Shown: positions 1-64,000 of the stretch, in pieces
How positions within the stretch are numbered: position 1 is the first letter of the stretch
Layout of the letters: each line of letters starts with the position of its first letter
Assembly (NCBI GenBank): GCA_902768735.1
Contig: CACXMK010000001.1
Span: 90,440-154,439 of the forward strand
Length of the DNA stretch: 64,000 nt
Reading direction: 5' to 3'
Source: an uncultured Lachnospiraceae bacterium
GTDB taxonomy: Bacteria > Bacillota > Clostridia > Lachnospirales > Lachnospiraceae
Position numbers and translations under genes: made by a program
The notes under the pieces: generated by a model
Databases searched by the model: none
The model's input: only the letters and a program-made list of their open reading frames with translations
Told to the model about the DNA's origin: nothing

Positions 1-2197
1 TCGCACCGCGGAACTCGTTTGTCTCCAGAATATCTCTGAGCGCTACGACGGATCGGTGTCTGTTGGGAACTTCTATACCGATCGCCGGCTTTCCGGGGAT
101 CGGCGCCTCGATCCTGATGTCAACTGCCGCAAGGCTCAGCTTGATATCATTAGCAAGGTTAACGATCTTGCTGACCTTGACGCCCTGCTCGGGCTGCAGT
201 TCATATCTTGTCACGGAAGGTCCCTGGCTGATATCGGTGATCGTCACGTTGACGCCGAACGTACGGAGCGTTTCCTGCAGCCTGAACGCCGTTTCCTTAA
301 GTTCCTTATCCGTCTCGGCCGAGTTGGCTGTCCGTCCTTTCTCCATCAGGCTGAAAGGAGGGAAGCTGTACTTCCGGTTCTCTTTGTTTCTACTCTGGCC
401 GCTCATCACGGTCCTTCCGGCAGTCTTCCCTTTTTCTTCGCCGCGGTCCCTGTGGACCTCAATGCCCTCCAGGTTCTCCTCCGCAATGGCTTTCGCAGTA
501 ACGCGCTGCACTGATTCCTGCTCCGAAAGGGTGCCGGTCTTCGCGGCTGCCTGTACTGCAGGCGCGGTATTTCCTGAAGAGGACTGTTTCCTCGTCTGTT
601 TCGGCGCACTGCCCGCTGCAGGCTTTTGATTGGCGAACCCGGCTTCCGCCGCTTCGATCGCCAGGATCTCTTCCTCCGTCAGGGCGTCCGCGCCCCACGG
701 GATCTCCTCCGGCCCGGGAGTCTTCTCATTCCGAAACGTGTTCATTACGTTGAACGTAGACATTCCGCCCGCGTCCGCAAGATCCGTCTGAAGGCCTTCC
801 GATCCTTCCCCGAATGTCCCGTCTCCCACAAAGACTTTGCGCATCTTCCTGTCTTCGTCTTCCTGTTCGAAAGGAAACCGCAGCTCTTCGCTGAGCCTTC
901 CCGTATCCCTTGTCGTAGTAAAGACAGTCATGGTAGCGCGGCCCGGCGACTTCGGATCAGATCTTCCGGTGTCCGGACCGACCCGCTGCATTTCCTCCGA
1001 CGCGACCCTGACGGTATTCGCGTCCGGGCGAAGAATGCGTTCAGAAGGGTCTGCCTTTCTAGCGGTGACCGGAGATGCGCTGACGCGGATCTCCTTCAGT
1101 TCCGCCTGCTCGTCTGTCTCACGCTCAATGACACGGATCCCATGGACGGAGTCATTCCGGATCTTCTCAGGTACCGGATCGCTCTGCGGCGACGCTTCCT
1201 TCGCTGTCTCTTTTTTATCTTTCTTCCTGAAGAGGAAGGATCCCTCGTCCAGGCCGAAGTCCTCCTCTTCCGCTTCCTCAGCCGGTTTTATCTTTGTGTT
1301 TAACAGATCCGCCGCGGCAGATCTGTTTTCGGCGGCTTTCTTTCCGGCGTAGTCCTTATCGCCGTCAGCGTATGCGAATGCTGTCTCCGCCGCTTTCCGC
1401 CTGCGGTCTTCCTGATTCTGACGATCCTGTTCAAGGAGTTCCTCTCTCTTTTTCCTGGCCTCCGCGGCAGCTTCCCTCCGCATCTCGGAAGCGATCCGGG
1501 CCTGCTCTGCCCGAAGCCTTCTCCTCTCCATGAAAGTGGGCTCTCCGCTGAGGATCCTCTGCTCCTCCGCTCTCCTGTAGACAGCGAGAGGCGAAAACTG
1601 CGTGATCGCCAAAACACAGATCATAACGACCAGTATCAGCACAAAGACCGAGCCAACATTCCTGAAGGCCTGGTACAGCCAGTACGCGGCAGTCTCGCCG
1701 ATCAGCCCGCCCCCTTCTCTGGCGGCGGCGCATCGCTGGTAGATCTCCTGCGCGTTGTACGCAGTGGCCTGCCGGATCTCACCGCCCCACAGAGCAAACC
1801 CTGTGCAGGCAGACACGAGGAGCATCACAAGAGACACCGTCCTGACAGGCAGCGTCCTCTTTCCCCGATTCGATATGATAAAGAGCACCATAAAGAAAAC
1901 AAAAGGAGGAACGGCATACGCAGGCGTGCCGAACAGTCCGAACATAGCAGAAGAGAGCGCTTTCCCAACCGCCCCTCCGTAACCCAGTTCGGAGATCATC
2001 AAAAACGCCATGGCTCCAAACAGAAGAAGCAGACGGATGTCCCGCCTGACCTCCATGGCTCTGCGCTCTTCCTGCGTGAGCCTTTCCCGGCTCTTGCTCG
2101 TGCGCTTCGATGACTTTGTTCTTTTTCCTGTCGTACTTCCGTTCCCCGTCTTTTTTCTGACGGTGCTCGTACTCTTCTTCCCTCTGGATGAAGCCAT
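1..2197 (-). CDS. ftsK: DNA translocase FtsK/SpoIIIE, N-terminal part (runs off window)
   Basis: Partial gene: 732 codons are visible and the C-terminal motor lies beyond the left edge. FtsK/SpoIIIE proteins are septum-located, ATP-driven pumps that move chromosomal DNA during division or sporulation. Residues 1-35 are Lys/Arg/Ser-rich, followed by about four hydrophobic segments (roughly 45-190), then a long charged linker (about 200-600). The last part, [20 protein letters not shown] followed by a [12 protein letters not shown] stretch, is the conserved alpha-domain start of the family. The ATG lies 12 bases behind an AAGGAG ribosome binding site. A 59-aa acidic protein gene lies 84 bp upstream on the same strand. 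The family is certain; whether it is the vegetative FtsK or the sporulation SpoIIIE form cannot be told from this part. Confidence 0.93.
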
Positions 2198-2281
2198 TCG
2201 TTTCGTCAACTCCTTATTTACTGCTGCGGTCCGCCGTCATTTCGTAACTGTGATCCTCTGAAACGATTCTCTGAACCGGTT

Positions 2282-2461
2282 TCAGATATCAAAATCGTCA
2301 TCGCTGCCGATCTCGAGGTCGAACTCGTCGTCCCCTTCTTCGGGAAGATCAAATTCCATGCGGACATGGGATCTTCTGGGAGGTTCAGGCAGCGGATTTT
2401 TCAAAAACTCTATTTCCTGTATCTCTTCAGCCGCTCTCTCACCCGGATCTTTAAAATGCAT
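2282..2461 (-). CDS. small acidic protein upstream of ftsK, 59 aa
   Basis: Short open frame of 59 codons, below usual size cutoffs. It starts ATG behind GGAGAG and ends in an Asp-rich tail (SDDDFDI). The middle holds KNPLPEPPRR and then many Asp/Glu residues. There is no membrane segment or cysteine. It sits 84 bp before ftsK on the same strand and after a tandem array of TTGACA-containing repeats, so it may open the ftsK transcript. I believe that similar short Asp-rich proteins accompany ftsK in related clostridia, but this is from memory and not checked. Function unknown. The regular codon structure and close placement support a real gene. Confidence 0.6.
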   Translation of the reverse strand: MHFKDPGERAAEEIQEIEFLKNPLPEPPRRSHVRMEFDLPEEGDDEFDLEIGSDDDFDI

Positions 2462-2490
2462 TCTGCTCTCCGTTTCGCCGCGCTTTTTCT

Positions 2491-2536
2491 CAATTTCTTT
2501 ATGTCAATTTCTTTATGTCAATTTCTTTATGTCAAT
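2491..2536. repeat. 14-bp tandem repeat, three copies, with TTGACA motifs
   Basis: The unit caatttctttatgt occurs three times without gaps (2491-2504, 2505-2518, 2519-2532), plus four bases of a fourth copy. Read on the minus strand each copy contains TTGACA, the consensus -35 hexamer, so three -35-like boxes stand 14 bp apart upstream of the 59-aa gene. No TATAAT-like box stands 16-18 bp after any of them, so a working promoter is not shown. Confidence 0.85.
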
Positions 2537-2537
2537 G

Positions 2538-2570
2538 AGGCAGCTCTATGTTTTGAACATAAAGCTGCCT
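2538..2570 (-). terminator. hairpin downstream of yebC
   Basis: Inverted repeat: AGGCAGCT at 2538-2545 pairs with AGCTGCCT at 2563-2570, and the inner TATGTT/AACATA extends the stem. It stands about 30 bp past the yebC stop. There is no clear T-run on the minus strand, so termination efficiency is uncertain. Confidence 0.5.
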
Positions 2571-2602
2571 GCCCGTAAGCCTTCAGACTCCGCTGCGAGC
2601 GA

Positions 2603-3334
2603 TCAGTCCTCGTCCCAGTTGTGGTAAACGGCCTGCACGTCATCGTCGTCATCAAGGATGTCCAGGATCCTGCGGATCTGTTTCATGATCGTCTCGTCCG
2701 TAACTTTGACGTAATTCTGGGGGATCATGGTCACTTCCGAGGAAGCCAGGGTGATGCCTTCGTCCTTGAGGGCTTTCTCCACCGCGTCAAAATCCTCTTC
2801 CGACGTGAGGATCTCGAAGCTGTCTTCTTCCTCCTGGATGTCGTCGGCGCCCGCGTCGAGAACGATCATCATGAGATCGTCCGCGGTCAGATCGCACTCT
2901 TCCTTATCAATGATGATCTGTCCCTTCTTATCAAACATAAAGGATACGCAGCCCGGTGTGCCGATGCTTCCGTTCCCCTTTGTAAACGCGGATCTGACGT
3001 TGGCAGCCGTTCTGTTCTGGTTATCTGTCAGGGTGTCCACAATGATCGCGATCCCGCCGGGGCCGTAACCTTCGTACGTGTTGTACTGGAAGTTGACGTT
3101 TCCGACGTCGCCCGCCGCCTTCTTGATGCCTCGCTCGATTGTCTCATTGGGCATGTTGTTGGCCTTGGCTTTGGCAATGACCTTAGAGAGTTTGAAGTTG
3201 TTTGCGGGGTCCGCGCCGCCTTCCTTGACAGCGACCGCGATCTCACGTCCGATGATCGTAAAGATCTTGCCCTTAGCCGCGTCATTCTTCTCTTTTTTGT
3301 GTTTGATGTTCGCAAATTTTGAATGTCCTGACAT
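2603..3334 (-). CDS. yebC: YebC/PmpR family regulatory protein
   Basis: 243 aa, the usual size of the YebC/TACO1 family. The start MSGHSKFANIKHKKEKNDA is the family's hallmark N-terminus (SGHSKWANIKHRK in most members). Also present are GGAIIVDTLTDN-like and NRTAANVRSAFTKGNG stretches and the acidic C-terminal domain. Family members are described as transcriptional regulators and, more recently, as ribosome-associated factors that help translation of difficult (proline-rich) sequences; which role applies here is not visible. The ATG follows AGGAGGTAGAAC. Its own sigma-A-type promoter is at 3418-3446, and a hairpin follows the gene, so it is probably transcribed alone. The 3' end is strongly Asp-rich (ILDDDDD). 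Confidence 0.95.
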   Translation of the reverse strand: MSGHSKFANIKHKKEKNDAAKGKIFTIIGREIAVAVKEGGADPANNFKLSKVIAKAKANNMPNETIERGIKKAAGDVGNVNFQYNTYEGYGPGGIAIIVDTLTDNQNRTAANVRSAFTKGNGSIGTPGCVSFMFDKKGQIIIDKEECDLTADDLMMIVLDAGADDIQEEEDSFEILTSEEDFDAVEKALKDEGITLASSEVTMIPQNYVKVTDETIMKQIRRILDILDDDDDVQAVYHNWDED

Positions 3335-3417
3335 GTTCTACCTCCTAATCATAGTATTTCCGCACTTTATCCTGAGGACCGCAATGTTTTGGCTCAGTAC
3401 GCAGAAATACAAACTAG

Positions 3418-3446
3418 ACTATACCATTATCCCGTGAAACCGTCAA
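3418..3446 (-). promoter_or_regulatory. sigma-A-type promoter of yebC
   Basis: Minus strand: -35 TTGACG (3441-3446), 17-bp spacer, -10 TATAGT (3418-3423), about 84 bp before the yebC start codon. Confidence 0.7.
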
Positions 3447-3470
3447 CTCAGGGAACGGAACCGCGCGTCA

Positions 3471-4667
3471 TTACACAAAGATCCTGGGAACTCTCGCATT
3501 GATGTTGCACGCGAGCTCGTAGTTGAACCTTCCCGAGAGATCACCGAGCTGCTCCATCGTGATAGTCTCATCCCCGTCCGTTCCGATCAGCGTGCAGAGA
3601 CTCCCCTCCTTCGCGTCCGGAATGTCCGTCACGTCCACCATCATCTGGTCCATACACACCCTGCCGAGGATCGGCGCTTTTTTCCCGCAGACAAGGATAT
3701 AGCCCTTCCCGGAGAGACTTCTGGGATAGCCGTCCCCGTATCCTGCGGGAACAGTAGCGATCCTCGTCATCTCCCTGCTGGTCGTAAAGGTGCCGCCGTA
3801 ACTGACGCTTACGCCGGGCGCCGCCTCCTTGAGGTAGACGATCCGGGAATAGAGCGTCATGACAGGCCGCAGCGGAACAGTAACACGGCTGACTTCATCC
3901 GAGGGCCATAGACCGTATAAAGTAATTCCGGCGCGGACAAGATTCATGTTCGCCCCCGGGAACTCGATGATCCCGGCGCTGTTGGAGCAATGGCAGAGAG
4001 GGATCTGATACCCGAGTTCTGTCCTGATCTTTTCTTCGAACCCTGAGTAGCGCGCGATCTGGATGTGCGTCGGCCCGTGGTCCTTTTCGTCCGCCTTTGC
4101 AAAATGGGTGAACATGCCTTCCACTGTCACTCCGGGCATATCGATCGCCTTCTTCACGAATGCAAGGCCCTCTTTATCCGGCCTGATCCCGATCCTGCCC
4201 ATTCCTGTGTCCACAGCGACATGGATCATGATCGGCTTTCCTTCCTCCAGAGCCGCCTCAGAGAGCTGTTCGAGCATATCCTCCCTGAAGCAGGCGGGCC
4301 TGATCTCCAGTCTCGCCAATTCCCTGTAGCAATACGGAAATACATATCCCAGAAGAAGGATCGGTTTTTCCGCCCCGTTCTCCCGCAGCTCCTTCGCCTC
4401 CTCAAAGGTCGCCGCCGCGTAGCCCCAAACATAGGAGAGCTTTTCGAGCTTCTTCATGATCGGGACCGCGCCGTGTCCGTAACCGTTGGTCTTAAGGACC
4501 GCCACGATCTTCGTATCATCGCGGATGTTTGCCCTCATATTTTCCATATTATAAAGGACCGCTTCCAGATCGATCTGCGCCCAGATCCTGTCGTGGCCTG
4601 TGGAATCCGTCGTTCTGCAGGACGACATTCTGTCTGTTTCGTTTTCCATTTTTGTCTCCATTCTCAT
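3471..4667 (-). CDS. alr: alanine racemase
   Basis: 398 aa. Interconverts L- and D-alanine with pyridoxal phosphate, supplying D-Ala for peptidoglycan. The PLP lysine is K59 in VLKTNGYGHG (VKANAYGHG in most members). The N-terminal TIM barrel is followed by the beta domain with SVSYGGTFTT (catalytic tyrosine region) and GRVCMDQMMVDVTD. The first 25 residues (MRMETKMENETDRMSS...) are an unconserved polar leader; the fold starts near RIWAQIDLEAV, so a later start is possible. The chosen ATG overlaps the stop of the upstream NAD(P)HX-repair gene as ATGA, implying translational coupling. In many Firmicutes alr follows a YjeF-type gene, which fits this order. Confidence 0.95.
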   Translation of the reverse strand: MRMETKMENETDRMSSCRTTDSTGHDRIWAQIDLEAVLYNMENMRANIRDDTKIVAVLKTNGYGHGAVPIMKKLEKLSYVWGYAAATFEEAKELRENGAEKPILLLGYVFPYCYRELARLEIRPACFREDMLEQLSEAALEEGKPIMIHVAVDTGMGRIGIRPDKEGLAFVKKAIDMPGVTVEGMFTHFAKADEKDHGPTHIQIARYSGFEEKIRTELGYQIPLCHCSNSAGIIEFPGANMNLVRAGITLYGLWPSDEVSRVTVPLRPVMTLYSRIVYLKEAAPGVSVSYGGTFTTSREMTRIATVPAGYGDGYPRSLSGKGYILVCGKKAPILGRVCMDQMMVDVTDIPDAKEGSLCTLIGTDGDETITMEQLGDLSGRFNYELACNINARVPRIFV

Positions 4668-6472
4668 TCCAAAGGTGCCTGAAAGCCCGTCTCCTGATCC
4701 GCCGTCTCCTGATCCGCCATCTCCTGATCCGCCGTCTCCTGATCCCTTGTCTTTTGATTTATCTGTTCACATGTCCACACAGCTGTAGGTCCGTCTGCCG
4801 GCGCCATCGCAGCCGCAGGCTCATTCTGTTCTCTGAGCGCGCAGAAGATCCCGCCCAAAGCGCTGACCATATCTCCCGCCAGCATTGCCTGCTCACCCTT
4901 CTCTTCTCTGCATATATCTCCGGCCATCGCATGGATATATGCGGCCAGCTGCGCAGCATTCTGTCCCGGCACCGTTTTCCGTCCCGCAGCGTCCGTTTCC
5001 CCAGCCGCGAACAGCATCGCCGCAGTGATCCCCGTGAGAACATCTCCGCTGCCTGCCGTTGCCATTCCGCTGTTGCCGTTCGTGATCATGCAGATCTGTT
5101 CCATTCCATGCGAGAAGATCAGTGTCCTCGCGTCCTTGCCAAGTACAGTGCACCTGTATTTCTCCGCCACATTTCTCATGAGCGGGATCCTGTCCCTTGC
5201 CGCTTCTTTCACCGGCACATGGGCCAGATCCGCAAACTCGGCAAGGTGCGGTGTCAAAACACAGACGACTTCCTTTTTCCTGTTACGCAGCAGCGCGTCC
5301 AGCTTATCGTCCGCAGCAATGAGCCTTAGCGCGTCCGCGTCCAGGACCAGCCCGCGGATCCCTGCCGCATCTTTTTCCGCATCCGCGGTTAAAGCCGCAA
5401 GGATCGTCTTAAGAATGATCCGCGCTTCGGGACCTCTTCCGATTCCCGGCCCGACTGCAACCGCATCTGCCCACGAAAGATCCTTCCTCAGTCTCTCCCG
5501 TATCCTACGTGCCGTGTACGATTTCGCCGTAAGTTCGTCAGGCATAGCTTCATAGACCGTCAGCATTGCTTCCGGGAGCCGCTCCTGAATGATCACGCGG
5601 TTCTCTTCCCTCGTGAAGATCTTCACCATTCCTGCGCCGCTCCTCATACACGCCTCTGCGCTAAGGAGCGCTGCGCCGCACATTGAGAAGCTTCCCGCGA
5701 CGATCAGTATTTTGCCAAAGGTTCCCTTATTGCCGCCCGGATCGCGGTCTGAGAGCATCTGTGCCGCGTCATCCCGCTCAAGAGTGTACATCTCAGGGAG
5801 GCTCCCGCCGTCACAGGTAAAGCTCCTGTCATTGATCCCGATCTGTCTCAGGACCGTATCGCCGCAGTAACTGCAGCCGGGATACATAAAGTGGCCTCTC
5901 TTATAATAGGCGAAAGTGACCGTCAGATCACAGCGAACCGCACAGCCCATCACACTCCCGTCCTCTGAGGAGATCCCGGAGGGGAGGTCGACCGCGACCA
6001 CTTTGCAGTCCGTCTCTGTCCGATAGAGATTTACGGTTTCCGCGATAAGCGCGGCATTTCCTTCAAGAGGCCTTCCGAGGCCGGTCCCGAAGAGCGCGTC
6101 GACGATGACCTGCGGGGAAAATGCATACAGCGCGTCTTTCGTGAAGATTTCCGTCTTAACCCCGTACGCCGCGAGGATCTTTCTCTGGATCATCATGGAA
6201 GACTCCTGCGGAGGTTCCTTATCGGTAAGAAGAAGGAACTGTACGCTATGTCCCCTGTCGATCAGAAGTCTTCCCACAGCGAGCCCGTCGGCCCCGTTGT
6301 TTCCGGGTCCTGCTATCACAGTCACCTTCGTGCGGTCAGGATAGCGCCCGATCGTCTCCTGTGTGACAGCAAGAGCCGCCCTCTCCATCAGTACGATGGA
6401 AGGGATCCCGATCACTTCCGAGGTGCGCCTGTCAGCGCCGGCCATCTCTCCGCCTGTGAGCAAATATTTCAT
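4664..6472 (-). CDS. nnr: bifunctional NAD(P)H-hydrate epimerase / ADP-dependent NAD(P)H-hydrate dehydratase
   Basis: 602 aa. Repairs hydrated NAD(P)H (NADHX/NADPHX): the N-terminal YjeF_N domain (about 1-215) epimerises R and S forms, and the C-terminal ribokinase-like domain (about 230-560) dehydrates the S form using ADP. Seen: VTVIAGPGNNGADGLAVGR and VDLPSGISSEDG in the epimerase half; NKGTFGKILIVAGS, AVGPGIG, LTPHLAEFA and the nucleotide site NGNSGMATAGSGDVLTG in the dehydratase half. The last about 30 residues are an odd hydrophilic tail of five-residue repeats (ADQET/ADQEM), encoded by a 15-bp tandem repeat. The gene overlaps alr by four bases. A Rex terminator lies upstream. Confidence 0.95.
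   Translation of the reverse strand: MKYLLTGGEMAGADRRTSEVIGIPSIVLMERAALAVTQETIGRYPDRTKVTVIAGPGNNGADGLAVGRLLIDRGHSVQFLLLTDKEPPQESSMMIQRKILAAYGVKTEIFTKDALYAFSPQVIVDALFGTGLGRPLEGNAALIAETVNLYRTETDCKVVAVDLPSGISSEDGSVMGCAVRCDLTVTFAYYKRGHFMYPGCSYCGDTVLRQIGINDRSFTCDGGSLPEMYTLERDDAAQMLSDRDPGGNKGTFGKILIVAGSFSMCGAALLSAEACMRSGAGMVKIFTREENRVIIQERLPEAMLTVYEAMPDELTAKSYTARRIRERLRKDLSWADAVAVGPGIGRGPEARIILKTILAALTADAEKDAAGIRGLVLDADALRLIAADDKLDALLRNRKKEVVCVLTPHLAEFADLAHVPVKEAARDRIPLMRNVAEKYRCTVLGKDARTLIFSHGMEQICMITNGNSGMATAGSGDVLTGITAAMLFAAGETDAAGRKTVPGQNAAQLAAYIHAMAGDICREEKGEQAMLAGDMVSALGGIFCALREQNEPAAAMAPADGPTAVWTCEQINQKTRDQETADQEMADQETADQETGFQAPLE
4689..4745 (-). repeat. 15-bp tandem repeat in the 3' end of the NAD(P)HX repair gene
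   Basis: The unit gtctcctgatccgcc is repeated about four times with single-base differences, giving ADQET-type pentapeptide repeats in frame. The length (15 bp) keeps the frame, so copy number can vary without breaking the protein or its coupling to alr. Confidence 0.85.
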
Positions 6473-6503
6473 AAGACCGCCTTTCTGCTTTAACTATTCT
6501 GAT

Positions 6504-6542
6504 AAAAACGCCTCTCCCGGATCTTACCGGAAAAGGCGTTTC
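6504..6542 (-). terminator. rho-independent terminator of rex
   Basis: Stem AAACGCCTTTTCCGG / CCGGGAGAGGCGTTT (minus strand) with loop TAAGAT, followed by further T residues, about 25 bp past the rex stop. Confidence 0.75.
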
Positions 6543-6566
6543 TGAATTCTGTGATCAATCCAAATC

Positions 6567-7202
6567 TTAGTTCTCATCATTGCGCCGGATATTATAGGAC
6601 AGTTTCATCAGACTGTCCTGCAGGTGAACGCTTTCCACCTGGATCCTCTCCGGAACCTTGAGGTCCACATGTGCGAAATTCCAGATCGCTTTGATCGGCG
6701 TCTCGGAAAGCACCTGTGTGATCTCGATCGCAGCCGCTTTCGGTACCGTAAGGACCGCGATATCAATATTGTTTTTTGTAATGAAATCCGACATCTGCTC
6801 CATCTTAAAGACCGGAACATTGGCGATCGATTTCCCCACGAGCGCCGGATCGATATCAAACGCGCCTTTGAATGAGAATCCCCTGTTCTTGAGATTCATG
6901 TAATTGACGATCGCCTGTCCGAGCTTACCCGCTCCGATCAGGATCATATCGTGCTGTTTGTTGAGTCCGAGAATCTTCCCGATCTCATCATAGAGATAAC
7001 TTGTATTGTATCCGTAACCCTGTTGTCCGAATCCACCGAAATTGTTAAGGTCCTGTCTGATCTGGGACGCTGTGACGTTCATGATCCTGCTCAGTTCCTG
7101 CGACGAAATCCTCTCTACGCCTTCACTTTTCAGGTCACCCAGATATCTGTAATAGCGAGGCAGACGCCCTATCACTGCCTGTGAGATCCCTCGTTCTTCC
7201 AC
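6567..7202 (-). CDS. rex: redox-sensing transcriptional repressor Rex
   Basis: 211 aa, normal length. Rex dimers bind DNA when the NADH/NAD+ ratio is low and release it when NADH binds, controlling fermentation and respiration genes. N-terminal winged helix (about 1-75) with RLPRYYRYLGDL and SSQELSRIMNVTASQIRQDL, followed by FGGFGQQGYGY. The Rossmann nucleotide motif is GAGKLG at residues 90-95. C-terminal swapped helix is present. It has its own consensus promoter (7295-7323) and is followed by a terminator, so it is probably monocistronic, divergent from the ABC-F gene. Confidence 0.96.
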   Translation of the reverse strand: MEERGISQAVIGRLPRYYRYLGDLKSEGVERISSQELSRIMNVTASQIRQDLNNFGGFGQQGYGYNTSYLYDEIGKILGLNKQHDMILIGAGKLGQAIVNYMNLKNRGFSFKGAFDIDPALVGKSIANVPVFKMEQMSDFITKNNIDIAVLTVPKAAAIEITQVLSETPIKAIWNFAHVDLKVPERIQVESVHLQDSLMKLSYNIRRNDEN

Positions 7203-7294
7203 TGTATCCTATTTTTCCTTTCCACAGGCGCGGCATCGCCCCGTATGTGTACGTTAACTACCCTCTTGTTATGTTGTTATAATACTTCATTTTC

Positions 7295-7323
7295 ATTATA
7301 TCGGCTTCGGAAAAACACGTCAA
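7295..7323 (-). promoter_or_regulatory. sigma-A-type promoter of rex
   Basis: Minus strand: -35 TTGACG (7318-7323), 17-bp spacer, -10 TATAAT (7295-7300). A second TTGACG lies 13 bp further upstream at 7331-7336. Confidence 0.8.
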
Positions 7324-7396
7324 TTCATCACGTCAATTAATAGCCGGCAACTGCCGGTATATGCACTTTTTTGCCCTGTCTGCAGCAAGGGCCGAT

Positions 7397-7425
7397 TTGA
7401 CTTCTCAAACGTTTTTCTATATCAT
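7397..7425 (+). promoter_or_regulatory. sigma-A-type promoter of the ABC-F gene
   Basis: -35 TTGACT (7397-7402), 17-bp spacer, -10 TATCAT (7420-7425); start codon about 58 bp downstream. Confidence 0.7.
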
Positions 7426-7482
7426 GGTAATGTTCAGCGTCAAAACAGCAACAGCTTTTAAATCTATTGAGAGAAACGATCC

Positions 7483-9507
7483 ATGATCCTGGCATGTCAT
7501 CATATCAGTAAAGAATATCCGGAAAATGTCGTTTTAAGAGACGTCACTTTTCATCTCGAAAAGGGCGACAAAGCGGCCGTCATAGGGATCAACGGCGCAG
7601 GGAAGACCACCCTGCTTCGGATCATCATGGGCGAAGAAGCCGCTGACGAGGGGACAGTGTCATTCGAGAGGGACTGCAGCATCGGCTACCTTGCGCAGAA
7701 CCAGGATCTCTCCTCCGACCGCACCGTATATGAGGAAGTTCTGTCTGTCAAGCAGTACTTGATCGATATGGAGGAACAGCTCGGCGAATACGAGAAACAG
7801 ATGGAGGTCCTTAAAGGCGAAGCGCTCACCTGCACGATCTCGGTCTACACCGACCTTCTTCACACTTTCGAGCGTGAGAACGGCTATGCCTACAAAGGGG
7901 AAGTGACCGGCGTCCTCAAAGGTCTCGGCTTTACGGCGCAGGAATATGACCAGCGCGTGGCAACACTATCGGGAGGGCAGCGCACGCGTGTGGCGCTCGG
8001 AAAGCTCCTCGTGCAAAAGCCCGACCTGATCATGCTCGATGAGCCCACGAACCACCTCGACATGAACAGCATCCGCTGGCTGGAGACATACCTTTCAAAC
8101 TACAGGGGGACCGTCCTGATCGTCTCCCACGACCGTTATTTCCTCGACAAGACCGTCTCTAAGATCCTCGAACTTGAAAACGGCAAGTGCATGCAGTTCG
8201 GTGGAAACTACTCCGTCTACGCGGAGCGGAAAAAGGCACTGCGGGAACAGCAGTATCACGCTTATCTCAATAACCAGGCGCAGATCCGCCATCAGGAAGA
8301 AGTCATCGAAAAACTGCGGCGCTTTAACCGCGAGAAATCGATCAAAAGGGCGGAAAGCCGCGAGAAACTGCTTCAAAAAACAGAAGTCCTGGAAAAACCG
8401 ATCGAGATCCGCGACGATATGCATCTCACCTTTACGCCCTGTATCAAGAGCGGGCGCGAGGTGCTCAGTGTAGAAAACCTTTCCAAGTCATATGGATCAA
8501 AACAGCTCTTTTCAAATCTCTCTTTCAAGATCCGCCGCGGTGAGCACGTGGCACTGATCGGTGACAACGGCACAGGCAAATCCACGATCCTCGGGATCCT
8601 GAACGAAGTCGTCTCCCCTGACAGCGGGGTGATCCGCCTCGGCACGAATGTCCACATCGGATATTACGACCAGGAGCACCATGTGCTGCACAGCGACAAG
8701 ACGGTATTTGAAGAGATCTCCGACGAGTACCCCGCCATGACCAACACGCAGATCAGAAGCCTCCTCGCCTCTTTCCTCTTTACGGGAGAAGAAGTGTTCA
8801 AGAGGGTGGGAGACCTGAGCGGAGGTGAAAAGGGGCGCGTGTCCCTCGCAAAGCTCATGCTCTCCAAAGCTAATTTCCTGATCCTCGACGAGCCCACGAA
8901 CCACTTGGACCTGGTCTCAAAGGAGGTTCTGGAGAACGCGCTCAACAATTACGAGGGAACGGTCCTCTATGTCTCCCATGACCGTTACTTTATCAACCGG
9001 ACGGCAAGCAGGATCCTCTCCCTCACTCAGACGGTACTCCTGAACTATCCCGGCAACAATTCCGAAAAAGCGCCGGAACGTTTTATCGGCAACTACGATT
9101 TTTATCTGGAGAAGTCGGCGCAGGTCGAAGAAACGCTGCTGCAGGACGCCTTCCGGGACGGGCAGGGAGCTGCGGACGCCTCTGTTTTGGCTTCAGGGCT
9201 TCGCCCGCAGGAGGCCAGGGGCTCAGCCAATCAAGACGCCTCTGCCGGCTCTTCGGAAAAACAGAGCTGGGCGCAGCAGAAAGAAGAACAGGCAAGACTT
9301 CGCAAGGCGGCCAATGACCTTCGCAAATGCGAGGAAAAGATCTCTTCCGCTGAAGAAGAGATCGCGTCGATCGATGAACAGATGGGACTTCCTGAGAACT
9401 ATTCCAACGCCGGAAAACTGGCGGAATTACATGACAGGAAAAATCAACTCGAAGAAGAGCTCGCTGTGCTCTACGGGCAGTGGGAAACATTGAGCGAACA
9501 GGTATAA
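7483..9507 (+). CDS. ABC-F family ATP-binding protein
   Basis: 674 aa, with two ATP-binding cassettes and no membrane segments, the ABC-F layout. First cassette: Walker A GINGAGKT (35-42), signature LSGGQ (about 162), Walker B LIMLDEPTNHLD. The interdomain linker contains long charged helices. Second cassette: GDNGTGKS (about 360), LSGGEKGRV (about 444), FLILDEPTNHLD. After the second cassette comes a low-complexity stretch and a C-terminal coiled coil (about 600-674), as in the YdiF/Uup-like branch. Such proteins act on ribosomes, either as translation factors or as antibiotic protection proteins; nothing here decides between them. Own promoter upstream and a strong terminator directly after the stop indicate a single-gene unit. 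Confidence 0.92.
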   Translation: MILACHHISKEYPENVVLRDVTFHLEKGDKAAVIGINGAGKTTLLRIIMGEEAADEGTVSFERDCSIGYLAQNQDLSSDRTVYEEVLSVKQYLIDMEEQLGEYEKQMEVLKGEALTCTISVYTDLLHTFERENGYAYKGEVTGVLKGLGFTAQEYDQRVATLSGGQRTRVALGKLLVQKPDLIMLDEPTNHLDMNSIRWLETYLSNYRGTVLIVSHDRYFLDKTVSKILELENGKCMQFGGNYSVYAERKKALREQQYHAYLNNQAQIRHQEEVIEKLRRFNREKSIKRAESREKLLQKTEVLEKPIEIRDDMHLTFTPCIKSGREVLSVENLSKSYGSKQLFSNLSFKIRRGEHVALIGDNGTGKSTILGILNEVVSPDSGVIRLGTNVHIGYYDQEHHVLHSDKTVFEEISDEYPAMTNTQIRSLLASFLFTGEEVFKRVGDLSGGEKGRVSLAKLMLSKANFLILDEPTNHLDLVSKEVLENALNNYEGTVLYVSHDRYFINRTASRILSLTQTVLLNYPGNNSEKAPERFIGNYDFYLEKSAQVEETLLQDAFRDGQGAADASVLASGLRPQEARGSANQDASAGSSEKQSWAQQKEEQARLRKAANDLRKCEEKISSAEEEIASIDEQMGLPENYSNAGKLAELHDRKNQLEEELAVLYGQWETLSEQV

Positions 9508-9526
9508 AGAACAGATATGCAAAAAA

Positions 9527-9572
9527 GACCTCCGGGATGGAAAACCACCCCAGAGGTCATTTTTCTTTTTTT
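9527..9572. terminator. bidirectional terminator between ABC-F gene and icd
   Basis: Stem GACCTC...GAGGTC (9527-9558) with an A-run on the left and a T-rich run on the right, so it can end both convergent transcripts. The T-run touches the icd stop codon. Confidence 0.85.
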
Positions 9573-10785
9573 ATGCGTTCAGCTTCTTACCGAGCAGCTC
9601 GGCGACCGCGAGGATGAATTCCTCGGTCTCCATCTTCTGTACATTCTCAAGGGAGGTGATGAGGGCGAGGTCTCCTGTCATCTTTCCGGATTCGATCGTC
9701 TCGAGCGTTGCCTCGTCGAGAAGATCCGCAAATCTCACAAGATCCTCCAGCCCGTCGAGTTCGCCTCTCTTTCTGAGAGCGCCGCTCCAGGCGAAGATCG
9801 TCGCCACGGAGTTCGTGGAAGTCTTCTCACCCTTCAGATGCTTGTAATAATGTCTCTGCACCGTGCCGTGCGCCGCCTCGTACTCGTAATATCCCGCGGG
9901 AGAAACAAGGATGGAAGTCATCATCGCAAGGGAACCGAAAGCACTTGCTGTCATATCGCTCATAACATCGCCGTCGTAATTCTTGAGCGCCCAGACAAAG
10001 CCGCCCTCGGAACGGATGACGCGCGCGACCGCGTCATCGATAAGGGTGTAAAAATACTCTGTGCCGATGGCATCGAATTTTTCCTTGTACTCCTCATCGA
10101 AGATCCTCTGGAAGATCTCTTTGAAGTGTCCGTCGTAAGTCTTGGAGATCGTATCCTTTGTGGAGAACCAAAGGTCCTGCTTCACGCTCAGCGCATACTC
10201 GAAGCAGCTGCGTGCGAACCCTTCAATAGAGCGGTCCGTGTTGTGGATTCCCTGGATGATACCGGGTCCGTCAAACTTCTGGACGGTTTTCCTTGTCTCT
10301 GTCCCGTCGGCTGCCGTGAATACGAGCTCGGCTGTGCCGGGGCTGTCTACTTTGATCTCAACATTTTTATAGACATCACCATAAGCATGACGCGCCATCG
10401 TAATGGGCTTCTTCCAGCTGCGCACATAGGGGTCGATCCCTTTCACCAGGATCGGCGCACGAAATACAGTGCCGTCAAGGGACGCGCGGATCGTCGCATT
10501 GGGGCTCTTATACATTCTGTGAAGCTTATACTCGTCCATTCTGGCAGCATTCGGCGTGATCGTCGCGCATTTGACCGCAACACCGTACTTCTTGGTCGCC
10601 TCAGCCGCATCGACCGTGATCTGATCGTCTGTCTCGTCCCTCTTAATAAGTCCGAGATCATAGTACTCCGTCTTGAGATCGATGTAGGGAAGAAGGAGAT
10701 CGTCCTTGATCATCTTCCAGATGATCCTTGTCATCTCATCTCCATCCATCTCCACCAAAGGGGTCTTCATCTGAATCTTCTGCAT
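9571..10785 (-). CDS. icd: NADP-dependent isocitrate dehydrogenase, eukaryote-like homodimeric type
   Basis: 404 aa. Oxidative decarboxylation of isocitrate to 2-oxoglutarate, producing NADPH. The sequence starts KTPLVEMDGDEMTRIIWKMI, the signature of the subfamily that includes mitochondrial/cytosolic IDH and some bacterial enzymes, different from the E. coli type. Also seen: KSPNATIRASLDGTVFR (substrate serine region; most members have NGT), the metal-site segment YDGDVMSDM and AAHGTV(QR)HY for cofactor binding. RBS GGAGGTATGAA. The GntR gene lies 45 bp upstream on the same strand, so both are probably co-transcribed. In an anaerobe this enzyme would feed glutamate synthesis. Confidence 0.95.
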   Translation of the reverse strand: MQKIQMKTPLVEMDGDEMTRIIWKMIKDDLLLPYIDLKTEYYDLGLIKRDETDDQITVDAAEATKKYGVAVKCATITPNAARMDEYKLHRMYKSPNATIRASLDGTVFRAPILVKGIDPYVRSWKKPITMARHAYGDVYKNVEIKVDSPGTAELVFTAADGTETRKTVQKFDGPGIIQGIHNTDRSIEGFARSCFEYALSVKQDLWFSTKDTISKTYDGHFKEIFQRIFDEEYKEKFDAIGTEYFYTLIDDAVARVIRSEGGFVWALKNYDGDVMSDMTASAFGSLAMMTSILVSPAGYYEYEAAHGTVQRHYYKHLKGEKTSTNSVATIFAWSGALRKRGELDGLEDLVRFADLLDEATLETIESGKMTGDLALITSLENVQKMETEEFILAVAELLGKKLNA

Positions 10786-10830
10786 TTCATACCTCCAAAA
10801 AACTATTATTCAAAAGGTACTGCGACTTTT

Positions 10831-11529
10831 TCAGCTCTCTGTCTTCTTGTAAATGTCGTACAGCCCGTTTTTGACCATATTTTCATATGCCTTCTTCATG
10901 TGCTCGTTCGCCAGCCGCTCCGCAAGATCTGCCTTTCCCGCGCGGATCGCCTCCATGATCGCCCTGTGTTCCTTATTGGAAGCCGTGCTCCTCTCGACGA
11001 CCGATAGCGTCTTTCTGCGAACGCGCATCACATAGGAGTGATAGTCCACCAAAAGGTGTTCGAGCATCTTCGATCCGCTCGCCTCATATAAGATAAGGTG
11101 AAACTGGTTATCCAGCTCCGCGATCTGCTCCATGTGGCCTTTTCCGGCATGGAATTCCGCCAGATAGACGTTCTCTTCCATGGCTTCAAGCTGCTCCGGC
11201 GTGATCCTCTCCGTCGCCCATCTCGCACAGAGACCTTCCAGAAGTGCCCGTATCGCGTAAATATCGCGGACATCATTTTCCTGAATGCCTGTAACAAAAG
11301 CTCCTCTGTTGGGTATGATCTGCACCAGTCCCTCCAGCTCCAATTGTCTCAGAGCTTCTCTGACAGGTGTCCTTGATACACCAAGCTCCTTTCCGATCCG
11401 GATCTCCTTGAGTTCTTCATGCTCTTTGTACCGTCCGTTCAAAATATCGTTTCGGATCTTGTGAAATACCCTCCCCCGCAGGGAATACTTATCGGAGACT
11501 TCTTTGTTAAAGTCGTACTCACTGTTCAT
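10831..11529 (-). CDS. GntR-family transcriptional regulator, FadR/FCD type
   Basis: 232 aa. N-terminal winged helix (about 15-80) with the GntR signature ELKEIRIGKELGVSRTPVRE followed by ALRQLELEGLVQ. C-terminal all-helical FCD ligand domain (about 90-225), which in this family usually binds a metal and a small organic acid. RBS GGAGATAAC. It is the first gene of a likely two-gene unit with icd, 45 bp apart. A 27-bp palindrome overlaps its promoter, which suggests autoregulation and, through read-through, control of icd. The effector is not known; a tricarboxylic or other organic acid is a guess from the neighbour. Confidence 0.92.
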   Translation of the reverse strand: MNSEYDFNKEVSDKYSLRGRVFHKIRNDILNGRYKEHEELKEIRIGKELGVSRTPVREALRQLELEGLVQIIPNRGAFVTGIQENDVRDIYAIRALLEGLCARWATERITPEQLEAMEENVYLAEFHAGKGHMEQIAELDNQFHLILYEASGSKMLEHLLVDYHSYVMRVRRKTLSVVERSTASNKEHRAIMEAIRAGKADLAERLANEHMKKAYENMVKNGLYDIYKKTES

Positions 11530-11595
11530 GTTATCTCCATTCCGCGGTCCCCTAACCGCATCCGTCCTATACGATCATACTGTCAAAACAGCATC

Positions 11596-11631
11596 TTGCA
11601 TAATTGTATACATTTAATGCAATTTTGTCAA
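11596..11631 (-). promoter_or_regulatory. gntR-icd promoter with overlapping palindromic operator
   Basis: Minus strand: -35 TTGACA (11626-11631), 17-bp spacer, -10 TACAAT (11603-11608). A near-perfect 27-bp palindrome at 11596-11622 covers the -10 box: outer arms TTGCAT/ATGCAA around a central TGTATACA (11605-11612). The centre resembles the TNGTATACNA operators known for FCD-type GntR proteins. Confidence 0.75.
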
Positions 11632-11646
11632 TCAAAAGGGCATAGT

Positions 11647-11674
11647 AAAGGCCGGGCATAACGCCCGGCCTTTT
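11647..11674 (-). terminator. terminator of leuS
   Basis: Stem AAAGGCCGGGC / GCCCGGCCTTT with a five-base loop, about 10 bp past the leuS stop. Both sides end in A/T runs, so it could act in either direction. Confidence 0.8.
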
Positions 11675-11683
11675 ACAGGATCC

Positions 11684-14086
11684 TTATTTCACTACGATAT
11701 TAATGATCTTTCCGGGCACAAAGATCTCCTTGACGATCTTCTTGCCTTCGAGGAAAGAAGCCACTCTTTCATTGGCCTTGGCCGCTGCCATAGCCGTATC
11801 TTTGTCACAACCCGCAGGGATCGTAACTGCCGCGCGGACTTTGCCGTTGACCTGTACGCCTACCTCGACAGTAGCGTCTATGGTCTTCGCCTCATCATAC
11901 GCCGGCCACTCGGAGACTGTAAGGAAGCCTTCGCCGCCTATAAACTCATAGATCTCCTCCGCAATATGGGGTGCAAAAGGAGAAAGGAGCTTTAAGAAGA
12001 TCACAAGGTCCTCTTTGGAAATGCTGCCCTCTTTGTAGATCTCGTTGAGAAGAGTCATAAGGGCCGCGATCGCCGTGTTGAACTTCATGGACTCGATGTC
12101 GTCCGTGACCTTCTTGATCGTCTTGTGAAGCAGCGTCTCGTAAGAGACCGCCTTCTTTTCGTCGGTGACAAGATCTGTGAGACCTGCAACGCGCTCGAGG
12201 AATCTGCGGCAGCCCTTCACGGAGCTGTCATTCCACGGAGCGGCACTGCCGTAATCACCCATGAACAGCACATAGACCCTGAGTGTATCAGCGCCGTACT
12301 GATTGACGATATCCAGAGGATCGACAACGTTTCCTCTGGACTTACTCATCTTCTCGCCGTCCGCACCGAGGATCATGCCCTGCGCGGAACGCTTGGAGTA
12401 AGGCTCGGGAGTATTCACCTCACCGATATCATAGAGGAAGTGGTGCCAGAACCTGGAGTAGATCAGGTGCCTTGTCACGTGCTCCATACCACCGTTGTAC
12501 CAGTCGACGGGCATCCAATAGTTGATCTTCTCCCTGTCTGCAAACGCCTTGTCGTTGTGTGGATCGCAGTAGCGAAGGAAGTACCAGGAGCTGCCGGCCC
12601 ACTGGGGCATTGTATCGGTCTCTCTTTGCGCGTCACCGCCGCATTTGGGGCACTTGCAGTTCACAAAGGAGTCGATCCTTGCCAGAGGAGACTTTCCGTC
12701 CTCGCCGGGTTCAAAATCCTTGATTTCAGGGAGCCTGAGCGGAAGCTCTTCGTACGGAACGCCAACAACACCGCATTTAGGGCAGTGGATCAACGGAATG
12801 GGCTCACCCCAGTATCTCTGGCGGTTGAACGCCCAGTCCTTCATCTTGAACTGAATTCCCGCGTGGCCGATCCCCTTCTCCTCGAGGACTTCGATCATTC
12901 TGGCGATGGAATCCTTCTTGTTGTCAAATCCGTTGAGATAGTCAGAGTTCACCATCTCGCCGTCACCGGTATACGCTTCCTTGGAAATATCGCCGCCCTT
13001 AATGACTTCGATGATATCAATTCCGAATTCATGCGCGAAATCCCAGTCTCTCTGATCATGGGCAGGAACAGCCATGATCGCGCCGGTGCCGTAACCCATC
13101 ATGACATAATCCGCGATAAAGATCGGGATCTTCTGGCCGTTGACAGGGTTGATCGCTTCCAGTCCATCGATCTTGAGGCCGGTCTTGTCCTTCACGAGCT
13201 GTGTTCTCTCAAACTCGGTCTTCTTCGCACACTCGTCCCTGTAGGCGTTAATGGCGTCCATATTGGTGATCCTGTCCCGGTACTTGTCGATCATGGGATG
13301 CTCAGGCGCCATGACCATAAAGGTAACGCCGAACAGCGTATCAGGACGGGTCGTGTAGATCTCAAGCTTCTCATCAATGCCGTCGATCGTGAAATCAACA
13401 AACGCACCGGTGGATTTTCCGATCCAGTTAACTTCCTGCTGTTTGATATTCTCGGGATAATCGACATCATCAAGGCCGCTCAGAAGCTTATCCGCGTATT
13501 CTGTGATCTTCAGGTACCAGACGTCCTTGGGGAGCTGGATGACGTCCGTATGGCAGATATCGCATTTGCCGCCCTGGCTGTCCTCATTGGAAAGGACGAC
13601 CTTGCAGTGAGGGCAATAGTTGACGAGCGTCTTGTCCCTGAAGACAAGGCCGTGTTCAAAGAGTTTAAGGAAGATCCACTGCGTCCATCTGTAATAATCG
13701 TCTTTGGAAGTATCTACTGTCCTTGTCCAGTCAAAGGAAAAACCGACGCTCCTGAGCTGGCCTGAGAACTTCTCGATGTTGGCGTCCGTGATCACTCTGG
13801 GATGCGTATTGGTCTTGATGGCATAGTTCTCTGTAGGCAGACCGAACGCATCGTAGCCGATGGGAAACAGGACGTTGTATCCCTGCATCCTGCGCTTTCT
13901 GGACAGGACTTCCATGCTGCTGTAAGCCTTGATATGGCCGACGTGCATACCTGCTCCGCTGGGATAGGGGAATTCCACCAGTCCGTAGAACTTAGGCTTA
14001 TCGCTGTGATCCTGTGCTACGAAAAGACCGGCATCATCCCACTTTTTCTGCCACTTGGGTTCAATCTTCTTATACTCGTACTTCAT
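11684..14086 (-). CDS. leuS: leucyl-tRNA synthetase
   Basis: 800 aa, bacterial length. Class I synthetase charging tRNA-Leu. Catalytic motifs: HIGH-type PYPSGAGMHVGH (about 40-51) and KMSKS (about 578, EKMSKSRGNVVDPLD). Between them lie the zinc-like cysteines (CPHCKVV, CDICH) and the CP1 editing domain with TTRPDTLFGVTFMV. A second CPKCG pair precedes the catalytic C-terminal half. The C-terminal domain with EVGVQVNGKVRAAVTIP completes the protein. Its own promoter at 14144-14173 gives a leader of only about 55 nt, so no T-box is possible there. Terminator follows directly. Confidence 0.97.
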   Translation of the reverse strand: MKYEYKKIEPKWQKKWDDAGLFVAQDHSDKPKFYGLVEFPYPSGAGMHVGHIKAYSSMEVLSRKRRMQGYNVLFPIGYDAFGLPTENYAIKTNTHPRVITDANIEKFSGQLRSVGFSFDWTRTVDTSKDDYYRWTQWIFLKLFEHGLVFRDKTLVNYCPHCKVVLSNEDSQGGKCDICHTDVIQLPKDVWYLKITEYADKLLSGLDDVDYPENIKQQEVNWIGKSTGAFVDFTIDGIDEKLEIYTTRPDTLFGVTFMVMAPEHPMIDKYRDRITNMDAINAYRDECAKKTEFERTQLVKDKTGLKIDGLEAINPVNGQKIPIFIADYVMMGYGTGAIMAVPAHDQRDWDFAHEFGIDIIEVIKGGDISKEAYTGDGEMVNSDYLNGFDNKKDSIARMIEVLEEKGIGHAGIQFKMKDWAFNRQRYWGEPIPLIHCPKCGVVGVPYEELPLRLPEIKDFEPGEDGKSPLARIDSFVNCKCPKCGGDAQRETDTMPQWAGSSWYFLRYCDPHNDKAFADREKINYWMPVDWYNGGMEHVTRHLIYSRFWHHFLYDIGEVNTPEPYSKRSAQGMILGADGEKMSKSRGNVVDPLDIVNQYGADTLRVYVLFMGDYGSAAPWNDSSVKGCRRFLERVAGLTDLVTDEKKAVSYETLLHKTIKKVTDDIESMKFNTAIAALMTLLNEIYKEGSISKEDLVIFLKLLSPFAPHIAEEIYEFIGGEGFLTVSEWPAYDEAKTIDATVEVGVQVNGKVRAAVTIPAGCDKDTAMAAAKANERVASFLEGKKIVKEIFVPGKIINIVVK

Positions 14087-14143
14087 GAAATGCAGATTCC
14101 TTTCATTCTCCTGTTTCGTTTGGCGATGATAGACATCCTGTTC

Positions 14144-14173
14144 ATTCTAATCCCCGCTCCATTACTTTGTCAA
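14144..14173 (-). promoter_or_regulatory. sigma-A-type promoter of leuS
   Basis: Minus strand: -35 TTGACA (14168-14173), 18-bp spacer, -10 TAGAAT (14144-14149). Confidence 0.65.
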
Positions 14174-14215
14174 ATCAGGATGTCTGTTTTTTGCATTGTT
14201 CCTCGCTTATGCGCA

Positions 14216-14247
14216 AACCGGGACATATCAGATGATACGTCCCGGTT
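14216..14247 (-). terminator. terminator-like hairpin after the EF-G-like gene
   Basis: Stem AACCGGGAC.TATCA / TGATA.GTCCCGGTT, a long nearly perfect inverted repeat about 75 bp past the stop; the following T-run is short (three T). Confidence 0.6.
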
Positions 14248-14322
14248 CTGTTCATTGCTATGAGCTTTCGTGACAAGATGTCACTGTATTGCCATCTCTC
14301 GGCAGGTCCGTCTGTCCTGGGA

Positions 14323-16413
14323 TCAGTCCTCGATGCCTTCTGCAAGCATTGCTGCTCTTGTCTCGACTTCCTTAGCCTGGATATCAGCGGGAGCCTGCTC
14401 ATATCTTACGAACTCATACTCGTAGTCGCCGCGTCCGCCCGTCATGGAACGGAGAACTGTGCAGTAGTCGAACAGCTCGGACTGCGGAACTTCCGCCTCA
14501 ACGATCTGCTTGCCGCCGCCGATCGGATTCATGCCGAGAACTCTGCCGCGTCTCTTGTTCAGGTCACCCATAACATCACCGGTGTAAGTATCCGGGATAG
14601 TAACCTTGAGGCTTACGATGGGCTCAAGCAGAACGGGGCCTGCTTCCAGGAAGCCCTTCTTGAAGGCCTGGATGGAAGCGGTCTTAAACGCCATTTCCGA
14701 AGAGTCTACCGGATGGTAGGATCCATCGTAAAGGACGCAGTTGACGCCGACAACGGGGTAACCGGCAAGCGGTCCCTTCTGTACGGATTCGATGATACCT
14801 TTCTCAACAGCGGGGAAGTAGTTCTTCGGAACAGTTCCGCCAACGACTTCGTCGCTGAACATATACGCAACGCTCTGGTCTTCCAGAGGGCTGTATTTCA
14901 TCTTGACGTGACCGTACTGGCCGTGTCCGCCGGACTGCTTCTTGTACTTGTACTCTACGTTGGAGTTCTTGCGGATGGTCTCTCTGTACGCTACCTTCGG
15001 AGCCATCGTATCGATCTCGACCTTGTACTCGTTCTTGAGCATGCTCTTTACGACTTCGAGCTGCATATCGCCGATGCCGTACATCAGAGTCTGTCTGTTG
15101 TCAGCGTCATTGACCATCTTGAAGGTGGGATCCTCAGAGGAGATCTTAGCCATCGCCTGCGCGATCTTGTCGACGTCGTTCTTGTTCTTCGCCTTGTATC
15201 TGATATAGGTGTAAGGCGTGGAGATGCTCATCGCTTCATAGCGGATCGGGGTTGCCTTTGTAGACAGTGTATCACCCGTCTTCGCATCGCCAAGCTTCGC
15301 GACTGCACCGATATCACCTGCCTGCAGCTCCGGAATTTCAGAGGTCTTGTTGCCGAGCATGATGTACAGCTTGCCGAGTCTCAGTTCGGTCTCAAGCTCG
15401 CTGTCATAGACAGTGTCATCTGTCTTAAGAACGCCGGAGTTGACCTTGATCAGGGAATACCTTCCGATGAAAGGATCAACGATGGTCTTGAAGATAAACG
15501 CGCTCTTCGGCTTGGAAGCGTCATAGTCAGCGTCAAACTTCTCGCCGGTCTTCATATTGGTGCCGCTGATCTTGCGATAGCCGGCATTCGGGAAATAATT
15601 GACGATATCGTCAAGGAGCAGGGATACGCCCTGGCAGGATGCGCTCGCGCCCATCTCTACGGGAACGACGGAGCTGTCCATAACGCTCGTTCTGACCGCG
15701 TCACGGATCTCTTCCTCTGTGAACTCATCGCCTTCAAAATAGCGCTCCATGAACTCTTCACTTGTCTCAGCGACAGTTTCCATCAGAGTGTCATGATAAG
15801 ATGCAAGCGAATCCTCGCTGTCCGCAGGAACCGCAACTTCCTTCACGCCCTTGCCTGCGATCTCATAGCCCTTCTGGGTGATCACATTGACAGCTCCCGC
15901 TAACTTTTCGTTCTTGAAGTAAGGGAAGTTGAAGGGAACGATCTTAACGCCGTACAGGTCGGAAAGCTTCTCAGCCACGTCGCTGTAGGAGACATTGTCG
16001 ACATCCATATCGGAGATATAAAACGCTCTCGGAATATTATACTTTTCGCAGAGCTCCCATGCTCTCTCGGTGCCGACTTCGACACCGGCCTTGCCGGAAA
16101 CAACGATGATGGCTGCATCGGCAACGCTGATCGCCTCCTCGACTTCTCCCACGAAGTCAAAGTATCCGGGAGTGTCCAGAACGTTGATCTTGCAGTCCTT
16201 CCACTCGATGGGAATGATAGAAGTGCTGATCGAGAATCCTCTCTTCTGCTCCTCTTTCGTGAAATCGCTGACGGTGTTTCCGTCTTCGACCTTACCCATT
16301 CTGGAAGTCAATCCTGTCAGGTTGCACATAGCTTCTGCCAGAGTTGTCTTCCCGGCACCGCCGTGACCCAGAAGGACGACATTTCTGATCTTATCGGTAG
16401 TATAAACTTTCAT
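14323..16413 (-). CDS. elongation factor G-like GTPase (EF-G2 type)
   Basis: 696 aa with the EF-G domain order: G domain (1-about 280), domains II-V. P-loop GHGGAGKT (16-23). G3 is DTPGYFDF (80-87), with tyrosine where canonical EF-G has the catalytic histidine of DTPGHVDF. The guanine-specificity motif NKMD of EF-G appears as SDMD (134-137). These changes are typical of the EF-G-like/EF-G2 branch rather than of the main translocase, so a second canonical fusA is expected elsewhere in the genome. Domain V with GGRGDYEYEFVRYEQAP is intact. RBS GGAGGTCTGGA; consensus promoter at 16490-16518; hairpin downstream. Exact role (ribosome-associated GTPase) is not established for this branch. Confidence 0.9.
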   Translation of the reverse strand: MKVYTTDKIRNVVLLGHGGAGKTTLAEAMCNLTGLTSRMGKVEDGNTVSDFTKEEQKRGFSISTSIIPIEWKDCKINVLDTPGYFDFVGEVEEAISVADAAIIVVSGKAGVEVGTERAWELCEKYNIPRAFYISDMDVDNVSYSDVAEKLSDLYGVKIVPFNFPYFKNEKLAGAVNVITQKGYEIAGKGVKEVAVPADSEDSLASYHDTLMETVAETSEEFMERYFEGDEFTEEEIRDAVRTSVMDSSVVPVEMGASASCQGVSLLLDDIVNYFPNAGYRKISGTNMKTGEKFDADYDASKPKSAFIFKTIVDPFIGRYSLIKVNSGVLKTDDTVYDSELETELRLGKLYIMLGNKTSEIPELQAGDIGAVAKLGDAKTGDTLSTKATPIRYEAMSISTPYTYIRYKAKNKNDVDKIAQAMAKISSEDPTFKMVNDADNRQTLMYGIGDMQLEVVKSMLKNEYKVEIDTMAPKVAYRETIRKNSNVEYKYKKQSGGHGQYGHVKMKYSPLEDQSVAYMFSDEVVGGTVPKNYFPAVEKGIIESVQKGPLAGYPVVGVNCVLYDGSYHPVDSSEMAFKTASIQAFKKGFLEAGPVLLEPIVSLKVTIPDTYTGDVMGDLNKRRGRVLGMNPIGGGKQIVEAEVPQSELFDYCTVLRSMTGGRGDYEYEFVRYEQAPADIQAKEVETRAAMLAEGIED

Positions 16414-16489
16414 TTCCAGACCTCCACTATACCAATATATTTAGAGAATTTGTTCCCGCTATCGATCGAGCGAAGAAACAGTCCAGTAT

Positions 16490-16518
16490 ATTTTAGCAAC
16501 TCTTTGTTCTCTTTACAA
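16490..16518 (-). promoter_or_regulatory. promoter of the EF-G-like gene (extended -10)
   Basis: Minus strand: -35 TTGTAA (16513-16518), 17-bp spacer ending TGC, -10 TAAAAT (16490-16495). Confidence 0.65.
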
Positions 16519-16600
16519 GAAGAATGTTGTGAGTTAGGAGAAATGTTGCGATGTTTGGAAATAAAAGCCCTTCCGGCCCCATCGGTTCTTTTACTATCAA

Positions 16601-18337
16601 TTATCTCAAAATGCCGTTCGCGTCCGCCCAGCACCGGCACCCATTAACGGTGATCCACCTGTTCACGGCAAGGACGCCGTTCCTGCAGCAATAGTACTTC
16701 ATTCCATTCAGAACAAGGAGGCCCTTATGCATCTTCCCGCTCTTTTCCAGGTAGAACCATCTTCCGTCCACTTTTACCCAGCTCTGCGTGGCCATAGTGC
16801 CGTTCTTCCTGAAGTAATACTTTTCGCCGTTTAGCGTCGCGAACCGGTTCGCAGCCATGACTCCCGACTTTGAGAAGAAATACTTCTTCCCGCCGATCGT
16901 TGCATGCCCAGAAAGCATGATCCCGCGTTTCCAGTCCTTGTAGCCTGCCGCACGGTCGTCTGTAAGGTAGCGCATCTTACCGCTGATCTCGCGGAACCCG
17001 GTCAGCAGGATCCCCTTGTTCTGCTCCTTGTAATCGGAGTAGAAGGCATCCATGAAGTAATACTTCCTCCCGCTGATCGTCTTCCAGCCGGAGAGCATGA
17101 TCCCTTCCTTTGACGGAACGTACGCCGAGTAACGGTTGTCAGCAAAATAGTACGTCCTGCTTCCGACCGACACCCAACCGGTCATCATCTTTCCGCGCTC
17201 GGTTTCAGTAAAGGGCGACTTGCGCTCGTCAGCAAAATAATACCTCCTCCCGCTGATCGTCTTAAAACCGGTAACAGCCGCTCCGGCGTTGTCAGTGTAA
17301 TACTTTCTGCCGTCTACGGCCACCCACTGGTACGGCTTTACGGTGCCGTCGTCGCCAACGGGATACACCCTGCCGTTCATGATCACGATTCCTGTTACCT
17401 TTGTGCCGTCCGTGTCGTAATAGCACAGGCCGTTTTGCGTTGCGACCCACTTGTCTCTCACCAGTTCTTCGCCGTCAAAATAATACTCCTTACCGTTATC
17501 TTCGACGACGCCTTCGGTAAAGGCGATTCCTTCGGAATTGAAGTAATACGACGTGTTATTGATCGTAAGCACGATATTCATAGCTGTTTTTCCGGTCTCG
17601 GGGTCTGCGTACAATTCATTTCCGTTCCTGCTTAACCAGCCGGTCTGCATCATTCCCCCGTCACCGAAGTAGTACAGGCTGTCGTTTACGTAATGCCAGC
17701 CTGTTACAGGGACGCCTTCGCTGTTAAAGAGATAGGTATCGCCGCCGATCGCCGCGAGGGTATCTTTAATGGGCACACCGTTAACGAAATACCTGTACAC
17801 TCCCGTATGCACTTCCTCGATGTACGCTTCCCGGTCGATGACCCACACGTCCTCGTAGACGTCCTCCATGTGCGTCTCAGCGTCATGGTGGACAGTGACG
17901 TATTCGCATTCTTCTCTGTAGCTGGGAAAGATCTCGTCACCGTCAACAGGATCATAGTAATGAATGTCCGCTCCCGTCGGATGCTCGTAAAGATGGTCGT
18001 TGATTTCAACAACATCTTCAGACCTGAACCGGCAGATTGTGCACTCGTAAAACCAATGCCTGACGCGTTCGTCCCATGCCTCCTTGTCGACGACCTCCAC
18101 CTCCCCAGTCTTCTGATTCTCGTAGTGGCCAACCTCGTCATGGTAAACTTCTTCGATGACTTCCCTCCATTCTCCGTCCCCGGGCTCTTCGGCGTCCGGC
18201 GCGGCGATCATGGCGGGCCTGTTTGCTGTCTCATGGTTCTCTTCCAACGCGGCCTGCACGGCAAAGACGGGGAGTGAGCAGGGGCTTATTGCCATTATAG
18301 CCGCGAGCAGCACCGCGGCAAATCTCATCTTTCTCAT
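16601..18337 (-). CDS. secreted cell-wall-binding repeat protein with a C2H2-like cysteine/histidine module
   Basis: 578 aa from the ATG that follows AGAAGGAGGATGGT; a longer frame upstream lacks an RBS. Signal peptide MRKMRFAAVLLAAIMAISP, cleaved near VFA. Residues about 45-170 carry repeated acidic/aromatic segments (YHDEVGHYENQKTGEVEVVD, EVHTGVYRYFV) around a CX2CX12HX3H pattern (C99, C102, H115, H119). From about 175 to the end run some 17 cell-wall/choline-binding-type repeats with the GW...G..YYF theme (TGWHYVNDSLYYFGDGGMM, SGWKTISGRKYYF), several carrying longer inserts. Such repeats bind wall teichoic or choline-like residues and keep proteins on the surface. No catalytic domain is visible. 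It lies downstream of the large SpaA/VaFE protein on the same strand, about 260 bp apart. Confidence 0.85.
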   Translation of the reverse strand: MRKMRFAAVLLAAIMAISPCSLPVFAVQAALEENHETANRPAMIAAPDAEEPGDGEWREVIEEVYHDEVGHYENQKTGEVEVVDKEAWDERVRHWFYECTICRFRSEDVVEINDHLYEHPTGADIHYYDPVDGDEIFPSYREECEYVTVHHDAETHMEDVYEDVWVIDREAYIEEVHTGVYRYFVNGVPIKDTLAAIGGDTYLFNSEGVPVTGWHYVNDSLYYFGDGGMMQTGWLSRNGNELYADPETGKTAMNIVLTINNTSYYFNSEGIAFTEGVVEDNGKEYYFDGEELVRDKWVATQNGLCYYDTDGTKVTGIVIMNGRVYPVGDDGTVKPYQWVAVDGRKYYTDNAGAAVTGFKTISGRRYYFADERKSPFTETERGKMMTGWVSVGSRTYYFADNRYSAYVPSKEGIMLSGWKTISGRKYYFMDAFYSDYKEQNKGILLTGFREISGKMRYLTDDRAAGYKDWKRGIMLSGHATIGGKKYFFSKSGVMAANRFATLNGEKYYFRKNGTMATQSWVKVDGRWFYLEKSGKMHKGLLVLNGMKYYCCRNGVLAVNRWITVNGCRCWADANGILR

Positions 18338-18508
18338 ACCATCCTCCTTCTGTAAAGTGGTGTTTTGGCTTCTATAATCGTTGCTGATGGGTTCTCCTGA
18401 ATGCATTTATCAGCCCCATAGGGAAATCTTTTACAGATCTTGCGCATGTGCCGCCCACGCGCAGTCATATTTTGACAGCATCCCCTGTTTCCTGATGACA
18501 AGGAAATG

Positions 18509-18537
18509 GGGCCCCAGGTTTTAAGGCCATGGGACCC
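18509..18537 (-). terminator. hairpin between the two surface-protein genes
   Basis: GGGTCCCA pairs with TGGGGCCC (minus strand, one G-T pair) about 60 bp past the stop of the large surface protein; no T-run, so this is a weak terminator candidate. Confidence 0.35.
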
Positions 18538-18595
18538 TTGTCGTATCAGCCGCAGTCATGCAGCTTTCTTATCCTTTTCCTGCTCTCATTCCTGG

Positions 18596-21500
18596 TTACT
18601 TCACAATCAACCTCCTTCTGTAGAAGATGACTCCGGCAATTCCCGCAATAGCCGTCATCAGCACAAGGCTCCAGGCACCCATGCCGCTGTCATCACCGGT
18701 TCGCGCGCCGGGAGGCGAAGGATGTTTCACGGTCTGTGCCTTATCCTCAAGGTCCCGATGGAAGCCGATGACGGTCTCATCGCCGGTCTTAGAATTGATC
18801 TCATAAAGAGTTTCAAATACTACGTACTCACCTTCCTTGAGCTTCGAACTGTCAAATGTAAAGGAAACCTTTACGGTCCCGTTCGTTTCTTTTGTCGTAA
18901 ACACCGCCTCTCCGACGATTTCACTTCCTCCGGCTTTAGCTGCTTTGCCGGTTGATTTGTTCATCAGAATACCGCTCACCCGGCATTTCGTACCAGGCAT
19001 AGCGTTCTTATACTCAACATCGTCTACGATTGTAACTGTCCCATTGTAGGAAATTTCATGGTCCCCGTCTTTTGCGTCTGTTGCGGTAGTACGGACTTCC
19101 GGCACATGAACAGTCTGTTCTTCGTCGTTGATGTCCTTATGCTCCGCAACGATCCTGCCTCTGCACACAATCTCTTCGTACGCCACAAGGCTCCTGCCGC
19201 CAAGTCCGCTTGTATTGAACGTGAATGTGACCTCTGCCGTGCCGTCGGCTGTATCAGGGATGAATGTAGCGGAAGCTGTCACTTTCTTGCCGTCGACCAG
19301 GACGGACTCACCGGCCGCTTTGTCCATGAGGACACCGCTTACTTCGTGGGGCACGCCCGGAGTAAGGCCCTCATATGTAATCGTATCGGTCAGCTCCACG
19401 TCAGAACCGGCAGGCACAAGATGTCCGCCGCTTTCCTTGTTGACAAGCATGGTACCGATCTTCGGAACTGCGACCGTCTGGTTATCGTTGTTAATGTCTT
19501 TATGGACAGCTAACTCAACTCCATTGTGGCTCACTGTCTCTCCTACCACGAGCTCCTCGCCCGCAAGGTCGGAAGCATCAACCTTAAAGCTTATGTAGAG
19601 GACGCCGCTCACGATCTCACCGTCACTGCCGGAAGGCGTGAAAGTGACTTTTTCCGCATCAAACGCGACACTGCCCTCGCCGCTCGCCGCGACGATCTCG
19701 GAAGGAACGGTATGCGCGTCGTCAAAGCTGATGCCGCTGCCCTCGGGCTTGATCTTAACTTCACCGCCGACCTCATAGGTCTTGCCGGCAACCAGTCCGT
19801 TATAAGAAACCTCGTCGACGACGATCCTGTCCTTTGCCGCGAGCACTTCCTTGCCGCCGGATTCGCCGTCATAAGCGTTCGTCTCGATGCCGGGGATGAC
19901 GACAGTCTGCTCCATGTCGTTTATGTCCTCATGCTTTGCAACAACGTGACCACCACAGGAAAGTACCTCGAACGCAATAAGCGCCTTGCCATCAAACCCA
20001 TTGGTATTGAAGGTAAATCTTACTTCTGCGGTGCCGTCAGCTGTATCCGGAATGAACGCGGCGGAAGCTTTCACTTCCTGCCCATTGACCAGAACCTGCT
20101 CACCCGTCGCCTTGTCCATAAGGACGCCGGTGACTTCGTACGCATCGCCCGGGATGAGGTTCTCGTAAGCTACCGTGTCTACGAGCTCGACATCGGTGTC
20201 CGCAGCCGCGACGTGCTCACCGCTCCCGTCGACGACCAAAGTGGTGCCGATCTTCGGGAAATGAATGGTCTGTTCTTCATCATCCGGGTTCCAATGTTCC
20301 GCACCGGGGATATTCTCCCAGTCATCGTTCGTATCGTCCGGCACAAGCTCTTCTTTTACTACGAGCGTTTTGCCCCCAAGAGCTTCTTCGCTGCAGCTGA
20401 ACTCAAATGTGACATCGACTGTTCCAGCCAGTTCGTCACCTGTCCTGAATTTCTTCAAGGCAGTGATCCCGTTTCCGTTTTCATCCTTGAAAGGCTTTTC
20501 CGTAGCCTTGTCCATGAGCGTGCCCTTCATCGTATAGTCGGTGTTCTCGTTAAGGTACTCATAGGATACCGTGTCAATGATCCTTATCAAGCCGTTCCCG
20601 GCGTATGCCATATGGCTGCGGGTCAGCTCGTCAACAGCGGAGGTTCTGATCGAAGGAGTCTTGGGGGTGTCGCTTACCGATATAGAATTTCCTACAGGCT
20701 CCATACCATGTACTACAATAAACTTTGCCTGCCCCTCGCTGTTCAAGACAATATTACCGATCAGCATGGATGCGCCTCCACCGAAATCGGGGTTGTTCTC
20801 ATAGCCGTCAGCGGGCTTTGTCTCAGTAATGGTGACTGTGCCAAGCGGAAATGTCGGGTTGCCCCTATTGTCAAGGTAGAACTCGTCTCCGCTCACAAAA
20901 GTTTCTGTCTGTACACAGTCACTGAAACGCGCAATATACTCACCGTTTTTCTCAATGGTCTTGATGGTCCAACTGCGCTCGGGCCCGGAAGGCAGCTCTT
21001 CTTCGGAATCATAGTATCCCTTGTAATAGCTGAAGGTAAATTCAGTTCCGGTAAGGCTCCTGGCCTTTACGCCGTTTGCCGCCTTCTTAACGATTCTGAT
21101 CTGTGCCGGGTCCGTCTTGGGAGTGTCCTCCACCATGATCTCCAGAGGGACACCTGCCGCGAGACCGCTCTTATCAACGTTGAATACTTCTTCGTTAATG
21201 TAGAAGCCTTCAGGGGCTTTGATCTCCTTGACCCAGTAGTCACCTGCAGGAAGGCTCTTGCCCGATGCAGCAAGACCGTCTTCGTCTGTCACGAGGACAT
21301 CAACCGGCTCTCCGGAACAATCCTCGCTGGCATAGATACCGAATTCCGCGCCTGCAAGGGAATAGCAGGTGTTGCCCTCAGTGATATCCGGGTTGCCAGA
21401 CTCTTTAACGACCGTTACGCCGACCTTCACAACAGGCTCCTGAACAGTCCTGTCGATCAACGAATAACGTGCCTCCGCTTCAAGCGCGGGAGTTGTGTCA

Positions 21501-23164
21501 ATAGAGAAATTACCAACCTTGTTGTAACCTTCAGGGGCCTTTACCTCTGTAACATAGTAATTCTGTATAAGCAGCTTATTTCCGTCCGCATCGGCCTTAA
21601 GCTGCTCCGATTTACCGCTTGCGTCTGTCGTCACCGTGCCAACCAGCTTGGTACGCTGCACATCTTTGTAGATGTTAAAAACCGCGCCTGCAAGGGAAGG
21701 GGCTTGTGTTCCCTCGGGGACACCCTTCGGCTCCTTGATGATCCGCAGGAAAACGTACTTGTAGTTCTCTGTGACTTCTACCGACTTACTGTCATTCGAT
21801 GCAAGTGTGACTGAGTATACTGTATTACTGAGCACATAACCGCCCTTGGTGGGCGCCTTCGTCTCGATAATGTAATACGTACCCGGGTCAGTTTCGTACG
21901 AGTTTGATTTTCCATTGCTGTTGATCGTCAGGGTCTTGATCGCGTTTCGCCTGCCTGCCGCGTCATCCCTTGTTTTATAGACACCGTACTGCGCTCCGGC
22001 AAGGCTGTAATTGCTGTTAGCCTTGATCTTTGCCAGCATCTCTTCATCGCTTTCATTCGGTGCCTTCTCGATGATGAAGGACGCCTTGTGCGGTACAAGC
22101 TCGAAGCTTCCAAAGCCGAAGTCCTGGTCAGTCCTTCCATATGTTACAACGTACACATAGTATCCGCCCGGGACTGACAGATCCTCAATCGCACTGACGA
22201 ATGCCTTGACATGCTCTTTGAGCTTGTTCGTCGTATCAATGAACCCGTCGCCTACATTTGATTTATACGCATAACCGAGGCGCGCGTATATCTCTGCTGC
22301 AGCCACATGCGTCACGATGTTGTTGGTGCCAGTGTCAGTAGTACCCGTAATTCTCTGGACTGTCGCCTTGCCCGGACCATAAGCGCCATAATAAAACGCT
22401 TTTACGAGCATCGGTGCCGTCATCTCGTAAACCTTAGTGCCGGTCTGGCCGACAATATTTCCTCCAAGACGGGGGTCCACGCAGATCGTATTACCTACCG
22501 CTTCGCTGTCATTGAGCAGGGCTGTGTAACTCGCCGTTTTCCAGGTACCATACCCCCTCGACTCATAAAGGTAGTAATGTCCCTGTCTGGACGTGATCGA
22601 GACTTTGTCAGACACGTCTTTTTTTGAGCCGGTACCGCCTCTCGTCCAGTCCGGCTCAGGAGCGGCCTTTTCCGACGCGCTTTTCAGGGGCATGGCAGTT
22701 TCATCGGGTTTCGTTGTCTCATCGGCCACATCGGGTACAGTGGTTTCGCCACTCCTGCCGATCTCTTCTTCTGCCGCGTGTTCCACATCCGACGCCTGAG
22801 TACAGCCGGCGTCCGGGTCATCGGTAGTCTCTGCTTCCTGTACAGCTGTGCTGCCGGCATCCTGCTCCTTTGCGATTTCCATCCACGGCTCATTTGTGCT
22901 TCCTATGTCCGATTCATCTGTAGCTCCGGCATCTGGTTCCTCTGCGGCCTCTGTCACTGTCTCACCTGCACTTCCGGTTTCTGGTTCGTCTGCAGCCTCT
23001 GTTTCGGGTTCTGTGCCCGAAATCGCAGTTTCTATGCCTCTTTCTTCTGAAGCTGCAGTATCTGTATCCGCAGCGCCTGACATCGCCGCGCCTTGCAGGG
23101 CGTATGAAAAAACAAGCACCGCCACGAACACGGATGCCACAATCCTGTTCTTCCACTTTTTCAT
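18596..23164 (-). CDS. large surface adhesin/pilin-like protein with SpaA and VaFE (T-Q ester) repeats
   Basis: 1522 aa, signal peptide in the first about 30 residues (MKKWKNRIVASVFVAVLVFS). Residues about 35-170 are an acidic Thr/Glu/Asp-rich stalk. A thioester-domain-like module follows, with C228 (TICVDPRLGG) and, where related domains have TQxA, a THVAAAE motif (H286). Then four SpaA/Cna-B-type domains (about 360-830; KAPEGYNKV, KEIKAPEGF, ETKPADGYE) and five VaFE repeats (about 836-1480) with IVDTVSYEYL-like starts, VAYEEI/AFEVL cores and EQTV ends, the Thr and Gln expected for intramolecular ester bonds. The C-terminus has GARTGDDSG, a membrane helix and RRR: a sorting signal without LPXTG. 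Starts ATG behind ACGGAGGGAAAA. No sortase gene is in the window. Confidence 0.9.
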   Translation of the reverse strand: MKKWKNRIVASVFVAVLVFSYALQGAAMSGAADTDTAASEERGIETAISGTEPETEAADEPETGSAGETVTEAAEEPDAGATDESDIGSTNEPWMEIAKEQDAGSTAVQEAETTDDPDAGCTQASDVEHAAEEEIGRSGETTVPDVADETTKPDETAMPLKSASEKAAPEPDWTRGGTGSKKDVSDKVSITSRQGHYYLYESRGYGTWKTASYTALLNDSEAVGNTICVDPRLGGNIVGQTGTKVYEMTAPMLVKAFYYGAYGPGKATVQRITGTTDTGTNNIVTHVAAAEIYARLGYAYKSNVGDGFIDTTNKLKEHVKAFVSAIEDLSVPGGYYVYVVTYGRTDQDFGFGSFELVPHKASFIIEKAPNESDEEMLAKIKANSNYSLAGAQYGVYKTRDDAAGRRNAIKTLTINSNGKSNSYETDPGTYYIIETKAPTKGGYVLSNTVYSVTLASNDSKSVEVTENYKYVFLRIIKEPKGVPEGTQAPSLAGAVFNIYKDVQRTKLVGTVTTDASGKSEQLKADADGNKLLIQNYYVTEVKAPEGYNKVGNFSIDTTPALEAEARYSLIDRTVQEPVVKVGVTVVKESGNPDITEGNTCYSLAGAEFGIYASEDCSGEPVDVLVTDEDGLAASGKSLPAGDYWVKEIKAPEGFYINEEVFNVDKSGLAAGVPLEIMVEDTPKTDPAQIRIVKKAANGVKARSLTGTEFTFSYYKGYYDSEEELPSGPERSWTIKTIEKNGEYIARFSDCVQTETFVSGDEFYLDNRGNPTFPLGTVTITETKPADGYENNPDFGGGASMLIGNIVLNSEGQAKFIVVHGMEPVGNSISVSDTPKTPSIRTSAVDELTRSHMAYAGNGLIRIIDTVSYEYLNENTDYTMKGTLMDKATEKPFKDENGNGITALKKFRTGDELAGTVDVTFEFSCSEEALGGKTLVVKEELVPDDTNDDWENIPGAEHWNPDDEEQTIHFPKIGTTLVVDGSGEHVAAADTDVELVDTVAYENLIPGDAYEVTGVLMDKATGEQVLVNGQEVKASAAFIPDTADGTAEVRFTFNTNGFDGKALIAFEVLSCGGHVVAKHEDINDMEQTVVIPGIETNAYDGESGGKEVLAAKDRIVVDEVSYNGLVAGKTYEVGGEVKIKPEGSGISFDDAHTVPSEIVAASGEGSVAFDAEKVTFTPSGSDGEIVSGVLYISFKVDASDLAGEELVVGETVSHNGVELAVHKDINNDNQTVAVPKIGTMLVNKESGGHLVPAGSDVELTDTITYEGLTPGVPHEVSGVLMDKAAGESVLVDGKKVTASATFIPDTADGTAEVTFTFNTSGLGGRSLVAYEEIVCRGRIVAEHKDINDEEQTVHVPEVRTTATDAKDGDHEISYNGTVTIVDDVEYKNAMPGTKCRVSGILMNKSTGKAAKAGGSEIVGEAVFTTKETNGTVKVSFTFDSSKLKEGEYVVFETLYEINSKTGDETVIGFHRDLEDKAQTVKHPSPPGARTGDDSGMGAWSLVLMTAIAGIAGVIFYRRRLIVK

Positions 23165-23530
23165 TTTTCCCTCCGTTTTGAAACGCCGCGCTGTAATCTT
23201 ACGGCAGCGTTTCTGATCCTGATTTACTGTGTTCCTCTATGTACTGAACAGGCTCCCTCCATGATCGCCAGATCACTGGACAGCAGCAAAACCGCTATAC
23301 GGAGATACTCCGGTGCACAGCTTTGCAAAGCCTGGTTGTTTTTGTTTCATTTTAATTAGCTCAAAAATGGTAAACTGCGCGGAACAGAGCGCGGAAAGAC
23401 AGTCTTGCGACAACGGGATGTGACCGTCCTTGGTTCCGAGGCATCAGAACAATGCCGGACTCGGAGCCGATGAAAAAAGTATAGGGCTGCTGCCAAAAGC
23501 TCAGCAACAATTGTTTCACAACTACGGCGC
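23165..23530 (-). other. 366-bp leader/intergenic region upstream of the surface protein
   Basis: No gene is supported here. On the minus strand TTGCTG, 18-bp spacer, TATACT (near 23485-23515) could be a promoter giving a leader of about 300 nt with several small inverted repeats. Two tiny open frames are visible: a 25-codon one starting ATGAAACAAAAACAACCAGG, and an overlapping frame ending MEGACSVHRGTQ-stop just before the gene. I do not recognise a known riboswitch; GEMM-type (c-di-GMP) signatures are absent. Confidence 0.4.
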
Positions 23531-23532
23531 AC

Positions 23533-23563
23533 AAAAAAAGCACACCGCGCGGTGTGCTTTTTT
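23533..23563. terminator. bidirectional terminator after the HerA-like gene
   Basis: AAAAAAAGCACACCG / CGGTGTGCTTTTTT perfect stem flanked by A- and T-runs. It ends the HerA-like transcript on the minus strand; it also separates that gene from the surface-protein leader. Confidence 0.85.
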
Positions 23564-23621
23564 AATTTCGTTATTTTCGTTTTTTACTTGGTGTTTTTCG
23601 AGTGGTTTTTCCGCCAAAGGC

Positions 23622-25253
23622 TCAGTTGCCGAACAGGGTGTTCAGGATGCCTCTTCCAAGGCTTGCGCCGAGATTACCGCCGAGCGTCTTGCCGAATTTG
23701 CCACCGATCGTTCCGCCGACAGTCTTTCCGACTTCGCGTCCAACAGTGCCGGCCACAGTGCTCCCTACTGTCTTGGCAGCTTTCTTCTTGGCAGCAGCTT
23801 CCTTCTGTGCCTCACGCTCTGCCTCACGCTCCGCTTTCTCCTGCTCTCTCTGAGCAGCTTTTTCTGCAGCTAACGCTTCCTTTTCTCTGAGCTTCGCTGC
23901 CGCCGCTTCCGCCTTCGCAATCTCAGCTTCTTCTTTTGCCTTTGCCAGCGCTGCTTCCTTCTCAAGACCCAGTCTTAAGAGGATCTCGTATGCAGAATCC
24001 GGGTCATAAGACTCAGCATATTTTGCATAGAGGAGACTGTCTCTGATACTCTGCGCTCTCTCCTCATCTGTCACAGCGCCCATGCGGCTCTGCGGCGGGA
24101 GCACTTTACACCTCTGCACGATCCCGGGCGTACCGTCTTCCTGCAGGAAGGAGATGACAGCTTCACCGGTTCCAAGTCCCATGATCGTATCGAACGTATT
24201 GAAAGCAGGATTCTCGCGGAACGAGTCAGCCGCAGCGCGGACCGCTTTCTGGTCTGCCGGTGTGTAAGCGCGCAGTGCGTGCTGGATCCTGTTGCTGAGC
24301 TGCGCCAGGACGCCGTCCGGAATATCCCTGGGATTCTGCGTGCAGAAATAGACGCCAACACCTTTGGAGCGAACCAGTTTAACGACCTGCTCTACCTTCT
24401 CAAGAAGGGATTTCGGAGCGTCGGCAAACAGGAGGTGCGCCTCGTCAAAGAAGAATACCATCTTCGGCTTCGAAGGATCCCCTACTTCAGGGAGTTTTTC
24501 AAACAATTCAGAAAGCATCCACAGAAGGAATGTGGAGTAGAGCCTTCCGTTATTGATCAGGCTCTCGCTATCAAGAATATTGATCACGCCCTTGCCATCC
24601 TCTGTGGCGATCCAGTCACGGATATTGAGTCCGGGTTCTGAGAAAAACACTTCTCCTCCGTCGATCTCCAGGGCTACAACCGCACGAAGGATCGCGGCGA
24701 TCGAAGCCGGGCTCATCTTGCCGTACTCCGCCTCAAACTCGCTTCGGTTGGCGTTGACGTAGTTGAGCATGGACTTGAGATCCTTTGTATCGATCAGAAG
24801 GAGGCCGTTGTCATCGGCGATCTTGAAAACGATCGTGAGGATATTGGTCTGCAGCTCATTGAGTTTCATGATACGGGCGAGAAGGAGCGGTCCCATCTCC
24901 GAGATCGTGGTCCGCAGCTGAATGCCCTTTTCCCCGTAGATATCCCAAAAATTGACGGGGTATCCCTTGAAGGCAAACCCGTTCTCCGCGAGGCCGAATC
25001 TCTCGATCCTCGCCTGCATATCCTCGCTGTCCTTACCGGGAGCCATCATTCCTGCAAGGTCACCTTTGACATCCGCGAGAAAGACAGGAACTCCCATATC
25101 ACTGAAAGCCTCTGCCATGACCCGGAGCGTAACTGTTTTTCCGGTTCCCGTCGCACCGGCGATCAGACCGTGCCGGTTTGCCTTTCCCGGAAGAAGAAAT
25201 ATCTCCTCACCTTCATCATTGATTGCCAGCCAAACTTTACCATCCTTAAACAC
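23622..25253 (-). CDS. HerA-like helicase-domain ATPase (DUF853/YjgR family)
   Basis: 543 aa. I chose the GTG at 25253 because a near-perfect Shine-Dalgarno (GGGGGTGA) stands four bases before it; a longer in-frame start 11 codons upstream lacks one. Walker A GATGTGKT (about 33-40), Walker B MVFFFDEAHLLFADAP, plus VYFCTQNPRDIPDGVLAQLS typical of the DUF853/YjgR group of HerA/FtsK-like ATPases, whose role is unknown. After about residue 410 comes a long Ala/Glu/Lys coiled coil (KEKEALAAEKAAQREQEKAE), and the last about 50 residues are a glycine-zipper pattern (GGTIGGKFGKTLGGNLGASL), suggesting membrane contact or oligomerisation. Followed by a strong terminator. Confidence 0.9.
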   Translation of the reverse strand: MFKDGKVWLAINDEGEEIFLLPGKANRHGLIAGATGTGKTVTLRVMAEAFSDMGVPVFLADVKGDLAGMMAPGKDSEDMQARIERFGLAENGFAFKGYPVNFWDIYGEKGIQLRTTISEMGPLLLARIMKLNELQTNILTIVFKIADDNGLLLIDTKDLKSMLNYVNANRSEFEAEYGKMSPASIAAILRAVVALEIDGGEVFFSEPGLNIRDWIATEDGKGVINILDSESLINNGRLYSTFLLWMLSELFEKLPEVGDPSKPKMVFFFDEAHLLFADAPKSLLEKVEQVVKLVRSKGVGVYFCTQNPRDIPDGVLAQLSNRIQHALRAYTPADQKAVRAAADSFRENPAFNTFDTIMGLGTGEAVISFLQEDGTPGIVQRCKVLPPQSRMGAVTDEERAQSIRDSLLYAKYAESYDPDSAYEILLRLGLEKEAALAKAKEEAEIAKAEAAAAKLREKEALAAEKAAQREQEKAEREAEREAQKEAAAKKKAAKTVGSTVAGTVGREVGKTVGGTIGGKFGKTLGGNLGASLGRGILNTLFGN

Positions 25254-25403
25254 TTTGTCACCCCCGTTAATTCTGATTATGCGCAATCACAACCATATAA
25301 GAATATTATCATAAAAAGCCACAACTATTTCAACTATTTTCAGTATACACCAAAACCATTGAACGATGTTGTAAATCATGATAATGTAGATTTGTTGACC
25401 TTT

Positions 25404-25432
25404 TTGATTTATTTTCTAAGACACTATACAAT
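25404..25432 (+). promoter_or_regulatory. promoter of the plus-strand SGNH gene
   Basis: -35 TTGATT (25404-25409), 17-bp spacer, -10 TACAAT (25427-25432). The predicted transcript start lies past the first ATGATG, so translation should begin at the ATG at 25455, with a very short leader. Confidence 0.55.
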
Positions 25433-25454
25433 GATGACCGAAGCCCTCTTATTA

Positions 25455-26453
25455 ATGAAAAGAAACATCATCAGATTCGCTGCGTTTGCCTTAACTGGTT
25501 TTCTGTTACTGCAGGCTGCTTCCTTTTTTTTTCGTGGAAGTTACTGGTTCAGCAGAGGATTTATTTATGATCGAACGGCAAGGCTGGCTGCATTTGACAC
25601 AGAGACACCTGGTCAGATCGATGTGCTCAATCTTGGGGACAGCTTAAGCATCTGTGCTCTCTCCCCGCTGGAACTGTTCAGGGATTACGGTATCACTTCC
25701 TATAATCTCGGACAAGATATGCAGTTTCCTGTTGAATCTTATTATGCCTTAAAGCATGCGTTAAAGACACAGCCCATAAAAGTTGTGCTGCTGGAAACAA
25801 ATGCCATTTTTTATGAAAACAGCCTTGCGGATGAAGGCGTGAAAACTCTGTCTGAATCACTGCAGAGCCTATTTCCGTTCTTAAGATATCACAATCTTTG
25901 GAAAATACCGTTTATGAAAAAGAGTATCCGCAGTTATTTCAAAGGATATACGATCAACGAAATAGAGCGGCCGTTTACATACGATAAGGAATATGACTTC
26001 AACAATACTACCGTCTATTATCCGATAGCCAGACAGCAACTATTTCAATTAAAAAGAATTCAAAAACTCTGCGAAGACTATGGGATAACACTGATCCTGT
26101 ATAGTTCCGCTTCCATCATGAACTACTATACGATGCGTAAACATAACACTCTGATTGACATATGCAGAGAAAACGGAATACACTTTATTGACGCCAACTA
26201 CGACATTGCTTCCGTAAACGTAAACTGGGAAACGGACACTTGGGATAATGGTGACCACCTGAATCTCTCAGGATGCAGGAAAATGACCGCTTATCTCGGA
26301 GACCGTCTGAGAGCCACAGTAAATGATCTTCCTGATCACCGTTCAGACCCTCTCTATGTATCATGGACAGAAATGTATCAGGACTATCTTGCTGAAGTCG
26401 AAAAGATGGAAGGAAAGAACTATTCGATGATCGAAAATGAGCTCAGGCATTAA
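25455..26453 (+). CDS. membrane-anchored SGNH/DltD-like protein (paralogue 1)
   Basis: 332 aa from the ATG at 25455, chosen from the promoter position; no clear RBS is seen, and MMTEALLL eight codons earlier is an alternative. One N-terminal membrane helix (about 8-28) and an extracytoplasmic domain. SGNH block I is NLGDSLSI (nucleophile S63); block V is NGDHLNLSG near residue 270. The segment SPLELFRDYGITSYNLG closely matches the minus-strand SGNH gene at 27619-28686 (CPMELWRDYGYTSFNIG), so the two are paralogues. SGNH proteins of the DltD/AlgJ kind work with MBOAT proteins in acylating surface polymers. The gene converges on the end of the dlt-like operon and is AT-rich. Confidence 0.8.
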   Translation: MKRNIIRFAAFALTGFLLLQAASFFFRGSYWFSRGFIYDRTARLAAFDTETPGQIDVLNLGDSLSICALSPLELFRDYGITSYNLGQDMQFPVESYYALKHALKTQPIKVVLLETNAIFYENSLADEGVKTLSESLQSLFPFLRYHNLWKIPFMKKSIRSYFKGYTINEIERPFTYDKEYDFNNTTVYYPIARQQLFQLKRIQKLCEDYGITLILYSSASIMNYYTMRKHNTLIDICRENGIHFIDANYDIASVNVNWETDTWDNGDHLNLSGCRKMTAYLGDRLRATVNDLPDHRSDPLYVSWTEMYQDYLAEVEKMEGKNYSMIENELRH

Positions 26454-26460
26454 TATCAGT

Positions 26461-26498
26461 AAAAAGCGCACCGGCTTCATCACCGGTGCGCTTTTTTT
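26461..26498. terminator. bidirectional terminator between SGNH paralogue 1 and the glycosyltransferase
   Basis: AAAAAGCGCACCGG / CCGGTGCGCTTTTTTT, perfect 14-bp stem with an eight-base loop and runs on both sides; serves both convergent transcripts. Confidence 0.9.
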
Positions 26499-26528
26499 AC
26501 CTGCTTTTTTACACATATTTTTTTGCTG

Positions 26529-27569
26529 TCAACGATCAGACTCTTTTTGGTAAAACTGTCCTGTTCTTTCACTTATAATATAACGCGGACGATGTTTCAC
26601 TTCGAGATATATTTTGCCGATATACTCTCCGATTACTCCCAGCGCAATCAGCTGGACACCGCCCAGAAAGCAGACGATGGAAGTCATGCTGGCCCATCCG
26701 CTGACGGTTCTCCCCATACAGAAGCAAACTATAGACCAGATAACTCCAAGAATGCTGAATGCTGCAACAATGAATCCCATCAGAGTAATCAGACGGATCG
26801 GCTTAACAGAAAGACTCGTTATTCCATCGAATGCCAATGCCAGCATCTTTCTTAAGGGATAGTGGCTGTCACCTGCGATTCTCTCATGCCGCACATAATA
26901 AACAGTGCTGCTGCGGAAACCGACAAGCGGGAACAAACCTCTCAGAAACAGGTTTACTTCTTGAAAATCCGCGAATTCCTTCAATACGCGAGCAGAGACC
27001 AATCTGTAATCCGCATGGTTAAACACAACTTCGGCGCCCATCATGTTTAGCAATCTGTAGAATGACTCAGCTGTATTTTTCTTGAACCATGTATCATTGT
27101 TCCGGTCAGAACGAACACCATAGACAACCTCGCTGCCTTTTTTATACTCGGCGACCATCTGCGTCATTGCGTCGATGTCGTCCTGCCCGTCACAATCAAT
27201 AGATATTGTGATGTCGCAATGATCCTTAGCCTCCATTAATCCGGCCAGAACCGCATTTTGATGGCCTCTGTTTCTACTCTGGGAAATGCCAATCACATGA
27301 TCGTCTTTAACGGACAGATCAGAAATGATTCTCCAGGTTTCATCCGAAGATCCATCATTGACATACAATAATTTGCTCTGTTCATCCACGTCGCCAGCGC
27401 TGATCAGACTCAAAAGCTTATTAAGAAACATTTCTGAAGTCAGCGGAAGTACTTTTTCTTCGTTATAACAGGGGATGATGATCCATAGAACCGGGGTCGC
27501 GCATCTTACTGTCTCGTCTTTCGCTCTCCTCTTTTCGATTTTTGCTTTATCGTCTAATAAATCATCCAA
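26529..27569 (-). CDS. GtrB/DPM1-like polyprenyl-phosphate glycosyltransferase (GT2)
   Basis: 346 aa from a TTG codon eight bases behind AAAGGA. GT-A catalytic domain (about 25-245) with IIIPCYNEEKVLPLT, VNDGSSDETW and ISIDCDGQDDID (metal/nucleotide acidic residues), and QSRNRGHQNAVLAGL. Two C-terminal membrane helices (about 250-315). Enzymes of this type move a sugar from a nucleotide donor to undecaprenyl phosphate for later use outside the cell. It is the last gene of the dlt-like operon, 49 bp after SGNH paralogue 2, and is followed by a strong terminator. It probably supplies the sugar or the acceptor for the modification; which sugar is unknown. Confidence 0.88.
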   Translation of the reverse strand: MDDLLDDKAKIEKRRAKDETVRCATPVLWIIIPCYNEEKVLPLTSEMFLNKLLSLISAGDVDEQSKLLYVNDGSSDETWRIISDLSVKDDHVIGISQSRNRGHQNAVLAGLMEAKDHCDITISIDCDGQDDIDAMTQMVAEYKKGSEVVYGVRSDRNNDTWFKKNTAESFYRLLNMMGAEVVFNHADYRLVSARVLKEFADFQEVNLFLRGLFPLVGFRSSTVYYVRHERIAGDSHYPLRKMLALAFDGITSLSVKPIRLITLMGFIVAAFSILGVIWSIVCFCMGRTVSGWASMTSIVCFLGGVQLIALGVIGEYIGKIYLEVKHRPRYIISERTGQFYQKESDR

Positions 27570-27618
27570 AATGAATTCCTTTCACTGGTTGAACCTGTAC
27601 CCGGAAACAGCGATATTC

Positions 27619-28686
27619 TTACTGTTTAGTCGTTTTTTTCTGCTTTCTGTACTTCTTGTCCCAGATTTCTTTTTCCCTTTGATTAAAGATATCCTGAAAG
27701 CTGAGTCCATCCATATCCTTAACAAGCTGGTCAAATTCAACAAGTTCTTTATTCCAGTCGTTGTATGCCGGATCATCACTGTGATCCGTAAGCTGATAAT
27801 TCGACTGGAGATATTTCCCGAGAAATTCCGTGACCTTGACAGCTCCGAAATAGTTCATATGGTCACCGGCGTCATTGGTATCCTGTTCCCAGTCAATCCC
27901 TATTTCGTCGACATACTCATTCAAATCGATATAATCTACACCCTCCTCTGCGGAGAACTGCTCAAGATAGTGGATCCTCTCCCAGTTATAGTTCATAGGA
28001 GAAACCGTGCTGTATATAACAATTTGAATACCCTGCTTGTCACAGAAGCTTTTTAGCCTGCGGAACCAGGTTCGGTTAAACTGGGAAATGGTCATATTCT
28101 GGTTTTTATCCTCGAGCGGATAGTCCAGGTAGTTATCAGGTCCCTCATAAGGCCACACATTCTCATTGACTGTGTACCCTCTGTGATAGATCATAACGTT
28201 CGGCCGTTCCACCAGAGATTTCCAAATATTATGGTATTTTAAGAACGGCACTCTGTAATAGATCGGCTGTGACAAAAGCATGATGCTATCATCTCCACGG
28301 CCGTATCGGAACAGCGACAGCGACTCGATCAAAAGGATTTGGGGATTCTGCTTTTGACAGGCATTTATGACCGAATAATAATTCTCCGCAATACGTAGTC
28401 CGTCTGCGCCGATGTTAAAACTGGTGTACCCGTAGTCCCTCCACAATTCCATTGGACAAAATACGGTAATGCTCAGGCTATCTCCGATATTCAGTATGTC
28501 AATCGTATTCTCCGGCTGTTCTGTGACCAGAATGTACCTTGCATCTCTGTTTTGATATGTTTTATCGTGCACCCATTTGACCGGATCCATCATCGATGAA
28601 AACACAAACAATAGCAGTACAAGAATTGCTGCGAACAGTATGATCTTTAAAACATTTTTTGTTTTACAAGATGTTATTTCAGACAT
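27619..28686 (-). CDS. membrane-anchored SGNH/DltD-like protein (paralogue 2)
   Basis: 355 aa from the ATG at 28686, only two bases after the MBOAT stop; longer starts would run into the MBOAT gene. N-terminal membrane helix (about 10-32), then a DltD/AlgJ-like extracytoplasmic SGNH domain: NIGDSLSI with S70, and AGDHMNYFG near residue 275 as block V. The C-terminus is Lys-rich (KKYRKQKKTTKQ). Placement directly behind an MBOAT gene is the standard arrangement of DltB-DltD and AlgI-AlgJ pairs, so it should be the partner that hands an acyl or aminoacyl group to the polymer on the outer face. Confidence 0.88.
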   Translation of the reverse strand: MSEITSCKTKNVLKIILFAAILVLLLFVFSSMMDPVKWVHDKTYQNRDARYILVTEQPENTIDILNIGDSLSITVFCPMELWRDYGYTSFNIGADGLRIAENYYSVINACQKQNPQILLIESLSLFRYGRGDDSIMLLSQPIYYRVPFLKYHNIWKSLVERPNVMIYHRGYTVNENVWPYEGPDNYLDYPLEDKNQNMTISQFNRTWFRRLKSFCDKQGIQIVIYSTVSPMNYNWERIHYLEQFSAEEGVDYIDLNEYVDEIGIDWEQDTNDAGDHMNYFGAVKVTEFLGKYLQSNYQLTDHSDDPAYNDWNKELVEFDQLVKDMDGLSFQDIFNQREKEIWDKKYRKQKKTTKQ

Positions 28687-28688
28687 TA

Positions 28689-30266
28689 TCAGAACCCCGC
28701 GTAAATCAGGTCTACCGGCTGGTAGCCTGTTCCATAGGCTCCAAACAGCAGGATCGAGAAGATGATCAGGTAATAGACGCACCACTTTGCCGGCGTCCGT
28801 GCACCAAGGATCTTACCTCTGATATCCAATCCCTGTTCCTTGAGGAAACCAACGATCCAGACGATGATGCTTCCGATAACGATTGCCCAGAGGTCTCCGG
28901 CAGAAACAACATCAGGCATGTACTTCCAGATCGAGCTGATATGGAAATTGCCGAAGATGCTGAAGAACATCCTGAATCCGATACTGAGACTGTCTGCTCT
29001 GAAGAACAGTTCACCGGTAAAGATGATGACCCAGGTCTTAAGGATCCTGATGATCTTCATGGGCTTTGCGTCAAAGCTGATCCCGAGTCTCTCGTAGTTC
29101 TTCTCCTTGAAGGGTTTGATCGCCTCTCCGAAAAACAGTATGACAAAATAGTACATACCATAGAAAAGATACTTCCACCCCGCACCATGCCATACGCCGG
29201 TTGCTAACCATACAGGAAACAGAGCCATAGCGGAAGTGCCCACCATCGCCCAGTATTTGCCGTATTTTTTCCTAGCCGTCTTATTCCAGTTCTTGACCGG
29301 AGCAGAGACAGTGACCGGATAGAACACATAGTTCCTGAACCAGTTGCCAAGACTCATATGCCAGCGGCGCCAAAACTCCGCGGCGCTCTGCGCGGAGAAA
29401 GGTTGGTTAAAATTCTCCGGGATCGTCACACCGAACAACTTGCCGCTGCCGATTACGATATCGATACTGCCCGAAAACTCAAGATAGAGCTGTACCGTAT
29501 AAGCGATCGCAGCCAAAATGATAAAGCTGCCGTGATACTCTTTATAGTTGCCGTAAATGTAATCTGTAAGGTAACTGATCCTGTCCGAGATGATCATCTT
29601 TTTGAAAAGGCCCCAGATAATGCGCAGGAATCCCTCGTTGATATTTGCCATATTGAGAGGTTCTCCGGCAAAAAGGGCTTCCGACGTGTCGGGGAACCTG
29701 GCGATCGGTCCCTCCATGATCTGCGGGAAAAAGCTGAGGAACAGCGCCACTTTACCCAAATGCTTCTCCGCCGGATATCTCTCCCAGTATACGTCAGCCA
29801 GATAGCCGACGGCTTCCAGCGTGTAAAAGGAGATGCCCATCGGGAACATGACTTTTACTATCGGCAGTTTGGCGAACCTGCCGATCAGAATATTGATATT
29901 GCCCGCGACGAAGTTATAGTAATTGACATAGAACAAAATGCCCAGCAAAACAAGGACTCCCAGTCTGAGTACCCAAACTCTTTTCTTCTGAAAGTCCTCT
30001 TTCACGGCTTTTTTCTGTTTTTTGTCGGTGCATTCCGCCTGTTTCCTTACGCACTCCTCGCCGATCCTGTCCATCCAAAGACCGATTCTCCAGGTAAACG
30101 CAGCTGTTGCCATGAGGAGAAGCACAAGGTATTTGCTGAAAGTTATGTATAACGCATACGAGGCGGCGAGCAGAACTCCCCACCTTGCTTTGCGCGGTAC
30201 CAACTGATATAGGATCAATACTGCAGGTAGAAAAATCAGCAGGTACAGGTTCGTATATATGGCCAT
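28689..30266 (-). CDS. MBOAT-family O-acyltransferase (DltB/AlgI-like)
   Basis: 525 aa, about 11 hydrophobic segments. MBOAT marks: catalytic H360 in GVWHGAGWKYLFYG, and EFWRRWHMSLGNWFRNYVFY upstream of it; SFFPQIMEGPIARF and MFPMGISFYTLEAVGYL are also typical. A charged cytoplasmic loop lies near residues 70-100. DltB passes a D-alanyl group from carrier DltC across the membrane, and AlgI does likewise with acetyl groups. Here a carrier gene ends four bases upstream and an SGNH gene starts two bases downstream, which favours the DltB-like role with a carrier-bound donor. Confidence 0.93.
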   Translation of the reverse strand: MAIYTNLYLLIFLPAVLILYQLVPRKARWGVLLAASYALYITFSKYLVLLLMATAAFTWRIGLWMDRIGEECVRKQAECTDKKQKKAVKEDFQKKRVWVLRLGVLVLLGILFYVNYYNFVAGNINILIGRFAKLPIVKVMFPMGISFYTLEAVGYLADVYWERYPAEKHLGKVALFLSFFPQIMEGPIARFPDTSEALFAGEPLNMANINEGFLRIIWGLFKKMIISDRISYLTDYIYGNYKEYHGSFIILAAIAYTVQLYLEFSGSIDIVIGSGKLFGVTIPENFNQPFSAQSAAEFWRRWHMSLGNWFRNYVFYPVTVSAPVKNWNKTARKKYGKYWAMVGTSAMALFPVWLATGVWHGAGWKYLFYGMYYFVILFFGEAIKPFKEKNYERLGISFDAKPMKIIRILKTWVIIFTGELFFRADSLSIGFRMFFSIFGNFHISSIWKYMPDVVSAGDLWAIVIGSIIVWIVGFLKEQGLDIRGKILGARTPAKWCVYYLIIFSILLFGAYGTGYQPVDLIYAGF

Positions 30267-30270
30267 TTAC

Positions 30271-30498
30271 TCAGTTCTCCTGAAGCCTCTGAATCATTTT
30301 CCACATTGCTGCCGCTGAATTAAAGTTCTCGGGGGTCATCTCCGCTGCGTCAACTTCCACGTCAAACGTCTCTTCGATCTCGGAGATCAACGTGATAATG
30401 CCAAAAGAATCCAGAATGTGGTTGTCTATAAGAGCTGTCTCTGTCTCATAATCTACAGAATCGTCAATATCCTGCAGGATCTCAAGTAATTCGTCCAT
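30271..30498 (-). CDS. acyl/aminoacyl carrier protein (DltC-like)
   Basis: 75 aa, acidic, four-helix carrier size. The phosphopantetheine serine is S31 in ILDSFGIITL, the DSFG form found in DltC (other carriers have DSL). ISEIEETFDVEVD follows. RBS AGGAGGAAAT. It lies four bases before the MBOAT gene and 149 bp after the second PLP enzyme. A dedicated adenylation enzyme is encoded in the same unit, so its load is probably an amino acid rather than a fatty acid. A phosphopantetheinyl transferase is not in the window. Confidence 0.9.
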   Translation of the reverse strand: MDELLEILQDIDDSVDYETETALIDNHILDSFGIITLISEIEETFDVEVDAAEMTPENFNSAAAMWKMIQRLQEN

Positions 30499-30647
30499 AA
30501 TTTCCTCCTGATGTTACTTATTTTTTCTGACAATCATGCTCACGTTACAATACTTGCATGGCAGTGCATTCGTCATAAACTTTCAATATGACTATCATAG
30601 CTTATTTACCCTGAAACTTCCACTGCAAATTAAAAAAACCAGTTTCT

Positions 30648-31844
30648 TTAGTATTTCGCCATGTTCAGCGTGTAGGACTGCTGCTGCGCGCGCGCCTGTA
30701 TGAATCCCTCTTTTTCACCGTAAAGGATGACACCAGGGATTTCATGACTAAGGAACAGGGACATTCCTTCATAGAAACTATAGCCGCCCGTCCTGTGGAA
30801 GACGATGCGGTCGCCGAGGCCGAGCGTCTCGGTAAATCCGCGGCAGAGCACGTCGTTCATCGTGCAGAGGGAACCGCAGACCATCCAGTCCTTCTGTTCC
30901 CGCACTGCCCCGCTCTCCACGGGAATGACCGACATCTGAGGCTTGTACATGCCCTTGATCTGGCCGTCATAATTGATCTGGTGGATACCGCCGTCGACGA
31001 GGCAGATCGCATTGCCGTCATTTTCTTTGATGTCAAGAGCTGTAGTCACATAGCAGCCGCATTCCGCCGCATAGGCCCTGCCCATTTCGATCGTGACGAT
31101 CCCCTTCCAATTCATGTCAGAGACCATCCTGCGGAATTCTTCGAGCGGCTCGGGATCGCGCAGATCCTGCTCTTTCTTCTGGTCCACAAAATAGGAGACA
31201 GCAAACCCTGTCCCGTATTCAAGCTCGGGGACACAGAAACCAGCCTCTTTCTCCAGCCTCTCAAAGAAGGCGTCAAGCATCGCAAGCTCTTTCTCGTGCT
31301 TTTTCAGCTTCTTTTTCTGGGTTCCCGAGAAGAAATGGATCCCTGCAAATTCGATATGAGGAAATCTGTCAGCCCTGTCCTTTATGAGCGCACAGATCGT
31401 GTCCTCATCCATGCCGAACTGACTGGCGTTGGTCAGTCTCGGATAGACCCTCAGGGTCTTTCCGTGCGCGTCAGCCCAATCGGAGAGCATCTGCAGCTGC
31501 AGAGGCGACTCCGCAGTGTAGCGCGCGATGTCCTGCCCGTATTCGAGGATCTCCATGAGGTCCTCGCGGATCTTGAGGACGCCTGAGATATAGAGTTTCT
31601 CCGGCGCGATCTTCAGATCCCTGCAGATCCTGAACTCTCCCATAGAGCAGACTTCGATGCGCTCCACCTGCCGCGACATTTCCAACGTCAGAAAAGGATT
31701 GGTCTTCATGGAGTAAGTCAGACCGATCTCGTCTTTAAACGCGTCTTTGAAACGCTGTACGCGGTCGCGGATGACATCGAGGTCAAACAGGTATAGCGGT
31801 GTGCCGAACCGGTCCGCAGCTTCCTTGATCTTGTTCAGTTCCAT
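30648..31844 (-). CDS. fold-type III PLP enzyme, LysA/decarboxylase-like, in dlt-like operon
   Basis: 398 aa. Alanine racemase/decarboxylase fold: PLP lysine K47 in YSMKTNP, GIHFFSGTQ, and a C-terminal half with CGSLCTMNDVL (C327, the active-site cysteine region of decarboxylases) and HRTGGYSFYEG, matching the D(T/A)GAY segment. It is only distantly like the second LysA-like gene of this operon. Family members decarboxylate diaminopimelate, ornithine, arginine or carboxynorspermidine; racemases share the fold. Its place between the adenylation enzyme and the carrier suggests that it makes or tailors the amino acid (or works on the carrier-bound form). Substrate cannot be read from the sequence. 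Confidence 0.82.
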   Translation of the reverse strand: MELNKIKEAADRFGTPLYLFDLDVIRDRVQRFKDAFKDEIGLTYSMKTNPFLTLEMSRQVERIEVCSMGEFRICRDLKIAPEKLYISGVLKIREDLMEILEYGQDIARYTAESPLQLQMLSDWADAHGKTLRVYPRLTNASQFGMDEDTICALIKDRADRFPHIEFAGIHFFSGTQKKKLKKHEKELAMLDAFFERLEKEAGFCVPELEYGTGFAVSYFVDQKKEQDLRDPEPLEEFRRMVSDMNWKGIVTIEMGRAYAAECGCYVTTALDIKENDGNAICLVDGGIHQINYDGQIKGMYKPQMSVIPVESGAVREQKDWMVCGSLCTMNDVLCRGFTETLGLGDRIVFHRTGGYSFYEGMSLFLSHEIPGVILYGEKEGFIQARAQQQSYTLNMAKY

Positions 31845-31900
31845 ACTTGTCCTTTCGTAATCTTTAAAACGCCTTATGTATTGTCTTTAAAAATGCAGTC

Positions 31901-33421
31901 TTATTTCGCGAGGAGCGACCTGAAATAAGCCCTGTCTATTTTGCCGTTCTTATTATAAGGCATCTCCTCAACGCGGTAGATCCTTCCGGGCACCATGTAG
32001 GCCGGAACCTTCTCTTTGAGTCTGACCCTGACTTCCTTGGGCTCGATCTCACCAAGATACCAGCAGACGATCCTGTTCTTGGGCTCGTCGAAGAGGCAGA
32101 CCGCCCTTTCCACGCCATCGAGCGCCGTAAAGTTAGTCTCGATCTCCTCGAGCTCAATGCGATGCCCCATGTGTTTGATCTGGAAATCGCCGCGTCCGGC
32201 AAAATACAGCTCGCCGTCCGTGCCATACGCAGCAAGGTCGCCGGTCTTGTACACACGCTGCGTGACACCGTCCAGGTCATACATGATGAACTGCTTCGCT
32301 GTCTGTTCGGGGTTATTGTAATACCCGATCGCAAGTGATTCGCCTGCGCAGCAGATCTCTCCGGACTTGCCGGGTTCTGTCACGATCTTTCCCTCGTCGT
32401 CCATAAGGAATACGGTCCTGCCGGGGAAAGCGCCGCCGATGGGAAGCTTATCGGTCTTCTCAAAAGTCTTATTGATCCTGTAATACGTACAGTTGCATGT
32501 GATCTCAGAAGGTCCGTAGAGATTGACATACTGCGTTTCGGGAAGCGCCGCCTGCCAGATCTGCAGATGTTTGATCGGCATCACTTCGCCGCTGAACATG
32601 ATCATCCTGACCTTCTCGGGGACCCTGTAGCGCAGTCCCTTGAGGCCGGAGACGATGCAGAGAGCGGACACAGCCCAGATCAGGACTGTCACGTTCTTAT
32701 CGCACAGGTAATCGAGGAGCCTGGGCGGCGTGCTGAAGAATTCCCTGGGGATCAGCACGACTTCTGCGCCTGTGAACATGGCGGAGTAAAGATCCTTCAC
32801 CGAGACGTCAAAGTCAAAAGGCGCCTGGTTTCCGATGATATCATCACTTCCGATCCCAAAGATCTCTGTAAAATGACCGATAAAGTCAATGACCGACTTA
32901 TGCTGTACGACGATGCCTTTGGGGTTTCCCGTGGAGCCGGAAGTGAATACACCGTAAAGCGGATCCTCCCCCTTCATCTTTTCGCGGATAACAGCCAGTT
33001 TTTCTGCCGCTTCCTCAGACTTTTCTGCTGCATCTTTATAGAGCTCCTCAAGGGACAGAACAGCGCCTGTATAGCCTGACGCAGCAAGCTGCTCTCTCCT
33101 TGCTTCATCCACCACGACGGTCTTTGACTCCAGGACCTCAAGGATCTTCCTGATCCTTTCCGGCGGCTGCTCGGGGTTGACGCTCACATAAAATCCGCCC
33201 GCATAAACGACGCCGTACATACAAGCCAATGTAGCGGTGCTCTTCTCTGCCAAAATAGCGACAGGCTCACCTTTCACAATTTTCTCGCACAGGATGCTTC
33301 CGATCCCACGTGCCGCATCTCCCATCTGGCTATAGGTCAATGCCGTCACGCCATCGTCCACGGCAAGCCTTTCTCCGAATTCTTTCTCTGTAAGTTCCAG
33401 TCTGTCCAGTACTGTCTCCAA
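31901..33421 (-). CDS. amino-acid adenylation enzyme, DltA-like
   Basis: 506 aa, the size of DltA (stand-alone adenylation enzyme, no carrier domain). Core motifs: A3 FTSGSTGNPKG (about 160), A5 NLYGPSEITCN (about 300), A7 YKTGDLAAYG (about 390), A8 GRGDFQIKHMGHRIELEEIE, and A10 NKNGKID with catalytic K494. The pocket aspartate that binds the alpha-amino group is kept (FDFDVSVKD). It should activate an amino acid with ATP and load it on the carrier at 30271-30498. RBS GGAGAAGC, a few bases before the ATG. Canonical DltA uses D-alanine; nearby PLP enzymes make a different substrate possible. Confidence 0.88.
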   Translation of the reverse strand: METVLDRLELTEKEFGERLAVDDGVTALTYSQMGDAARGIGSILCEKIVKGEPVAILAEKSTATLACMYGVVYAGGFYVSVNPEQPPERIRKILEVLESKTVVVDEARREQLAASGYTGAVLSLEELYKDAAEKSEEAAEKLAVIREKMKGEDPLYGVFTSGSTGNPKGIVVQHKSVIDFIGHFTEIFGIGSDDIIGNQAPFDFDVSVKDLYSAMFTGAEVVLIPREFFSTPPRLLDYLCDKNVTVLIWAVSALCIVSGLKGLRYRVPEKVRMIMFSGEVMPIKHLQIWQAALPETQYVNLYGPSEITCNCTYYRINKTFEKTDKLPIGGAFPGRTVFLMDDEGKIVTEPGKSGEICCAGESLAIGYYNNPEQTAKQFIMYDLDGVTQRVYKTGDLAAYGTDGELYFAGRGDFQIKHMGHRIELEEIETNFTALDGVERAVCLFDEPKNRIVCWYLGEIEPKEVRVRLKEKVPAYMVPGRIYRVEEMPYNKNGKIDRAYFRSLLAK

Positions 33422-33503
33422 ATCAGCTTCTCCTTTATTTCATGAACTCTAGTGAATGATCTTTATTGCATGATCTTTAGCGTGGATCTGACCGTCCGGT
33501 CTT

Positions 33504-34799
33504 TCAGCCGCGCAATTCCTTGAAACTCTCCTGCAGTTTGCCGTAAAACGCCGTGTTGCTGAATGTCGCGAAATAGTCCATCTCCGTCTCCGCGCGGCGG
33601 ATCTCTTTGACGCTCCCGTCTTCTTTCAGGAGAAGTTCCGCGCTGCGCAGTCTGCCGTTGTAATTGTATCCCATCGCGTAGCCGTGCGCACCCGCGTCAT
33701 GGATAAAGAGATAGTCGCCTTGATCGATCTTGGGAAGCAGGCGGTCCACAGCGAATTTGTCGTTGTTCTCGCACAGAGAGCCTGTGACATCATACATATG
33801 GTCCCTGAGAGCGTCCTCTTTCCCGAGCACCGTGATGTGATGATACGCGCCGTACATAGCCGGTCTCATCAGGTTTGCCGCGCAAGCGTCGACGCCGATA
33901 TACTCTTTGTAGATATGCTTTTCGTGGATCGCTTTCGTGATCAGTGCGCCGTAGGGAGCCAGCATGAAGCGGCCCATCTCGCAGTAGATCGCGACGTCGT
34001 CCATTCCCTTTTCGCGGAATACCGCGTCGTAGACCTCCTTTACGCCTTCGCCGATCACAGAGATATCGTTGGGCGTATCGTACGGTGAATAGGCAATGCC
34101 GACACCGCCGGAAAGATTGACGAACGCGATATGCACGTCAAATGTGCGGTGGATCTCAGCTGCCAGTTCAAACAGCTGCGCCGCCAGCATGGGATAATAC
34201 TCGTTGGTCACGGTATTGCTCGCAAGGAAAGCATGAATGCCGAAGTGTTTGACGCCTTTCTCTTTCAGGATCCTTACGCCTTCAAAGAGTTGCTGCTTGG
34301 TAAATCCGTACTTGGAGTCCCCGGGGTTGTCCATGATACCGTTGGACATTCTGAACACGCCGCCCGGATTATAGCGGAGGCTCATGGTCTCCGGAAATTT
34401 TCCGTTCAGGATCTTCTCAAGGAACGGGATATGCGTGATGTCATCGAGATTGATGATCGCACCCAGCTTTGCCGCATACGCATATTCCTCAGCCGGCGTA
34501 TCGTTGGAGGAAAACATGATATGCTGTCCATCCGCTCCGACAGCGTTCGCCAGCATCAGTTCAGCCAGGGACGAGCAGTCGTATCCGAAATCATAGTCCT
34601 TAAAGATCTCCATGATATAGGGATTCGGCGTCGCCTTTACGGCAAAATACTCACGAAAACCTTTATTCCATGCAAACGCCTTTTTAACAGCCTCCGCATT
34701 CTCACGGATTCCCTTTTCATCATACAGATAAAAGGGAGTGGGCCATGTTTTCGCGATCTCTTCTGCCTTTTCTCTGGTGATGTAGGGCACTTTCTTCAT
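33504..34799 (-). CDS. lysA: diaminopimelate decarboxylase-like PLP enzyme
   Basis: 431 aa. Closest by eye to clostridial LysA, which makes L-lysine from meso-diaminopimelate. PLP lysine K55 in YFAVKATPNP; glycine-rich phosphate site NLSGGVGIAYSPY; EMGRFMLAPYG; cysteine motif TGSLCENNDKF; and HDAGAHGYAMGYNYNGRLR, matching the DTGAYGFSMASNYNSRPR block of the family. RBS GGAGGTAAGAT. It is the first gene behind an extended -10 promoter, 82 bp before the adenylation gene, so it may be both the cell's LysA and the operon's supplier of lysine. A different diamino acid substrate is possible. Confidence 0.85.
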   Translation of the reverse strand: MKKVPYITREKAEEIAKTWPTPFYLYDEKGIRENAEAVKKAFAWNKGFREYFAVKATPNPYIMEIFKDYDFGYDCSSLAELMLANAVGADGQHIMFSSNDTPAEEYAYAAKLGAIINLDDITHIPFLEKILNGKFPETMSLRYNPGGVFRMSNGIMDNPGDSKYGFTKQQLFEGVRILKEKGVKHFGIHAFLASNTVTNEYYPMLAAQLFELAAEIHRTFDVHIAFVNLSGGVGIAYSPYDTPNDISVIGEGVKEVYDAVFREKGMDDVAIYCEMGRFMLAPYGALITKAIHEKHIYKEYIGVDACAANLMRPAMYGAYHHITVLGKEDALRDHMYDVTGSLCENNDKFAVDRLLPKIDQGDYLFIHDAGAHGYAMGYNYNGRLRSAELLLKEDGSVKEIRRAETEMDYFATFSNTAFYGKLQESFKELRG

Positions 34800-34847
34800 A
34801 TCTTACCTCCGACTTCTTTCATTTATCATTTATTTAATTGAAAACAG

Positions 34848-34856
34848 ATTATAGCA
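34848..34856 (-). promoter_or_regulatory. extended -10 promoter of the dlt-like operon
   Basis: Minus strand TGCTATAAT: -10 TATAAT at 34848-34853 with TG one base upstream; no good -35. About 45 nt leader, too short for a lysine riboswitch. The flanking 34860-34930 is very AT-rich. Confidence 0.6.
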
Positions 34857-34980
34857 CACCGATCAAAACGATTTATAAATCAAATCTAAAAGATTTTAAA
34901 CAGAACAATAATAAAAAAGAATCTTTTGCAATAATGCCTGACTGCGCAGCTGTTGCCTGAGCGCAGCACACTCCGCGGCC

Positions 34981-35649
34981 TCAGAGCTGCCAGTCGATCG
35001 GAGTCTCTCCATGTGCGGTCAGAAACTCATTGCACCGGCTGAAGTGCCTGCATCCGAAAAATCCCCTGTATGCGGAAAGCGGGCTGGGATGCGGCGCTTT
35101 AAGAACAAGATGCCTCGGGTTTGTGACCATTGCCGCCTTGCTCTGCGCGGGAGTCCCCCAGAGCATATAGACGATCGGCCGGTCCTGGGCTTCCACCGCC
35201 TTGATGATCGCATCTGTGAACTGTTCCCAGCCGTGGTTTCTGTGGGAATTGGCCTGATGAGCCCGTACTGTCAGCACTGTGTTCAGAAGCAGGACTCCCT
35301 GCTCCGCCCACTTCACAAGGCACCCCGTCTGCGGCATCCTGCAGCCTATATCGTCATGCAATTCCCTGAAGATATTGATCAGGGACGGCGGGATCTCCCT
35401 CTGGTCCTCCGGTACCGAAAAGCAAAGACCGTGTGCCTGATGGACATTGTGATAGGGATCCTGTCCCAGAATGACCACCTTGACCTTATTAAGAGGCGTC
35501 AGGTGCAATGCGTTAAAGATCTGATCCGCAGGGGGATAAACTGTTCCTCCCGCGTACTCTTTTTTGACAAATTCATAGAGTTCTCTGTAGTAGGGCTTGG
35601 CGAATTCCGCTCTAACAGCGGGCAGCCAGTCTCCCGAGATCTGTGCCAT
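34981..35649 (-). CDS. ung: uracil-DNA glycosylase
   Basis: 222 aa, family 1 UDG. Removes uracil from DNA in base excision repair. The catalytic water-activating motif is KVVILGQDPYHN (GQDPYH), and the DNA-intercalation motif is HPSPLSAYRGFFGC (HPSPLSA). VLLLNTVLTVRAHQANSH is the conserved uracil-binding segment. The ATG stands one base past the pepD stop codon, so the two are translationally coupled on one transcript, although their functions are unrelated. Confidence 0.97.
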   Translation of the reverse strand: MAQISGDWLPAVRAEFAKPYYRELYEFVKKEYAGGTVYPPADQIFNALHLTPLNKVKVVILGQDPYHNVHQAHGLCFSVPEDQREIPPSLINIFRELHDDIGCRMPQTGCLVKWAEQGVLLLNTVLTVRAHQANSHRNHGWEQFTDAIIKAVEAQDRPIVYMLWGTPAQSKAAMVTNPRHLVLKAPHPSPLSAYRGFFGCRHFSRCNEFLTAHGETPIDWQL

Positions 35650-35650
35650 G

Positions 35651-37447
35651 TTATTCCTCTTCTGCGGCTTTCTTAAGAAGCGCGAGTACGAATTCCCAAA
35701 CGTTTCTGACGGAAGAGATACTCATTCTCTCCCTCACGGTATGCACATTTTGAAGATTGGGGCCTGTGGAAACGCAGTCAAGATCCGGAAGCTTGCCGGA
35801 CAAAATCCCGCACTCCAGACCGGCGTGGATCACTTCCACCTTCGGTTTCTTGCCGGTGAGCTCCGTATAGGCGCTCACAGCCAGCTCCCGGAACGGAGAA
35901 TCTTTCTTAAACTCCCATGCCGGGTATGAGGAACGCACGGCTGCAGTTCCGCCGAATCCCTTTGTGATGCACACAACGCGGTCTGAAAGGAAGGCCGTCT
36001 GCGAGTTTATGCCGCTTCGTACCATCAGTTCACAGAGAAGATGATCCTCAAAAGTGCGGACGATCCCGAGATTTAAGGATGTCTGCGGCATTCCTTTGAT
36101 CACAGGGCTCATCTGTGTCACGCCTGTAGGCAGGGAAAGCATATACTCCAGGAGCGCGGTAGTTTTCTTTTTGGAAATGCACTCACCGGTCTCCGTCTCC
36201 TCTTTCTCTGTCTTTTCCTCCCTGAAAATGCTCCAGCGCATTCCGGGATCCGTAACTTTATACTCGGCTGCGAGTACCTCGCCCGCCTTCTTAAAGAGTT
36301 CCGAGACCAGGTCCAAATCGTCCTTCGACTGTACAAGGATGCTCGCTTCGGCGTTTGTGGGGATCGCGTTGTCCGCATCGCCGCCTCCGATAGACATCAG
36401 CCGGAAAGGTACTTCCTTATTCACCATATACAGAGCTCTTGCAAGGAGCCGGTTAGCGTTTGCGCCGCCCAGGTGGATATCGCTGCCGGAATGACCGCCC
36501 GATAATCCCGCAATTTTGACGCGGAGAACGTTTCCCTCTCTGTTTTTCCGCTTCAGAGGCATTTCACAGACCACTTCCGCGCCTCCGGCGCAGCCCGCGC
36601 AGAATACGCCTTCCTCTTCGGAATCCAGATTCAGGAGCCTGCGGCTCTTAAGTCCCGACAGATCGATCGCATTGGCGCCTATGAGTCCCACTTCCTCGTC
36701 TGCTGTGAAGATGCATTCAAGCAGAGGATGACAGATCGTGTCGTCATCCAGGACTGCGAGCATCATCGCCACCGCGATTCCATTGTCCGCGCCGAGCGTT
36801 GTACCGTCGGCAAACATCCAGTCCCCTTCTGTAAGGATCGTGACGGGCTCCTTGAGCATGTCGATCTTTTTATCCGGTTCGCTGGCGAGGACCATGTCGA
36901 TATGTCCCTGCATAGCAATGGGGTCGGCCTTTTCAAATCCCGCAGAAGCTTTCTTTGTGATGATCACATTGCCCGTATCGTCCTGTATACAGGACAGGCT
37001 TCTCTTCTTCGCAAATGCGACCAAATAGTCGCTGATCTGTTCCGTGTGGTGGGAACCGCGCGGAATCGCTGAGATCTCCCTGAAAAAACGGAAGACACTG
37101 TCCGCGCTGCTTCCGATGGTTTCCGCCTCAGGCTCTTTGGCGGATCCCTCATAAGGTGTAAGTTCTGCTTCTGCTTCAGGAGCAGTCTCAGTTGCTGCCT
37201 CAGGTTCCGGCTCCGTTTCTGCCACAGGTGCATCAGATACTGCTTCCGGTACAGACTCCGCTGCCGCCGCTACGGGCTCCGCCTCTGCTTCTGCAGCAGG
37301 CGCAGGCTCATTCACAACTTCGGGCTCCGCCTCTGCCACAGGTGCCGGGGCAGGTGCTGCAGCCTGGGCAGCCTCCGCCTTGTACATTGTATTTCGCCTG
37401 AACGTTGTTTTTCTTACTCCCTTGCGGTTTCTTCTTAGCAGTGCCAC
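35651..37447 (-). CDS. pepD: PepD-type Xaa-His dipeptidase (M20) with Ala/Glu/Pro-rich N-terminal extension
   Basis: 598 aa from the GTG at 37447, six bases behind GAGGAG; an upstream GTG lacks an RBS. The catalytic part (about 114-598) is of normal PepD length: MQGHIDMVL (metal His), TTLGADNGIAVA (metal Asp), TADEEVGL (catalytic Glu and metal Glu) and IAGLSGGHSGSDIHLG. It should hydrolyse dipeptides such as beta-Ala-His in the cytoplasm, needing zinc. The first about 113 residues are unusual: a basic start (LLRRNRKGVRKTTFRRNT) and then a long run of Ala, Glu, Pro and Val without a signal peptide. No such segment is part of the family. The ung gene follows one base later. Confidence 0.88.
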   Translation of the reverse strand: MALLRRNRKGVRKTTFRRNTMYKAEAAQAAAPAPAPVAEAEPEVVNEPAPAAEAEAEPVAAAAESVPEAVSDAPVAETEPEPEAATETAPEAEAELTPYEGSAKEPEAETIGSSADSVFRFFREISAIPRGSHHTEQISDYLVAFAKKRSLSCIQDDTGNVIITKKASAGFEKADPIAMQGHIDMVLASEPDKKIDMLKEPVTILTEGDWMFADGTTLGADNGIAVAMMLAVLDDDTICHPLLECIFTADEEVGLIGANAIDLSGLKSRRLLNLDSEEEGVFCAGCAGGAEVVCEMPLKRKNREGNVLRVKIAGLSGGHSGSDIHLGGANANRLLARALYMVNKEVPFRLMSIGGGDADNAIPTNAEASILVQSKDDLDLVSELFKKAGEVLAAEYKVTDPGMRWSIFREEKTEKEETETGECISKKKTTALLEYMLSLPTGVTQMSPVIKGMPQTSLNLGIVRTFEDHLLCELMVRSGINSQTAFLSDRVVCITKGFGGTAAVRSSYPAWEFKKDSPFRELAVSAYTELTGKKPKVEVIHAGLECGILSGKLPDLDCVSTGPNLQNVHTVRERMSISSVRNVWEFVLALLKKAAEEE

Positions 37448-37510
37448 TTTTTTCTCCTCATCTGTCACTCATGTGAACCCGAAAACTGCGGTTCTCTTTA
37501 AACCGTTATC

Positions 37511-37572
37511 TGAATGTGCTGTTATTTAATGTGCTGTTATTTGAATGTGCTGTTGTCTGAATGATACTATCT
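37511..37572. repeat. 15-17-bp degenerate tandem repeat between hisF and pepD
   Basis: Units close to gaatgtgctgttattt occur three times (37511-37558), followed by a decayed fourth (gaatgatactatct). Non-coding, downstream of no gene terminator that I can see. Confidence 0.7.
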
Positions 37573-37615
37573 GAAAAGGAATTATTTATAAATCAGGAAA
37601 AGGTCCGCCCGGCTC

Positions 37616-38377
37616 TCACAGCCTGACCGGGATCCCTCTGTCCCTGAGATACTCCTTCACTTCGCGGATCTCCAGTTCCTTGTAGTGGAACAGCGATGCC
37701 GCAAGCGCCGCTTCGGCGCCTCCCTCAGTGAGCGCGTCATAAAAATGTTCAAGGCTCCCCGCTCCACCGGAAGCAATGACCGGGATCGACAGGCGATCAG
37801 CGATCGCTCTCGTAAGTTCGAGGTCATAGCCGGCTTTGGTGCCATCGCAGTCCATGCTGGTCAGAAGGATCTCGCCTGCGCCCAGTGACTGCGCCCTGAC
37901 CGCCCACTCCACGGCATCGATCCCCGTATCGATCCTGCCGCCGCTTCTGTAGATCGTCCATCCGCCGCCTTCTTTTCTTCTTCTTGCGTCAATTGCCACC
38001 ACGATACACTGGCTTCCGAAGCGCTCGGCGCCTTCCGAGATCAGTTCCGGCCTTAAAATAGCCGCGGAATTGACCGCGATCTTGTCTGCGCCCTCCCTGA
38101 GGATTGCCTTCATATCCTCGACCGAACGGATCCCGCCGCCTACTGTAAAAGGAATGAACACTCTCTCCGCCACATGGCGCACCATATCCGCCACTGTCTC
38201 TCTTGCGTCGCTGGTCGCGGTAATATCCAAAAAGACCAGTTCGTCCGCACCCGCTTTAGAATACGCTTCCCCTGCTTCCACAGGATCCCCCGCGTCCCTA
38301 AGCTGTACAAAATTGACGCCCTTTACGACACGCCCGTCCTTAACATCCAGACAGGGAATGATTCTCTTGGTGAGCAT
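37616..38377 (-). CDS. hisF: imidazole glycerol phosphate synthase, cyclase subunit
   Basis: 253 aa TIM barrel. With HisH it makes imidazole glycerol phosphate and AICAR, linking histidine and purine synthesis. Catalytic aspartates: [12 protein letters not shown] (D11) and VVAIDARRR (near D130). [10 protein letters not shown] and [15 protein letters not shown] bind phosphate. RBS AAAGGAGCGGTC. hisH lies 37 bp upstream on the same strand. No other histidine gene is near; the pair follows a two-component system. Confidence 0.96.
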
Positions 38378-38414
38378 GACCGCTCCTTTCTGTCCTGCGC
38401 GGACGCGCCTCGCA

Positions 38415-39020
38415 TCAGATCTTCAGGAAATTGCCCAGGATCTTCATACCGACTGCTTCACTCTTCTCAGGGTGGAACTGGCAGGCGAACACGTTGCCGC
38501 TCTCGACAGACGCGTCGATCCGGACACCGTATTCTGTCTGCGCGGTAACGATAGAAGGATCTTCCGCTCTCAAATAGTAGGAGTGAACAAAATAGACAAA
38601 CGCCCCTTCTTTAACCCCTTTGAAAAGCCTTCCCCTATTCGGGAAAGAAAGGTCGTTCCAGCCGATCTGCGGGATCTTTCTTCCGCCGCCATCCGGGATC
38701 CTTAAGATCTTTCCCTTCAGGATCCCCAGGCCTTCTACTCGGGGGCTCTCCTCGCTGCTCTCAAAAAGCAGCTGCAGGCCAAGACAGATCCCAAGAAACG
38801 GGATCCCTCTCCTTGTTGTCTCCCTGAGGACATCGTCAAGTCCGTATTTCTTAAGACGCGCCATGGCATCGCCAAACGCTCCGACGCCCGGCAGAATGCA
38901 GTGGTCGGAGGACAGAATGAGTTCCGGGTCCCTTGTCAGGACAGCTTCCTGTCCCAGGTACCGGACCGCATTTTCCACACTCTTTATATTTCCGGCTCCG
39001 TAATCGATGATCGTAACCAT
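38415..39020 (-). CDS. hisH: imidazole glycerol phosphate synthase, glutamine amidotransferase subunit
   Basis: 201 aa class I glutaminase that channels ammonia to HisF. Nucleophile cysteine in [13 protein letters not shown]; catalytic His and Glu in [11 protein letters not shown]; oxyanion-region [10 protein letters not shown] near residue 50. It starts 27 bp past the histidine kinase stop, so it is probably transcribed with the regulator genes. All active residues are present, so the true histidine function is likely rather than one of the amidotransferase relatives used in sugar synthesis. Confidence 0.96.
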
Positions 39021-39047
39021 TGCCGCTGTCCTCTTTTTTGATCGTAT

Positions 39048-40616
39048 TCAGGAATTCTGTGTACCCGCATTCCGGATCCCGGCGCTTACTGTTTCCAGCT
39101 CAAACCAGAATGCTACGCCGTTGTCGTAGTTGATCACACCGTAGTCCTGATGCATCTGTTCCATGATCGCTTTCACGATCGAAAGCCCCACGCCGGAGCC
39201 GCCGTATTCTCTGGTCCTGGCCTTGTCGACTTTATAGAACTTCTCCCAGATATGGGGCAGTGACTCCGCAGGGATAGGCGCCCCTGTGTTAAACACAACG
39301 ACCCGAACACAATTTTGCTTCTCTTCAAAATGAATGTCAATGATTTTTTCCCCCTCACAGTGATTCACCGCATTGGAGAAATAGTTCATGAATACTTCTT
39401 CTGTCCAGAATTCATCCGCCCAGACATAGACCGGCGGCCTCTGCTCTAATCTGACCCGGATCTGCTTTTTCTCCGCAAGCATACCTGCATTCTGAAGGCA
39501 TCCCCGGACAAAGCCGACGATATCGAACCGGAGCATACTGAACTGCACTTTTCCGAATTCCAGCTGGTTGAGAGACAGGAGCTTGGTGACGATCGCGTTC
39601 ATCTTGTCCGCTTCGTCCGCGATCACTTCCGTATAGAAGCGGGTGCTCTCCGGATCGTCACAGATCCCTTCCGACAGGCCTTCCGCGTATCCCTTAATAA
39701 GGGCAAGTGGTGTCTTAAGTTCATGTGTGACATTGGAGAGGAATTCCCGTCTCATCTCCTCAGACTTTTCTTTTCGCTCGATATCTTCCCGGAGTTCGTT
39801 GTTGGCCGTCTTGAGTTCAGAGATCGTTCTCTCAAGGATCTCGGAGAGCTCGTTGATATTGTCGCCGAGCTCGGCGATCTCTGTTTTGCTCTTTCCGTTG
39901 TATTTGACGCTGAAATCCAGTTTCTTCATCCTCGCCGATATTTCGGTGAGTTCCCGGATCGGCTTTGTGAGCCTTCCGGCGAGAAACAGCGCGAACAGGG
40001 CGCCGGCCAGCGAGATGACGATTCCGATGTATCCCATGAACCGGTTCGCGATATCGGAACTGTTCTGGATACTCTCCAGCGTCGTTCTTAAAAGACAGAA
40101 ACTGCCGTTGTCAAGGACGCCGAACAGTTCCAGGAACTTAATGTCGATGCGGCTGTCATAGATGATCTTGATCGTGCAGCTGTCATCGGAGGCAAGTTCT
40201 CTGACTACATAATAGCGGCTCACATGACTGTCCTGTTTCGCCATCTCGGGCGTCACGCCGAAAAGATTTTCCCACATCCTCTGTCCCATGGCGGAACTGT
40301 CGGAAGCGTGGAGCTTTACGGTCGCGCTGTCAGCGTCCATGACGATGAGGCTGACATTTTCAATTCCCGTACTGCGATCCACTTCGTCATCAAATTCATC
40401 GGAATCGATCGAACTGTTGGAAGCCGCTTCGTTGACTTCCTCAAAGATCTGTATCAGCGCGATTTTCTTTTCACGTATGTAATATCTCTCCAGAAACGTG
40501 TTGTTGATGATCCAGCACAGTCCGATGGCACCCAGCATCAAAAAAAAGAAAATGATCGTGAACTGGATGCGTATGGAATACCGGTGTCTGGCGGCCTCTC
40601 TGTCTGCGTTGCTCAC
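39048..40616 (-). CDS. two-component sensor histidine kinase
   Basis: 522 aa from a GTG behind GGAGGGAGAGAAC. Membrane helix about 18-40, an extracytoplasmic sensor domain of about 150 residues, second helix about 195-220, HAMP (GRLTKPIRELTEISARM), and a short coiled coil. The phosphoacceptor H-box is FLSNVTHELKTPLALIKG; N-box MNYFSNAVNHC; G-box GGSGVGLSIVKAIMEQM. It lies 67 bp after the OmpR-type regulator gene and forms a cognate pair with it. The signal is not known. hisH and hisF follow on the same strand. Confidence 0.94.
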   Translation of the reverse strand: MSNADREAARHRYSIRIQFTIIFFFLMLGAIGLCWIINNTFLERYYIREKKIALIQIFEEVNEAASNSSIDSDEFDDEVDRSTGIENVSLIVMDADSATVKLHASDSSAMGQRMWENLFGVTPEMAKQDSHVSRYYVVRELASDDSCTIKIIYDSRIDIKFLELFGVLDNGSFCLLRTTLESIQNSSDIANRFMGYIGIVISLAGALFALFLAGRLTKPIRELTEISARMKKLDFSVKYNGKSKTEIAELGDNINELSEILERTISELKTANNELREDIERKEKSEEMRREFLSNVTHELKTPLALIKGYAEGLSEGICDDPESTRFYTEVIADEADKMNAIVTKLLSLNQLEFGKVQFSMLRFDIVGFVRGCLQNAGMLAEKKQIRVRLEQRPPVYVWADEFWTEEVFMNYFSNAVNHCEGEKIIDIHFEEKQNCVRVVVFNTGAPIPAESLPHIWEKFYKVDKARTREYGGSGVGLSIVKAIMEQMHQDYGVINYDNGVAFWFELETVSAGIRNAGTQNS

Positions 40617-40683
40617 GTTCTCTCCCTCCGGCGCGTCATTCCTGGCGCGTATTCCGCCCGGTACGTCTCCTAAGACGCCTTAT

Positions 40684-41358
40684 TTACGCCTCCAGTTTAT
40701 ATCCCATTCCCCAGATCGTCTTGATCAGTTCTCCCTTAGGCCCAAGCTTGCTCCTGAGCTTCTTGACATGGGTGTCGATCGTCCGCGCGTCCCCGAAATA
40801 GTCGTAGTTCCATACATGGTTCAGGATCTTTTCTCTTGAGAGCGCGATCTTGTTGTTTTCCATAAAATAAGTCAGAAGTTCAAATTCCTTGAAGCTCAGT
40901 TCGATCGGCTCGCCGTCGATCGTGACCTGATGAGCGGATTTATCCAGCACAATGCCGCTGAGCTCTATTTTGTCATTTTCTTCCTGGGAAGCCGTTCTCC
41001 TGAGGATCGCCTCCACTCTCGCGACGAGAGTGCGGGGGCTGAAAGGCTTGGTCACATATTCGTCAACGCCAAGGTCAAATCCCTTGAGCTCGTCTCTCTC
41101 ATCTGACTTTGCCGTGAGCATGATCACAGGGATCTGTGATGATTCACGGATCTCCCTTAAGACCTGCCAGCCGTCCATCTTGGGCATCATTACATCCAGG
41201 ATAACCAGTGCGATCTCTTTATCGGCATAAAAAAGGTCCATCGCTTTCTCGCCATCCTCGGCTTCAAGGACTTCATATCCGTCCCTGATAAGAAAATCCG
41301 CGACGAGTTTCCGCATTCTCGCTTCATCGTCAACCACAAGTATTTTTTGAACTGCCAT
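40684..41358 (-). CDS. OmpR/PhoB-family response regulator
   Basis: 224 aa starting at the ATG of MAVQKILVVDDEARMRKL, behind AGGAGCGAGG; a longer frame upstream is non-conserved. Receiver domain: acidic pocket VDDEA, phosphorylation Asp in LVILDVMMPKMDGW, Thr/Ser MLTAKSDE, and Lys in YVTKPFSP. C-terminal winged helix (about 130-224) with SLSFKEFELLTYFMENNKIA-like start, and NYDYFGDARTIDTHVKKLRSK as recognition region. First gene of a probable RR-HK-hisH-hisF unit; the glgX terminator sits upstream. Confidence 0.95.
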   Translation of the reverse strand: MAVQKILVVDDEARMRKLVADFLIRDGYEVLEAEDGEKAMDLFYADKEIALVILDVMMPKMDGWQVLREIRESSQIPVIMLTAKSDERDELKGFDLGVDEYVTKPFSPRTLVARVEAILRRTASQEENDKIELSGIVLDKSAHQVTIDGEPIELSFKEFELLTYFMENNKIALSREKILNHVWNYDYFGDARTIDTHVKKLRSKLGPKGELIKTIWGMGYKLEA

Positions 41359-41406
41359 GACCGCCTCGCTCCTATCTATATCTCGTTTATCTGTAATCTT
41401 ATATAA

Positions 41407-41446
41407 ATCCACCCCGCAAAACGGGCCTGCCTTCTGCGGAGTGGAT
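41407..41446 (-). terminator. terminator of the debranching-enzyme gene
   Basis: Stem ATCCACTCCGCA / TGCGGGGTGGAT (minus strand, one G-T pair) with a 16-base loop, followed by TTATAT; 45 bp past the stop. Confidence 0.65.
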
Positions 41447-41491
41447 CATTGTTGATTTCCGGGACAGCCCAAGACCGTCCCCTTTTCCTTC

Positions 41492-43669
41492 TCAGGGCTT
41501 TTTGTAGAGTGTAAAAACAGCGACACTGCGTTCTTTTAAGGTGAACATCGGATTCATCACAAACCTGCTCTCCTCGTAAAAATACTGCCCGTCGTCTGAA
41601 TCCGTATAGATATTGACACCCCAGGCAAGTCCTCCTGACAGGGCAGGGAGTCTGATCTGCTGCTTCTCCCAGTATGCGTTGATCGCCATGTAAACGACAT
41701 CGTCCTCCGAATCGTCGGGAAGTCGGCCGGCGAACAGAATTCCAAGGACCTTGTTTCCCATACCGATCTGATGTTCGTCAGGATCCGCTCCGCAGCAGGT
41801 GACCGGCGCAAGCCCGCAGCGCGCGGGCCCGAGCGTCCTGGAGATCACGGGGTGTTTCTTTCTGAACGCGATGACGTTCTTGACAAATTCAAAGTGTTCC
41901 CTGTTCGCTTTCAGATAGTCCCAGTTAAGCCAGGAGATCTCGCTGTCCTGACAATAGCCGTTGTTATTGCCGTACTGCGTGTTTCCGAATTCATCTCCTG
42001 AAAGGATCATCGGCGTCCCTCTGCTGCACATAAGGACCGTCATGGCATTTCGCATCATCTTGTGCCGGAGCGCTTTAATGACGGGATCATCCGAATGTCC
42101 TTCCGCACCGCAGTTCCAGCTGCGGTTGTCGTCGCCGCCGTCCGTGTTGTCCCATCCGTTGGCCTCGTTGTGCTTACGCTCATAGGAAAACAGATCGAAC
42201 AGTGTGAAGCCGTCGTGACAGGTCACAAAATTGACCGAAGAGGTATACCCCTTGTAAGGCGCTTTTCCGTACAGGTCCATAGAGCCGGTTAGCCTTGCTG
42301 CTGTTTCCGGCGCGTGCCAATAGCTTCCCTTAAGGAAATCACGGACCGAATCCCTGTATCTTCCGTTCCACTCAGACCAGCGGTTATACGCCGGAAAACT
42401 GCCGACCTGATACATACCGGCCGCATCCCACGGCTCTGCGATCAGCTTCGTCTTTGAAAGGATCGGATCACTGGAGATCATTCTAATGAGCGGCGGATCG
42501 GACATCGGCTTTCCTTCCTGGTCCCTGGTAAGAATGGACGCGAGGTCAAAGCGGAAACCGTCCACATGATATTCCGTCACCCAGTATCTGAGACAGTCCA
42601 TGATAAAGCGGCTCACCTGCGGTTGGTTGCAGTTGAACGTGTTGCCGCATCCGCTGAAATTATAGTAATCCCCGTGCGCGGTCTTCAGATAATAAATGTC
42701 GTTATCGATCCCCTTAAAGGAGAAGAACGGGCCGTGCCGGTTTCCCTCAGCAGTATGGTTGAATACCACGTCCAGGATCACTTCGATCCCCTCTTTTTTG
42801 AGGAGGCTGATCATCTGCTTGAGTTCCGTGCCCTCTTCGTTGTACTCGATCGATGCGGTATATGCCGTGTTGGGTGCAAAGAAAGCGACAGTATTGTACC
42901 CCCAGTATTCCAGAAGCCTCTTTCCGTTATAGCTTCTGGAATTGATCCTCTCGTCAAACTCGAAGATCGGCATGAGTTCCACTGCTGTGACGCCGAGTTC
43001 TTTGAGATAAGGGATCTTCTCGATGATCCCTGCGAAAGTGCCCGGATACTGCACGTTTGAAGTCTTGTGTCTTGTGAATCCGCGGACATGCATCTCGTAG
43101 ATGATCGTGTCTTCCATAGGAGTACAGGGAAAACTGTTTTCCGCCCAGCGGTAGTTTTCCTTCACGACTCTGGAATGATAATCCGTCTCCGCCTTCGCCG
43201 CTCCCCATGCGCGCTGGCCTGTCACAGCCCTGGAATACGGATCCAGGATCAGCCTGTTCTTGTCAAAACACAGTCCTTTTGCAGGATCGTACGGTCCGTC
43301 AAGTTTGTAGGCGTACTCAAACTCCTCGCAGTCAAGGCCGGAAACGAAGATCGAATAGACACTCCCTATCCTATAGGACTCAGGGATCCGCAAAATAGCA
43401 TACGGCATAGACTGTTTTCTCTTAAAGAGAAGCAGGTCACAGGATGTAGCCCCTGCGGAAGTGATCGTGAAGTTGACGCCTCCGCGGAGCGCTCTGGCTC
43501 CATTGAGCCGATAATTGCCTGGCCTGCAGAAAAAACCGGAGATCTCGTCCAATTTCTCCTTTCTTCTTCCCTTTACGGACATATGTGCCTTAGCAGCTAT
43601 ATTGTTTACTGTATTACTGGTGCCGGGCAGGCCTTCCTGAAGCCTCCGGACTACGTCAAAGCGCATCAT
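41492..43669 (-). CDS. glgX: glycogen debranching enzyme (GlgX/isoamylase type, GH13)
   Basis: 725 aa. Hydrolyses alpha-1,6 branches of glycogen. An N-terminal CBM48-like domain (about 45-150; RPGNYRLNGARALRGGVNFT) precedes the GH13 barrel. Catalytic residues: nucleophile Asp in VDGFRFDLASIL, acid/base Glu in KLIAEPWDAAGMYQVG, and HD in VTCHDGFTLFDL followed by NDTDGGDDNRSWNCG. A C-terminal beta domain closes the protein. The first about 40 residues (MMRFDVVRRL...) are not family-like; a TTG at DEISGFFCRPG has AGGAG only three bases before it, so I kept the first ATG. Followed by a terminator; no other glycogen genes nearby. Confidence 0.92.
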   Translation of the reverse strand: MMRFDVVRRLQEGLPGTSNTVNNIAAKAHMSVKGRRKEKLDEISGFFCRPGNYRLNGARALRGGVNFTITSAGATSCDLLLFKRKQSMPYAILRIPESYRIGSVYSIFVSGLDCEEFEYAYKLDGPYDPAKGLCFDKNRLILDPYSRAVTGQRAWGAAKAETDYHSRVVKENYRWAENSFPCTPMEDTIIYEMHVRGFTRHKTSNVQYPGTFAGIIEKIPYLKELGVTAVELMPIFEFDERINSRSYNGKRLLEYWGYNTVAFFAPNTAYTASIEYNEEGTELKQMISLLKKEGIEVILDVVFNHTAEGNRHGPFFSFKGIDNDIYYLKTAHGDYYNFSGCGNTFNCNQPQVSRFIMDCLRYWVTEYHVDGFRFDLASILTRDQEGKPMSDPPLIRMISSDPILSKTKLIAEPWDAAGMYQVGSFPAYNRWSEWNGRYRDSVRDFLKGSYWHAPETAARLTGSMDLYGKAPYKGYTSSVNFVTCHDGFTLFDLFSYERKHNEANGWDNTDGGDDNRSWNCGAEGHSDDPVIKALRHKMMRNAMTVLMCSRGTPMILSGDEFGNTQYGNNNGYCQDSEISWLNWDYLKANREHFEFVKNVIAFRKKHPVISRTLGPARCGLAPVTCCGADPDEHQIGMGNKVLGILFAGRLPDDSEDDVVYMAINAYWEKQQIRLPALSGGLAWGVNIYTDSDDGQYFYEESRFVMNPMFTLKERSVAVFTLYKKP

Positions 43670-43801
43670 ACTCTATGTTTAAGCCTCTCTATTTGCAATC
43701 AAGCAAACCATATTATCTCAATCAATGTATGTCTAAAAAATAATTTTAACAGATTTTAGCAGGATTGGAAAGAGAAGAGTGTGTAAGCAGATTAGTGAAA
43801 A

Positions 43802-43834
43802 GACCCGGAAGAGCCGTAATTTCTCTTCCGGGTC
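43802..43834 (-). terminator. terminator of the OadG-like gene
   Basis: GACCCGGAAGAG / CTCTTCCGGGTC perfect 12-bp stem, followed on the minus strand by TTTT, about 55 bp past the stop. Confidence 0.8.
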
Positions 43835-43889
43835 CCGATTTAATACACTTCCAGTCCATCGTTTTCCTATCAAGCCGCCATTTCTTTTG

Positions 43890-44714
43890 TCATTTTCTTC
43901 TGGACTTGCGGATCGTGCGGGCGACAAAACCGTTCACTCCCGGTTTGGCCGCGGACCCTGCTTCTTCTTCATAGGCAGCGACCGCAGCAGAGATCACTGC
44001 GATAAGTTCGTCATTGTCTGCAGCCGCTACTGCAGCAGAGATCACCGCAATAAGTTCCTCATCATCAGCGGATTCTGCCGCGATTTCTTTATCAGTAGCT
44101 TCATAAGACGGCTCTTCGGCGGCAGGTACCGGAGCGCTCTTCGCTTTCGATTTTTGAGCTTTTCTTGCCGCGCCGTTCATGATCAGTCCGAAAGAGGCGA
44201 TCACAAATGCAAGGAGGATCAGGATCACGAACGTCGTTCCCATCCCCAGCAGCGTGTTAAGGGCTGCCTGCTGGATCTTTTCCTCCATGCTGTACTCCAC
44301 ATTCGTGGCAATGCCCTTTAGCTCATAGCCCTGGTCAGTGCCTTCCATCGTGAATACAACGTCCGCATCGTGACGGGACCCCTTTACAGTAACCGTTACG
44401 GTTCCGTCTTTCCTCGTAAAGTAACAGGATTTTCCTACAATATTCTGTACCTCTCCGATGTCCTTAAGGGCGTTCTCCCAGCCGTTGAATGCCGGGCCGT
44501 ATACGGGGTCGTCCCTTCGCGCTTCCGCCTGCCCGGTCTGAAGCGCCTCGTTCATTGTAAGGACAAACTGACTTGCCGAGTTATACCACTGCTTCTGCTG
44601 TTCCTCAGTCAGTTCCAACTGCTCCGGCTCGGAAGAAGTATTGGAAGCCCCGCATCCGACAAGGGCGAAAACACAGGCGATGACAAGAAGTGCCGTGATA
44701 AACCGTTTTTTCAT
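43890..44714 (-). CDS. OadG-like membrane subunit fused to a lipoprotein N-terminus
   Basis: 274 aa. Lipoprotein signal with the lipobox cysteine C21 (ALVGCGASN). Residues about 25-150 form an extracytoplasmic domain. A single membrane helix at about 158-180 (LLGMGTTFVILILLAFVIAS) resembles the OadG/gamma subunit of sodium-pumping decarboxylases (GMGxVFxxL). The C-terminus has an acidic helix of the form DDEELIAVISAAVAA, typical of OadG, present twice in tandem, and ends VARTIRKSRRK. The carboxyltransferase gene is 63 bp upstream on the same strand. OadG subunits hold the membrane complex together. A terminator follows, so no biotin carrier or beta subunit is encoded next to it. Confidence 0.78.
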   Translation of the reverse strand: MKKRFITALLVIACVFALVGCGASNTSSEPEQLELTEEQQKQWYNSASQFVLTMNEALQTGQAEARRDDPVYGPAFNGWENALKDIGEVQNIVGKSCYFTRKDGTVTVTVKGSRHDADVVFTMEGTDQGYELKGIATNVEYSMEEKIQQAALNTLLGMGTTFVILILLAFVIASFGLIMNGAARKAQKSKAKSAPVPAAEEPSYEATDKEIAAESADDEELIAVISAAVAAADNDELIAVISAAVAAYEEEAGSAAKPGVNGFVARTIRKSRRK

Positions 44715-44743
44715 AATATGAATCTCCTTATGTTCTGAGTCTC

Positions 44744-44783
44744 CGTTTGTCTTCTTATTAATTCGCTTGTCTTCTTATTATTT
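44744..44783. repeat. 20-bp direct tandem duplication at the end of the carboxyltransferase gene
   Basis: cgtttgtcttcttattaatt (44744-44763) and cgcttgtcttcttattattt (44764-44783) lie head to tail. The right copy contains the stop codon of the carboxyltransferase gene, the left one is intergenic. Confidence 0.8.
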
Positions 44784-46253
44784 CGCGCTGTGCTTTTTGA
44801 CAGGGAATTCCTCTCTCTTTGTATAAAGCACTTCCATCGCCCCGATCAGGTACTTGCGGAGATCGCAGGGCTCAACGATCTGGTCCACATATCCTCTTGA
44901 AGCAGCGCTCTCGACGCTGTTCTGAAGTTTTTCATAGAGAGCTGCCGTCTCAGCGATTTTCTCCGGAGCGCCGTCACAAAGAACCTGCGCCGCGATCTTC
45001 GCGTCCATGATCCCGATCACACTGTCCGGGAAAGCGATCGTGAAATCCGCTCCTGCCGCATTGCTGTTCATCACGGCATACGCGCTTCCGACTGCTTTAT
45101 TCATAATAACATTGACTTTCGGTACATTTGCGCCGGCAAAAGCAGCTGTAAGCTTAGCTGCCGCGTCCGCCACTTTCTGCTCTTCACTTTCTTTCGCCGC
45201 ATACCCCGTCACATTGGTCAGCGTGATGACCGGGATCTCAAAAGCGTCGCAAAACCGGACAAAATCGGCCGCTTTTCCGCAGCCGTCGGAGGTAAGGACC
45301 GTGTCATAAGTCTCCCTCACCTCTCCGTTCCCGGAAAAGACGGCGCTTCTGTTGGCGACGATGCCTGTCGTGGCGCCGTTCAGCCTGATAAAAGCTGTCG
45401 CCATTTCCGGCGCGTATTCCCTTTTGGTCTCAAAGAACAGTCCGTTGTCGGCAATGTCTGCAAGAACGATCGCCGGATCCGCGTATCCCGCTGCCACGGC
45501 AGCGCATTCCCTGTTCAGGTCATCCGAGCACTCAGCTACCGCATCGTCTTCGTTATTAGAAGGAAGCAGGGACACAAGCGTCCGGATCTCGCTGAGGATC
45601 TCTTCTTCCGATCCGACGGCATCGATACTTCCGCCAGCCGCTTTAGCGGACGCGGAAGCAGTATTTTTCTTATCCTCTCTGTTCCCCGCAAGCGTGTTGG
45701 GGGCATTTACAAACAGCCTGGCGCTGTCAGACATAAAAGCGAAATCCGAGAGGGCGGGCACCAATGCCAGTCCGCCGCCGCAATTACCGAAAACCGCAGT
45801 GATCTGCGGGATCAGTCCGGAAGCCTTTACCAGTCTCTTATAGATCGTTCCGAAAGCGTTGAGTGCATCGACTCCTTCCTGCAGGCGGAACCCCGAGGAC
45901 TCTATCATTCCGATCACCGGAGCGCCCGTGCGGATCGCCAGATCGTAGATCGACGCGATCTTTTTTGCGTGCATCTCGCCGACACTGCCCCCGAGAACGG
46001 CCGCATCCTGGCTGTAGACATAGACGAGACTGCCGTCAATCAGGCCGTAACCCGTGATCACACCGTCAGAGGGTGTCTGTTCCGGGCTCAGATTAAAGTT
46101 GGTCGATCTGGCTGTCACTTTGGCGCCGATCTCCACGAAGCTGTTCCTGTCGAGCAGAGTGTTGATCCTCTGTCTTGCTTTTGAAAAACTGTTCTTCAAT
46201 GTTTTGGCCTCCCTGCTATCGGACAAACTATAGTCCAATTTAAAGTATAACAC
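44778..46253 (-). CDS. acyl-CoA carboxyltransferase (methylmalonyl-CoA decarboxylase alpha / propionyl-CoA carboxylase beta family)
   Basis: 491 aa, crotonase-fold double domain. Seen: N-terminal ARQRINTLLDRNSFVEIG, GVITGYGLIDGSLVYVYSQD, GGSVGEMHAKKI, and FGNCGGGLALVPALSDF for the acyl-CoA site; C-terminal GYAAKESEEQKVADAAAKLT, GSAYAVMNSNAAGADFTIAF for the biotin site. The family transfers CO2 between acyl-CoA and carboxybiotin, either in sodium-pumping decarboxylases or in carboxylases. The OadG-like gene after it favours the decarboxylase type. Biotin carrier and membrane beta subunits are not in the window. The first codons overlap no RBS that I can define clearly. Confidence 0.88.
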   Translation of the reverse strand: MLYFKLDYSLSDSREAKTLKNSFSKARQRINTLLDRNSFVEIGAKVTARSTNFNLSPEQTPSDGVITGYGLIDGSLVYVYSQDAAVLGGSVGEMHAKKIASIYDLAIRTGAPVIGMIESSGFRLQEGVDALNAFGTIYKRLVKASGLIPQITAVFGNCGGGLALVPALSDFAFMSDSARLFVNAPNTLAGNREDKKNTASASAKAAGGSIDAVGSEEEILSEIRTLVSLLPSNNEDDAVAECSDDLNRECAAVAAGYADPAIVLADIADNGLFFETKREYAPEMATAFIRLNGATTGIVANRSAVFSGNGEVRETYDTVLTSDGCGKAADFVRFCDAFEIPVITLTNVTGYAAKESEEQKVADAAAKLTAAFAGANVPKVNVIMNKAVGSAYAVMNSNAAGADFTIAFPDSVIGIMDAKIAAQVLCDGAPEKIAETAALYEKLQNSVESAASRGYVDQIVEPCDLRKYLIGAMEVLYTKREEFPVKKHSAK

Positions 46254-46262
46254 ATCCGCGAA

Positions 46263-46835
46263 TTAAATCTCCAGCCTTCCGTCCACCTCTTTTTCCGCCT
46301 CTTCCCTGAACTCCTCCACCTGGTCTGTCCCGAGATCGGGGAGCTCTGTGAGGGAACTTATGCCAAAAGAGCGAAGGAACTGTTCCGTCGTTCCAAACAA
46401 AAGCGGTCTTCCCGGAGCGTCTTTTCTTCCCATTTCCTGCACGAGATCATAGCTCACCAGCTTACTGATCGCGAAGTCGCTGTTGACGCCGCGGATATTC
46501 TCCACTTCCGCGCGTGTGACCGGCTGCTTAAACGCGATGATCGAGAGTGTCTCCATCAGTGTGTCAGTGAGGACCTGTTTCTTGGGAGCCTTTGCGATCC
46601 TGATCAGATATTCGTAATACTCAGGCTTACTGGAAAGCTGAACGGCGTCTTCAAACCAATTGATCAAAAGCCCGCTCTCAGGGGCGGCACAGCGTTCCTC
46701 TAACGCCTTTACCGCCTCGCGTGCCTCCTCCTGCGTGATCTCGAGCGCTTCGGCGATCGTCGCGATCTCCACGGAATCTCCCATTGCAAAGAGGATCGTC
46801 TCTACCGCGGCCATTCTCTTATCTAACTCCATCAT
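46263..46835 (-). CDS. scpB: segregation and condensation protein B
   Basis: 190 aa. ScpB forms the SMC-ScpA-ScpB condensin that organises and segregates the chromosome. Two winged helices: MAAVETILFAMGDSVEIAT with IAEALEITQEEAREAVKALE, and TLSIIAFKQPVTRAEVENIR with GVNSDFAISKLVSYDLVQEM and GRPLLFGTTEQFLRSFGI, all hallmarks of the family. scpA is usually next to it but is not in this window; instead a metallophosphoesterase lies 53 bp upstream. The carboxyltransferase gene starts 9 bp after its stop. Confidence 0.95.
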   Translation of the reverse strand: MMELDKRMAAVETILFAMGDSVEIATIAEALEITQEEAREAVKALEERCAAPESGLLINWFEDAVQLSSKPEYYEYLIRIAKAPKKQVLTDTLMETLSIIAFKQPVTRAEVENIRGVNSDFAISKLVSYDLVQEMGRKDAPGRPLLFGTTEQFLRSFGISSLTELPDLGTDQVEEFREEAEKEVDGRLEI

Positions 46836-46888
46836 AACCTCCCGTCATGAGAATATCAGTCTTATCAGGATATCAGTTTTTTAGGTTT

Positions 46889-47863
46889 TTAGTTTTTTGA
46901 CGCATCATCCGGAAGCAGTTCGATAACAGAGATCTCGCCCGGATTGAAGATCCGGATCGGAAGCGTATGCATACCTAGCCCGCATGTCACGATCAGGACG
47001 CTCTGTTTTTTCTCGCCGTCTTTTATATATTCATAAGAATACTGCCCGCCACTATACTTTGGAAAGAGATTGGGTCTCGTCCCCATGACGCCTCCGATCC
47101 GAGGCAGGCGCATCAAACCGCCGTGAACATGTCCGCAGAGGCACAGATCTGCTCCCCAGCGGGCATACTGTTCGAAACAGACAGGCGTGTGTGTCAGAAG
47201 AATCGTGAAATGTGAAGGGTCTGCTTTTCCAAGAAGGCGCTCAAGCTCCTCCTCCGGTACATCCGTTTTCGTAAACTTCTTATAGCACTCCACCGGAAGT
47301 TCAAGACCTTGAAGCCTGATCCCGGAGTCCTTGTCTTCGTTAAATTCTGCGGCAGGATCCACACAGCTGTTTCCCAAAAACCGCACTCCTGCGCCCTCTG
47401 TTTTTTCTTTGAAGAGCCTGTTATACTCCCTGAGTTCCCCGTAAGCCAAAAGCCTGATCTCGTGATTCCCCCTGACAAACCAGACGGGGCACAGTTTTGT
47501 CAGTTTCCGCATCAGGGTGAGGCTGTTTTTCATCCATTCCGTATCCGGGCGCGGCGGATTCCCGCCTGCTGCGGTCTTCACAGACCGTCTGTAATGTCTG
47601 CCGATCTCACCCGACACGATCAGGTCGCCTCCGACAAAGATCACATCCGGTGCCAGCTTTCCTATCTCCTCCGCAAGCTTTTCATTGCCATTCCCATAGT
47701 CTTTTTCATGCAGATCCGCAATAAAGACCGCCTTCACCGGGTAACGGATCAGGGGGGATCGCAATACATACCGGCGCACCACAAAGCGGTGGTTATCGAT
47801 CACCATAACGGCGAGGAAGAAAAGCGCCATAAGAAACAGGATCAGAAGTATTGTTTTTATCAT
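46889..47863 (-). CDS. membrane-anchored metallophosphoesterase (YkuE/YaeI-like)
   Basis: 324 aa from the ATG behind GAGAGGCTTAT; a frame extending seven codons further has no RBS. N-terminal membrane helix (about 3-22), then calcineurin-like phosphoesterase motifs: FIADLHEKDYG (D-x-H), IFVGGDLIVSGE (GD), WFVRGNHEIRLL (GNHE), ILLTHTPV and LCLCGHVHGGLMRLP (GHxHGG). The family includes UDP-diacylglucosamine and phospholipid-like hydrolases at the membrane face; substrate here is unknown. Probably co-transcribed with scpB. Confidence 0.9.
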   Translation of the reverse strand: MIKTILLILFLMALFFLAVMVIDNHRFVVRRYVLRSPLIRYPVKAVFIADLHEKDYGNGNEKLAEEIGKLAPDVIFVGGDLIVSGEIGRHYRRSVKTAAGGNPPRPDTEWMKNSLTLMRKLTKLCPVWFVRGNHEIRLLAYGELREYNRLFKEKTEGAGVRFLGNSCVDPAAEFNEDKDSGIRLQGLELPVECYKKFTKTDVPEEELERLLGKADPSHFTILLTHTPVCFEQYARWGADLCLCGHVHGGLMRLPRIGGVMGTRPNLFPKYSGGQYSYEYIKDGEKKQSVLIVTCGLGMHTLPIRIFNPGEISVIELLPDDASKN

Positions 47864-47924
47864 ATAAGCCTCTCGTCCGTACATGGCTCATTGTACGCCA
47901 TGAGCTGTGCCGGCAAGTTCGCGC

Positions 47925-47957
47925 AAAAAAGTCCCCTGACCTAAATCAGAGGACTTT
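47925..47957 (-). terminator. terminator of rpsU
   Basis: AAAGTCCTCTGA / TCAGGGGACTTT with loop TTTAGG, then TTTTTT on the minus strand, about 25 bp past the rpsU stop. Confidence 0.8.
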
Positions 47958-47981
47958 CTGTTTGCAGATCAGCCGCCAGCA

Positions 47982-48158
47982 TCAGTTATACTTTCTCTTT
48001 CTGGCCGCTTCGGACTTTTTCTTGCGCTTTACGCTAGGCTTTTCGTAATGTTCTCTCTTACGGATCTCCTGCTGGATGCCTGCCTTCGCACAGCTTCTCT
48101 TAAAGCGGCGCAGCGCGCTGTCCAAAGTCTCGTTCTCTTTTAAGATGACACTTGACAT
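47982..48158 (-). CDS. rpsU: 30S ribosomal protein S21
   Basis: 58 aa, highly basic, easily missed because of its size. It starts [20 protein letters not shown], runs through [20 protein letters not shown] and ends [15 protein letters not shown], the normal S21 pattern. S21 joins the small subunit late and helps initiation. RBS GGGAGGG at good distance, consensus promoter at 48239-48266 and terminator downstream: a single-gene transcript. Confidence 0.96.
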
Positions 48159-48238
48159 TCGTTTCTACCCTCCCTTCAGTCCCTTCAGTTTGACTGATTG
48201 GGTTTTTCTATATGCTGTTCAACCAAACATACAGTAGA

Positions 48239-48266
48239 ATTATAGCATAAAAGCTTTCACTGTCAA
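48239..48266 (-). promoter_or_regulatory. promoter of rpsU
   Basis: Minus strand: -35 TTGACA (48261-48266), 16-bp spacer ending TGC, extended -10 TATAAT (48239-48244). Both hexamers match consensus. Confidence 0.85.
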
Positions 48267-48284
48267 GCAAAAAACTCACCTATT

Positions 48285-49523
48285 TCATGAAAGCGCTTCC
48301 CCGCTCTTTTCCTCTTCCGGTTCGGGCTCCTCCTTCTCACTAAGGAGTTCTTCCGGATCAGGCTCCTGTGCCTGATCAGTCTCTTCTTCCGGCACTGGCT
48401 CCTGTACCTGTGCAGTCACTTCTTCCGGCATGGGATCCTGTGCCTGCGCAGTCTCTTCTTCCGGCATGGGCTCCTGTACCTGTGCAGTCACTTCTTCCGG
48501 CACGGGTTCCTGTGCCTGCGCAGTCTCTTCTTTCTGTACAGATTCCTCCGCAGTTTTTTCATTGACTGCGTAATAGTGTTTCTGTGCATAGCGGAAACTG
48601 TCGACAAGATATCTCTGCGCGTTCATCGCCACATTGCTTCCGACCGCAGTCGTTTCAAAGCCATGGAAGCAGCCGTGATAGACCCTGAGAGAGACCGGAA
48701 CGCCGACTTTCTTCAGCCTTGTGAAGTACAGGACGGTCTCATCCTTTACCGGATCAAGATCCCCAACAATCGCGCATGCGGGCGGCATTCCCCTCAGATC
48801 TTTCTCTCTTCCGGGCGCGGCATAAACGGGTATTTCCTCCTGCATATCCCTGAGGTAGATCTCCCAGGCAGCTCTGTTTTTTCTGCTGTCCCATACAGGG
48901 GCGTTGTTATCCCTCGCCGACTCGCTCTCCATTCTGTCGTCAAGCATGGGGGCGACCGGCATCTGGAAAGCGATCCTGACATCCCGGACATCCCTTGCGC
49001 GCAGGCAGAGCGCTGCCGCAAGACCTCCGCCTGCTCCGCATCCTCCGACAAAGAGCTGATCCCTGTTGATCCCCAGTTCTTCCGCATTATCCTTCATCCA
49101 CAGGAGGATCCTGTAACAATCCTCAAGTGCCGAAGGGTAAGGCGCTTCCGTGGATTTCGTATAATCGGGAAGGACCGCGATACAGCTTCCGTCTCCGCAG
49201 ATCATGTCTACCAGAATACTCTCCTGTTCCGGCACGCCGTACGCAAACCCTCCGTCGTGAAGCCACAAAAGGCCTGTCGCATTGTTCACCTCGCGGTCTT
49301 CGCTGCGCGCCACAAGGATCCTGAGGATACTGCCGTCGTTCCTGACGATCGCCTTCTCTTCCGCGATCGTATTGAGGCTCCTCCACTTCCCGCCATACTT
49401 TTTGATGCACTGGCGGTCAAATTTGGCAAAAGACGACTCGCCCGATGCCTTATAAGTAAGCTTCAAGAGCCTCGCTGCAGGCCTGAGCTCTGATCTGATA
49501 TCTGAAACTCGCACTCTACTCAT
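48285..49523 (-). CDS. alpha/beta-hydrolase-fold protein lacking the nucleophile serine, with acidic repeat tail
   Basis: 412 aa from the ATG of MSRVRVSDI, behind TGGAGGAATGT. Hormone-sensitive-lipase-like fold: WLHDGGFAYG replaces the HGGG oxyanion motif, and VLPDYTKSTEAPYPSALEDC is typical. At the nucleophile elbow, where relatives read GDSAGG or GESAGG, this protein has GCGAGG (residues 161-166): the serine is glycine 163. The acid (VGDLDPVKDE) and histidine (YHGCFHGFE) positions are kept. Residues about 330-412 are an acidic tail of about five 15-residue repeats (EETAQAQEPVPE type). Either a pseudoenzyme or a scaffold/binding protein; a sequencing error would need several changes. Confidence 0.8.
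   Translation of the reverse strand: MSRVRVSDIRSELRPAARLLKLTYKASGESSFAKFDRQCIKKYGGKWRSLNTIAEEKAIVRNDGSILRILVARSEDREVNNATGLLWLHDGGFAYGVPEQESILVDMICGDGSCIAVLPDYTKSTEAPYPSALEDCYRILLWMKDNAEELGINRDQLFVGGCGAGGGLAAALCLRARDVRDVRIAFQMPVAPMLDDRMESESARDNNAPVWDSRKNRAAWEIYLRDMQEEIPVYAAPGREKDLRGMPPACAIVGDLDPVKDETVLYFTRLKKVGVPVSLRVYHGCFHGFETTAVGSNVAMNAQRYLVDSFRYAQKHYYAVNEKTAEESVQKEETAQAQEPVPEEVTAQVQEPMPEEETAQAQDPMPEEVTAQVQEPVPEEETDQAQEPDPEELLSEKEEPEPEEEKSGEALS
48359..48528 (-). repeat. 45-bp in-frame repeats encoding the acidic tail
   Basis: Alternating 45-bp units (cttcttccggcatgggctcc and close variants mark each unit) encode EE(E/V)TxQxQEPxP repeats, roughly four to five copies, in the 3' part of the hydrolase-like gene. 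Confidence 0.8.
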
Positions 49524-49630
49524 ACATTCCTCCATGTCGAAGCTTCCCGATCGGTCATTTTTCAGATCTCCCATACTGAGGGATCTCTGTCAAAACAGTC
49601 CCCTGGCGCTTCTGTCTTCCCCGTCCGTTC

Positions 49631-49927
49631 TCAGACAATGCGCTGTGATTTGGCGACCAGGCCCAGCGTCTTCCGCAGGACATTTCCTGTAAGGCCGCCG
49701 GCAGATGCCTTTTTAGCGGTCGTACAGTTTCCGGTCCCTTCACCGCGTTTTGCCTTGAACTTGTTAGTATACTCCTTCTTCAAAGAGTTTCTTTGAACCT
49801 GCAATACCCGCTTCGTTGTGTCGGATATGCTCCTTCCGCCGAGAACGCTGCCGATCCAGTAAGCTCCCAGCAGGAGATGCGCTTTCTTTTTATTCTTCTT
49901 CTCCGGTGTTATCTGTCTCTTCCTCAT
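49631..49927 (-). CDS. possible small basic protein, 98 aa
   Basis: Open frame of 98 codons, strongly basic (PEKKNKKKAHLL, KKEYTNKFKAKRGEG) with one weak hydrophobic patch (LLLGAYWIGSVLGG). Its first 38 bases overlap the end of the acidic-protein gene in another frame. RBS candidate GGAAGA is poor. I do not recognise it. It fills an otherwise empty 365 bp, and the overlap could mean coupling with the upstream gene, but it may equally be chance. Confidence 0.35.
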   Translation of the reverse strand: MRKRQITPEKKNKKKAHLLLGAYWIGSVLGGRSISDTTKRVLQVQRNSLKKEYTNKFKAKRGEGTGNCTTAKKASAGGLTGNVLRKTLGLVAKSQRIV

Positions 49928-50168
49928 ACCAGGGATCTTCCTCCTGTTCAGGGAACTCTTCCTCCTGCATCCGGACTTCTTCCTTCACCAGGGTCGACTC
50001 CGCCATCTCAACGATCGTCTCATCGGATGTCTTTCTCTCCGGGACCGGTTCAGGCGCCTCTTCACCGACCAGTTCCACCACCGGAACGGGATCCCGGTCT
50101 GCATCCGCGGCGCTGTCCTTTTTTCCGAATTTTAAAAGCAAACGATTCCACCAGTCTCTGATATTCAT
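49890..50168 (-). CDS. small acidic protein, 92 aa
   Basis: From the ATG of MNIRDWWNRLLLKFGKKDSA, preceded by GGAAAAAG; an upstream GTG has no RBS. The N-terminal 17 residues could form an amphipathic helix; the rest is Glu/Asp/Pro-rich (VELVGEEAPEPVPERK, EEEFPEQEEDPWYEEE). No recognised domain. It follows the lipoprotein gene at 50216 by 47 bp and overlaps the basic frame after it. Function unknown. Confidence 0.5.
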   Translation of the reverse strand: MNIRDWWNRLLLKFGKKDSAADADRDPVPVVELVGEEAPEPVPERKTSDETIVEMAESTLVKEEVRMQEEEFPEQEEDPWYEEETDNTGEEE

Positions 50169-50215
50169 AGTTTCTTTTTCCTTTTCGAAAACCGATTCGT
50201 TCGACACCTGAGATC

Positions 50216-51211
50216 TTACGGGGCTTCTTCTGCGGCCTCGTCTGTAGCTCCATCGTCTTCGCCCGTTTCACCGTACTCATACCGGAAAACGAACAACGAA
50301 CCTTCTCCTGCGTTTTCTTTATCGTCGATCCATGTGATCGTCTGGTCTTCGGTATTGATCGCAAAACTTCCTGTTCCGTCCTCGTACAGGGTCTCTTCAG
50401 ATACGGGCTTTCCATCCGCGTCCAAAGCTATCACTTTTTTGACACAGCTGCTGTAGTCCATGGAGGCCGCTTCTTCGTTAAACAGCACGCCCATCGTCCA
50501 TGTGGTCATCTGCTCAAGGCCCGTTGACTCCTTAACAGTGATTGTACCGTCGCTTTGGTCTTCGCTGCCGCTTTCGATCGTCATCGTGCGGCTCTTGTTG
50601 TTTTTATCCGCGTAACCTCCTGCCCAGTTCATGATCGGGTTCTGGAACGTACCTTCCATCTGGTCCCTGAGCTGCTGGTTGAGTTCTTCATCCCAGGCAA
50701 ACACGACATCTTTTCCGGCGTCCTCTTTATCATCCTTCCAGGTCACCTTCTTGTCCGCAGAGATCGTGAATGTCCCTGTTCCGTCTTCATAAATTGTCTC
50801 TTCTTCCGCAGTGCTGCGGTCAATGCTGTATTTGCAGCCGTTCTCATAAGTGACGGTATTACCTTCAATCCGGCCGATCATCTCCCAGTATGTGTATGTC
50901 TCTTCTCCGGAATAAGCCGTTTGGATATTGACGCTGTTTTCTTCGTCCCATGCCTCAAACAGCAGGTAGACTTGCGCGCCGTTCTCATCAGAGTACGCGC
51001 CCGCATAATCCAGAATTGGGTTCTGCGCCTTCTGTGCAGGCGCTTCCGCTGTCTGTTCAGCCGGCTCCGCTTCGGTCGATTCGCTCTGCTCCGTCGCAGT
51101 CTCTGTCTCCGCCGTCTCGTTCTGCGGTTTCTCCGTCTTTGCGCCGCAGCCCGCTGCGGAAAGCAGCATCACAGCCGCGAGGACAATTGCTATCATTTTC
51201 TTGATCATCAT
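50216..51211 (-). CDS. lipoprotein with two tandem copies of an unknown domain
   Basis: 331 aa. Lipoprotein signal with C22 in LLSAAGCGA, an acidic Thr/Glu linker (about 25-60), then two related domains of about 125 residues. Each begins NPI(L/M)(D/N)(Y/W)AG(A/G)Y and ends with YEDGTG(T/S)F(T/A)I followed by (W)(K/I)DDKE(D/N)AG. This shows an internal duplication. RBS AGGAGGTATTTAT. I do not know the domain's function; location on the outer membrane face is predicted. Confidence 0.75.
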   Translation of the reverse strand: MMIKKMIAIVLAAVMLLSAAGCGAKTEKPQNETAETETATEQSESTEAEPAEQTAEAPAQKAQNPILDYAGAYSDENGAQVYLLFEAWDEENSVNIQTAYSGEETYTYWEMIGRIEGNTVTYENGCKYSIDRSTAEEETIYEDGTGTFTISADKKVTWKDDKEDAGKDVVFAWDEELNQQLRDQMEGTFQNPIMNWAGGYADKNNKSRTMTIESGSEDQSDGTITVKESTGLEQMTTWTMGVLFNEEAASMDYSSCVKKVIALDADGKPVSEETLYEDGTGSFAINTEDQTITWIDDKENAGEGSLFVFRYEYGETGEDDGATDEAAEEAP

Positions 51212-51293
51212 ATAAATACCTCCTCAGATCAAATCCGTCTGCAGATCATATCTTCCGGTCATATCCTCTGGTAGTAACCTTCTGACCTCATCT

Positions 51294-52094
51294 TCAGACT
51301 ACAATATGCGAGAAAACCTCGCCGATGCTCTCATGGAATATCAGGTCCGCCCAATCTTCCTGCCCCGTGGAGTCACGGTTCACTATGATCAGATAGCCGC
51401 CGGAGTAATACCGGACAAGCGAAGCTGCCGGGTAGACCGTGAGGGAAGTTCCCCCGACGATCAGGCAGTCGGCTTTCCTGATCAGGCGGTCGGCACCTTC
51501 CCACGCATCCATAGGAAGCGACTCTCCGTACAGCGTCACGTCGGGACGGATCATTCCGCCGCATTCGCAGTGGGGAACCGCTTCATCGCTGTCGTAGATA
51601 TAACTTTCAGGATACTTCTTTCCGCAGCGGTCGCAGTAGTTGCGGAGCGTGGAGCCGTGAATCTCGTAAACGATCTTACTTCCCGCCTTCTGGTGCAGTC
51701 CGTCGATGTTCTGCGTGATGACACCGTCGAGCTTGCCTTTTTCCTCCATCTCCGCGAGCTTTTTGTGAGCCCTGTTCGGGAGGCAGTGCCTTGCGTCCAT
51801 TTTCTGGCGGTAGAATTCAAAAAACACCTTGGACTCATGGTACAGGCAGCTGCTGCTCAAAAGGTACTCCGGCTGATAGCGGTCAAATTTCACATCGTGC
51901 TGATTGTAAAGACCATCCTTGCTCCTGAAATCAGGGATCCCGCTCTCGGTCGACACGCCTGCGCCTCCAAAGAAGGCGATATGAGCGGAATTCTGAATGA
52001 TCTCATTGAGCGCCTCGTATTTCTCCTCTCCCTTCAGAGAACGGAGATAAGCCGCCTGCTTCCTTCTGTCGGTATACTTACCAAGATACTTCAT
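51294..52094 (-). CDS. NAD-dependent protein deacylase, sirtuin (Sir2/CobB-like)
   Basis: 266 aa from the ATG of MKYLGKYTD behind AAAGGAGGTTGCT. NAD pocket HIAFFGGAGVSTESGIPDFRS (first part), QNIDGLHQKAGS, catalytic His in YEIHGSTLRNYC, and a zinc module with CDRCG and CECGG pairs. TLYGESLP and SLTVYPAASLV complete the Rossmann part. It removes acyl groups from lysines, giving nicotinamide and O-acyl-ADP-ribose. A lipoprotein gene lies 27 bp upstream on the same strand. Confidence 0.95.
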   Translation of the reverse strand: MKYLGKYTDRRKQAAYLRSLKGEEKYEALNEIIQNSAHIAFFGGAGVSTESGIPDFRSKDGLYNQHDVKFDRYQPEYLLSSSCLYHESKVFFEFYRQKMDARHCLPNRAHKKLAEMEEKGKLDGVITQNIDGLHQKAGSKIVYEIHGSTLRNYCDRCGKKYPESYIYDSDEAVPHCECGGMIRPDVTLYGESLPMDAWEGADRLIRKADCLIVGGTSLTVYPAASLVRYYSGGYLIIVNRDSTGQEDWADLIFHESIGEVFSHIVV

Positions 52095-52121
52095 AGCAAC
52101 CTCCTTTTCTTTCACAGGTAT

Positions 52122-52841
52122 TCAATAGGCCTTGTCGAGACTGCCGGAATCCGCTGTCTCAATGACTTCTCCCGACCCGCTTCGCACGTAATCCACCTGA
52201 ATGTGGTCTGCGTCATTTCCGGAATAAATATGATACAGTGTTCCGTACATGACCAGTTCATCCGCCGCCTGCCGCTCGACGATCCCGATCTCGTCGGCGG
52301 AAACCGTCACTGTAAATACACTATATTCATCATTATACTCTATTTTGTCAATTGCGGAATCACCTTCCGCTCCTATGATCTCCGCGATCCCCTCGTCAAC
52401 GGATTTTTTAAAGCTCCTTAGCATCTCCTCATGCCGGCTTTTTTCCATGACGATCGTAAGGCTTCCGTCCTCTGAAAGGACCGCGCTCTCATACCCGTTT
52501 TTGTCCCTGATCTCATCCGCTTCCTTCTGAGAAGCCACGCTCTCATAAACGGTAGGGATCACGACCGTTACCAGTTCCTTGGGTTCTTGCGTTTCCGCAG
52601 GGCCGCCTTCTTTTGAAGTATTCTCTGTTCCTTCTGCGGCGGTTCCGTCCTGTCCCTCTTCCGACAGCTCCGCGTCCTTTTCACCGGCTTGTCCGGCTTG
52701 AACCGTTTCCGCTGCGGTTTCGTCAGCCGCAGGTGCGTTGCCGCCCTCTGCCGCCGGCGCAGATGCCTGCGCAGACGCACATCCTGTTATAAAAACAACT
52801 GCGGCAATCGCCAGAAATCTGTTGATCTTTTGTAGCGTCAT
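52122..52841 (-). CDS. hypothetical lipoprotein A
   Basis: 239 aa. Signal peptide with lipobox ending at C21 (FITGCASAQ), then an Ala/Glu/Gly-rich linker (about 25-90), then a domain of about 140 residues starting VTVVIPTVYESVASQKEADE. That domain contains MEKSRHEEMLRSFKKSVDEG and an ordered beta pattern near the end. No known family recognised. Its ATG overlaps the stop of lipoprotein B as ATGA, so the two are coupled and probably function together. Confidence 0.75.
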   Translation of the reverse strand: MTLQKINRFLAIAAVVFITGCASAQASAPAAEGGNAPAADETAAETVQAGQAGEKDAELSEEGQDGTAAEGTENTSKEGGPAETQEPKELVTVVIPTVYESVASQKEADEIRDKNGYESAVLSEDGSLTIVMEKSRHEEMLRSFKKSVDEGIAEIIGAEGDSAIDKIEYNDEYSVFTVTVSADEIGIVERQAADELVMYGTLYHIYSGNDADHIQVDYVRSGSGEVIETADSGSLDKAY

Positions 52842-53482
52842 TCCTTGGTCTCCCCGGGATAGTCTCCCGTTTTAAAGCTGTAACCGTTTCTTCCTTCCAG
52901 GCAGTCCGCGATCCGGTCCGCTGTATTCAGGATCCTGCCGTAAGCTTCTTCGCTCGTCTCGGTGAACTGTTCGCCGGAAGCGTGCTCTATAAACACATGA
53001 AGCAGCTGCCCATCCCCGTTTTCCAGTGTTCCGAGATATCCGGTCTCGTCTCCTTCTTCCACTTCCGGAAGGGCGTCGGTCAAAACGATCGAAAATACGC
53101 GTCCTCCCTTGCCCTCCGTGGCAGCCATACTGCTGTACTCCACGATATCCAGCGAATATCTTCCTTTCTCCGGAATCTGGAAATAATGGAACATTACGTC
53201 TTCTCCCCATTCCTCCGGAGCTGTCAGCCGAAAGAATTGGGTACAGATATCCCCGTCCTCCAGATACAGATCCATAGATGCTTTTCTTTCGACTTCACCG
53301 GTCTCTTCGTTCGCGGAATCCTGATCGAGATCCGAGTCCGCGCTTTCTGCGCCTGCCTGTTCCGCCGTACTACCGGCAGCGTCACCCGCCGGTTTCTCTT
53401 TTTTGCCACAGCATGTCAAAACAGCAATGAGGCATATTGCGGCGATCCATACAGCCCGTCTGATCCTGTTCATATCATTCAA
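52838..53482 (-). CDS. hypothetical lipoprotein B
   Basis: 214 aa. N-terminal hydrophobic signal with a Cys pair (AVLTCCGKKEK, C24/C25) fitting a lipoprotein. An acidic linker follows (about 30-70), then a globular part containing QFFRLTAPEEWGEDVMFHYF, YSLDIVEYSSMAA and FIEHASGEQFTETSEEAY. This resembles domains seen in many clostridial lipoproteins that start with a FTLTxPxxW motif, but I cannot name a function. Coupled by a four-base overlap to lipoprotein A. Confidence 0.72.
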   Translation of the reverse strand: MNDMNRIRRAVWIAAICLIAVLTCCGKKEKPAGDAAGSTAEQAGAESADSDLDQDSANEETGEVERKASMDLYLEDGDICTQFFRLTAPEEWGEDVMFHYFQIPEKGRYSLDIVEYSSMAATEGKGGRVFSIVLTDALPEVEEGDETGYLGTLENGDGQLLHVFIEHASGEQFTETSEEAYGRILNTADRIADCLEGRNGYSFKTGDYPGETKE

Positions 53483-53644
53483 AACCCTTCCTTGCGCAGC
53501 CCTAAGACCATTCTACCCCTCATCGTACCACTCAGGCAGGATAATATCCAGTTAAGTATGTATTACACAAGTGACGAATATGTGAAAAGACTGCGATATT
53601 GCCCCGCAATACCGCAGTCTTTGCTGCCGACCGATTTTCCTTTT

Positions 53645-55090
53645 TTACATCTGGTTTAATGCTTTCACGTAAGGCTTCAGCATAAAATAATATCTTCTGC
53701 CTTTTTCCTTGCCGTAGTGTTTGAGTAGCGCGTAGCGCAGCGAATTGAGGTTCTTTCTCTTGTTCTCGGCACCAAGCAGGAACTCCGCGAGTTCGCGGAT
53801 ATTCTCTTCGCGAAGAGCTTCCTCCGGCTCATCGCTGTGTCTGAGGATCAGCGCGCAGTAGTAAAGGAACTTCTCCTCCTTGCTCCAGCCCTTCTTTTCG
53901 ATGGAAAGAGCATTTGATTTCAGGGACAGATAGACATCCTTACCGTTATCACCATAGAACTGGATCAGCTGGTTGTGGAGCTCCGCCAGATTGTCCCTGC
54001 CGATGCAATTAACGATCGCCGTAATCTCGTCAGGATCAGGGGAAAACACTTTCTGTTCCATGGCATCTTCACCCTGTGTATCCGAATCCTGCGCGGCTTT
54101 ATCCTGTGCGTCTGAATCCTGTGTGTCTGAATAAGAAATCTCTTCCGCCGCATCCGACGGCATTTCTGCGTTCGGTTCTACGGTGCTCTCCACATAAGGC
54201 TCCTCTTCGCCCTCATCGAAATCCACAGAGGCACCAGATACGTCTTCGTCTTCTGATGACTCATCGTAAAGGGAATCCTCGTCTTTTGAGTCACCGTCTT
54301 CAGATTCCACGTCTTGGGAATCTTCCTCTGACTCGTCGTCATCAGGATCCTCTTCTAAAAGCCCGTCGTCTTCATAATCCTCATCATCGAGCTCATCATC
54401 TTCGAGGTCGTCATCTTCGAGCCCATCATCTTCGAGGTCACCGTCTTCGAAGTCACCGTCTGAAGACTCATCGTATTCGGAATCCTCATCTTCCGGATAT
54501 GCTTCCTCCGGATCCTGTGTCAGATCCACGTCATCTTCGTACGCGACATCGCTGTCCTCCCGCGCGTACTCCATGGTCTCATCCGCGTCTGTGCCGCCCT
54601 GCGGCGCTGCCGAAAGAGCAGCTCCCGCCGTGTCCATGTCATCATTGTCCGGGATCTGTACCAGTTTGTTGAGGATGGAACTCACTTCTGCTGCGACGTC
54701 TGTCCTTGCGAGGTTCCCTCTCCTGCGGCTGCCGGTCCTTGCATCCTTGCCTGCTATCCTCTTCACGGAATACTCTTTACGTCTCCAGAACTTCACCGCC
54801 GCATCGTATCCCGTGTCGTTTGTCACGATGATGAAGTCGTCCTTTTCATGTAATGCGATGAGGAAGCCCAGTTGCGTGCAAAGCTGAAAATCAAGCGCGT
54901 TCGTTCCCTCATAGCATTTGATGAAAGTGACTTTTCTGTCGGATTCCTTGAGCTTGATGAGACTGTCATAACTCATGTGGGGGCTGTTCTTTGTGTAAAA
55001 CACGATCAGCTCAGCCCGGTCTGCCGGAAGGTCCAGCAGCGGGATCCAAAAATCTCCGACATTCTCGCTGTCGATCAAATAATATTTCAT
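53645..55090 (-). CDS. PIN-like nuclease-domain protein with long acidic linker
   Basis: 481 aa from the ATG of MKYYLIDSENVGDFW; a longer frame is non-conserved. PIN-like domain at 1-about 130 with acidic residues at the expected places: D7 (YLIDSENV), the aspartate of NALDFQLCTQLG, and TNDTGYDAAVKFW. This pattern fits PIN/NYN-type RNA nucleases. Residues about 165-365 are an extremely Asp/Glu/Ser-rich linker with short repeats (LEDDGLEDDDLEDDELDDED). A helical C-terminal domain (about 370-481) has SKEEKFLYYCALILRHSDEP and YGKEKGRRYYFMLKPYVKAL. The role is unknown; nuclease activity is inferred only from the fold pattern. Confidence 0.78.
   Translation of the reverse strand: MKYYLIDSENVGDFWIPLLDLPADRAELIVFYTKNSPHMSYDSLIKLKESDRKVTFIKCYEGTNALDFQLCTQLGFLIALHEKDDFIIVTNDTGYDAAVKFWRRKEYSVKRIAGKDARTGSRRRGNLARTDVAAEVSSILNKLVQIPDNDDMDTAGAALSAAPQGGTDADETMEYAREDSDVAYEDDVDLTQDPEEAYPEDEDSEYDESSDGDFEDGDLEDDGLEDDDLEDDELDDEDYEDDGLLEEDPDDDESEEDSQDVESEDGDSKDEDSLYDESSEDEDVSGASVDFDEGEEEPYVESTVEPNAEMPSDAAEEISYSDTQDSDAQDKAAQDSDTQGEDAMEQKVFSPDPDEITAIVNCIGRDNLAELHNQLIQFYGDNGKDVYLSLKSNALSIEKKGWSKEEKFLYYCALILRHSDEPEEALREENIRELAEFLLGAENKRKNLNSLRYALLKHYGKEKGRRYYFMLKPYVKALNQM
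54390..54480 (-). repeat. short in-frame repeats in the acidic linker
   Basis: Variants of tcatcttcgaggtcgtca-type 15-18-bp units are repeated about five times, encoding LEDD-type repeats in the PIN-like protein. Confidence 0.7.
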
Positions 55091-55195
55091 ATTTTCATAC
55101 CTGGTCGGCCGGCATGAGTGCATTATAACGTAACCGGCTTCAGATGGCAAGTGCGCAAAAAAATGTGATATCGCATCCAACTTATCAGTGAATAG

Positions 55196-55204
55196 TGTTA
55201 TAAT
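55196..55204 (+). promoter_or_regulatory. extended -10 promoter of the dha operon
   Basis: TGTTATAAT: -10 TATAAT at 55199-55204 with TG one base upstream; no clear -35 box. The leader of about 90 nt is G-rich with a CCGGTT/AACCGG hairpin. Confidence 0.55.
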
Positions 55205-55301
55205 CTACGTAGTAATCCAAGGGCTCCGGTTGGGGCGGAACCGGCGGATCCGGAAGTCTCCGGGGAAAGCAAAAACAAGTGGAATGGGAGGTAGTATAGG
55301 T

Positions 55302-55922
55302 ATGTCATCAAAGGTTTATGAGTGCATTGAAAAGATCGGAAACTGCATCATAGCTAATAAGGAATTCCTTACAGAGCTTGACCGCGAGATCGGCGATGCA
55401 GACCATGGGATCAATATGGCGAGGGGCTTTACGGAGGTATTGGCCGCGCTGGACAAGGAAAGCGAGAATATCGGCGAAGTCCTTAAGAAGACAGGCATGA
55501 CCCTTCTCTCCAAAGTGGGCGGCGCATCCGGCCCCCTTTACGGCACAGCGTATATGCAGGCCGGCAAGGTCTGCGCAGGCAAGACTGCTCTGACGCCCGA
55601 AGACGGCAAGGCAATATTTGAGTCGGTCATCGCCGGGATCCAGAAGCGCGGCAAGGCAGTCAAGGGCGAGAAGACAATGCTCGACGCCATCATCCCCGCT
55701 TCTGAAGCTTATAGCGCTGCGATCGACAGCGGAGCCGGCATTGGCGAAGCGCTCGACGCGATGTGCAAGGCAGCTGAAGAAGGCGTAGAATACACAAAGA
55801 CGATCATCGCGACAAAGGGACGCGCGAGCTATCTTGGCGAGAGAAGCATCGGACATCAGGATCCCGGCGCCACATCTGCGACCTTTACCATGCAGATGAT
55901 CCGTGATTTCTTCAAGGGATGA
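55302..55922 (+). CDS. dhaL: dihydroxyacetone kinase subunit DhaL
   Basis: 206 aa. ADP/ATP-binding subunit of the PTS-dependent dihydroxyacetone kinase. It contains LDREIGDADHGINMARGF (magnesium-binding aspartates), VGGASGPLYGTAYMQAGK, GEKTMLDAIIPA, and GRASYLGERSIGHQDPGATS. The ATG follows GGGAGGTAGTATAGGT. First gene of a dhaL-dhaM-dhaK unit (18 bp before dhaM). The subunit keeps bound ADP that is rephosphorylated by DhaM and passes phosphate to the substrate held by DhaK. Confidence 0.95.
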   Translation: MSSKVYECIEKIGNCIIANKEFLTELDREIGDADHGINMARGFTEVLAALDKESENIGEVLKKTGMTLLSKVGGASGPLYGTAYMQAGKVCAGKTALTPEDGKAIFESVIAGIQKRGKAVKGEKTMLDAIIPASEAYSAAIDSGAGIGEALDAMCKAAEEGVEYTKTIIATKGRASYLGERSIGHQDPGATSATFTMQMIRDFFKG

Positions 55923-55940
55923 TCGTCAGGGGGTGACAAT

Positions 55941-56330
55941 ATGGTAGGCATCGTTATCGTGTCACACAGCTGGAAAGTTGCAGAAGGGATCCATGACCTC
56001 GTCATGCAGATGGCAGCCGAGAACGATCACATCTTTGCGGCAGGCGGAATGGAGGACGGCTCCATCGGAACCGACGCTTTTAAGATCCAGGAAGCGATCG
56101 AGAAAGCCAATACGGGAGACGGAGTCGCTGTTCTCGCGGATCTTGGAAGCGGGATCATGAGCGCGGAAATGGCCATCGAAATGCTTGGCGACGAGATCGA
56201 GGTGCGCATAGCGGATGCGCCGGTCCTCGAAGGCGCTGTGAGCGCTGCCGTCACATCCACATCCGGTGCGTCTTTAGACGAAGTGATCGCCGCCGCAGAA
56301 GAAGCCCGTACGGTTTCCAAACTAAGCTGA
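55941..56330 (+). CDS. dhaM: phosphoryl donor subunit DhaM (EIIA-Man-like domain)
   Basis: 129 aa, just the EIIA-mannose-like domain. The phosphorylated histidine lies in VGIVIVSHSWKVAEG; later GGMEDGSIGTDAFKI and VLADLGSGIMSAEMAIE are typical. It takes phosphate from the PTS protein HPr and passes it to DhaL-bound ADP. There is no HPr or EI fusion as in E. coli DhaM, so general PTS proteins must be supplied elsewhere. Strong RBS GGGGGTGAC. 133 bp separate it from dhaK. Confidence 0.94.
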   Translation: MVGIVIVSHSWKVAEGIHDLVMQMAAENDHIFAAGGMEDGSIGTDAFKIQEAIEKANTGDGVAVLADLGSGIMSAEMAIEMLGDEIEVRIADAPVLEGAVSAAVTSTSGASLDEVIAAAEEARTVSKLS

Positions 56331-56463
56331 CACGCGTCCGTTATCATTCGTGCATTTGCAGGCTCCGTTTTGGGGAACGGATCCTGTCAAAATAGAATGC
56401 AAGTGTAGCAAATGAGTTCCAAATGTAATTAGTGGAGGTTTTCAATCAACAGGAGGTATCCAA

Positions 56464-57462
56464 ATGAAGAAACTGATCAATGGGGTAGACAATGTTGTGG
56501 ACGAGATGCTGCGCGGCATGGCAGCAGCCCATCCCCAGTATGTTGCGCGTGTGGAAGGAACAGACGTCATGGTCCGTACAGGTGCCAAGAAGACCGATAA
56601 GGTCGTACTGATCTCCGGCGGCGGATCCGGACATGAGCCGGCTCACGGCGGATATGTCGGAAAAGGAATGTTGGACGGTGCAGTTGCAGGCGCAGTTTTC
56701 ACCTCTCCCACGCCCGATCAGGTCTATGAGGCCATTAAAGCTACGGAGTGCGGTAAAGGCGCTCTTCTTATCATCAAGAACTACACCGGCGATGTCATGA
56801 ACTTTGAAATGGCAGCTGATATGGCAAGCGATGAAGATATCGAAGTCGATAAAGTCATTGTCGCGGACGACGTCGCTGTAGAGAACAGTACCTGGACGAC
56901 AGGCCGCAGAGGCATTGCCGGCACGATCTTCGTTCATAAGATCGCCGGCGCGAAGGCTGAAGAAGGTGCAAGCCTCGCGGAAGTCAAGGCAGTCGCGGAG
57001 AAGGTCATCGCAAATGTGCGCTCCATGGGAATGGGCATCGAGCCCTGCACGGTTCCCGCTGTAGGAAAGCCCGGATTTGAACTGGCTGAGGACGAAGTCG
57101 AGATCGGTATTGGTATCCACGGCGAGCCCGGAACCCACAAGGAGAAGATCAGCACGGCTGCCGAAACGGTAGACCAGATGCTCGCCAAGATCCTCGCTGA
57201 AGGGATTTATGGTGCGGGAGACGAGGTCGCTGTTATGGTCAACGGCATGGGTGCTACCCCTCTGAGCGAACTGTATATCGCAAACCTTGAGGTTGCGAAA
57301 ATTCTCGCGGACAAAGGCATTGTTGTGAAAAAGACTCTCGTCGGCAACTTCATGACCTCCCTTGAAATGGCGGGATTCTCCATCACTCTTCTGAAGCTGG
57401 ATGCCGAGCTTGAAGCTCTCTTGAACGCTCCCGCTGATACGCCTGCGTTCACCCAGTTCTGA
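56464..57462 (+). CDS. dhaK: dihydroxyacetone kinase subunit DhaK
   Basis: 332 aa. Binds dihydroxyacetone covalently through a histidine, here in EIGIGIHGEPGTHKEKI (His of GIHGEPG), and presents it to DhaL for phosphorylation. N-terminal half: VLISGGGSGHEPAHGGYVGK, IIKNYTGDVMNFEMA. C-terminal half: VAVMVNGMGATPLSELYI. RBS ACAGGAGGTATCCAA. Last gene of the unit; followed by tandem repeats and a terminator. Confidence 0.96.
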   Translation: MKKLINGVDNVVDEMLRGMAAAHPQYVARVEGTDVMVRTGAKKTDKVVLISGGGSGHEPAHGGYVGKGMLDGAVAGAVFTSPTPDQVYEAIKATECGKGALLIIKNYTGDVMNFEMAADMASDEDIEVDKVIVADDVAVENSTWTTGRRGIAGTIFVHKIAGAKAEEGASLAEVKAVAEKVIANVRSMGMGIEPCTVPAVGKPGFELAEDEVEIGIGIHGEPGTHKEKISTAAETVDQMLAKILAEGIYGAGDEVAVMVNGMGATPLSELYIANLEVAKILADKGIVVKKTLVGNFMTSLEMAGFSITLLKLDAELEALLNAPADTPAFTQF

Positions 57463-57502
57463 TGCAATCGCCGTTTAAAACATAAGCAGCGCAGCAGTGT
57501 TG

Positions 57503-57556
57503 ACGCAACATTCAAAACGCAACATTCAAAACGCAGCATTAAAACGCAGCATTCAA
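57503..57556. repeat. 13-14-bp tandem repeat downstream of dhaK, four copies
   Basis: acgcaacattcaaa occurs twice exactly (57503-57516, 57517-57530), followed by acgcagcattaaa and acgcagcattcaa. It lies between the dhaK stop and its terminator. Confidence 0.9.
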
Positions 57557-57563
57557 GTGTTCA

Positions 57564-57600
57564 GAGCCGGCAGAGGAAATGATCTGCCGGCTCTTTCCTG
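57564..57600 (+). terminator. terminator of the dha operon
   Basis: GAGCCGGCAGA / TCTGCCGGCTC perfect 11-bp stem with an eight-base loop, followed by TTTCCTGTTTT. Confidence 0.85.
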
Positions 57601-57627
57601 TTTTGACAAACATACGAAAGGTTTTCT

Positions 57628-58566
57628 ATGGACTTAAGGTTTTTACTGCTCCTTCAGGAGTTTAGGAATTCGGCAGGCAGTTTTCTCTCGGAACCGATGA
57701 TGCTCATCTCTGATTTTTCCACTTACGGCGCCGTCGTGATCTGCGTCGTGGTCTATTGGGGAGTCAGCCGTTCATCCGGATACTGGATCTTCGCAAATTG
57801 CGCAAGCGGACTGTATATCAACAGTATTCTCAAACTGACCGCCTGTGTGTACCGTCCCTGGATCCGCGACCCGCAGATCATCCCGTACGAAAGGGCTCTG
57901 GCGAGTGCAACAGGTTACTCCTTTCCAAGCGCACATTCACAGATAGCGGCTTCTTTCTACGGATCCTGCGCAGTTCGCGCCGGGAAAGGACGTAGGATCT
58001 TCCGCGTTATATGCATCGTTTTGATCCTCCTCGTCGGTTTCTCCCGGACTTTCCTGGGCGTTCATACGCCCCAGGACGTACTTGTTTCTTTCGCGGCAGG
58101 TGCTGCTCTTTTGTGGGCTAACGGGATGCTTTTTGCAAAGATCAAGCGTGAACCTTCCTTCCTCTATACTGCTGCAGCGGCGGGAATCGTTATAGTCATT
58201 ATCGGTGTTCTCTATTTTCACTTTAAGTCCTATCCCATGGAATATATCGACGGCGTACTGATCGTAGATCCCGCAGAGATGCGTGCAGACGGGTATATGG
58301 CAGCCGGTGCGGCGCTCGGTTTTCTGTGCGGCGCGCTTGTAGAATTCCGCTGGGTCCGTTTTGAGACGGACGGCACGGTCCTTAGGCGAGTCATTCGCGT
58401 TATCCTGGGAGTGCCGTTTCCACTTGTACTTCTTCTTTTCATCAAGCCGTTTGTATACTCCCGAATCGGCGAGGTGAACGGGCACCTCATTATTTACGGC
58501 GTCCTCGCCTTCTATATCATTGCCCTGTACCCGGCCCTCTTCGCCACCGTCGAGTCCAAGCTCTGA
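57628..58566 (+). CDS. membrane PAP2-family phosphatase
   Basis: 312 aa, about eight hydrophobic helices. PAP2 active-site motifs: KLTACVYRPW (KX6RP), PSAHSQ (PSGH motif, Ala for Gly) and SRTFLGVHTPQDV (SRX5HX3D). Such enzymes dephosphorylate lipid phosphates such as phosphatidate or undecaprenyl pyrophosphate on the outer face of the membrane. The C-terminal about 120 residues add more helices of unknown role. RBS GAAAGG before the ATG. Preceded by the dha terminator, so it has its own transcription start or depends on read-through. Confidence 0.9.
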   Translation: MDLRFLLLLQEFRNSAGSFLSEPMMLISDFSTYGAVVICVVVYWGVSRSSGYWIFANCASGLYINSILKLTACVYRPWIRDPQIIPYERALASATGYSFPSAHSQIAASFYGSCAVRAGKGRRIFRVICIVLILLVGFSRTFLGVHTPQDVLVSFAAGAALLWANGMLFAKIKREPSFLYTAAAAGIVIVIIGVLYFHFKSYPMEYIDGVLIVDPAEMRADGYMAAGAALGFLCGALVEFRWVRFETDGTVLRRVIRVILGVPFPLVLLLFIKPFVYSRIGEVNGHLIIYGVLAFYIIALYPALFATVESKL

Positions 58567-58751
58567 TAACACGAGTCCCTTGATGTTATTACATGGAAAA
58601 ACTCTGGAATATCAAGTAAACGCTATACTTCATATTCCGCAAAATCGGACGATGAATACTTGTTATTTAAGAAAGCGCTCATGAAGAATGCGACGATGAA
58701 CTTTCCTTTCCATATTTTGCTCTATAGCCCGGATAGCTATCTCATTAATCA

Positions 58752-58773
58752 GGGCCCGGTGAAAACCGAGCCC
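58752..58773. terminator. hairpin with GAAA tetraloop
   Basis: GGGCCCGGT-GAAA-ACCGAGCCC, one mismatch, between the convergent PAP2 and EamA/SMR genes. No T-run follows, so this is a structural element or weak terminator. The rest of 58567-58862 shows no gene that I can support. Confidence 0.4.
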
Positions 58774-58862
58774 CGATGTGTACTAAAATGTTTTGATAAA
58801 CCCGAAAGTGCTTACGTCCGCCAACTGATTTCCGACACTGCGTACTTCCGAGAAGTTTTGTA

Positions 58863-59198
58863 TTATAACGTAAAGATCAGGATTCCCACAAGTATGACCG
58901 CAATTCCGATCATACGGCGTCTGCTGATCTTTTCCTTTAAAAGAATCACTCCGAAAATGGGGATAAAAATGTAACTCAGGCTTTCGATCATCGGAGAATA
59001 AGAGTACGGAACAACTCTGAGGGCAAACATCGTCAGCAGTGCACAAAGGAAAAATAACGCATACGCCCCAATCACAAGCGGATTTAAGTATTCTTTAGCC
59101 CTGTTTTCATATTTCCTTCCGGCCGCAATCTTCAGGATTACCTGTGAAAACGAGGAAAGCAGTACGGAGGACAACCAAAGCAATATATATTTACCCAT
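58863..59198 (-). CDS. small multidrug-resistance/EamA-like membrane protein, subunit A
   Basis: 111 aa, four hydrophobic helices, no soluble domain. LLSSFSQVILKIAAG resembles the N-terminal helix of ArnE/ArnF and SMR proteins, and VILLKEKISRRRMIGIAVIL matches the EamA-type ending (E-x-x-x-G). Its start overlaps the end of subunit B by eight bases, so both are probably made together and form a heterodimer, as ArnE-ArnF do for undecaprenyl-linked aminosugar. Substrate unknown. Confidence 0.8.
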   Translation of the reverse strand: MGKYILLWLSSVLLSSFSQVILKIAAGRKYENRAKEYLNPLVIGAYALFFLCALLTMFALRVVPYSYSPMIESLSYIFIPIFGVILLKEKISRRRMIGIAVILVGILIFTL

Positions 59199-59571
59199 CG
59201 TTGCTCACCCCTATCACGATCCCGATTATTATCACAATCGCCCCGATGACCATTTTGAGCGTTACCTGTTCATTAAACAGGAATTTTCCCCATAACAGTG
59301 AATAAATCACGGTAATAGGTTTATTCATAAAGGCGAACGTCAGTGACATCCGTTTGAGCACCTGCTGCCACAGGATCGCAAAACTAATGCAGATCATCAT
59401 GAGAAGCGTATACAGCAGGAAGAAACGGATGGACAGGAATTTCGCCCGTCCTGCAAATTTGGATACGACCCCGGTCGTGGAATTAAGGAACAATGTAAGA
59501 TGCAGAATGAAAAACCAGAAAAGCGGAATCTCCAGCCTGTTCTTCTTTTTTTGTCCGTCTGTCTGATTCAT
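59191..59571 (-). CDS. small multidrug-resistance/EamA-like membrane protein, subunit B
   Basis: 126 aa, four hydrophobic helices after a short charged N-terminus (MNQTDGQKKKNRLE). Contains FAFMNKPITVIYSLLWGKFL followed by EQVTLKMVIGAIVIIIGI, the second EamA/SMR half pattern. It overlaps subunit A. The methyltransferase gene lies about 140 bp upstream on the same strand. A role in flipping a lipid-linked sugar is a reasonable guess from ArnE/F analogy only. Confidence 0.78.
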   Translation of the reverse strand: MNQTDGQKKKNRLEIPLFWFFILHLTLFLNSTTGVVSKFAGRAKFLSIRFFLLYTLLMMICISFAILWQQVLKRMSLTFAFMNKPITVIYSLLWGKFLFNEQVTLKMVIGAIVIIIGIVIGVSNDG

Positions 59572-59699
59572 TTAGATAACCCTACGCTCCTTACCTCTGT
59601 TTCTATCAATTCGGTTCACCCAGCGCTCCATACATAGCCTTGCGTATGACCGCACATGGCTTCCCGTCCGGGTCATGCCCTTAACACTTTTTTCCCTTT

Positions 59700-59727
59700 T
59701 TCAGGCTTTATTTTCAGGCTTTATTCT
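59700..59727. repeat. 13-bp direct repeat at the stop codon of the methyltransferase gene
   Basis: ttcaggctttatt occurs twice head to tail; each copy carries TGA in the reading frame's direction, so one copy holds the real stop and the other lies just downstream. Confidence 0.75.
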
Positions 59728-60688
59728 CATTCTGTTTTCTTTTTTTGTCTGCTGTTTTCCGATACAGGATCTCCCATCCGCCGACATAATGCCAGCGGCG
59801 TGTAACACGGCCGGGCGCTTTGAGAAGATTTGCGCCAATCGCCATCAGGAAATGATCTTTCATTGTTTTCTCAGTGATCGAAGGTCCGTCCTTTACAACT
59901 GTCAGTTGGTCCTCCAGATGCAGACATACAACAATGCGGTGCCACCAGGATGAGCTGAAGTCCCATATGTGCCTGGGATACCTCATATCCAGAGTGATAC
60001 CCAAACGCTTCATCAGGCAGTACAGCGGATACTTATAGGGAGAACGGAAATACAGATACCCTCCCAGAGCCGTCAGGTCAACAAGCTGCCTGAATTCTCT
60101 CCCCGGACTTGGGAGATGTTCCAGCACGGCACTCGCGATCACGATGTCAAACAGCTCGTCTGCCGGCAGTGCACTCAGTGGAAAACAATGCGTCAGTGAT
60201 ATATTCTTTTCCTTGGAAACACAAGGAGTATCCGTATAGTCCACAACGACGATCTCAACAGAATCGTATCTGCCGGTCTGCATGATCGACTCGCCTAAGG
60301 CATAGCTTAATGAACCGTCACCTCCCCCGAAATCCAGAATGCGGATCTTATTCTGCTCCGGTAAAGGTTTCATCATTTTCATCAGATGCCGGGCAAATCG
60401 CTCTTTTCCATAAAAAGTAATCTTATCTCCCGTATGATCTTTTTCGTCATTGTCAAGATAATTATATTTTTCATACACTTCATCCAGTTTTTCCTTTCGA
60501 AGCATACGGTCATAGGTAACTGCTCCACAACGCCGGCATTTTACAAAATGAATCTGCGGTTTTTCCCGAAAAAGACGCAGCTGCCGGAAAGCATTTTTTG
60601 CGCCACAACATCCGCAGCGGTCAACATCAACCAAATCCTCATCTCTGATCTCGTCCAGAGGCATGAAAAAATAATCGGAGAACTGCAT
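59714..60688 (-). CDS. class I SAM-dependent methyltransferase with N-terminal zinc-binding module
   Basis: 324 aa. Cysteine pairs CGCCG (about 25-29) and CRRCG (about 51-55) suggest a zinc ribbon as in sugar/lipid methyltransferases of polysaccharide clusters. SAM motif I is RILDFGGGDGSLSYAL (about 117-132); IVVVDYTD is the acidic motif after strand 2; DIVIASAVLEHLPSPGREF is motif IV with the HLPxP turn. The C-terminal region WDFSSSWWHRIVVCLHLEDQ is typical of the Methyltransf_23-like group. Target unknown; a glycan or lipid-linked sugar is plausible given the flippase-like neighbours. Own promoter at 60728-60756. Confidence 0.85.
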   Translation of the reverse strand: MQFSDYFFMPLDEIRDEDLVDVDRCGCCGAKNAFRQLRLFREKPQIHFVKCRRCGAVTYDRMLRKEKLDEVYEKYNYLDNDEKDHTGDKITFYGKERFARHLMKMMKPLPEQNKIRILDFGGGDGSLSYALGESIMQTGRYDSVEIVVVDYTDTPCVSKEKNISLTHCFPLSALPADELFDIVIASAVLEHLPSPGREFRQLVDLTALGGYLYFRSPYKYPLYCLMKRLGITLDMRYPRHIWDFSSSWWHRIVVCLHLEDQLTVVKDGPSITEKTMKDHFLMAIGANLLKAPGRVTRRWHYVGGWEILYRKTADKKRKQNENKA

Positions 60689-60727
60689 ATTTACCTCACT
60701 CGTCTCAATTAAAAGTTAATATTTGGG

Positions 60728-60756
60728 ATTATACCACCGAATATCCGGTACGGCAA
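60728..60756 (-). promoter_or_regulatory. promoter of the methyltransferase gene
   Basis: Minus strand: -35 TTGCCG (60751-60756), 17-bp spacer, -10 TATAAT (60728-60733), about 40 bp before the start codon. Confidence 0.7.
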
Positions 60757-60895
60757 CGGAATATATCAGCACTCAGCGCCGAAGAATAGAACATTGTAAC
60801 AGTTTTTCTGCCACCACCCAAAAACATACGCCTTTGTGTTAGCACTTTTTATATGCTTTACCCTGCATGTAGGAGGTCTTATACTAAAGCTTATT

Positions 60896-61417
60896 CTATT
60901 CAAGCACTTTATTGATTGCGTCCTGGATGAGGGCATACGAAACGATGGAAAGCCCAAAAACCCCGAGGATCGTGAACAGAACTCCGCTCGAAGCATTGAT
61001 CTGCCGGATCTCGTCACATTTCTGCCCCATTTTATAAAGCCAAAATAGTCCATAGATCCCAAGCGTTATAATAGCCAGAAAGACGACCATCCCTCCGCCC
61101 GGCGCGATCGGATCCTGTGCGAGCTCGTTCACATCATTATTGAGTCTGCTCATCCAGATCAGCCCATAGATCCCAAATGTGACGATCGTCAGGACGACAC
61201 AGAGCACGATGCTTCTTGGCGCGACGCTCGTATAGATGATCTCCTCGCCTCCCGCATCTGTTCTACCGCCTCTCTCATACGATTCGCGATCGTACATATC
61301 TGAAGCAAGCCCTTTGTTTTCCGGTTCCCGCTCATCCATCGGCGCCCCGCAAAAAACACAGTATTTGTTGTTTCCGTCATTTTCCGCAAGGCAGTGCCCG
61401 CAAATCCGTTTAGCCAC
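60896..61417 (-). CDS. DUF4234 membrane protein with N-terminal zinc ribbon
   Basis: 173 aa. Zinc ribbon at about 5-26 (CGHC, then YCVFCG), an acidic/Gly linker (about 30-65), then three hydrophobic helices. IVTFGIYGLIWMSRLNNDVN and LGIYGLFWLYKMGQKCDEI are the repeated TxGIYxxxW signature of DUF4234. Function of the family unknown. Its ATG is two bases after the stop of the cytidylate-kinase-like gene, so they form a transcription unit. Confidence 0.88.
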   Translation of the reverse strand: MAKRICGHCLAENDGNNKYCVFCGAPMDEREPENKGLASDMYDRESYERGGRTDAGGEEIIYTSVAPRSIVLCVVLTIVTFGIYGLIWMSRLNNDVNELAQDPIAPGGGMVVFLAIITLGIYGLFWLYKMGQKCDEIRQINASSGVLFTILGVFGLSIVSYALIQDAINKVLE

Positions 61418-61419
61418 GT

Positions 61420-62019
61420 TTATCTCTCCCTGAATGCTTCTGCGAAGCCTTTGATGAACTCGGCAGTCCCCGCGATCCCGAGCCTGCTGGAATTGACGAT
61501 CAGGTCATACGCTCTGGAGTCGCCCCATTTCGTTTTACTGTAGAAGTTGTGGTACGCGCGGCGGACCCTGTCCGTATCCTTGCGCTCCTCATCCGCCTCC
61601 TCAAGCGAGATCTGCTGGATCCCTGCAAGCCTCCTGTTCTTGTCCTCCTCATCGCCGACCACGAAGACGCGGATCACATTCGGATTGCCTGCAAGTACGG
61701 AATCTGCGCAGCGTCCGACGATAACGCAGCTCTCCCCGCTTTCCGCGATCTGCCTGATATAGTCAAAAGTCAGCCTTGCGACATTGCTCTCGGGTGACTC
61801 CTCGAACGCCCCGATCCGCCCTGAGAACGGAAACCCCACAGGTTTCTCGTCCAGTTTTTTTACATAATTCCTGTTCAGCCCGCTGATCTTGGCGGTGCCC
61901 TCCACAAGCCGTTTCTTGTCATAGCAATCGATGCCCATTGCGTCCGCAAGTTTCTTTGCGATCGCGTGGCCGCCGCTTCCGGATTCCCTTCCGATCGTAA
62001 TAATGATCTGTTCTTTCAT
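61420..62019 (-). CDS. cytidylate kinase-like family protein
   Basis: 199 aa from the ATG of MKEQIIITIGRESGSGGHAI; the frame upstream has no family match. P-loop is GRESGSGGHAIAKKLA, with DCYDKKRLVE after it, SCVIVGRCADSVL in the middle and DEERKDTDRVRRAYHNFYSK as the lid. RAYDLIVNSSRLG closes the domain. This group is related to CMP kinase but is distinct from Cmk, so the substrate is uncertain. Coupled to the DUF4234 gene. Confidence 0.88.
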   Translation of the reverse strand: MKEQIIITIGRESGSGGHAIAKKLADAMGIDCYDKKRLVEGTAKISGLNRNYVKKLDEKPVGFPFSGRIGAFEESPESNVARLTFDYIRQIAESGESCVIVGRCADSVLAGNPNVIRVFVVGDEEDKNRRLAGIQQISLEEADEERKDTDRVRRAYHNFYSKTKWGDSRAYDLIVNSSRLGIAGTAEFIKGFAEAFRER

Positions 62020-62192
62020 TGTGATGTCCCCCCATTCTTTTTCATGGGACCGGGAAGTGAACGCTTCCCGGAGCATTTGCATTTTGTCCTGTTATTATTA
62101 TAACAGACTTACGGCAAAATAGGCACCATTAGTTAACGCGAATCCCTTTTCGTCTTCTTCTCATTTATCATCTGATGCCGGCCCGGTTTTCG

Positions 62193-62777
62193 TCAGGCAC
62201 CGCCGCGCTTTTCCTCCTCGAGAAGATCCTCAAGACCGTAAACGATAAGCGTGCTGATCTTTCTTGAGAGTGTCTCTATATCCATTTTCATTCCGCTCAT
62301 GAACCACCTCTGGTACACGGAGACCATCCCGGCCACGATATAATCCAGCATATATTCCACAAGTTCCTCCTCTGCGGAGATCTGGTCCGCGTAGAGCGTC
62401 ATCACCCTCTCTTTGAGGGATGAAATGATCTTTTGCAGAAAGAAGACCTGGTTTCTGTTGGTCAGGATATTTCCGTAAAAATCGAGGTCGGAGGTGATCA
62501 GTCTCGCAAGTGTATTGAAAGTCGTCTGCGGATCTTTGATCAGCGAGTCAAAATCGATCCTGCTCAGCGTCTCCTCGAACCGCATGATCAGCTCATCCTC
62601 CATTTCCTCGGCCACCGCGTTGACGGAGCTGTAATTATTGTAAAATGTCTTCCGGTTGATATCCGCCGCTTCCGCGAGTTCGGTGACGGTGATCTCCTCG
62701 ATCGGTTTATTTGCGAGGAGCTTCGTCATGGCTGCGTGTACGGCCTTTCTCGTCTTCATGATCCTTTTGTCCGTCAT
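62193..62777 (-). CDS. TetR-family transcriptional regulator
   Basis: 194 aa from the ATG of MTDKRIMKTRKAV behind GCAGGAAAC. Helix-turn-helix with ITVTELAEAADINRKTFYNN, followed by YSSVNAVAEEMEDELI; the C-terminal ligand domain has AEEELVEYMLDYIVAGMVSV and YQRWFMSG, common in regulators of clostridial DhaS/DegV type. Divergent from the degV-like gene, with a palindrome between them at 62915-62928, so it probably controls that gene and itself. Ligand unknown; a fatty acid is one option given the neighbour. Confidence 0.92.
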   Translation of the reverse strand: MTDKRIMKTRKAVHAAMTKLLANKPIEEITVTELAEAADINRKTFYNNYSSVNAVAEEMEDELIMRFEETLSRIDFDSLIKDPQTTFNTLARLITSDLDFYGNILTNRNQVFFLQKIISSLKERVMTLYADQISAEEELVEYMLDYIVAGMVSVYQRWFMSGMKMDIETLSRKISTLIVYGLEDLLEEEKRGGA

Positions 62778-62914
62778 GTTTCCTGCCCTGCCTTCTGTAA
62801 TGCCCTGGATTTTATTACCCAAAAAAGCCCTTTCATGTATCTTACGAAACAAGTTTAGCGCAAAGTGTTGTTTCTTACACAAACACCGCCAACATTATGG
62901 TTGTATTGAGATAA

Positions 62915-62930
62915 TATACATTTGTATAAT
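62915..62930 (+). promoter_or_regulatory. TetR operator candidate overlapping the degV promoter
   Basis: TATACA-TT-TGTATA (62915-62928) is a dyad; its right arm runs into a -10 TATAAT at 62925-62930 on the plus strand (-35 is weak, TTGTAT at 62901-62906). A repressor bound here would block RNA polymerase. Confidence 0.55.
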
Positions 62931-63002
62931 AATACACAACTGTTGCTTATGTCCACAGTTGCACCATCCACAGTATTACACAAGAAAAATACGGAGGACT
63001 AA

Positions 63003-63881
63003 ATGAAAGATTACGTCATCTGTGTCGATGCTTCCGTCGATATCGCCCAAGATTATATTACTGATCACGGGATCGTTATCATCCCGATGGAATATATGCT
63101 CGGCGAAAAAGAAATGATTATGGAAAACCGTCTTACGGACGAACAGCTCACCGCATTCTATAACGCCATGCGGCAGGGGGAAATGACACACACCAGCCAG
63201 ATCACACCATATTATTACCAGCAGATCTTCAAAAAGGTAGCCGGTCAGGGATACGATATTCTCTACCTCTCGCTTTCCAGCGGCCTGAGCAGCACTTACT
63301 CTTCCGCGCTGACTGCCGCCGAAGAGATCGAAGATGAATTCGACGGCCTCAAGGTCGAAGTCGTGGATACTCTCGCAGGAACAGGCGGCATGGGCCTTCT
63401 TCTGATGATGGCAGTCCGCGGCAAAGAGAGCGGGATGAGCGTCACCGAAAATGCCGCTTTGCTCCGTGAAAACGCGCGGAAGGTTTGTCACTGGTTCCTC
63501 GTGGACGATCTGAAGTATCTCTACAGGGGCGGCCGTATTTCCGCCGCTACCGCCGTAGCGGGCGCAGTCCTTAACATCAAGCCTATCCTCAAGATCGCTG
63601 ATGACGGAACTCTCGTCAGCATTGCCAAGAAGCGGGGCCTTCCCAAAGCGTCCGCATTTTTGACAGACTGTTTCGCGGCTTCTGTGGATAAAAGTCTTCC
63701 CTCTGATGTGATCATCGCTCACGCGGACTGCGAAGCGGAAGCGAAAGCCGCTAAAGAACGCATACTCCGCATCTTCCCCGAAGCAAATGTCCAGATCTGC
63801 GGTCTCGGACCTATCATCGGCGCTCATACCGGTCCCGGTATGATGGCTGTTATCCACTGGGGCAACCGGAATTATATCTGA
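63003..63881 (+). CDS. DegV family protein (fatty-acid-binding, FakB-like)
   Basis: 292 aa, normal DegV size. ICVDASVDIAQDYITDHGIV opens the first domain; THTSQITPYYYQQIF holds the lipid-contact threonine/serine region; LSLSSGLSSTYSSA, LYRGGRISAATAVAGAVLNI and IIGAHTGPGMMAV are family signatures. DegV/FakB proteins bind a fatty acid in an interdomain pocket and, in some species, hand it to FakA for phosphorylation. FakA is not in the window; dhaL here belongs to a dha unit. RBS ACGGAGGAC. Followed by a strong terminator. Confidence 0.94.
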   Translation: MKDYVICVDASVDIAQDYITDHGIVIIPMEYMLGEKEMIMENRLTDEQLTAFYNAMRQGEMTHTSQITPYYYQQIFKKVAGQGYDILYLSLSSGLSSTYSSALTAAEEIEDEFDGLKVEVVDTLAGTGGMGLLLMMAVRGKESGMSVTENAALLRENARKVCHWFLVDDLKYLYRGGRISAATAVAGAVLNIKPILKIADDGTLVSIAKKRGLPKASAFLTDCFAASVDKSLPSDVIIAHADCEAEAKAAKERILRIFPEANVQICGLGPIIGAHTGPGMMAVIHWGNRNYI

Positions 63882-63904
63882 ATAGAAATTATATCAAAAA
63901 TAAA

Positions 63905-63929
63905 GGGGCTGTGAAAAAAGAATAGCCCC
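63905..63929 (+). other. small hairpin downstream of the degV-like gene
   Basis: GGGGCT (63905-63910) pairs with AGCCCC (63924-63929), with an A-rich loop, ahead of the main terminator. Confidence 0.45.
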
Positions 63930-63932
63930 CAC

Positions 63933-63979
63933 AAAAAGAAGGACCACAGGTTCATAAAGAGCCTGCGGTCCTTCTTTTT
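63933..63979 (+). terminator. terminator of the degV-like gene
   Basis: AAAAAGAAGGACC.CAGG / CCTG.GGTCCTTCTTTTT, a long stem with one internal mismatch and A/T runs on both sides; could work in both directions. Confidence 0.85.
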
Positions 63980-64000
63980 GTGTTAAAATTTAACTTGCGA

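Follow-up and report, generated by a model that had tools for sequence, protein, structure and literature searches.

What would a dlt-like operon transfer when a LysA-fold pyridoxal phosphate (PLP) enzyme lies among its genes, and which of its neighbors take part? Dlt surface aminoacylation is known for D-alanine and alters charge and antimicrobial-peptide sensitivity. The window, a 64,000-nucleotide stretch of DNA from an uncultured Lachnospiraceae bacterium, contains such an operon. A sequence-only reading had suggested that it installs lysine, a D-diamino acid or a decarboxylated product. We propose, with a probability of roughly 55%, a dlt-like system in which aspartate would first be attached to the carrier protein (ACP), decarboxylation there would give beta-alanyl-ACP, and the beta-alanine would then pass to an envelope polymer. 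From sequence comparisons we infer the aspartate, its activation through the beta-carboxyl, the order of the steps, the beta-alanine product and the acceptor.

Organization of the Locus

An ORF check of the window confirmed seven minus-strand genes, encoding in order of transcription a LysA-like protein, a DltA-like adenylation enzyme (A), a second LysA-fold enzyme (PLP2), a DltC-like carrier (ACP), an MBOAT acyltransferase, an SGNH protein and a GT2 glycosyltransferase. If the SGNH gene begins with the ATG at 28686 and not as the longer GTG ORF, the gaps are 82, 56, 149, 4, 2, and 49 bp, which bears out the 2–149 bp spacing described previously. Family scans supported every identity except that of the SGNH protein.

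The genes had also been placed between one promoter and one terminator. By eye we found an extended -10 (TGTGCTATAAT, 34848..34858, minus strand) upstream of LysA, and a terminator-like hairpin common to both strands (26466..26491), a perfect 9-bp inverted repeat flanked on both sides by A/T runs. A consensus scan listed neither signal; its totals were near chance for promoter-like sites (19 against 14.2 ± 3.5 expected) and terminator-like sites (8 against 9.4 ± 3.1). Rfam at gathering scores gave zero matches in window positions 24000–36000. A plus-strand gene absent from the earlier description, SGNH2 (25455..26453), is convergent with the operon and runs into the same hairpin.

A Conserved Unit of Five Genes

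The conserved unit consists of A, PLP2, ACP, MBOAT, and SGNH. In the family sample, 38 places were fetched for PLP2, and three of them (L071–L073, 26–28% identical) were dropped before counting. Beside PLP2 in the 35 kept loci we found A in 33, ACP in 32, MBOAT in 26 and SGNH in 18, counts that track clades and hence are not independent. Where 6 kb was present on both sides, A was near PLP2 in 23/23 loci and ACP in 22/23, while 5/23 had no same-strand MBOAT within 6 kb. The second PLP enzyme is thus conserved with the rest. Further loci came from a genus set (20 of the 33 other PLP2-positive genomes), an order set (20 of 31 places not previously fetched), a named set (the best 80 of at least 542 confirmed, overlapping the genome sets) and 40 loci (L096–L134 and L082) picked by hand from a long list before the pocket codes were known; this last set is not exhaustive, and some of its genomes carry PLP2 elsewhere.

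Co-occurrence of all seven families, as first envisaged, did not extend to LysA and GT2, each beside PLP2 in 0/35 kept family loci, and we rejected both as parts of the module. In the lysine proposal, the cargo is lysine, a D-diamino acid or the derived amine; LysA (33504..34799, minus strand) would supply its precursor, and GT2 (26529..27569, minus strand), a PgfS/ArnC-like polyprenyl glycosyltransferase, would supply the glycan. LysA lies 82 bp upstream of the module with no obvious terminator between, and GT2 49 bp downstream, so that co-transcription is possible in this strain. However, LysA occurs near the module solely in the window's own lineage, and in all 12 such loci another gene intervenes (a divergent SGNH gene in 11, a gene that by eye is HAD-like in one). 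GT2 was near in 0/20 genus and 2/20 order-level loci, and a GT2-family gene was near PLP2 in 1 of the best 80 of at least 542 named loci. Together with the pocket of A described below, these observations make the lysine proposal very improbable.

The LysA-like protein scored 269.9 bits against TIGR01048 (cut-off 297.9) and matched Pfam PF02784 and PF00278, and its 13 best PDB matches are all named diaminopimelate decarboxylases; it is probably the housekeeping enzyme. The suggestion that LysA might be merely a housekeeping gene with its own terminator agrees with this appearance, but no such terminator was found in the 82-bp gap.

The Pocket of the Adenylation Enzyme

A (31901..33421, minus strand; 506 aa, TTG start) matches TIGR01733 at 325 bits. 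Its AlphaFold model has a pLDDT of 91, and Foldseek ranks DltA (3e7w) fifth. The pocket consists of D205, V206, K209, W249, S277, L301, C309, and N310. Canonical-type loci mostly read D-L-M-S-C-T-V-A, from which the window enzyme (D-V-K-W-S-L-C-N) departs at 7/8 compared positions, D205 being common to both; "canonical" is our own label, since 4/150 genomes exceed the TIGR01734 cut-off and the other canonical-type rows fall just or well below it. Residue 209, which corresponds to position 239, is Lys in 120/128 and Arg in 8/128 PLP2-adjacent A rows, against Met in seven and Ile in one of eight canonical-type rows.

The enzyme classes are those of DltABCD, as would be expected if a diverged dlt operon carried out ordinary D-alanylation. 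Nevertheless, the DltA model (TIGR01734, 274.9 bits, cut-off 559.85) and the DltB and DltC models (TIGR04091, 135.8 against 375; TIGR01688, 27.0 against 52.35; NF003464, 39.9 against 68) all score under their cut-offs. In a tree that omits L098, L126, and L134, moreover, canonical-type DltAs separate from the dlt-like A group with 100/100 support. With the altered pocket, this leaves D-alanylation little credence, and the earlier idea that A serves something other than D-alanine is upheld.

A Lys at position 239 argues for an acidic substrate, and this basic residue makes lysine or a diamino acid a poorly suited cargo. A sister group of A enzymes (DAK/G/GM), which also has Lys at this position, is adjacent to an aspartate/cysteate-type racemase in 9/10 cases; such a racemase is adjacent to 0/29 other A rows without an adjacent PLP2. 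Ten racemases of the sister group were scanned; each scores above the cut-offs of both TIGR00035 and NF052483, and glutamate-racemase models, where listed, lie far under theirs. The likeliest acidic substrate is aspartate, which A would adenylate via its beta-carboxyl and load onto ACP.

PLP2 as a Candidate Carrier-Dependent Decarboxylase

PLP2 (30648..31844, minus strand) matches PF02784 (53 bits) and PF00278 (34 bits) and scores 128 bits against the diaminopimelate decarboxylase model TIGR01048, below the cut-off of 297.9. Both by sequence and by fold its best match is BtrK, and SbnH comes next by fold. All 31 aligned rows share K47, E253, C327, D331, and Y355; we take K47 to be the PLP lysine, E253 the pyridine-binding Glu and C327 the catalytic Cys. 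An alanine-racemase N-terminal model was matched by 30/31 rows and decarboxylase models by 31/31. A racemase role is disfavored by E253, at a site where alanine racemases presumably have Arg, and by the retained catalytic Cys. We therefore propose that PLP2 is a BtrK-like carrier-dependent decarboxylase, and of the cargo suggestions made earlier the decarboxylated product holds up best. At the level of sequence, the gene unit, the intact catalytic residues, the basic pocket residue and the BtrK-like character of PLP2 are plain. PLP2 would strip the free alpha-carboxyl from the ACP-bound residue, yielding beta-alanyl-ACP.

In butirosin biosynthesis, the LysA-fold BtrK decarboxylates an amino acid bound to the carrier BtrI, and the system uses a different ligase. 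BtrK is approximately 25% identical to PLP2 and its substrate is glutamate, which raises the alternative that A loads glutamate via the gamma-carboxyl and PLP2 yields GABA-ACP. The top match is indeed named L-glutamyl-[BtrI acyl-carrier protein] decarboxylase, and Lys at position 239 is known from a Glu-specific A domain, although direct support for a Glu code with Lys239 was not found in the literature among the matches listed. Since the sister-group racemases are of the aspartate/cysteate type, we regard the glutamate alternative as unlikely.

The sequence does not fix the order of the steps, and PLP2 could instead decarboxylate free aspartate, with A then activating free beta-alanine. PLP2 does occur without A nearby in 2/20 order-level loci (L260 and L264). 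Yet the racemase group keeps the acid-type pocket residue though no decarboxylase adjoins it, and the nearest relatives argue for conjugated substrates, on which SbnH, like BtrK, acts. We consider decarboxylation of free aspartate distinctly unlikely.

Decarboxylation of carrier-bound aspartate by PLP2 has a precedent. According to one review, the standalone A enzymes VinN (vicenistatin) and FlvN (fluvirucin B2) load (3-methyl)aspartate on a standalone ACP, VinL in the former case, where it is decarboxylated, in vicenistatin by the PLP enzyme VinO (PMC11284099). A standalone ACP and a loading enzyme are encoded beside PLP2 in the window too. The Vin and Flv enzymes feed a polyketide synthase, whereas the operon would serve a surface polymer, and A is likened to them by its proposed function. 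An AMP ligase and a LysA-fold decarboxylase also pair in one exosortase-A associated system (TIGR03098/TIGR03099); this system provides the best NCBIfam model for PLP2. Scores fall far below the cut-offs of both models (TIGR03098, 188.3 against 592.35 bits; TIGR03099, 145.8 against 478.45 bits). Among the literature matches listed, nothing was on point for a beta-alanyl or dlt-plus-decarboxylase system.

Carrier, MBOAT, and SGNH Proteins

Like the Dlt pathway (DltA, DltC, DltB, DltD, DltX), the operon combines an adenylation enzyme, a carrier, an MBOAT and an SGNH protein and would use a carrier-bound aminoacyl donor; it differs in its pocket and its extra PLP enzyme. Among PLP2 loci and the window, filtered by score and length, the serine of ACP (30271..30498, minus strand; motif LDSFG) is kept in 124/124 rows, and the His of MBOAT (28689..30266, minus strand; His360) in 112/112. 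The MBOAT ends in an acyl-shuttle type tyrosine hexapeptide, LIYAGF, so that the tyrosine is fused to the MBOAT and not carried on a separate DltX. A YxxF motif lies near the C-terminus in 110/116 cases in PLP2 loci and in 20/25 in other fetched loci. PatA/PatB acylation also has a C-terminal tyrosine hexapeptide on its MBOAT (PMC12148441), although there the donor is acetyl-CoA and not a carrier protein. MBOAT would shift beta-alanine onto its own C-terminal tyrosine.

The SGNH protein (27619..28686, minus strand), whose ATG lies 2 bp past the MBOAT stop, would have a DltD-like role. Neither it nor SGNH2, which is 32% identical to it, matched Pfam or NCBIfam at the thresholds used; the GDSL and DxxDH motifs are present, and under the same filter the Ser is kept in 99/99 rows and the His in 98/99. 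One or both SGNH proteins would receive beta-alanine and esterify an envelope polymer outside the cell. Extra SGNH genes surround the operon in several same-genus loci as well.

A Pantothenate-Operon Case and Related Modules

In one genome (G101, the sole member of its genus examined), A and PLP2 lie inside a panB-panC-coaBC operon, with A overlapping coaBC by 8 bp and the cognate ACP on another contig. PanD was undetected in this genome, which is 93% complete, so PanD might sit in a gap. This arrangement would require beta-alanine rather than GABA, against the glutamate alternative. It also keeps A beside PLP2, with ACP elsewhere, though free beta-alanine would suffice for PanC, against decarboxylation of free aspartate. 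A second genome (G002) has PanC and neither PanD nor any PLP2 match, and hence PanD absence alone does not demand PLP2. A general link between the module and pan genes is unsupported: two loci with panB-panC near the module (L193, L208) retain PanD, and 20 further order-level loci gave no panB or panC match.

More tentatively, and with somewhat less than even confidence, we suggest that a dlt-like family of Clostridia selects and then tailors a carrier-bound amino acid before export, with decarboxylation giving beta-alanine in the present operon, a racemase supplying D-aspartate in others and a formyltransferase giving N-formyl residues, and that in one lineage the module replaces PanD as the source of beta-alanine for pantothenate, a possible second route to this compound. 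We know of no such amino-acid esters from bacterial surface polymers. The related machine is present in many gut Clostridia genomes; if the suggestion is correct, common commensals would bear an unrecognized surface chemistry, with cargo made on the carrier, and cargo prediction from the pocket might be applied to dlt-like operons.

Several A rows depart from the common pairing. L061 has a DAK/G/GM-group A paired with PLP2 instead of the racemase, and in eight PLP2-associated A rows the code is IAR/S/AS and lacks the Asp that binds the amine. Five loci (L097, L107, L111, L112, and L127) have a DVK-type A without PLP2 beside it, two of them with a formyltransferase, and in L133 a contig end separates a DVK-type A from a probable PLP2.

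Layout and Conserved Unit of the Operon

The seven minus-strand genes at 26529-34799 were confirmed as ORFs, as the sequence-only reading had described them, and family scans of all seven products matched the families it had named, except for SGNH, the gene in the DltD-like role. With the SGNH start taken at ATG 28686 instead of the upstream GTG, a choice on which these figures depend, the intergenic gaps are 82, 56, 149, 4, 2 and 49 bp. The predicted promoter and terminator, an extended -10 (34858-34848, minus strand) and a strong hairpin (26466-26491), frame the stretch and are both present by eye, but neither appears in a consensus scan. Converging on this hairpin from the plus strand is another SGNH gene (25455-26453), which shares 32% identity with that of the operon. 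By eye, a large surface protein near the operon (18596-23164, minus strand; 1522 aa) has SpaA/Cna-B-like repeats and a C-terminal membrane segment, and a tandem pair of small EamA/SMR-like membrane proteins (58863-59571, minus strand) resembles lipid-sugar flippase subunits.

Homologues of PLP2, the second LysA-fold PLP enzyme, were searched for (E up to 1e-20) in 150 genomes of the window's family, one per genus, and were found in 37, including the window's own. Of 38 other places retrieved, 35 loci from 34 genomes were kept and three remote ones (26-28% identical) left out. Neighbours were counted if they lay on the strand of PLP2 and within 6 kb. The DltA-like adenylation enzyme (A) was present in 33 of the 35 family loci, the carrier ACP in 32, MBOAT in 26 and SGNH in 18; in the 23 loci with 6 kb on both sides the counts were 23, 22, 18 and 11, with no MBOAT within 6 kb in L037, L049, L059, L064 and L068. 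The corresponding counts were 20, 17, 16 and 16 in 20 same-genus loci, 79, 74, 73 and 63 in the best 80 of at least 542 named loci, and 18, 19, 15 and 12 in 20 order-level loci, of which L260 and L264 have PLP2 without A nearby.

Two genes assigned to the operon from the sequence did not hold their place. The glycosyltransferase GT2 occurred in 0/35 family, 0/20 same-genus and 2/20 order-level loci and in one of the best 80 of at least 542 named loci. LysA was absent from the family (0/35) and order-level (0/20) loci and was found in 7/20 same-genus loci and five of the best 80 named ones. In the 12 loci with LysA near PLP2, which include some genomes counted twice, a gene always intervenes: 11 have a divergent SGNH there, and L212 has what by eye is a HAD-like gene. 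Since the only two PF00278-domain genes in the window's assembly (85.5% complete), LysA and PLP2, both lie here, LysA looks like a housekeeping enzyme.

Carriers among the matches listed include the Lachnospiraceae Blautia, Lacrimispora, Roseburia hominis and [Ruminococcus] faecis, as well as Mogibacterium, Lactimicrobium, Oscillospiraceae and Christensenella. In [Ruminococcus] faecis (L211:8374-11176) A and PLP2 each read as two pieces, either pseudogenes or sequencing errors.

PLP2 Resembles a Decarboxylase

The best solved relative of PLP2 by sequence is BtrK (2j66, 7ru7), and its AlphaFold model (pLDDT 91) matches BtrK first and SbnH next. All 31 aligned rows keep K47, E253, C327, D331 and Y355; we take K47 to be the PLP lysine, E253 the glutamate binding the pyridine nitrogen and C327 the catalytic cysteine of the decarboxylase fold. 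Alanine racemases have Arg in place of this glutamate. Both decarboxylase models are matched by 31/31 rows, and the alanine-racemase N-terminal model by 30/31 too. PLP2 has the motif GSLCTMND, whereas LysA has GSLCENND, whose Glu presumably binds the far amine of diaminopimelate. We read PLP2, from its sequence and predicted fold, as a decarboxylase and not a diaminopimelate enzyme. At L061:7213-10557 PLP2 is part of a 1114-aa fusion that also has a long low-complexity stretch, what looks like a membrane segment, Ig-like domains and a transglutaminase-like core.

The Pocket of A and Its Partners

Pocket positions of A were placed on the usual numbering by way of conserved sequence motifs. We surveyed 167 rows (154 distinct), 128 of them with PLP2 adjacent. 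Of 8 canonical-type DltA rows, 7 begin the code with D-L-M and carry C at 301 (L122 is the exception); the window's A and most PLP2-linked ones have D-V-K, W, S, L/V, C-N. Among the PLP2-adjacent rows, 120 have Lys at position 239 and 8 have Arg. In a tree of 69 A enzymes, which the program flags for long branches, chiefly that of L130, the 8 canonical-type rows split from 61 dlt-like rows with support 100/100.

In the group with DAK/G/GM codes an aspartate/cysteate-type racemase adjoins A in 9/10 and lies about 4 kb beyond the operon in the tenth, compared with 0/29 of the other A rows lacking adjacent PLP2. All 10 racemases pass the cut-offs of both TIGR00035 and NF052483; their scores against glutamate-racemase models, where listed, fall far short of the cut-offs of those models. 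The A of L061 falls inside this group (100/100) though it is paired with PLP2. We take these neighbours and this placement as a sign that partners have been exchanged around a single type of substrate, an amino acid resembling aspartate. The pocket groups are clades, so Fisher values for them overstate independence. The theme has variants: 8 A rows carry an IAR-type code, DVK-type A occurs without PLP2 in 5 rows (L133, where the contig ends, makes a sixth), and PLP2 is also seen without A.

The family also has another type of dlt-like operon (L099, L101, L103, L108, L109, L114, L125, L129, L132), ordered racemase (aspartate/cysteate-type), A (DAK code), ACP, MBOAT, SGNH; L125, a cut locus, shows no SGNH. 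Judged by its genes, this type may attach D-aspartate or something similar. In two dlt-like operons with a DVK pocket and without PLP2, a formyltransferase-like gene (PF00551; L097:2-850, L127:7222-8103) lies beside ACP, making carrier-bound N-formylation possible. A third A group, code SM-x/A/DI (L102, L105, L106, L113, L128, L131), is without the amine-binding Asp.

A Pantothenate Operon and the Proposed Site of Decarboxylation

PanC requires beta-alanine, normally made from aspartate by PanD. PanC was found in 38/150 and PanD in 35/150 family genomes; PanC occurs without PanD in G002, G098 (a PanC fragment) and G101. In G101 (locus L068; genome 93% complete, PanD not found) the order is panB, panC, coaBC, A, PLP2, a phosphodiesterase-like gene (by eye), nadB, nadC; the pan and nad assignments were confirmed, and the ORFs of A and coaBC share 8 bp. 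Since G002 lacks PanD and gave no match in the PLP2 search either, absence of PanD alone proves nothing. The A of G101 lies inside the PLP2-linked clade of the tree, and its cognate ACP is on another contig (124 bits). Use of free aspartate by PLP2 would make this A and ACP unnecessary, so we favor decarboxylation of the carrier-bound residue. A would then activate the beta-carboxyl of aspartate rather than the alpha-carboxyl, because PLP2 needs a free alpha-carboxyl and because of the PanC case.

This arrangement was seen in one genome. L193 and L208 have panBC near the module, yet PanD is present, giving no support for a general link. Because the search found no PanC in the genome of the window itself (nor PanD; assembly 85.5% complete) or in 24/34 other PLP2-positive family genomes, pantothenate is, judged by gene content, not the purpose of the module in most carriers.

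PMC11284099 describes a precedent: VinN loads 3-methylaspartate on VinL, and VinO decarboxylates it only after loading; FlvN recognizes aspartate, and the fluvirucin B2 starter is beta-alanine. The operon combines VinN/VinO logic with a Dlt-type exporter, and by this analogy would work like Dlt plus VinN/O. By their cut-offs it falls outside the Dlt equivalog families. The matches listed, mainly from open-access literature, held no published description of such a system. We infer its substrate, product and acceptor from the genes.

Transfer Components

The carrier serine is kept in 124/124, the MBOAT His in 112/112 and the SGNH serine in 99/99 aligned rows. The window's MBOAT ends LIYAGF, and YxxF lies near the C-terminus in 110/116 MBOATs of PLP2 loci; of the other six, four end YxxY and two have ends that look truncated or shifted. 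YxxF is also near the end in 20/25 MBOATs of other dlt-like loci fetched, and so marks a wider dlt-like group, not PLP2 loci alone; in DltBs of canonical-type loci it occurs in 0/7. In the Dlt system, according to PMC12148441, the hexapeptide is an acyl shuttle supplied by DltX. With a hexapeptide of the MBOAT's own, the system would thus be carrier-fed like Dlt, but its shuttle would be built into the MBOAT, as in PatA, and not separate as DltX.
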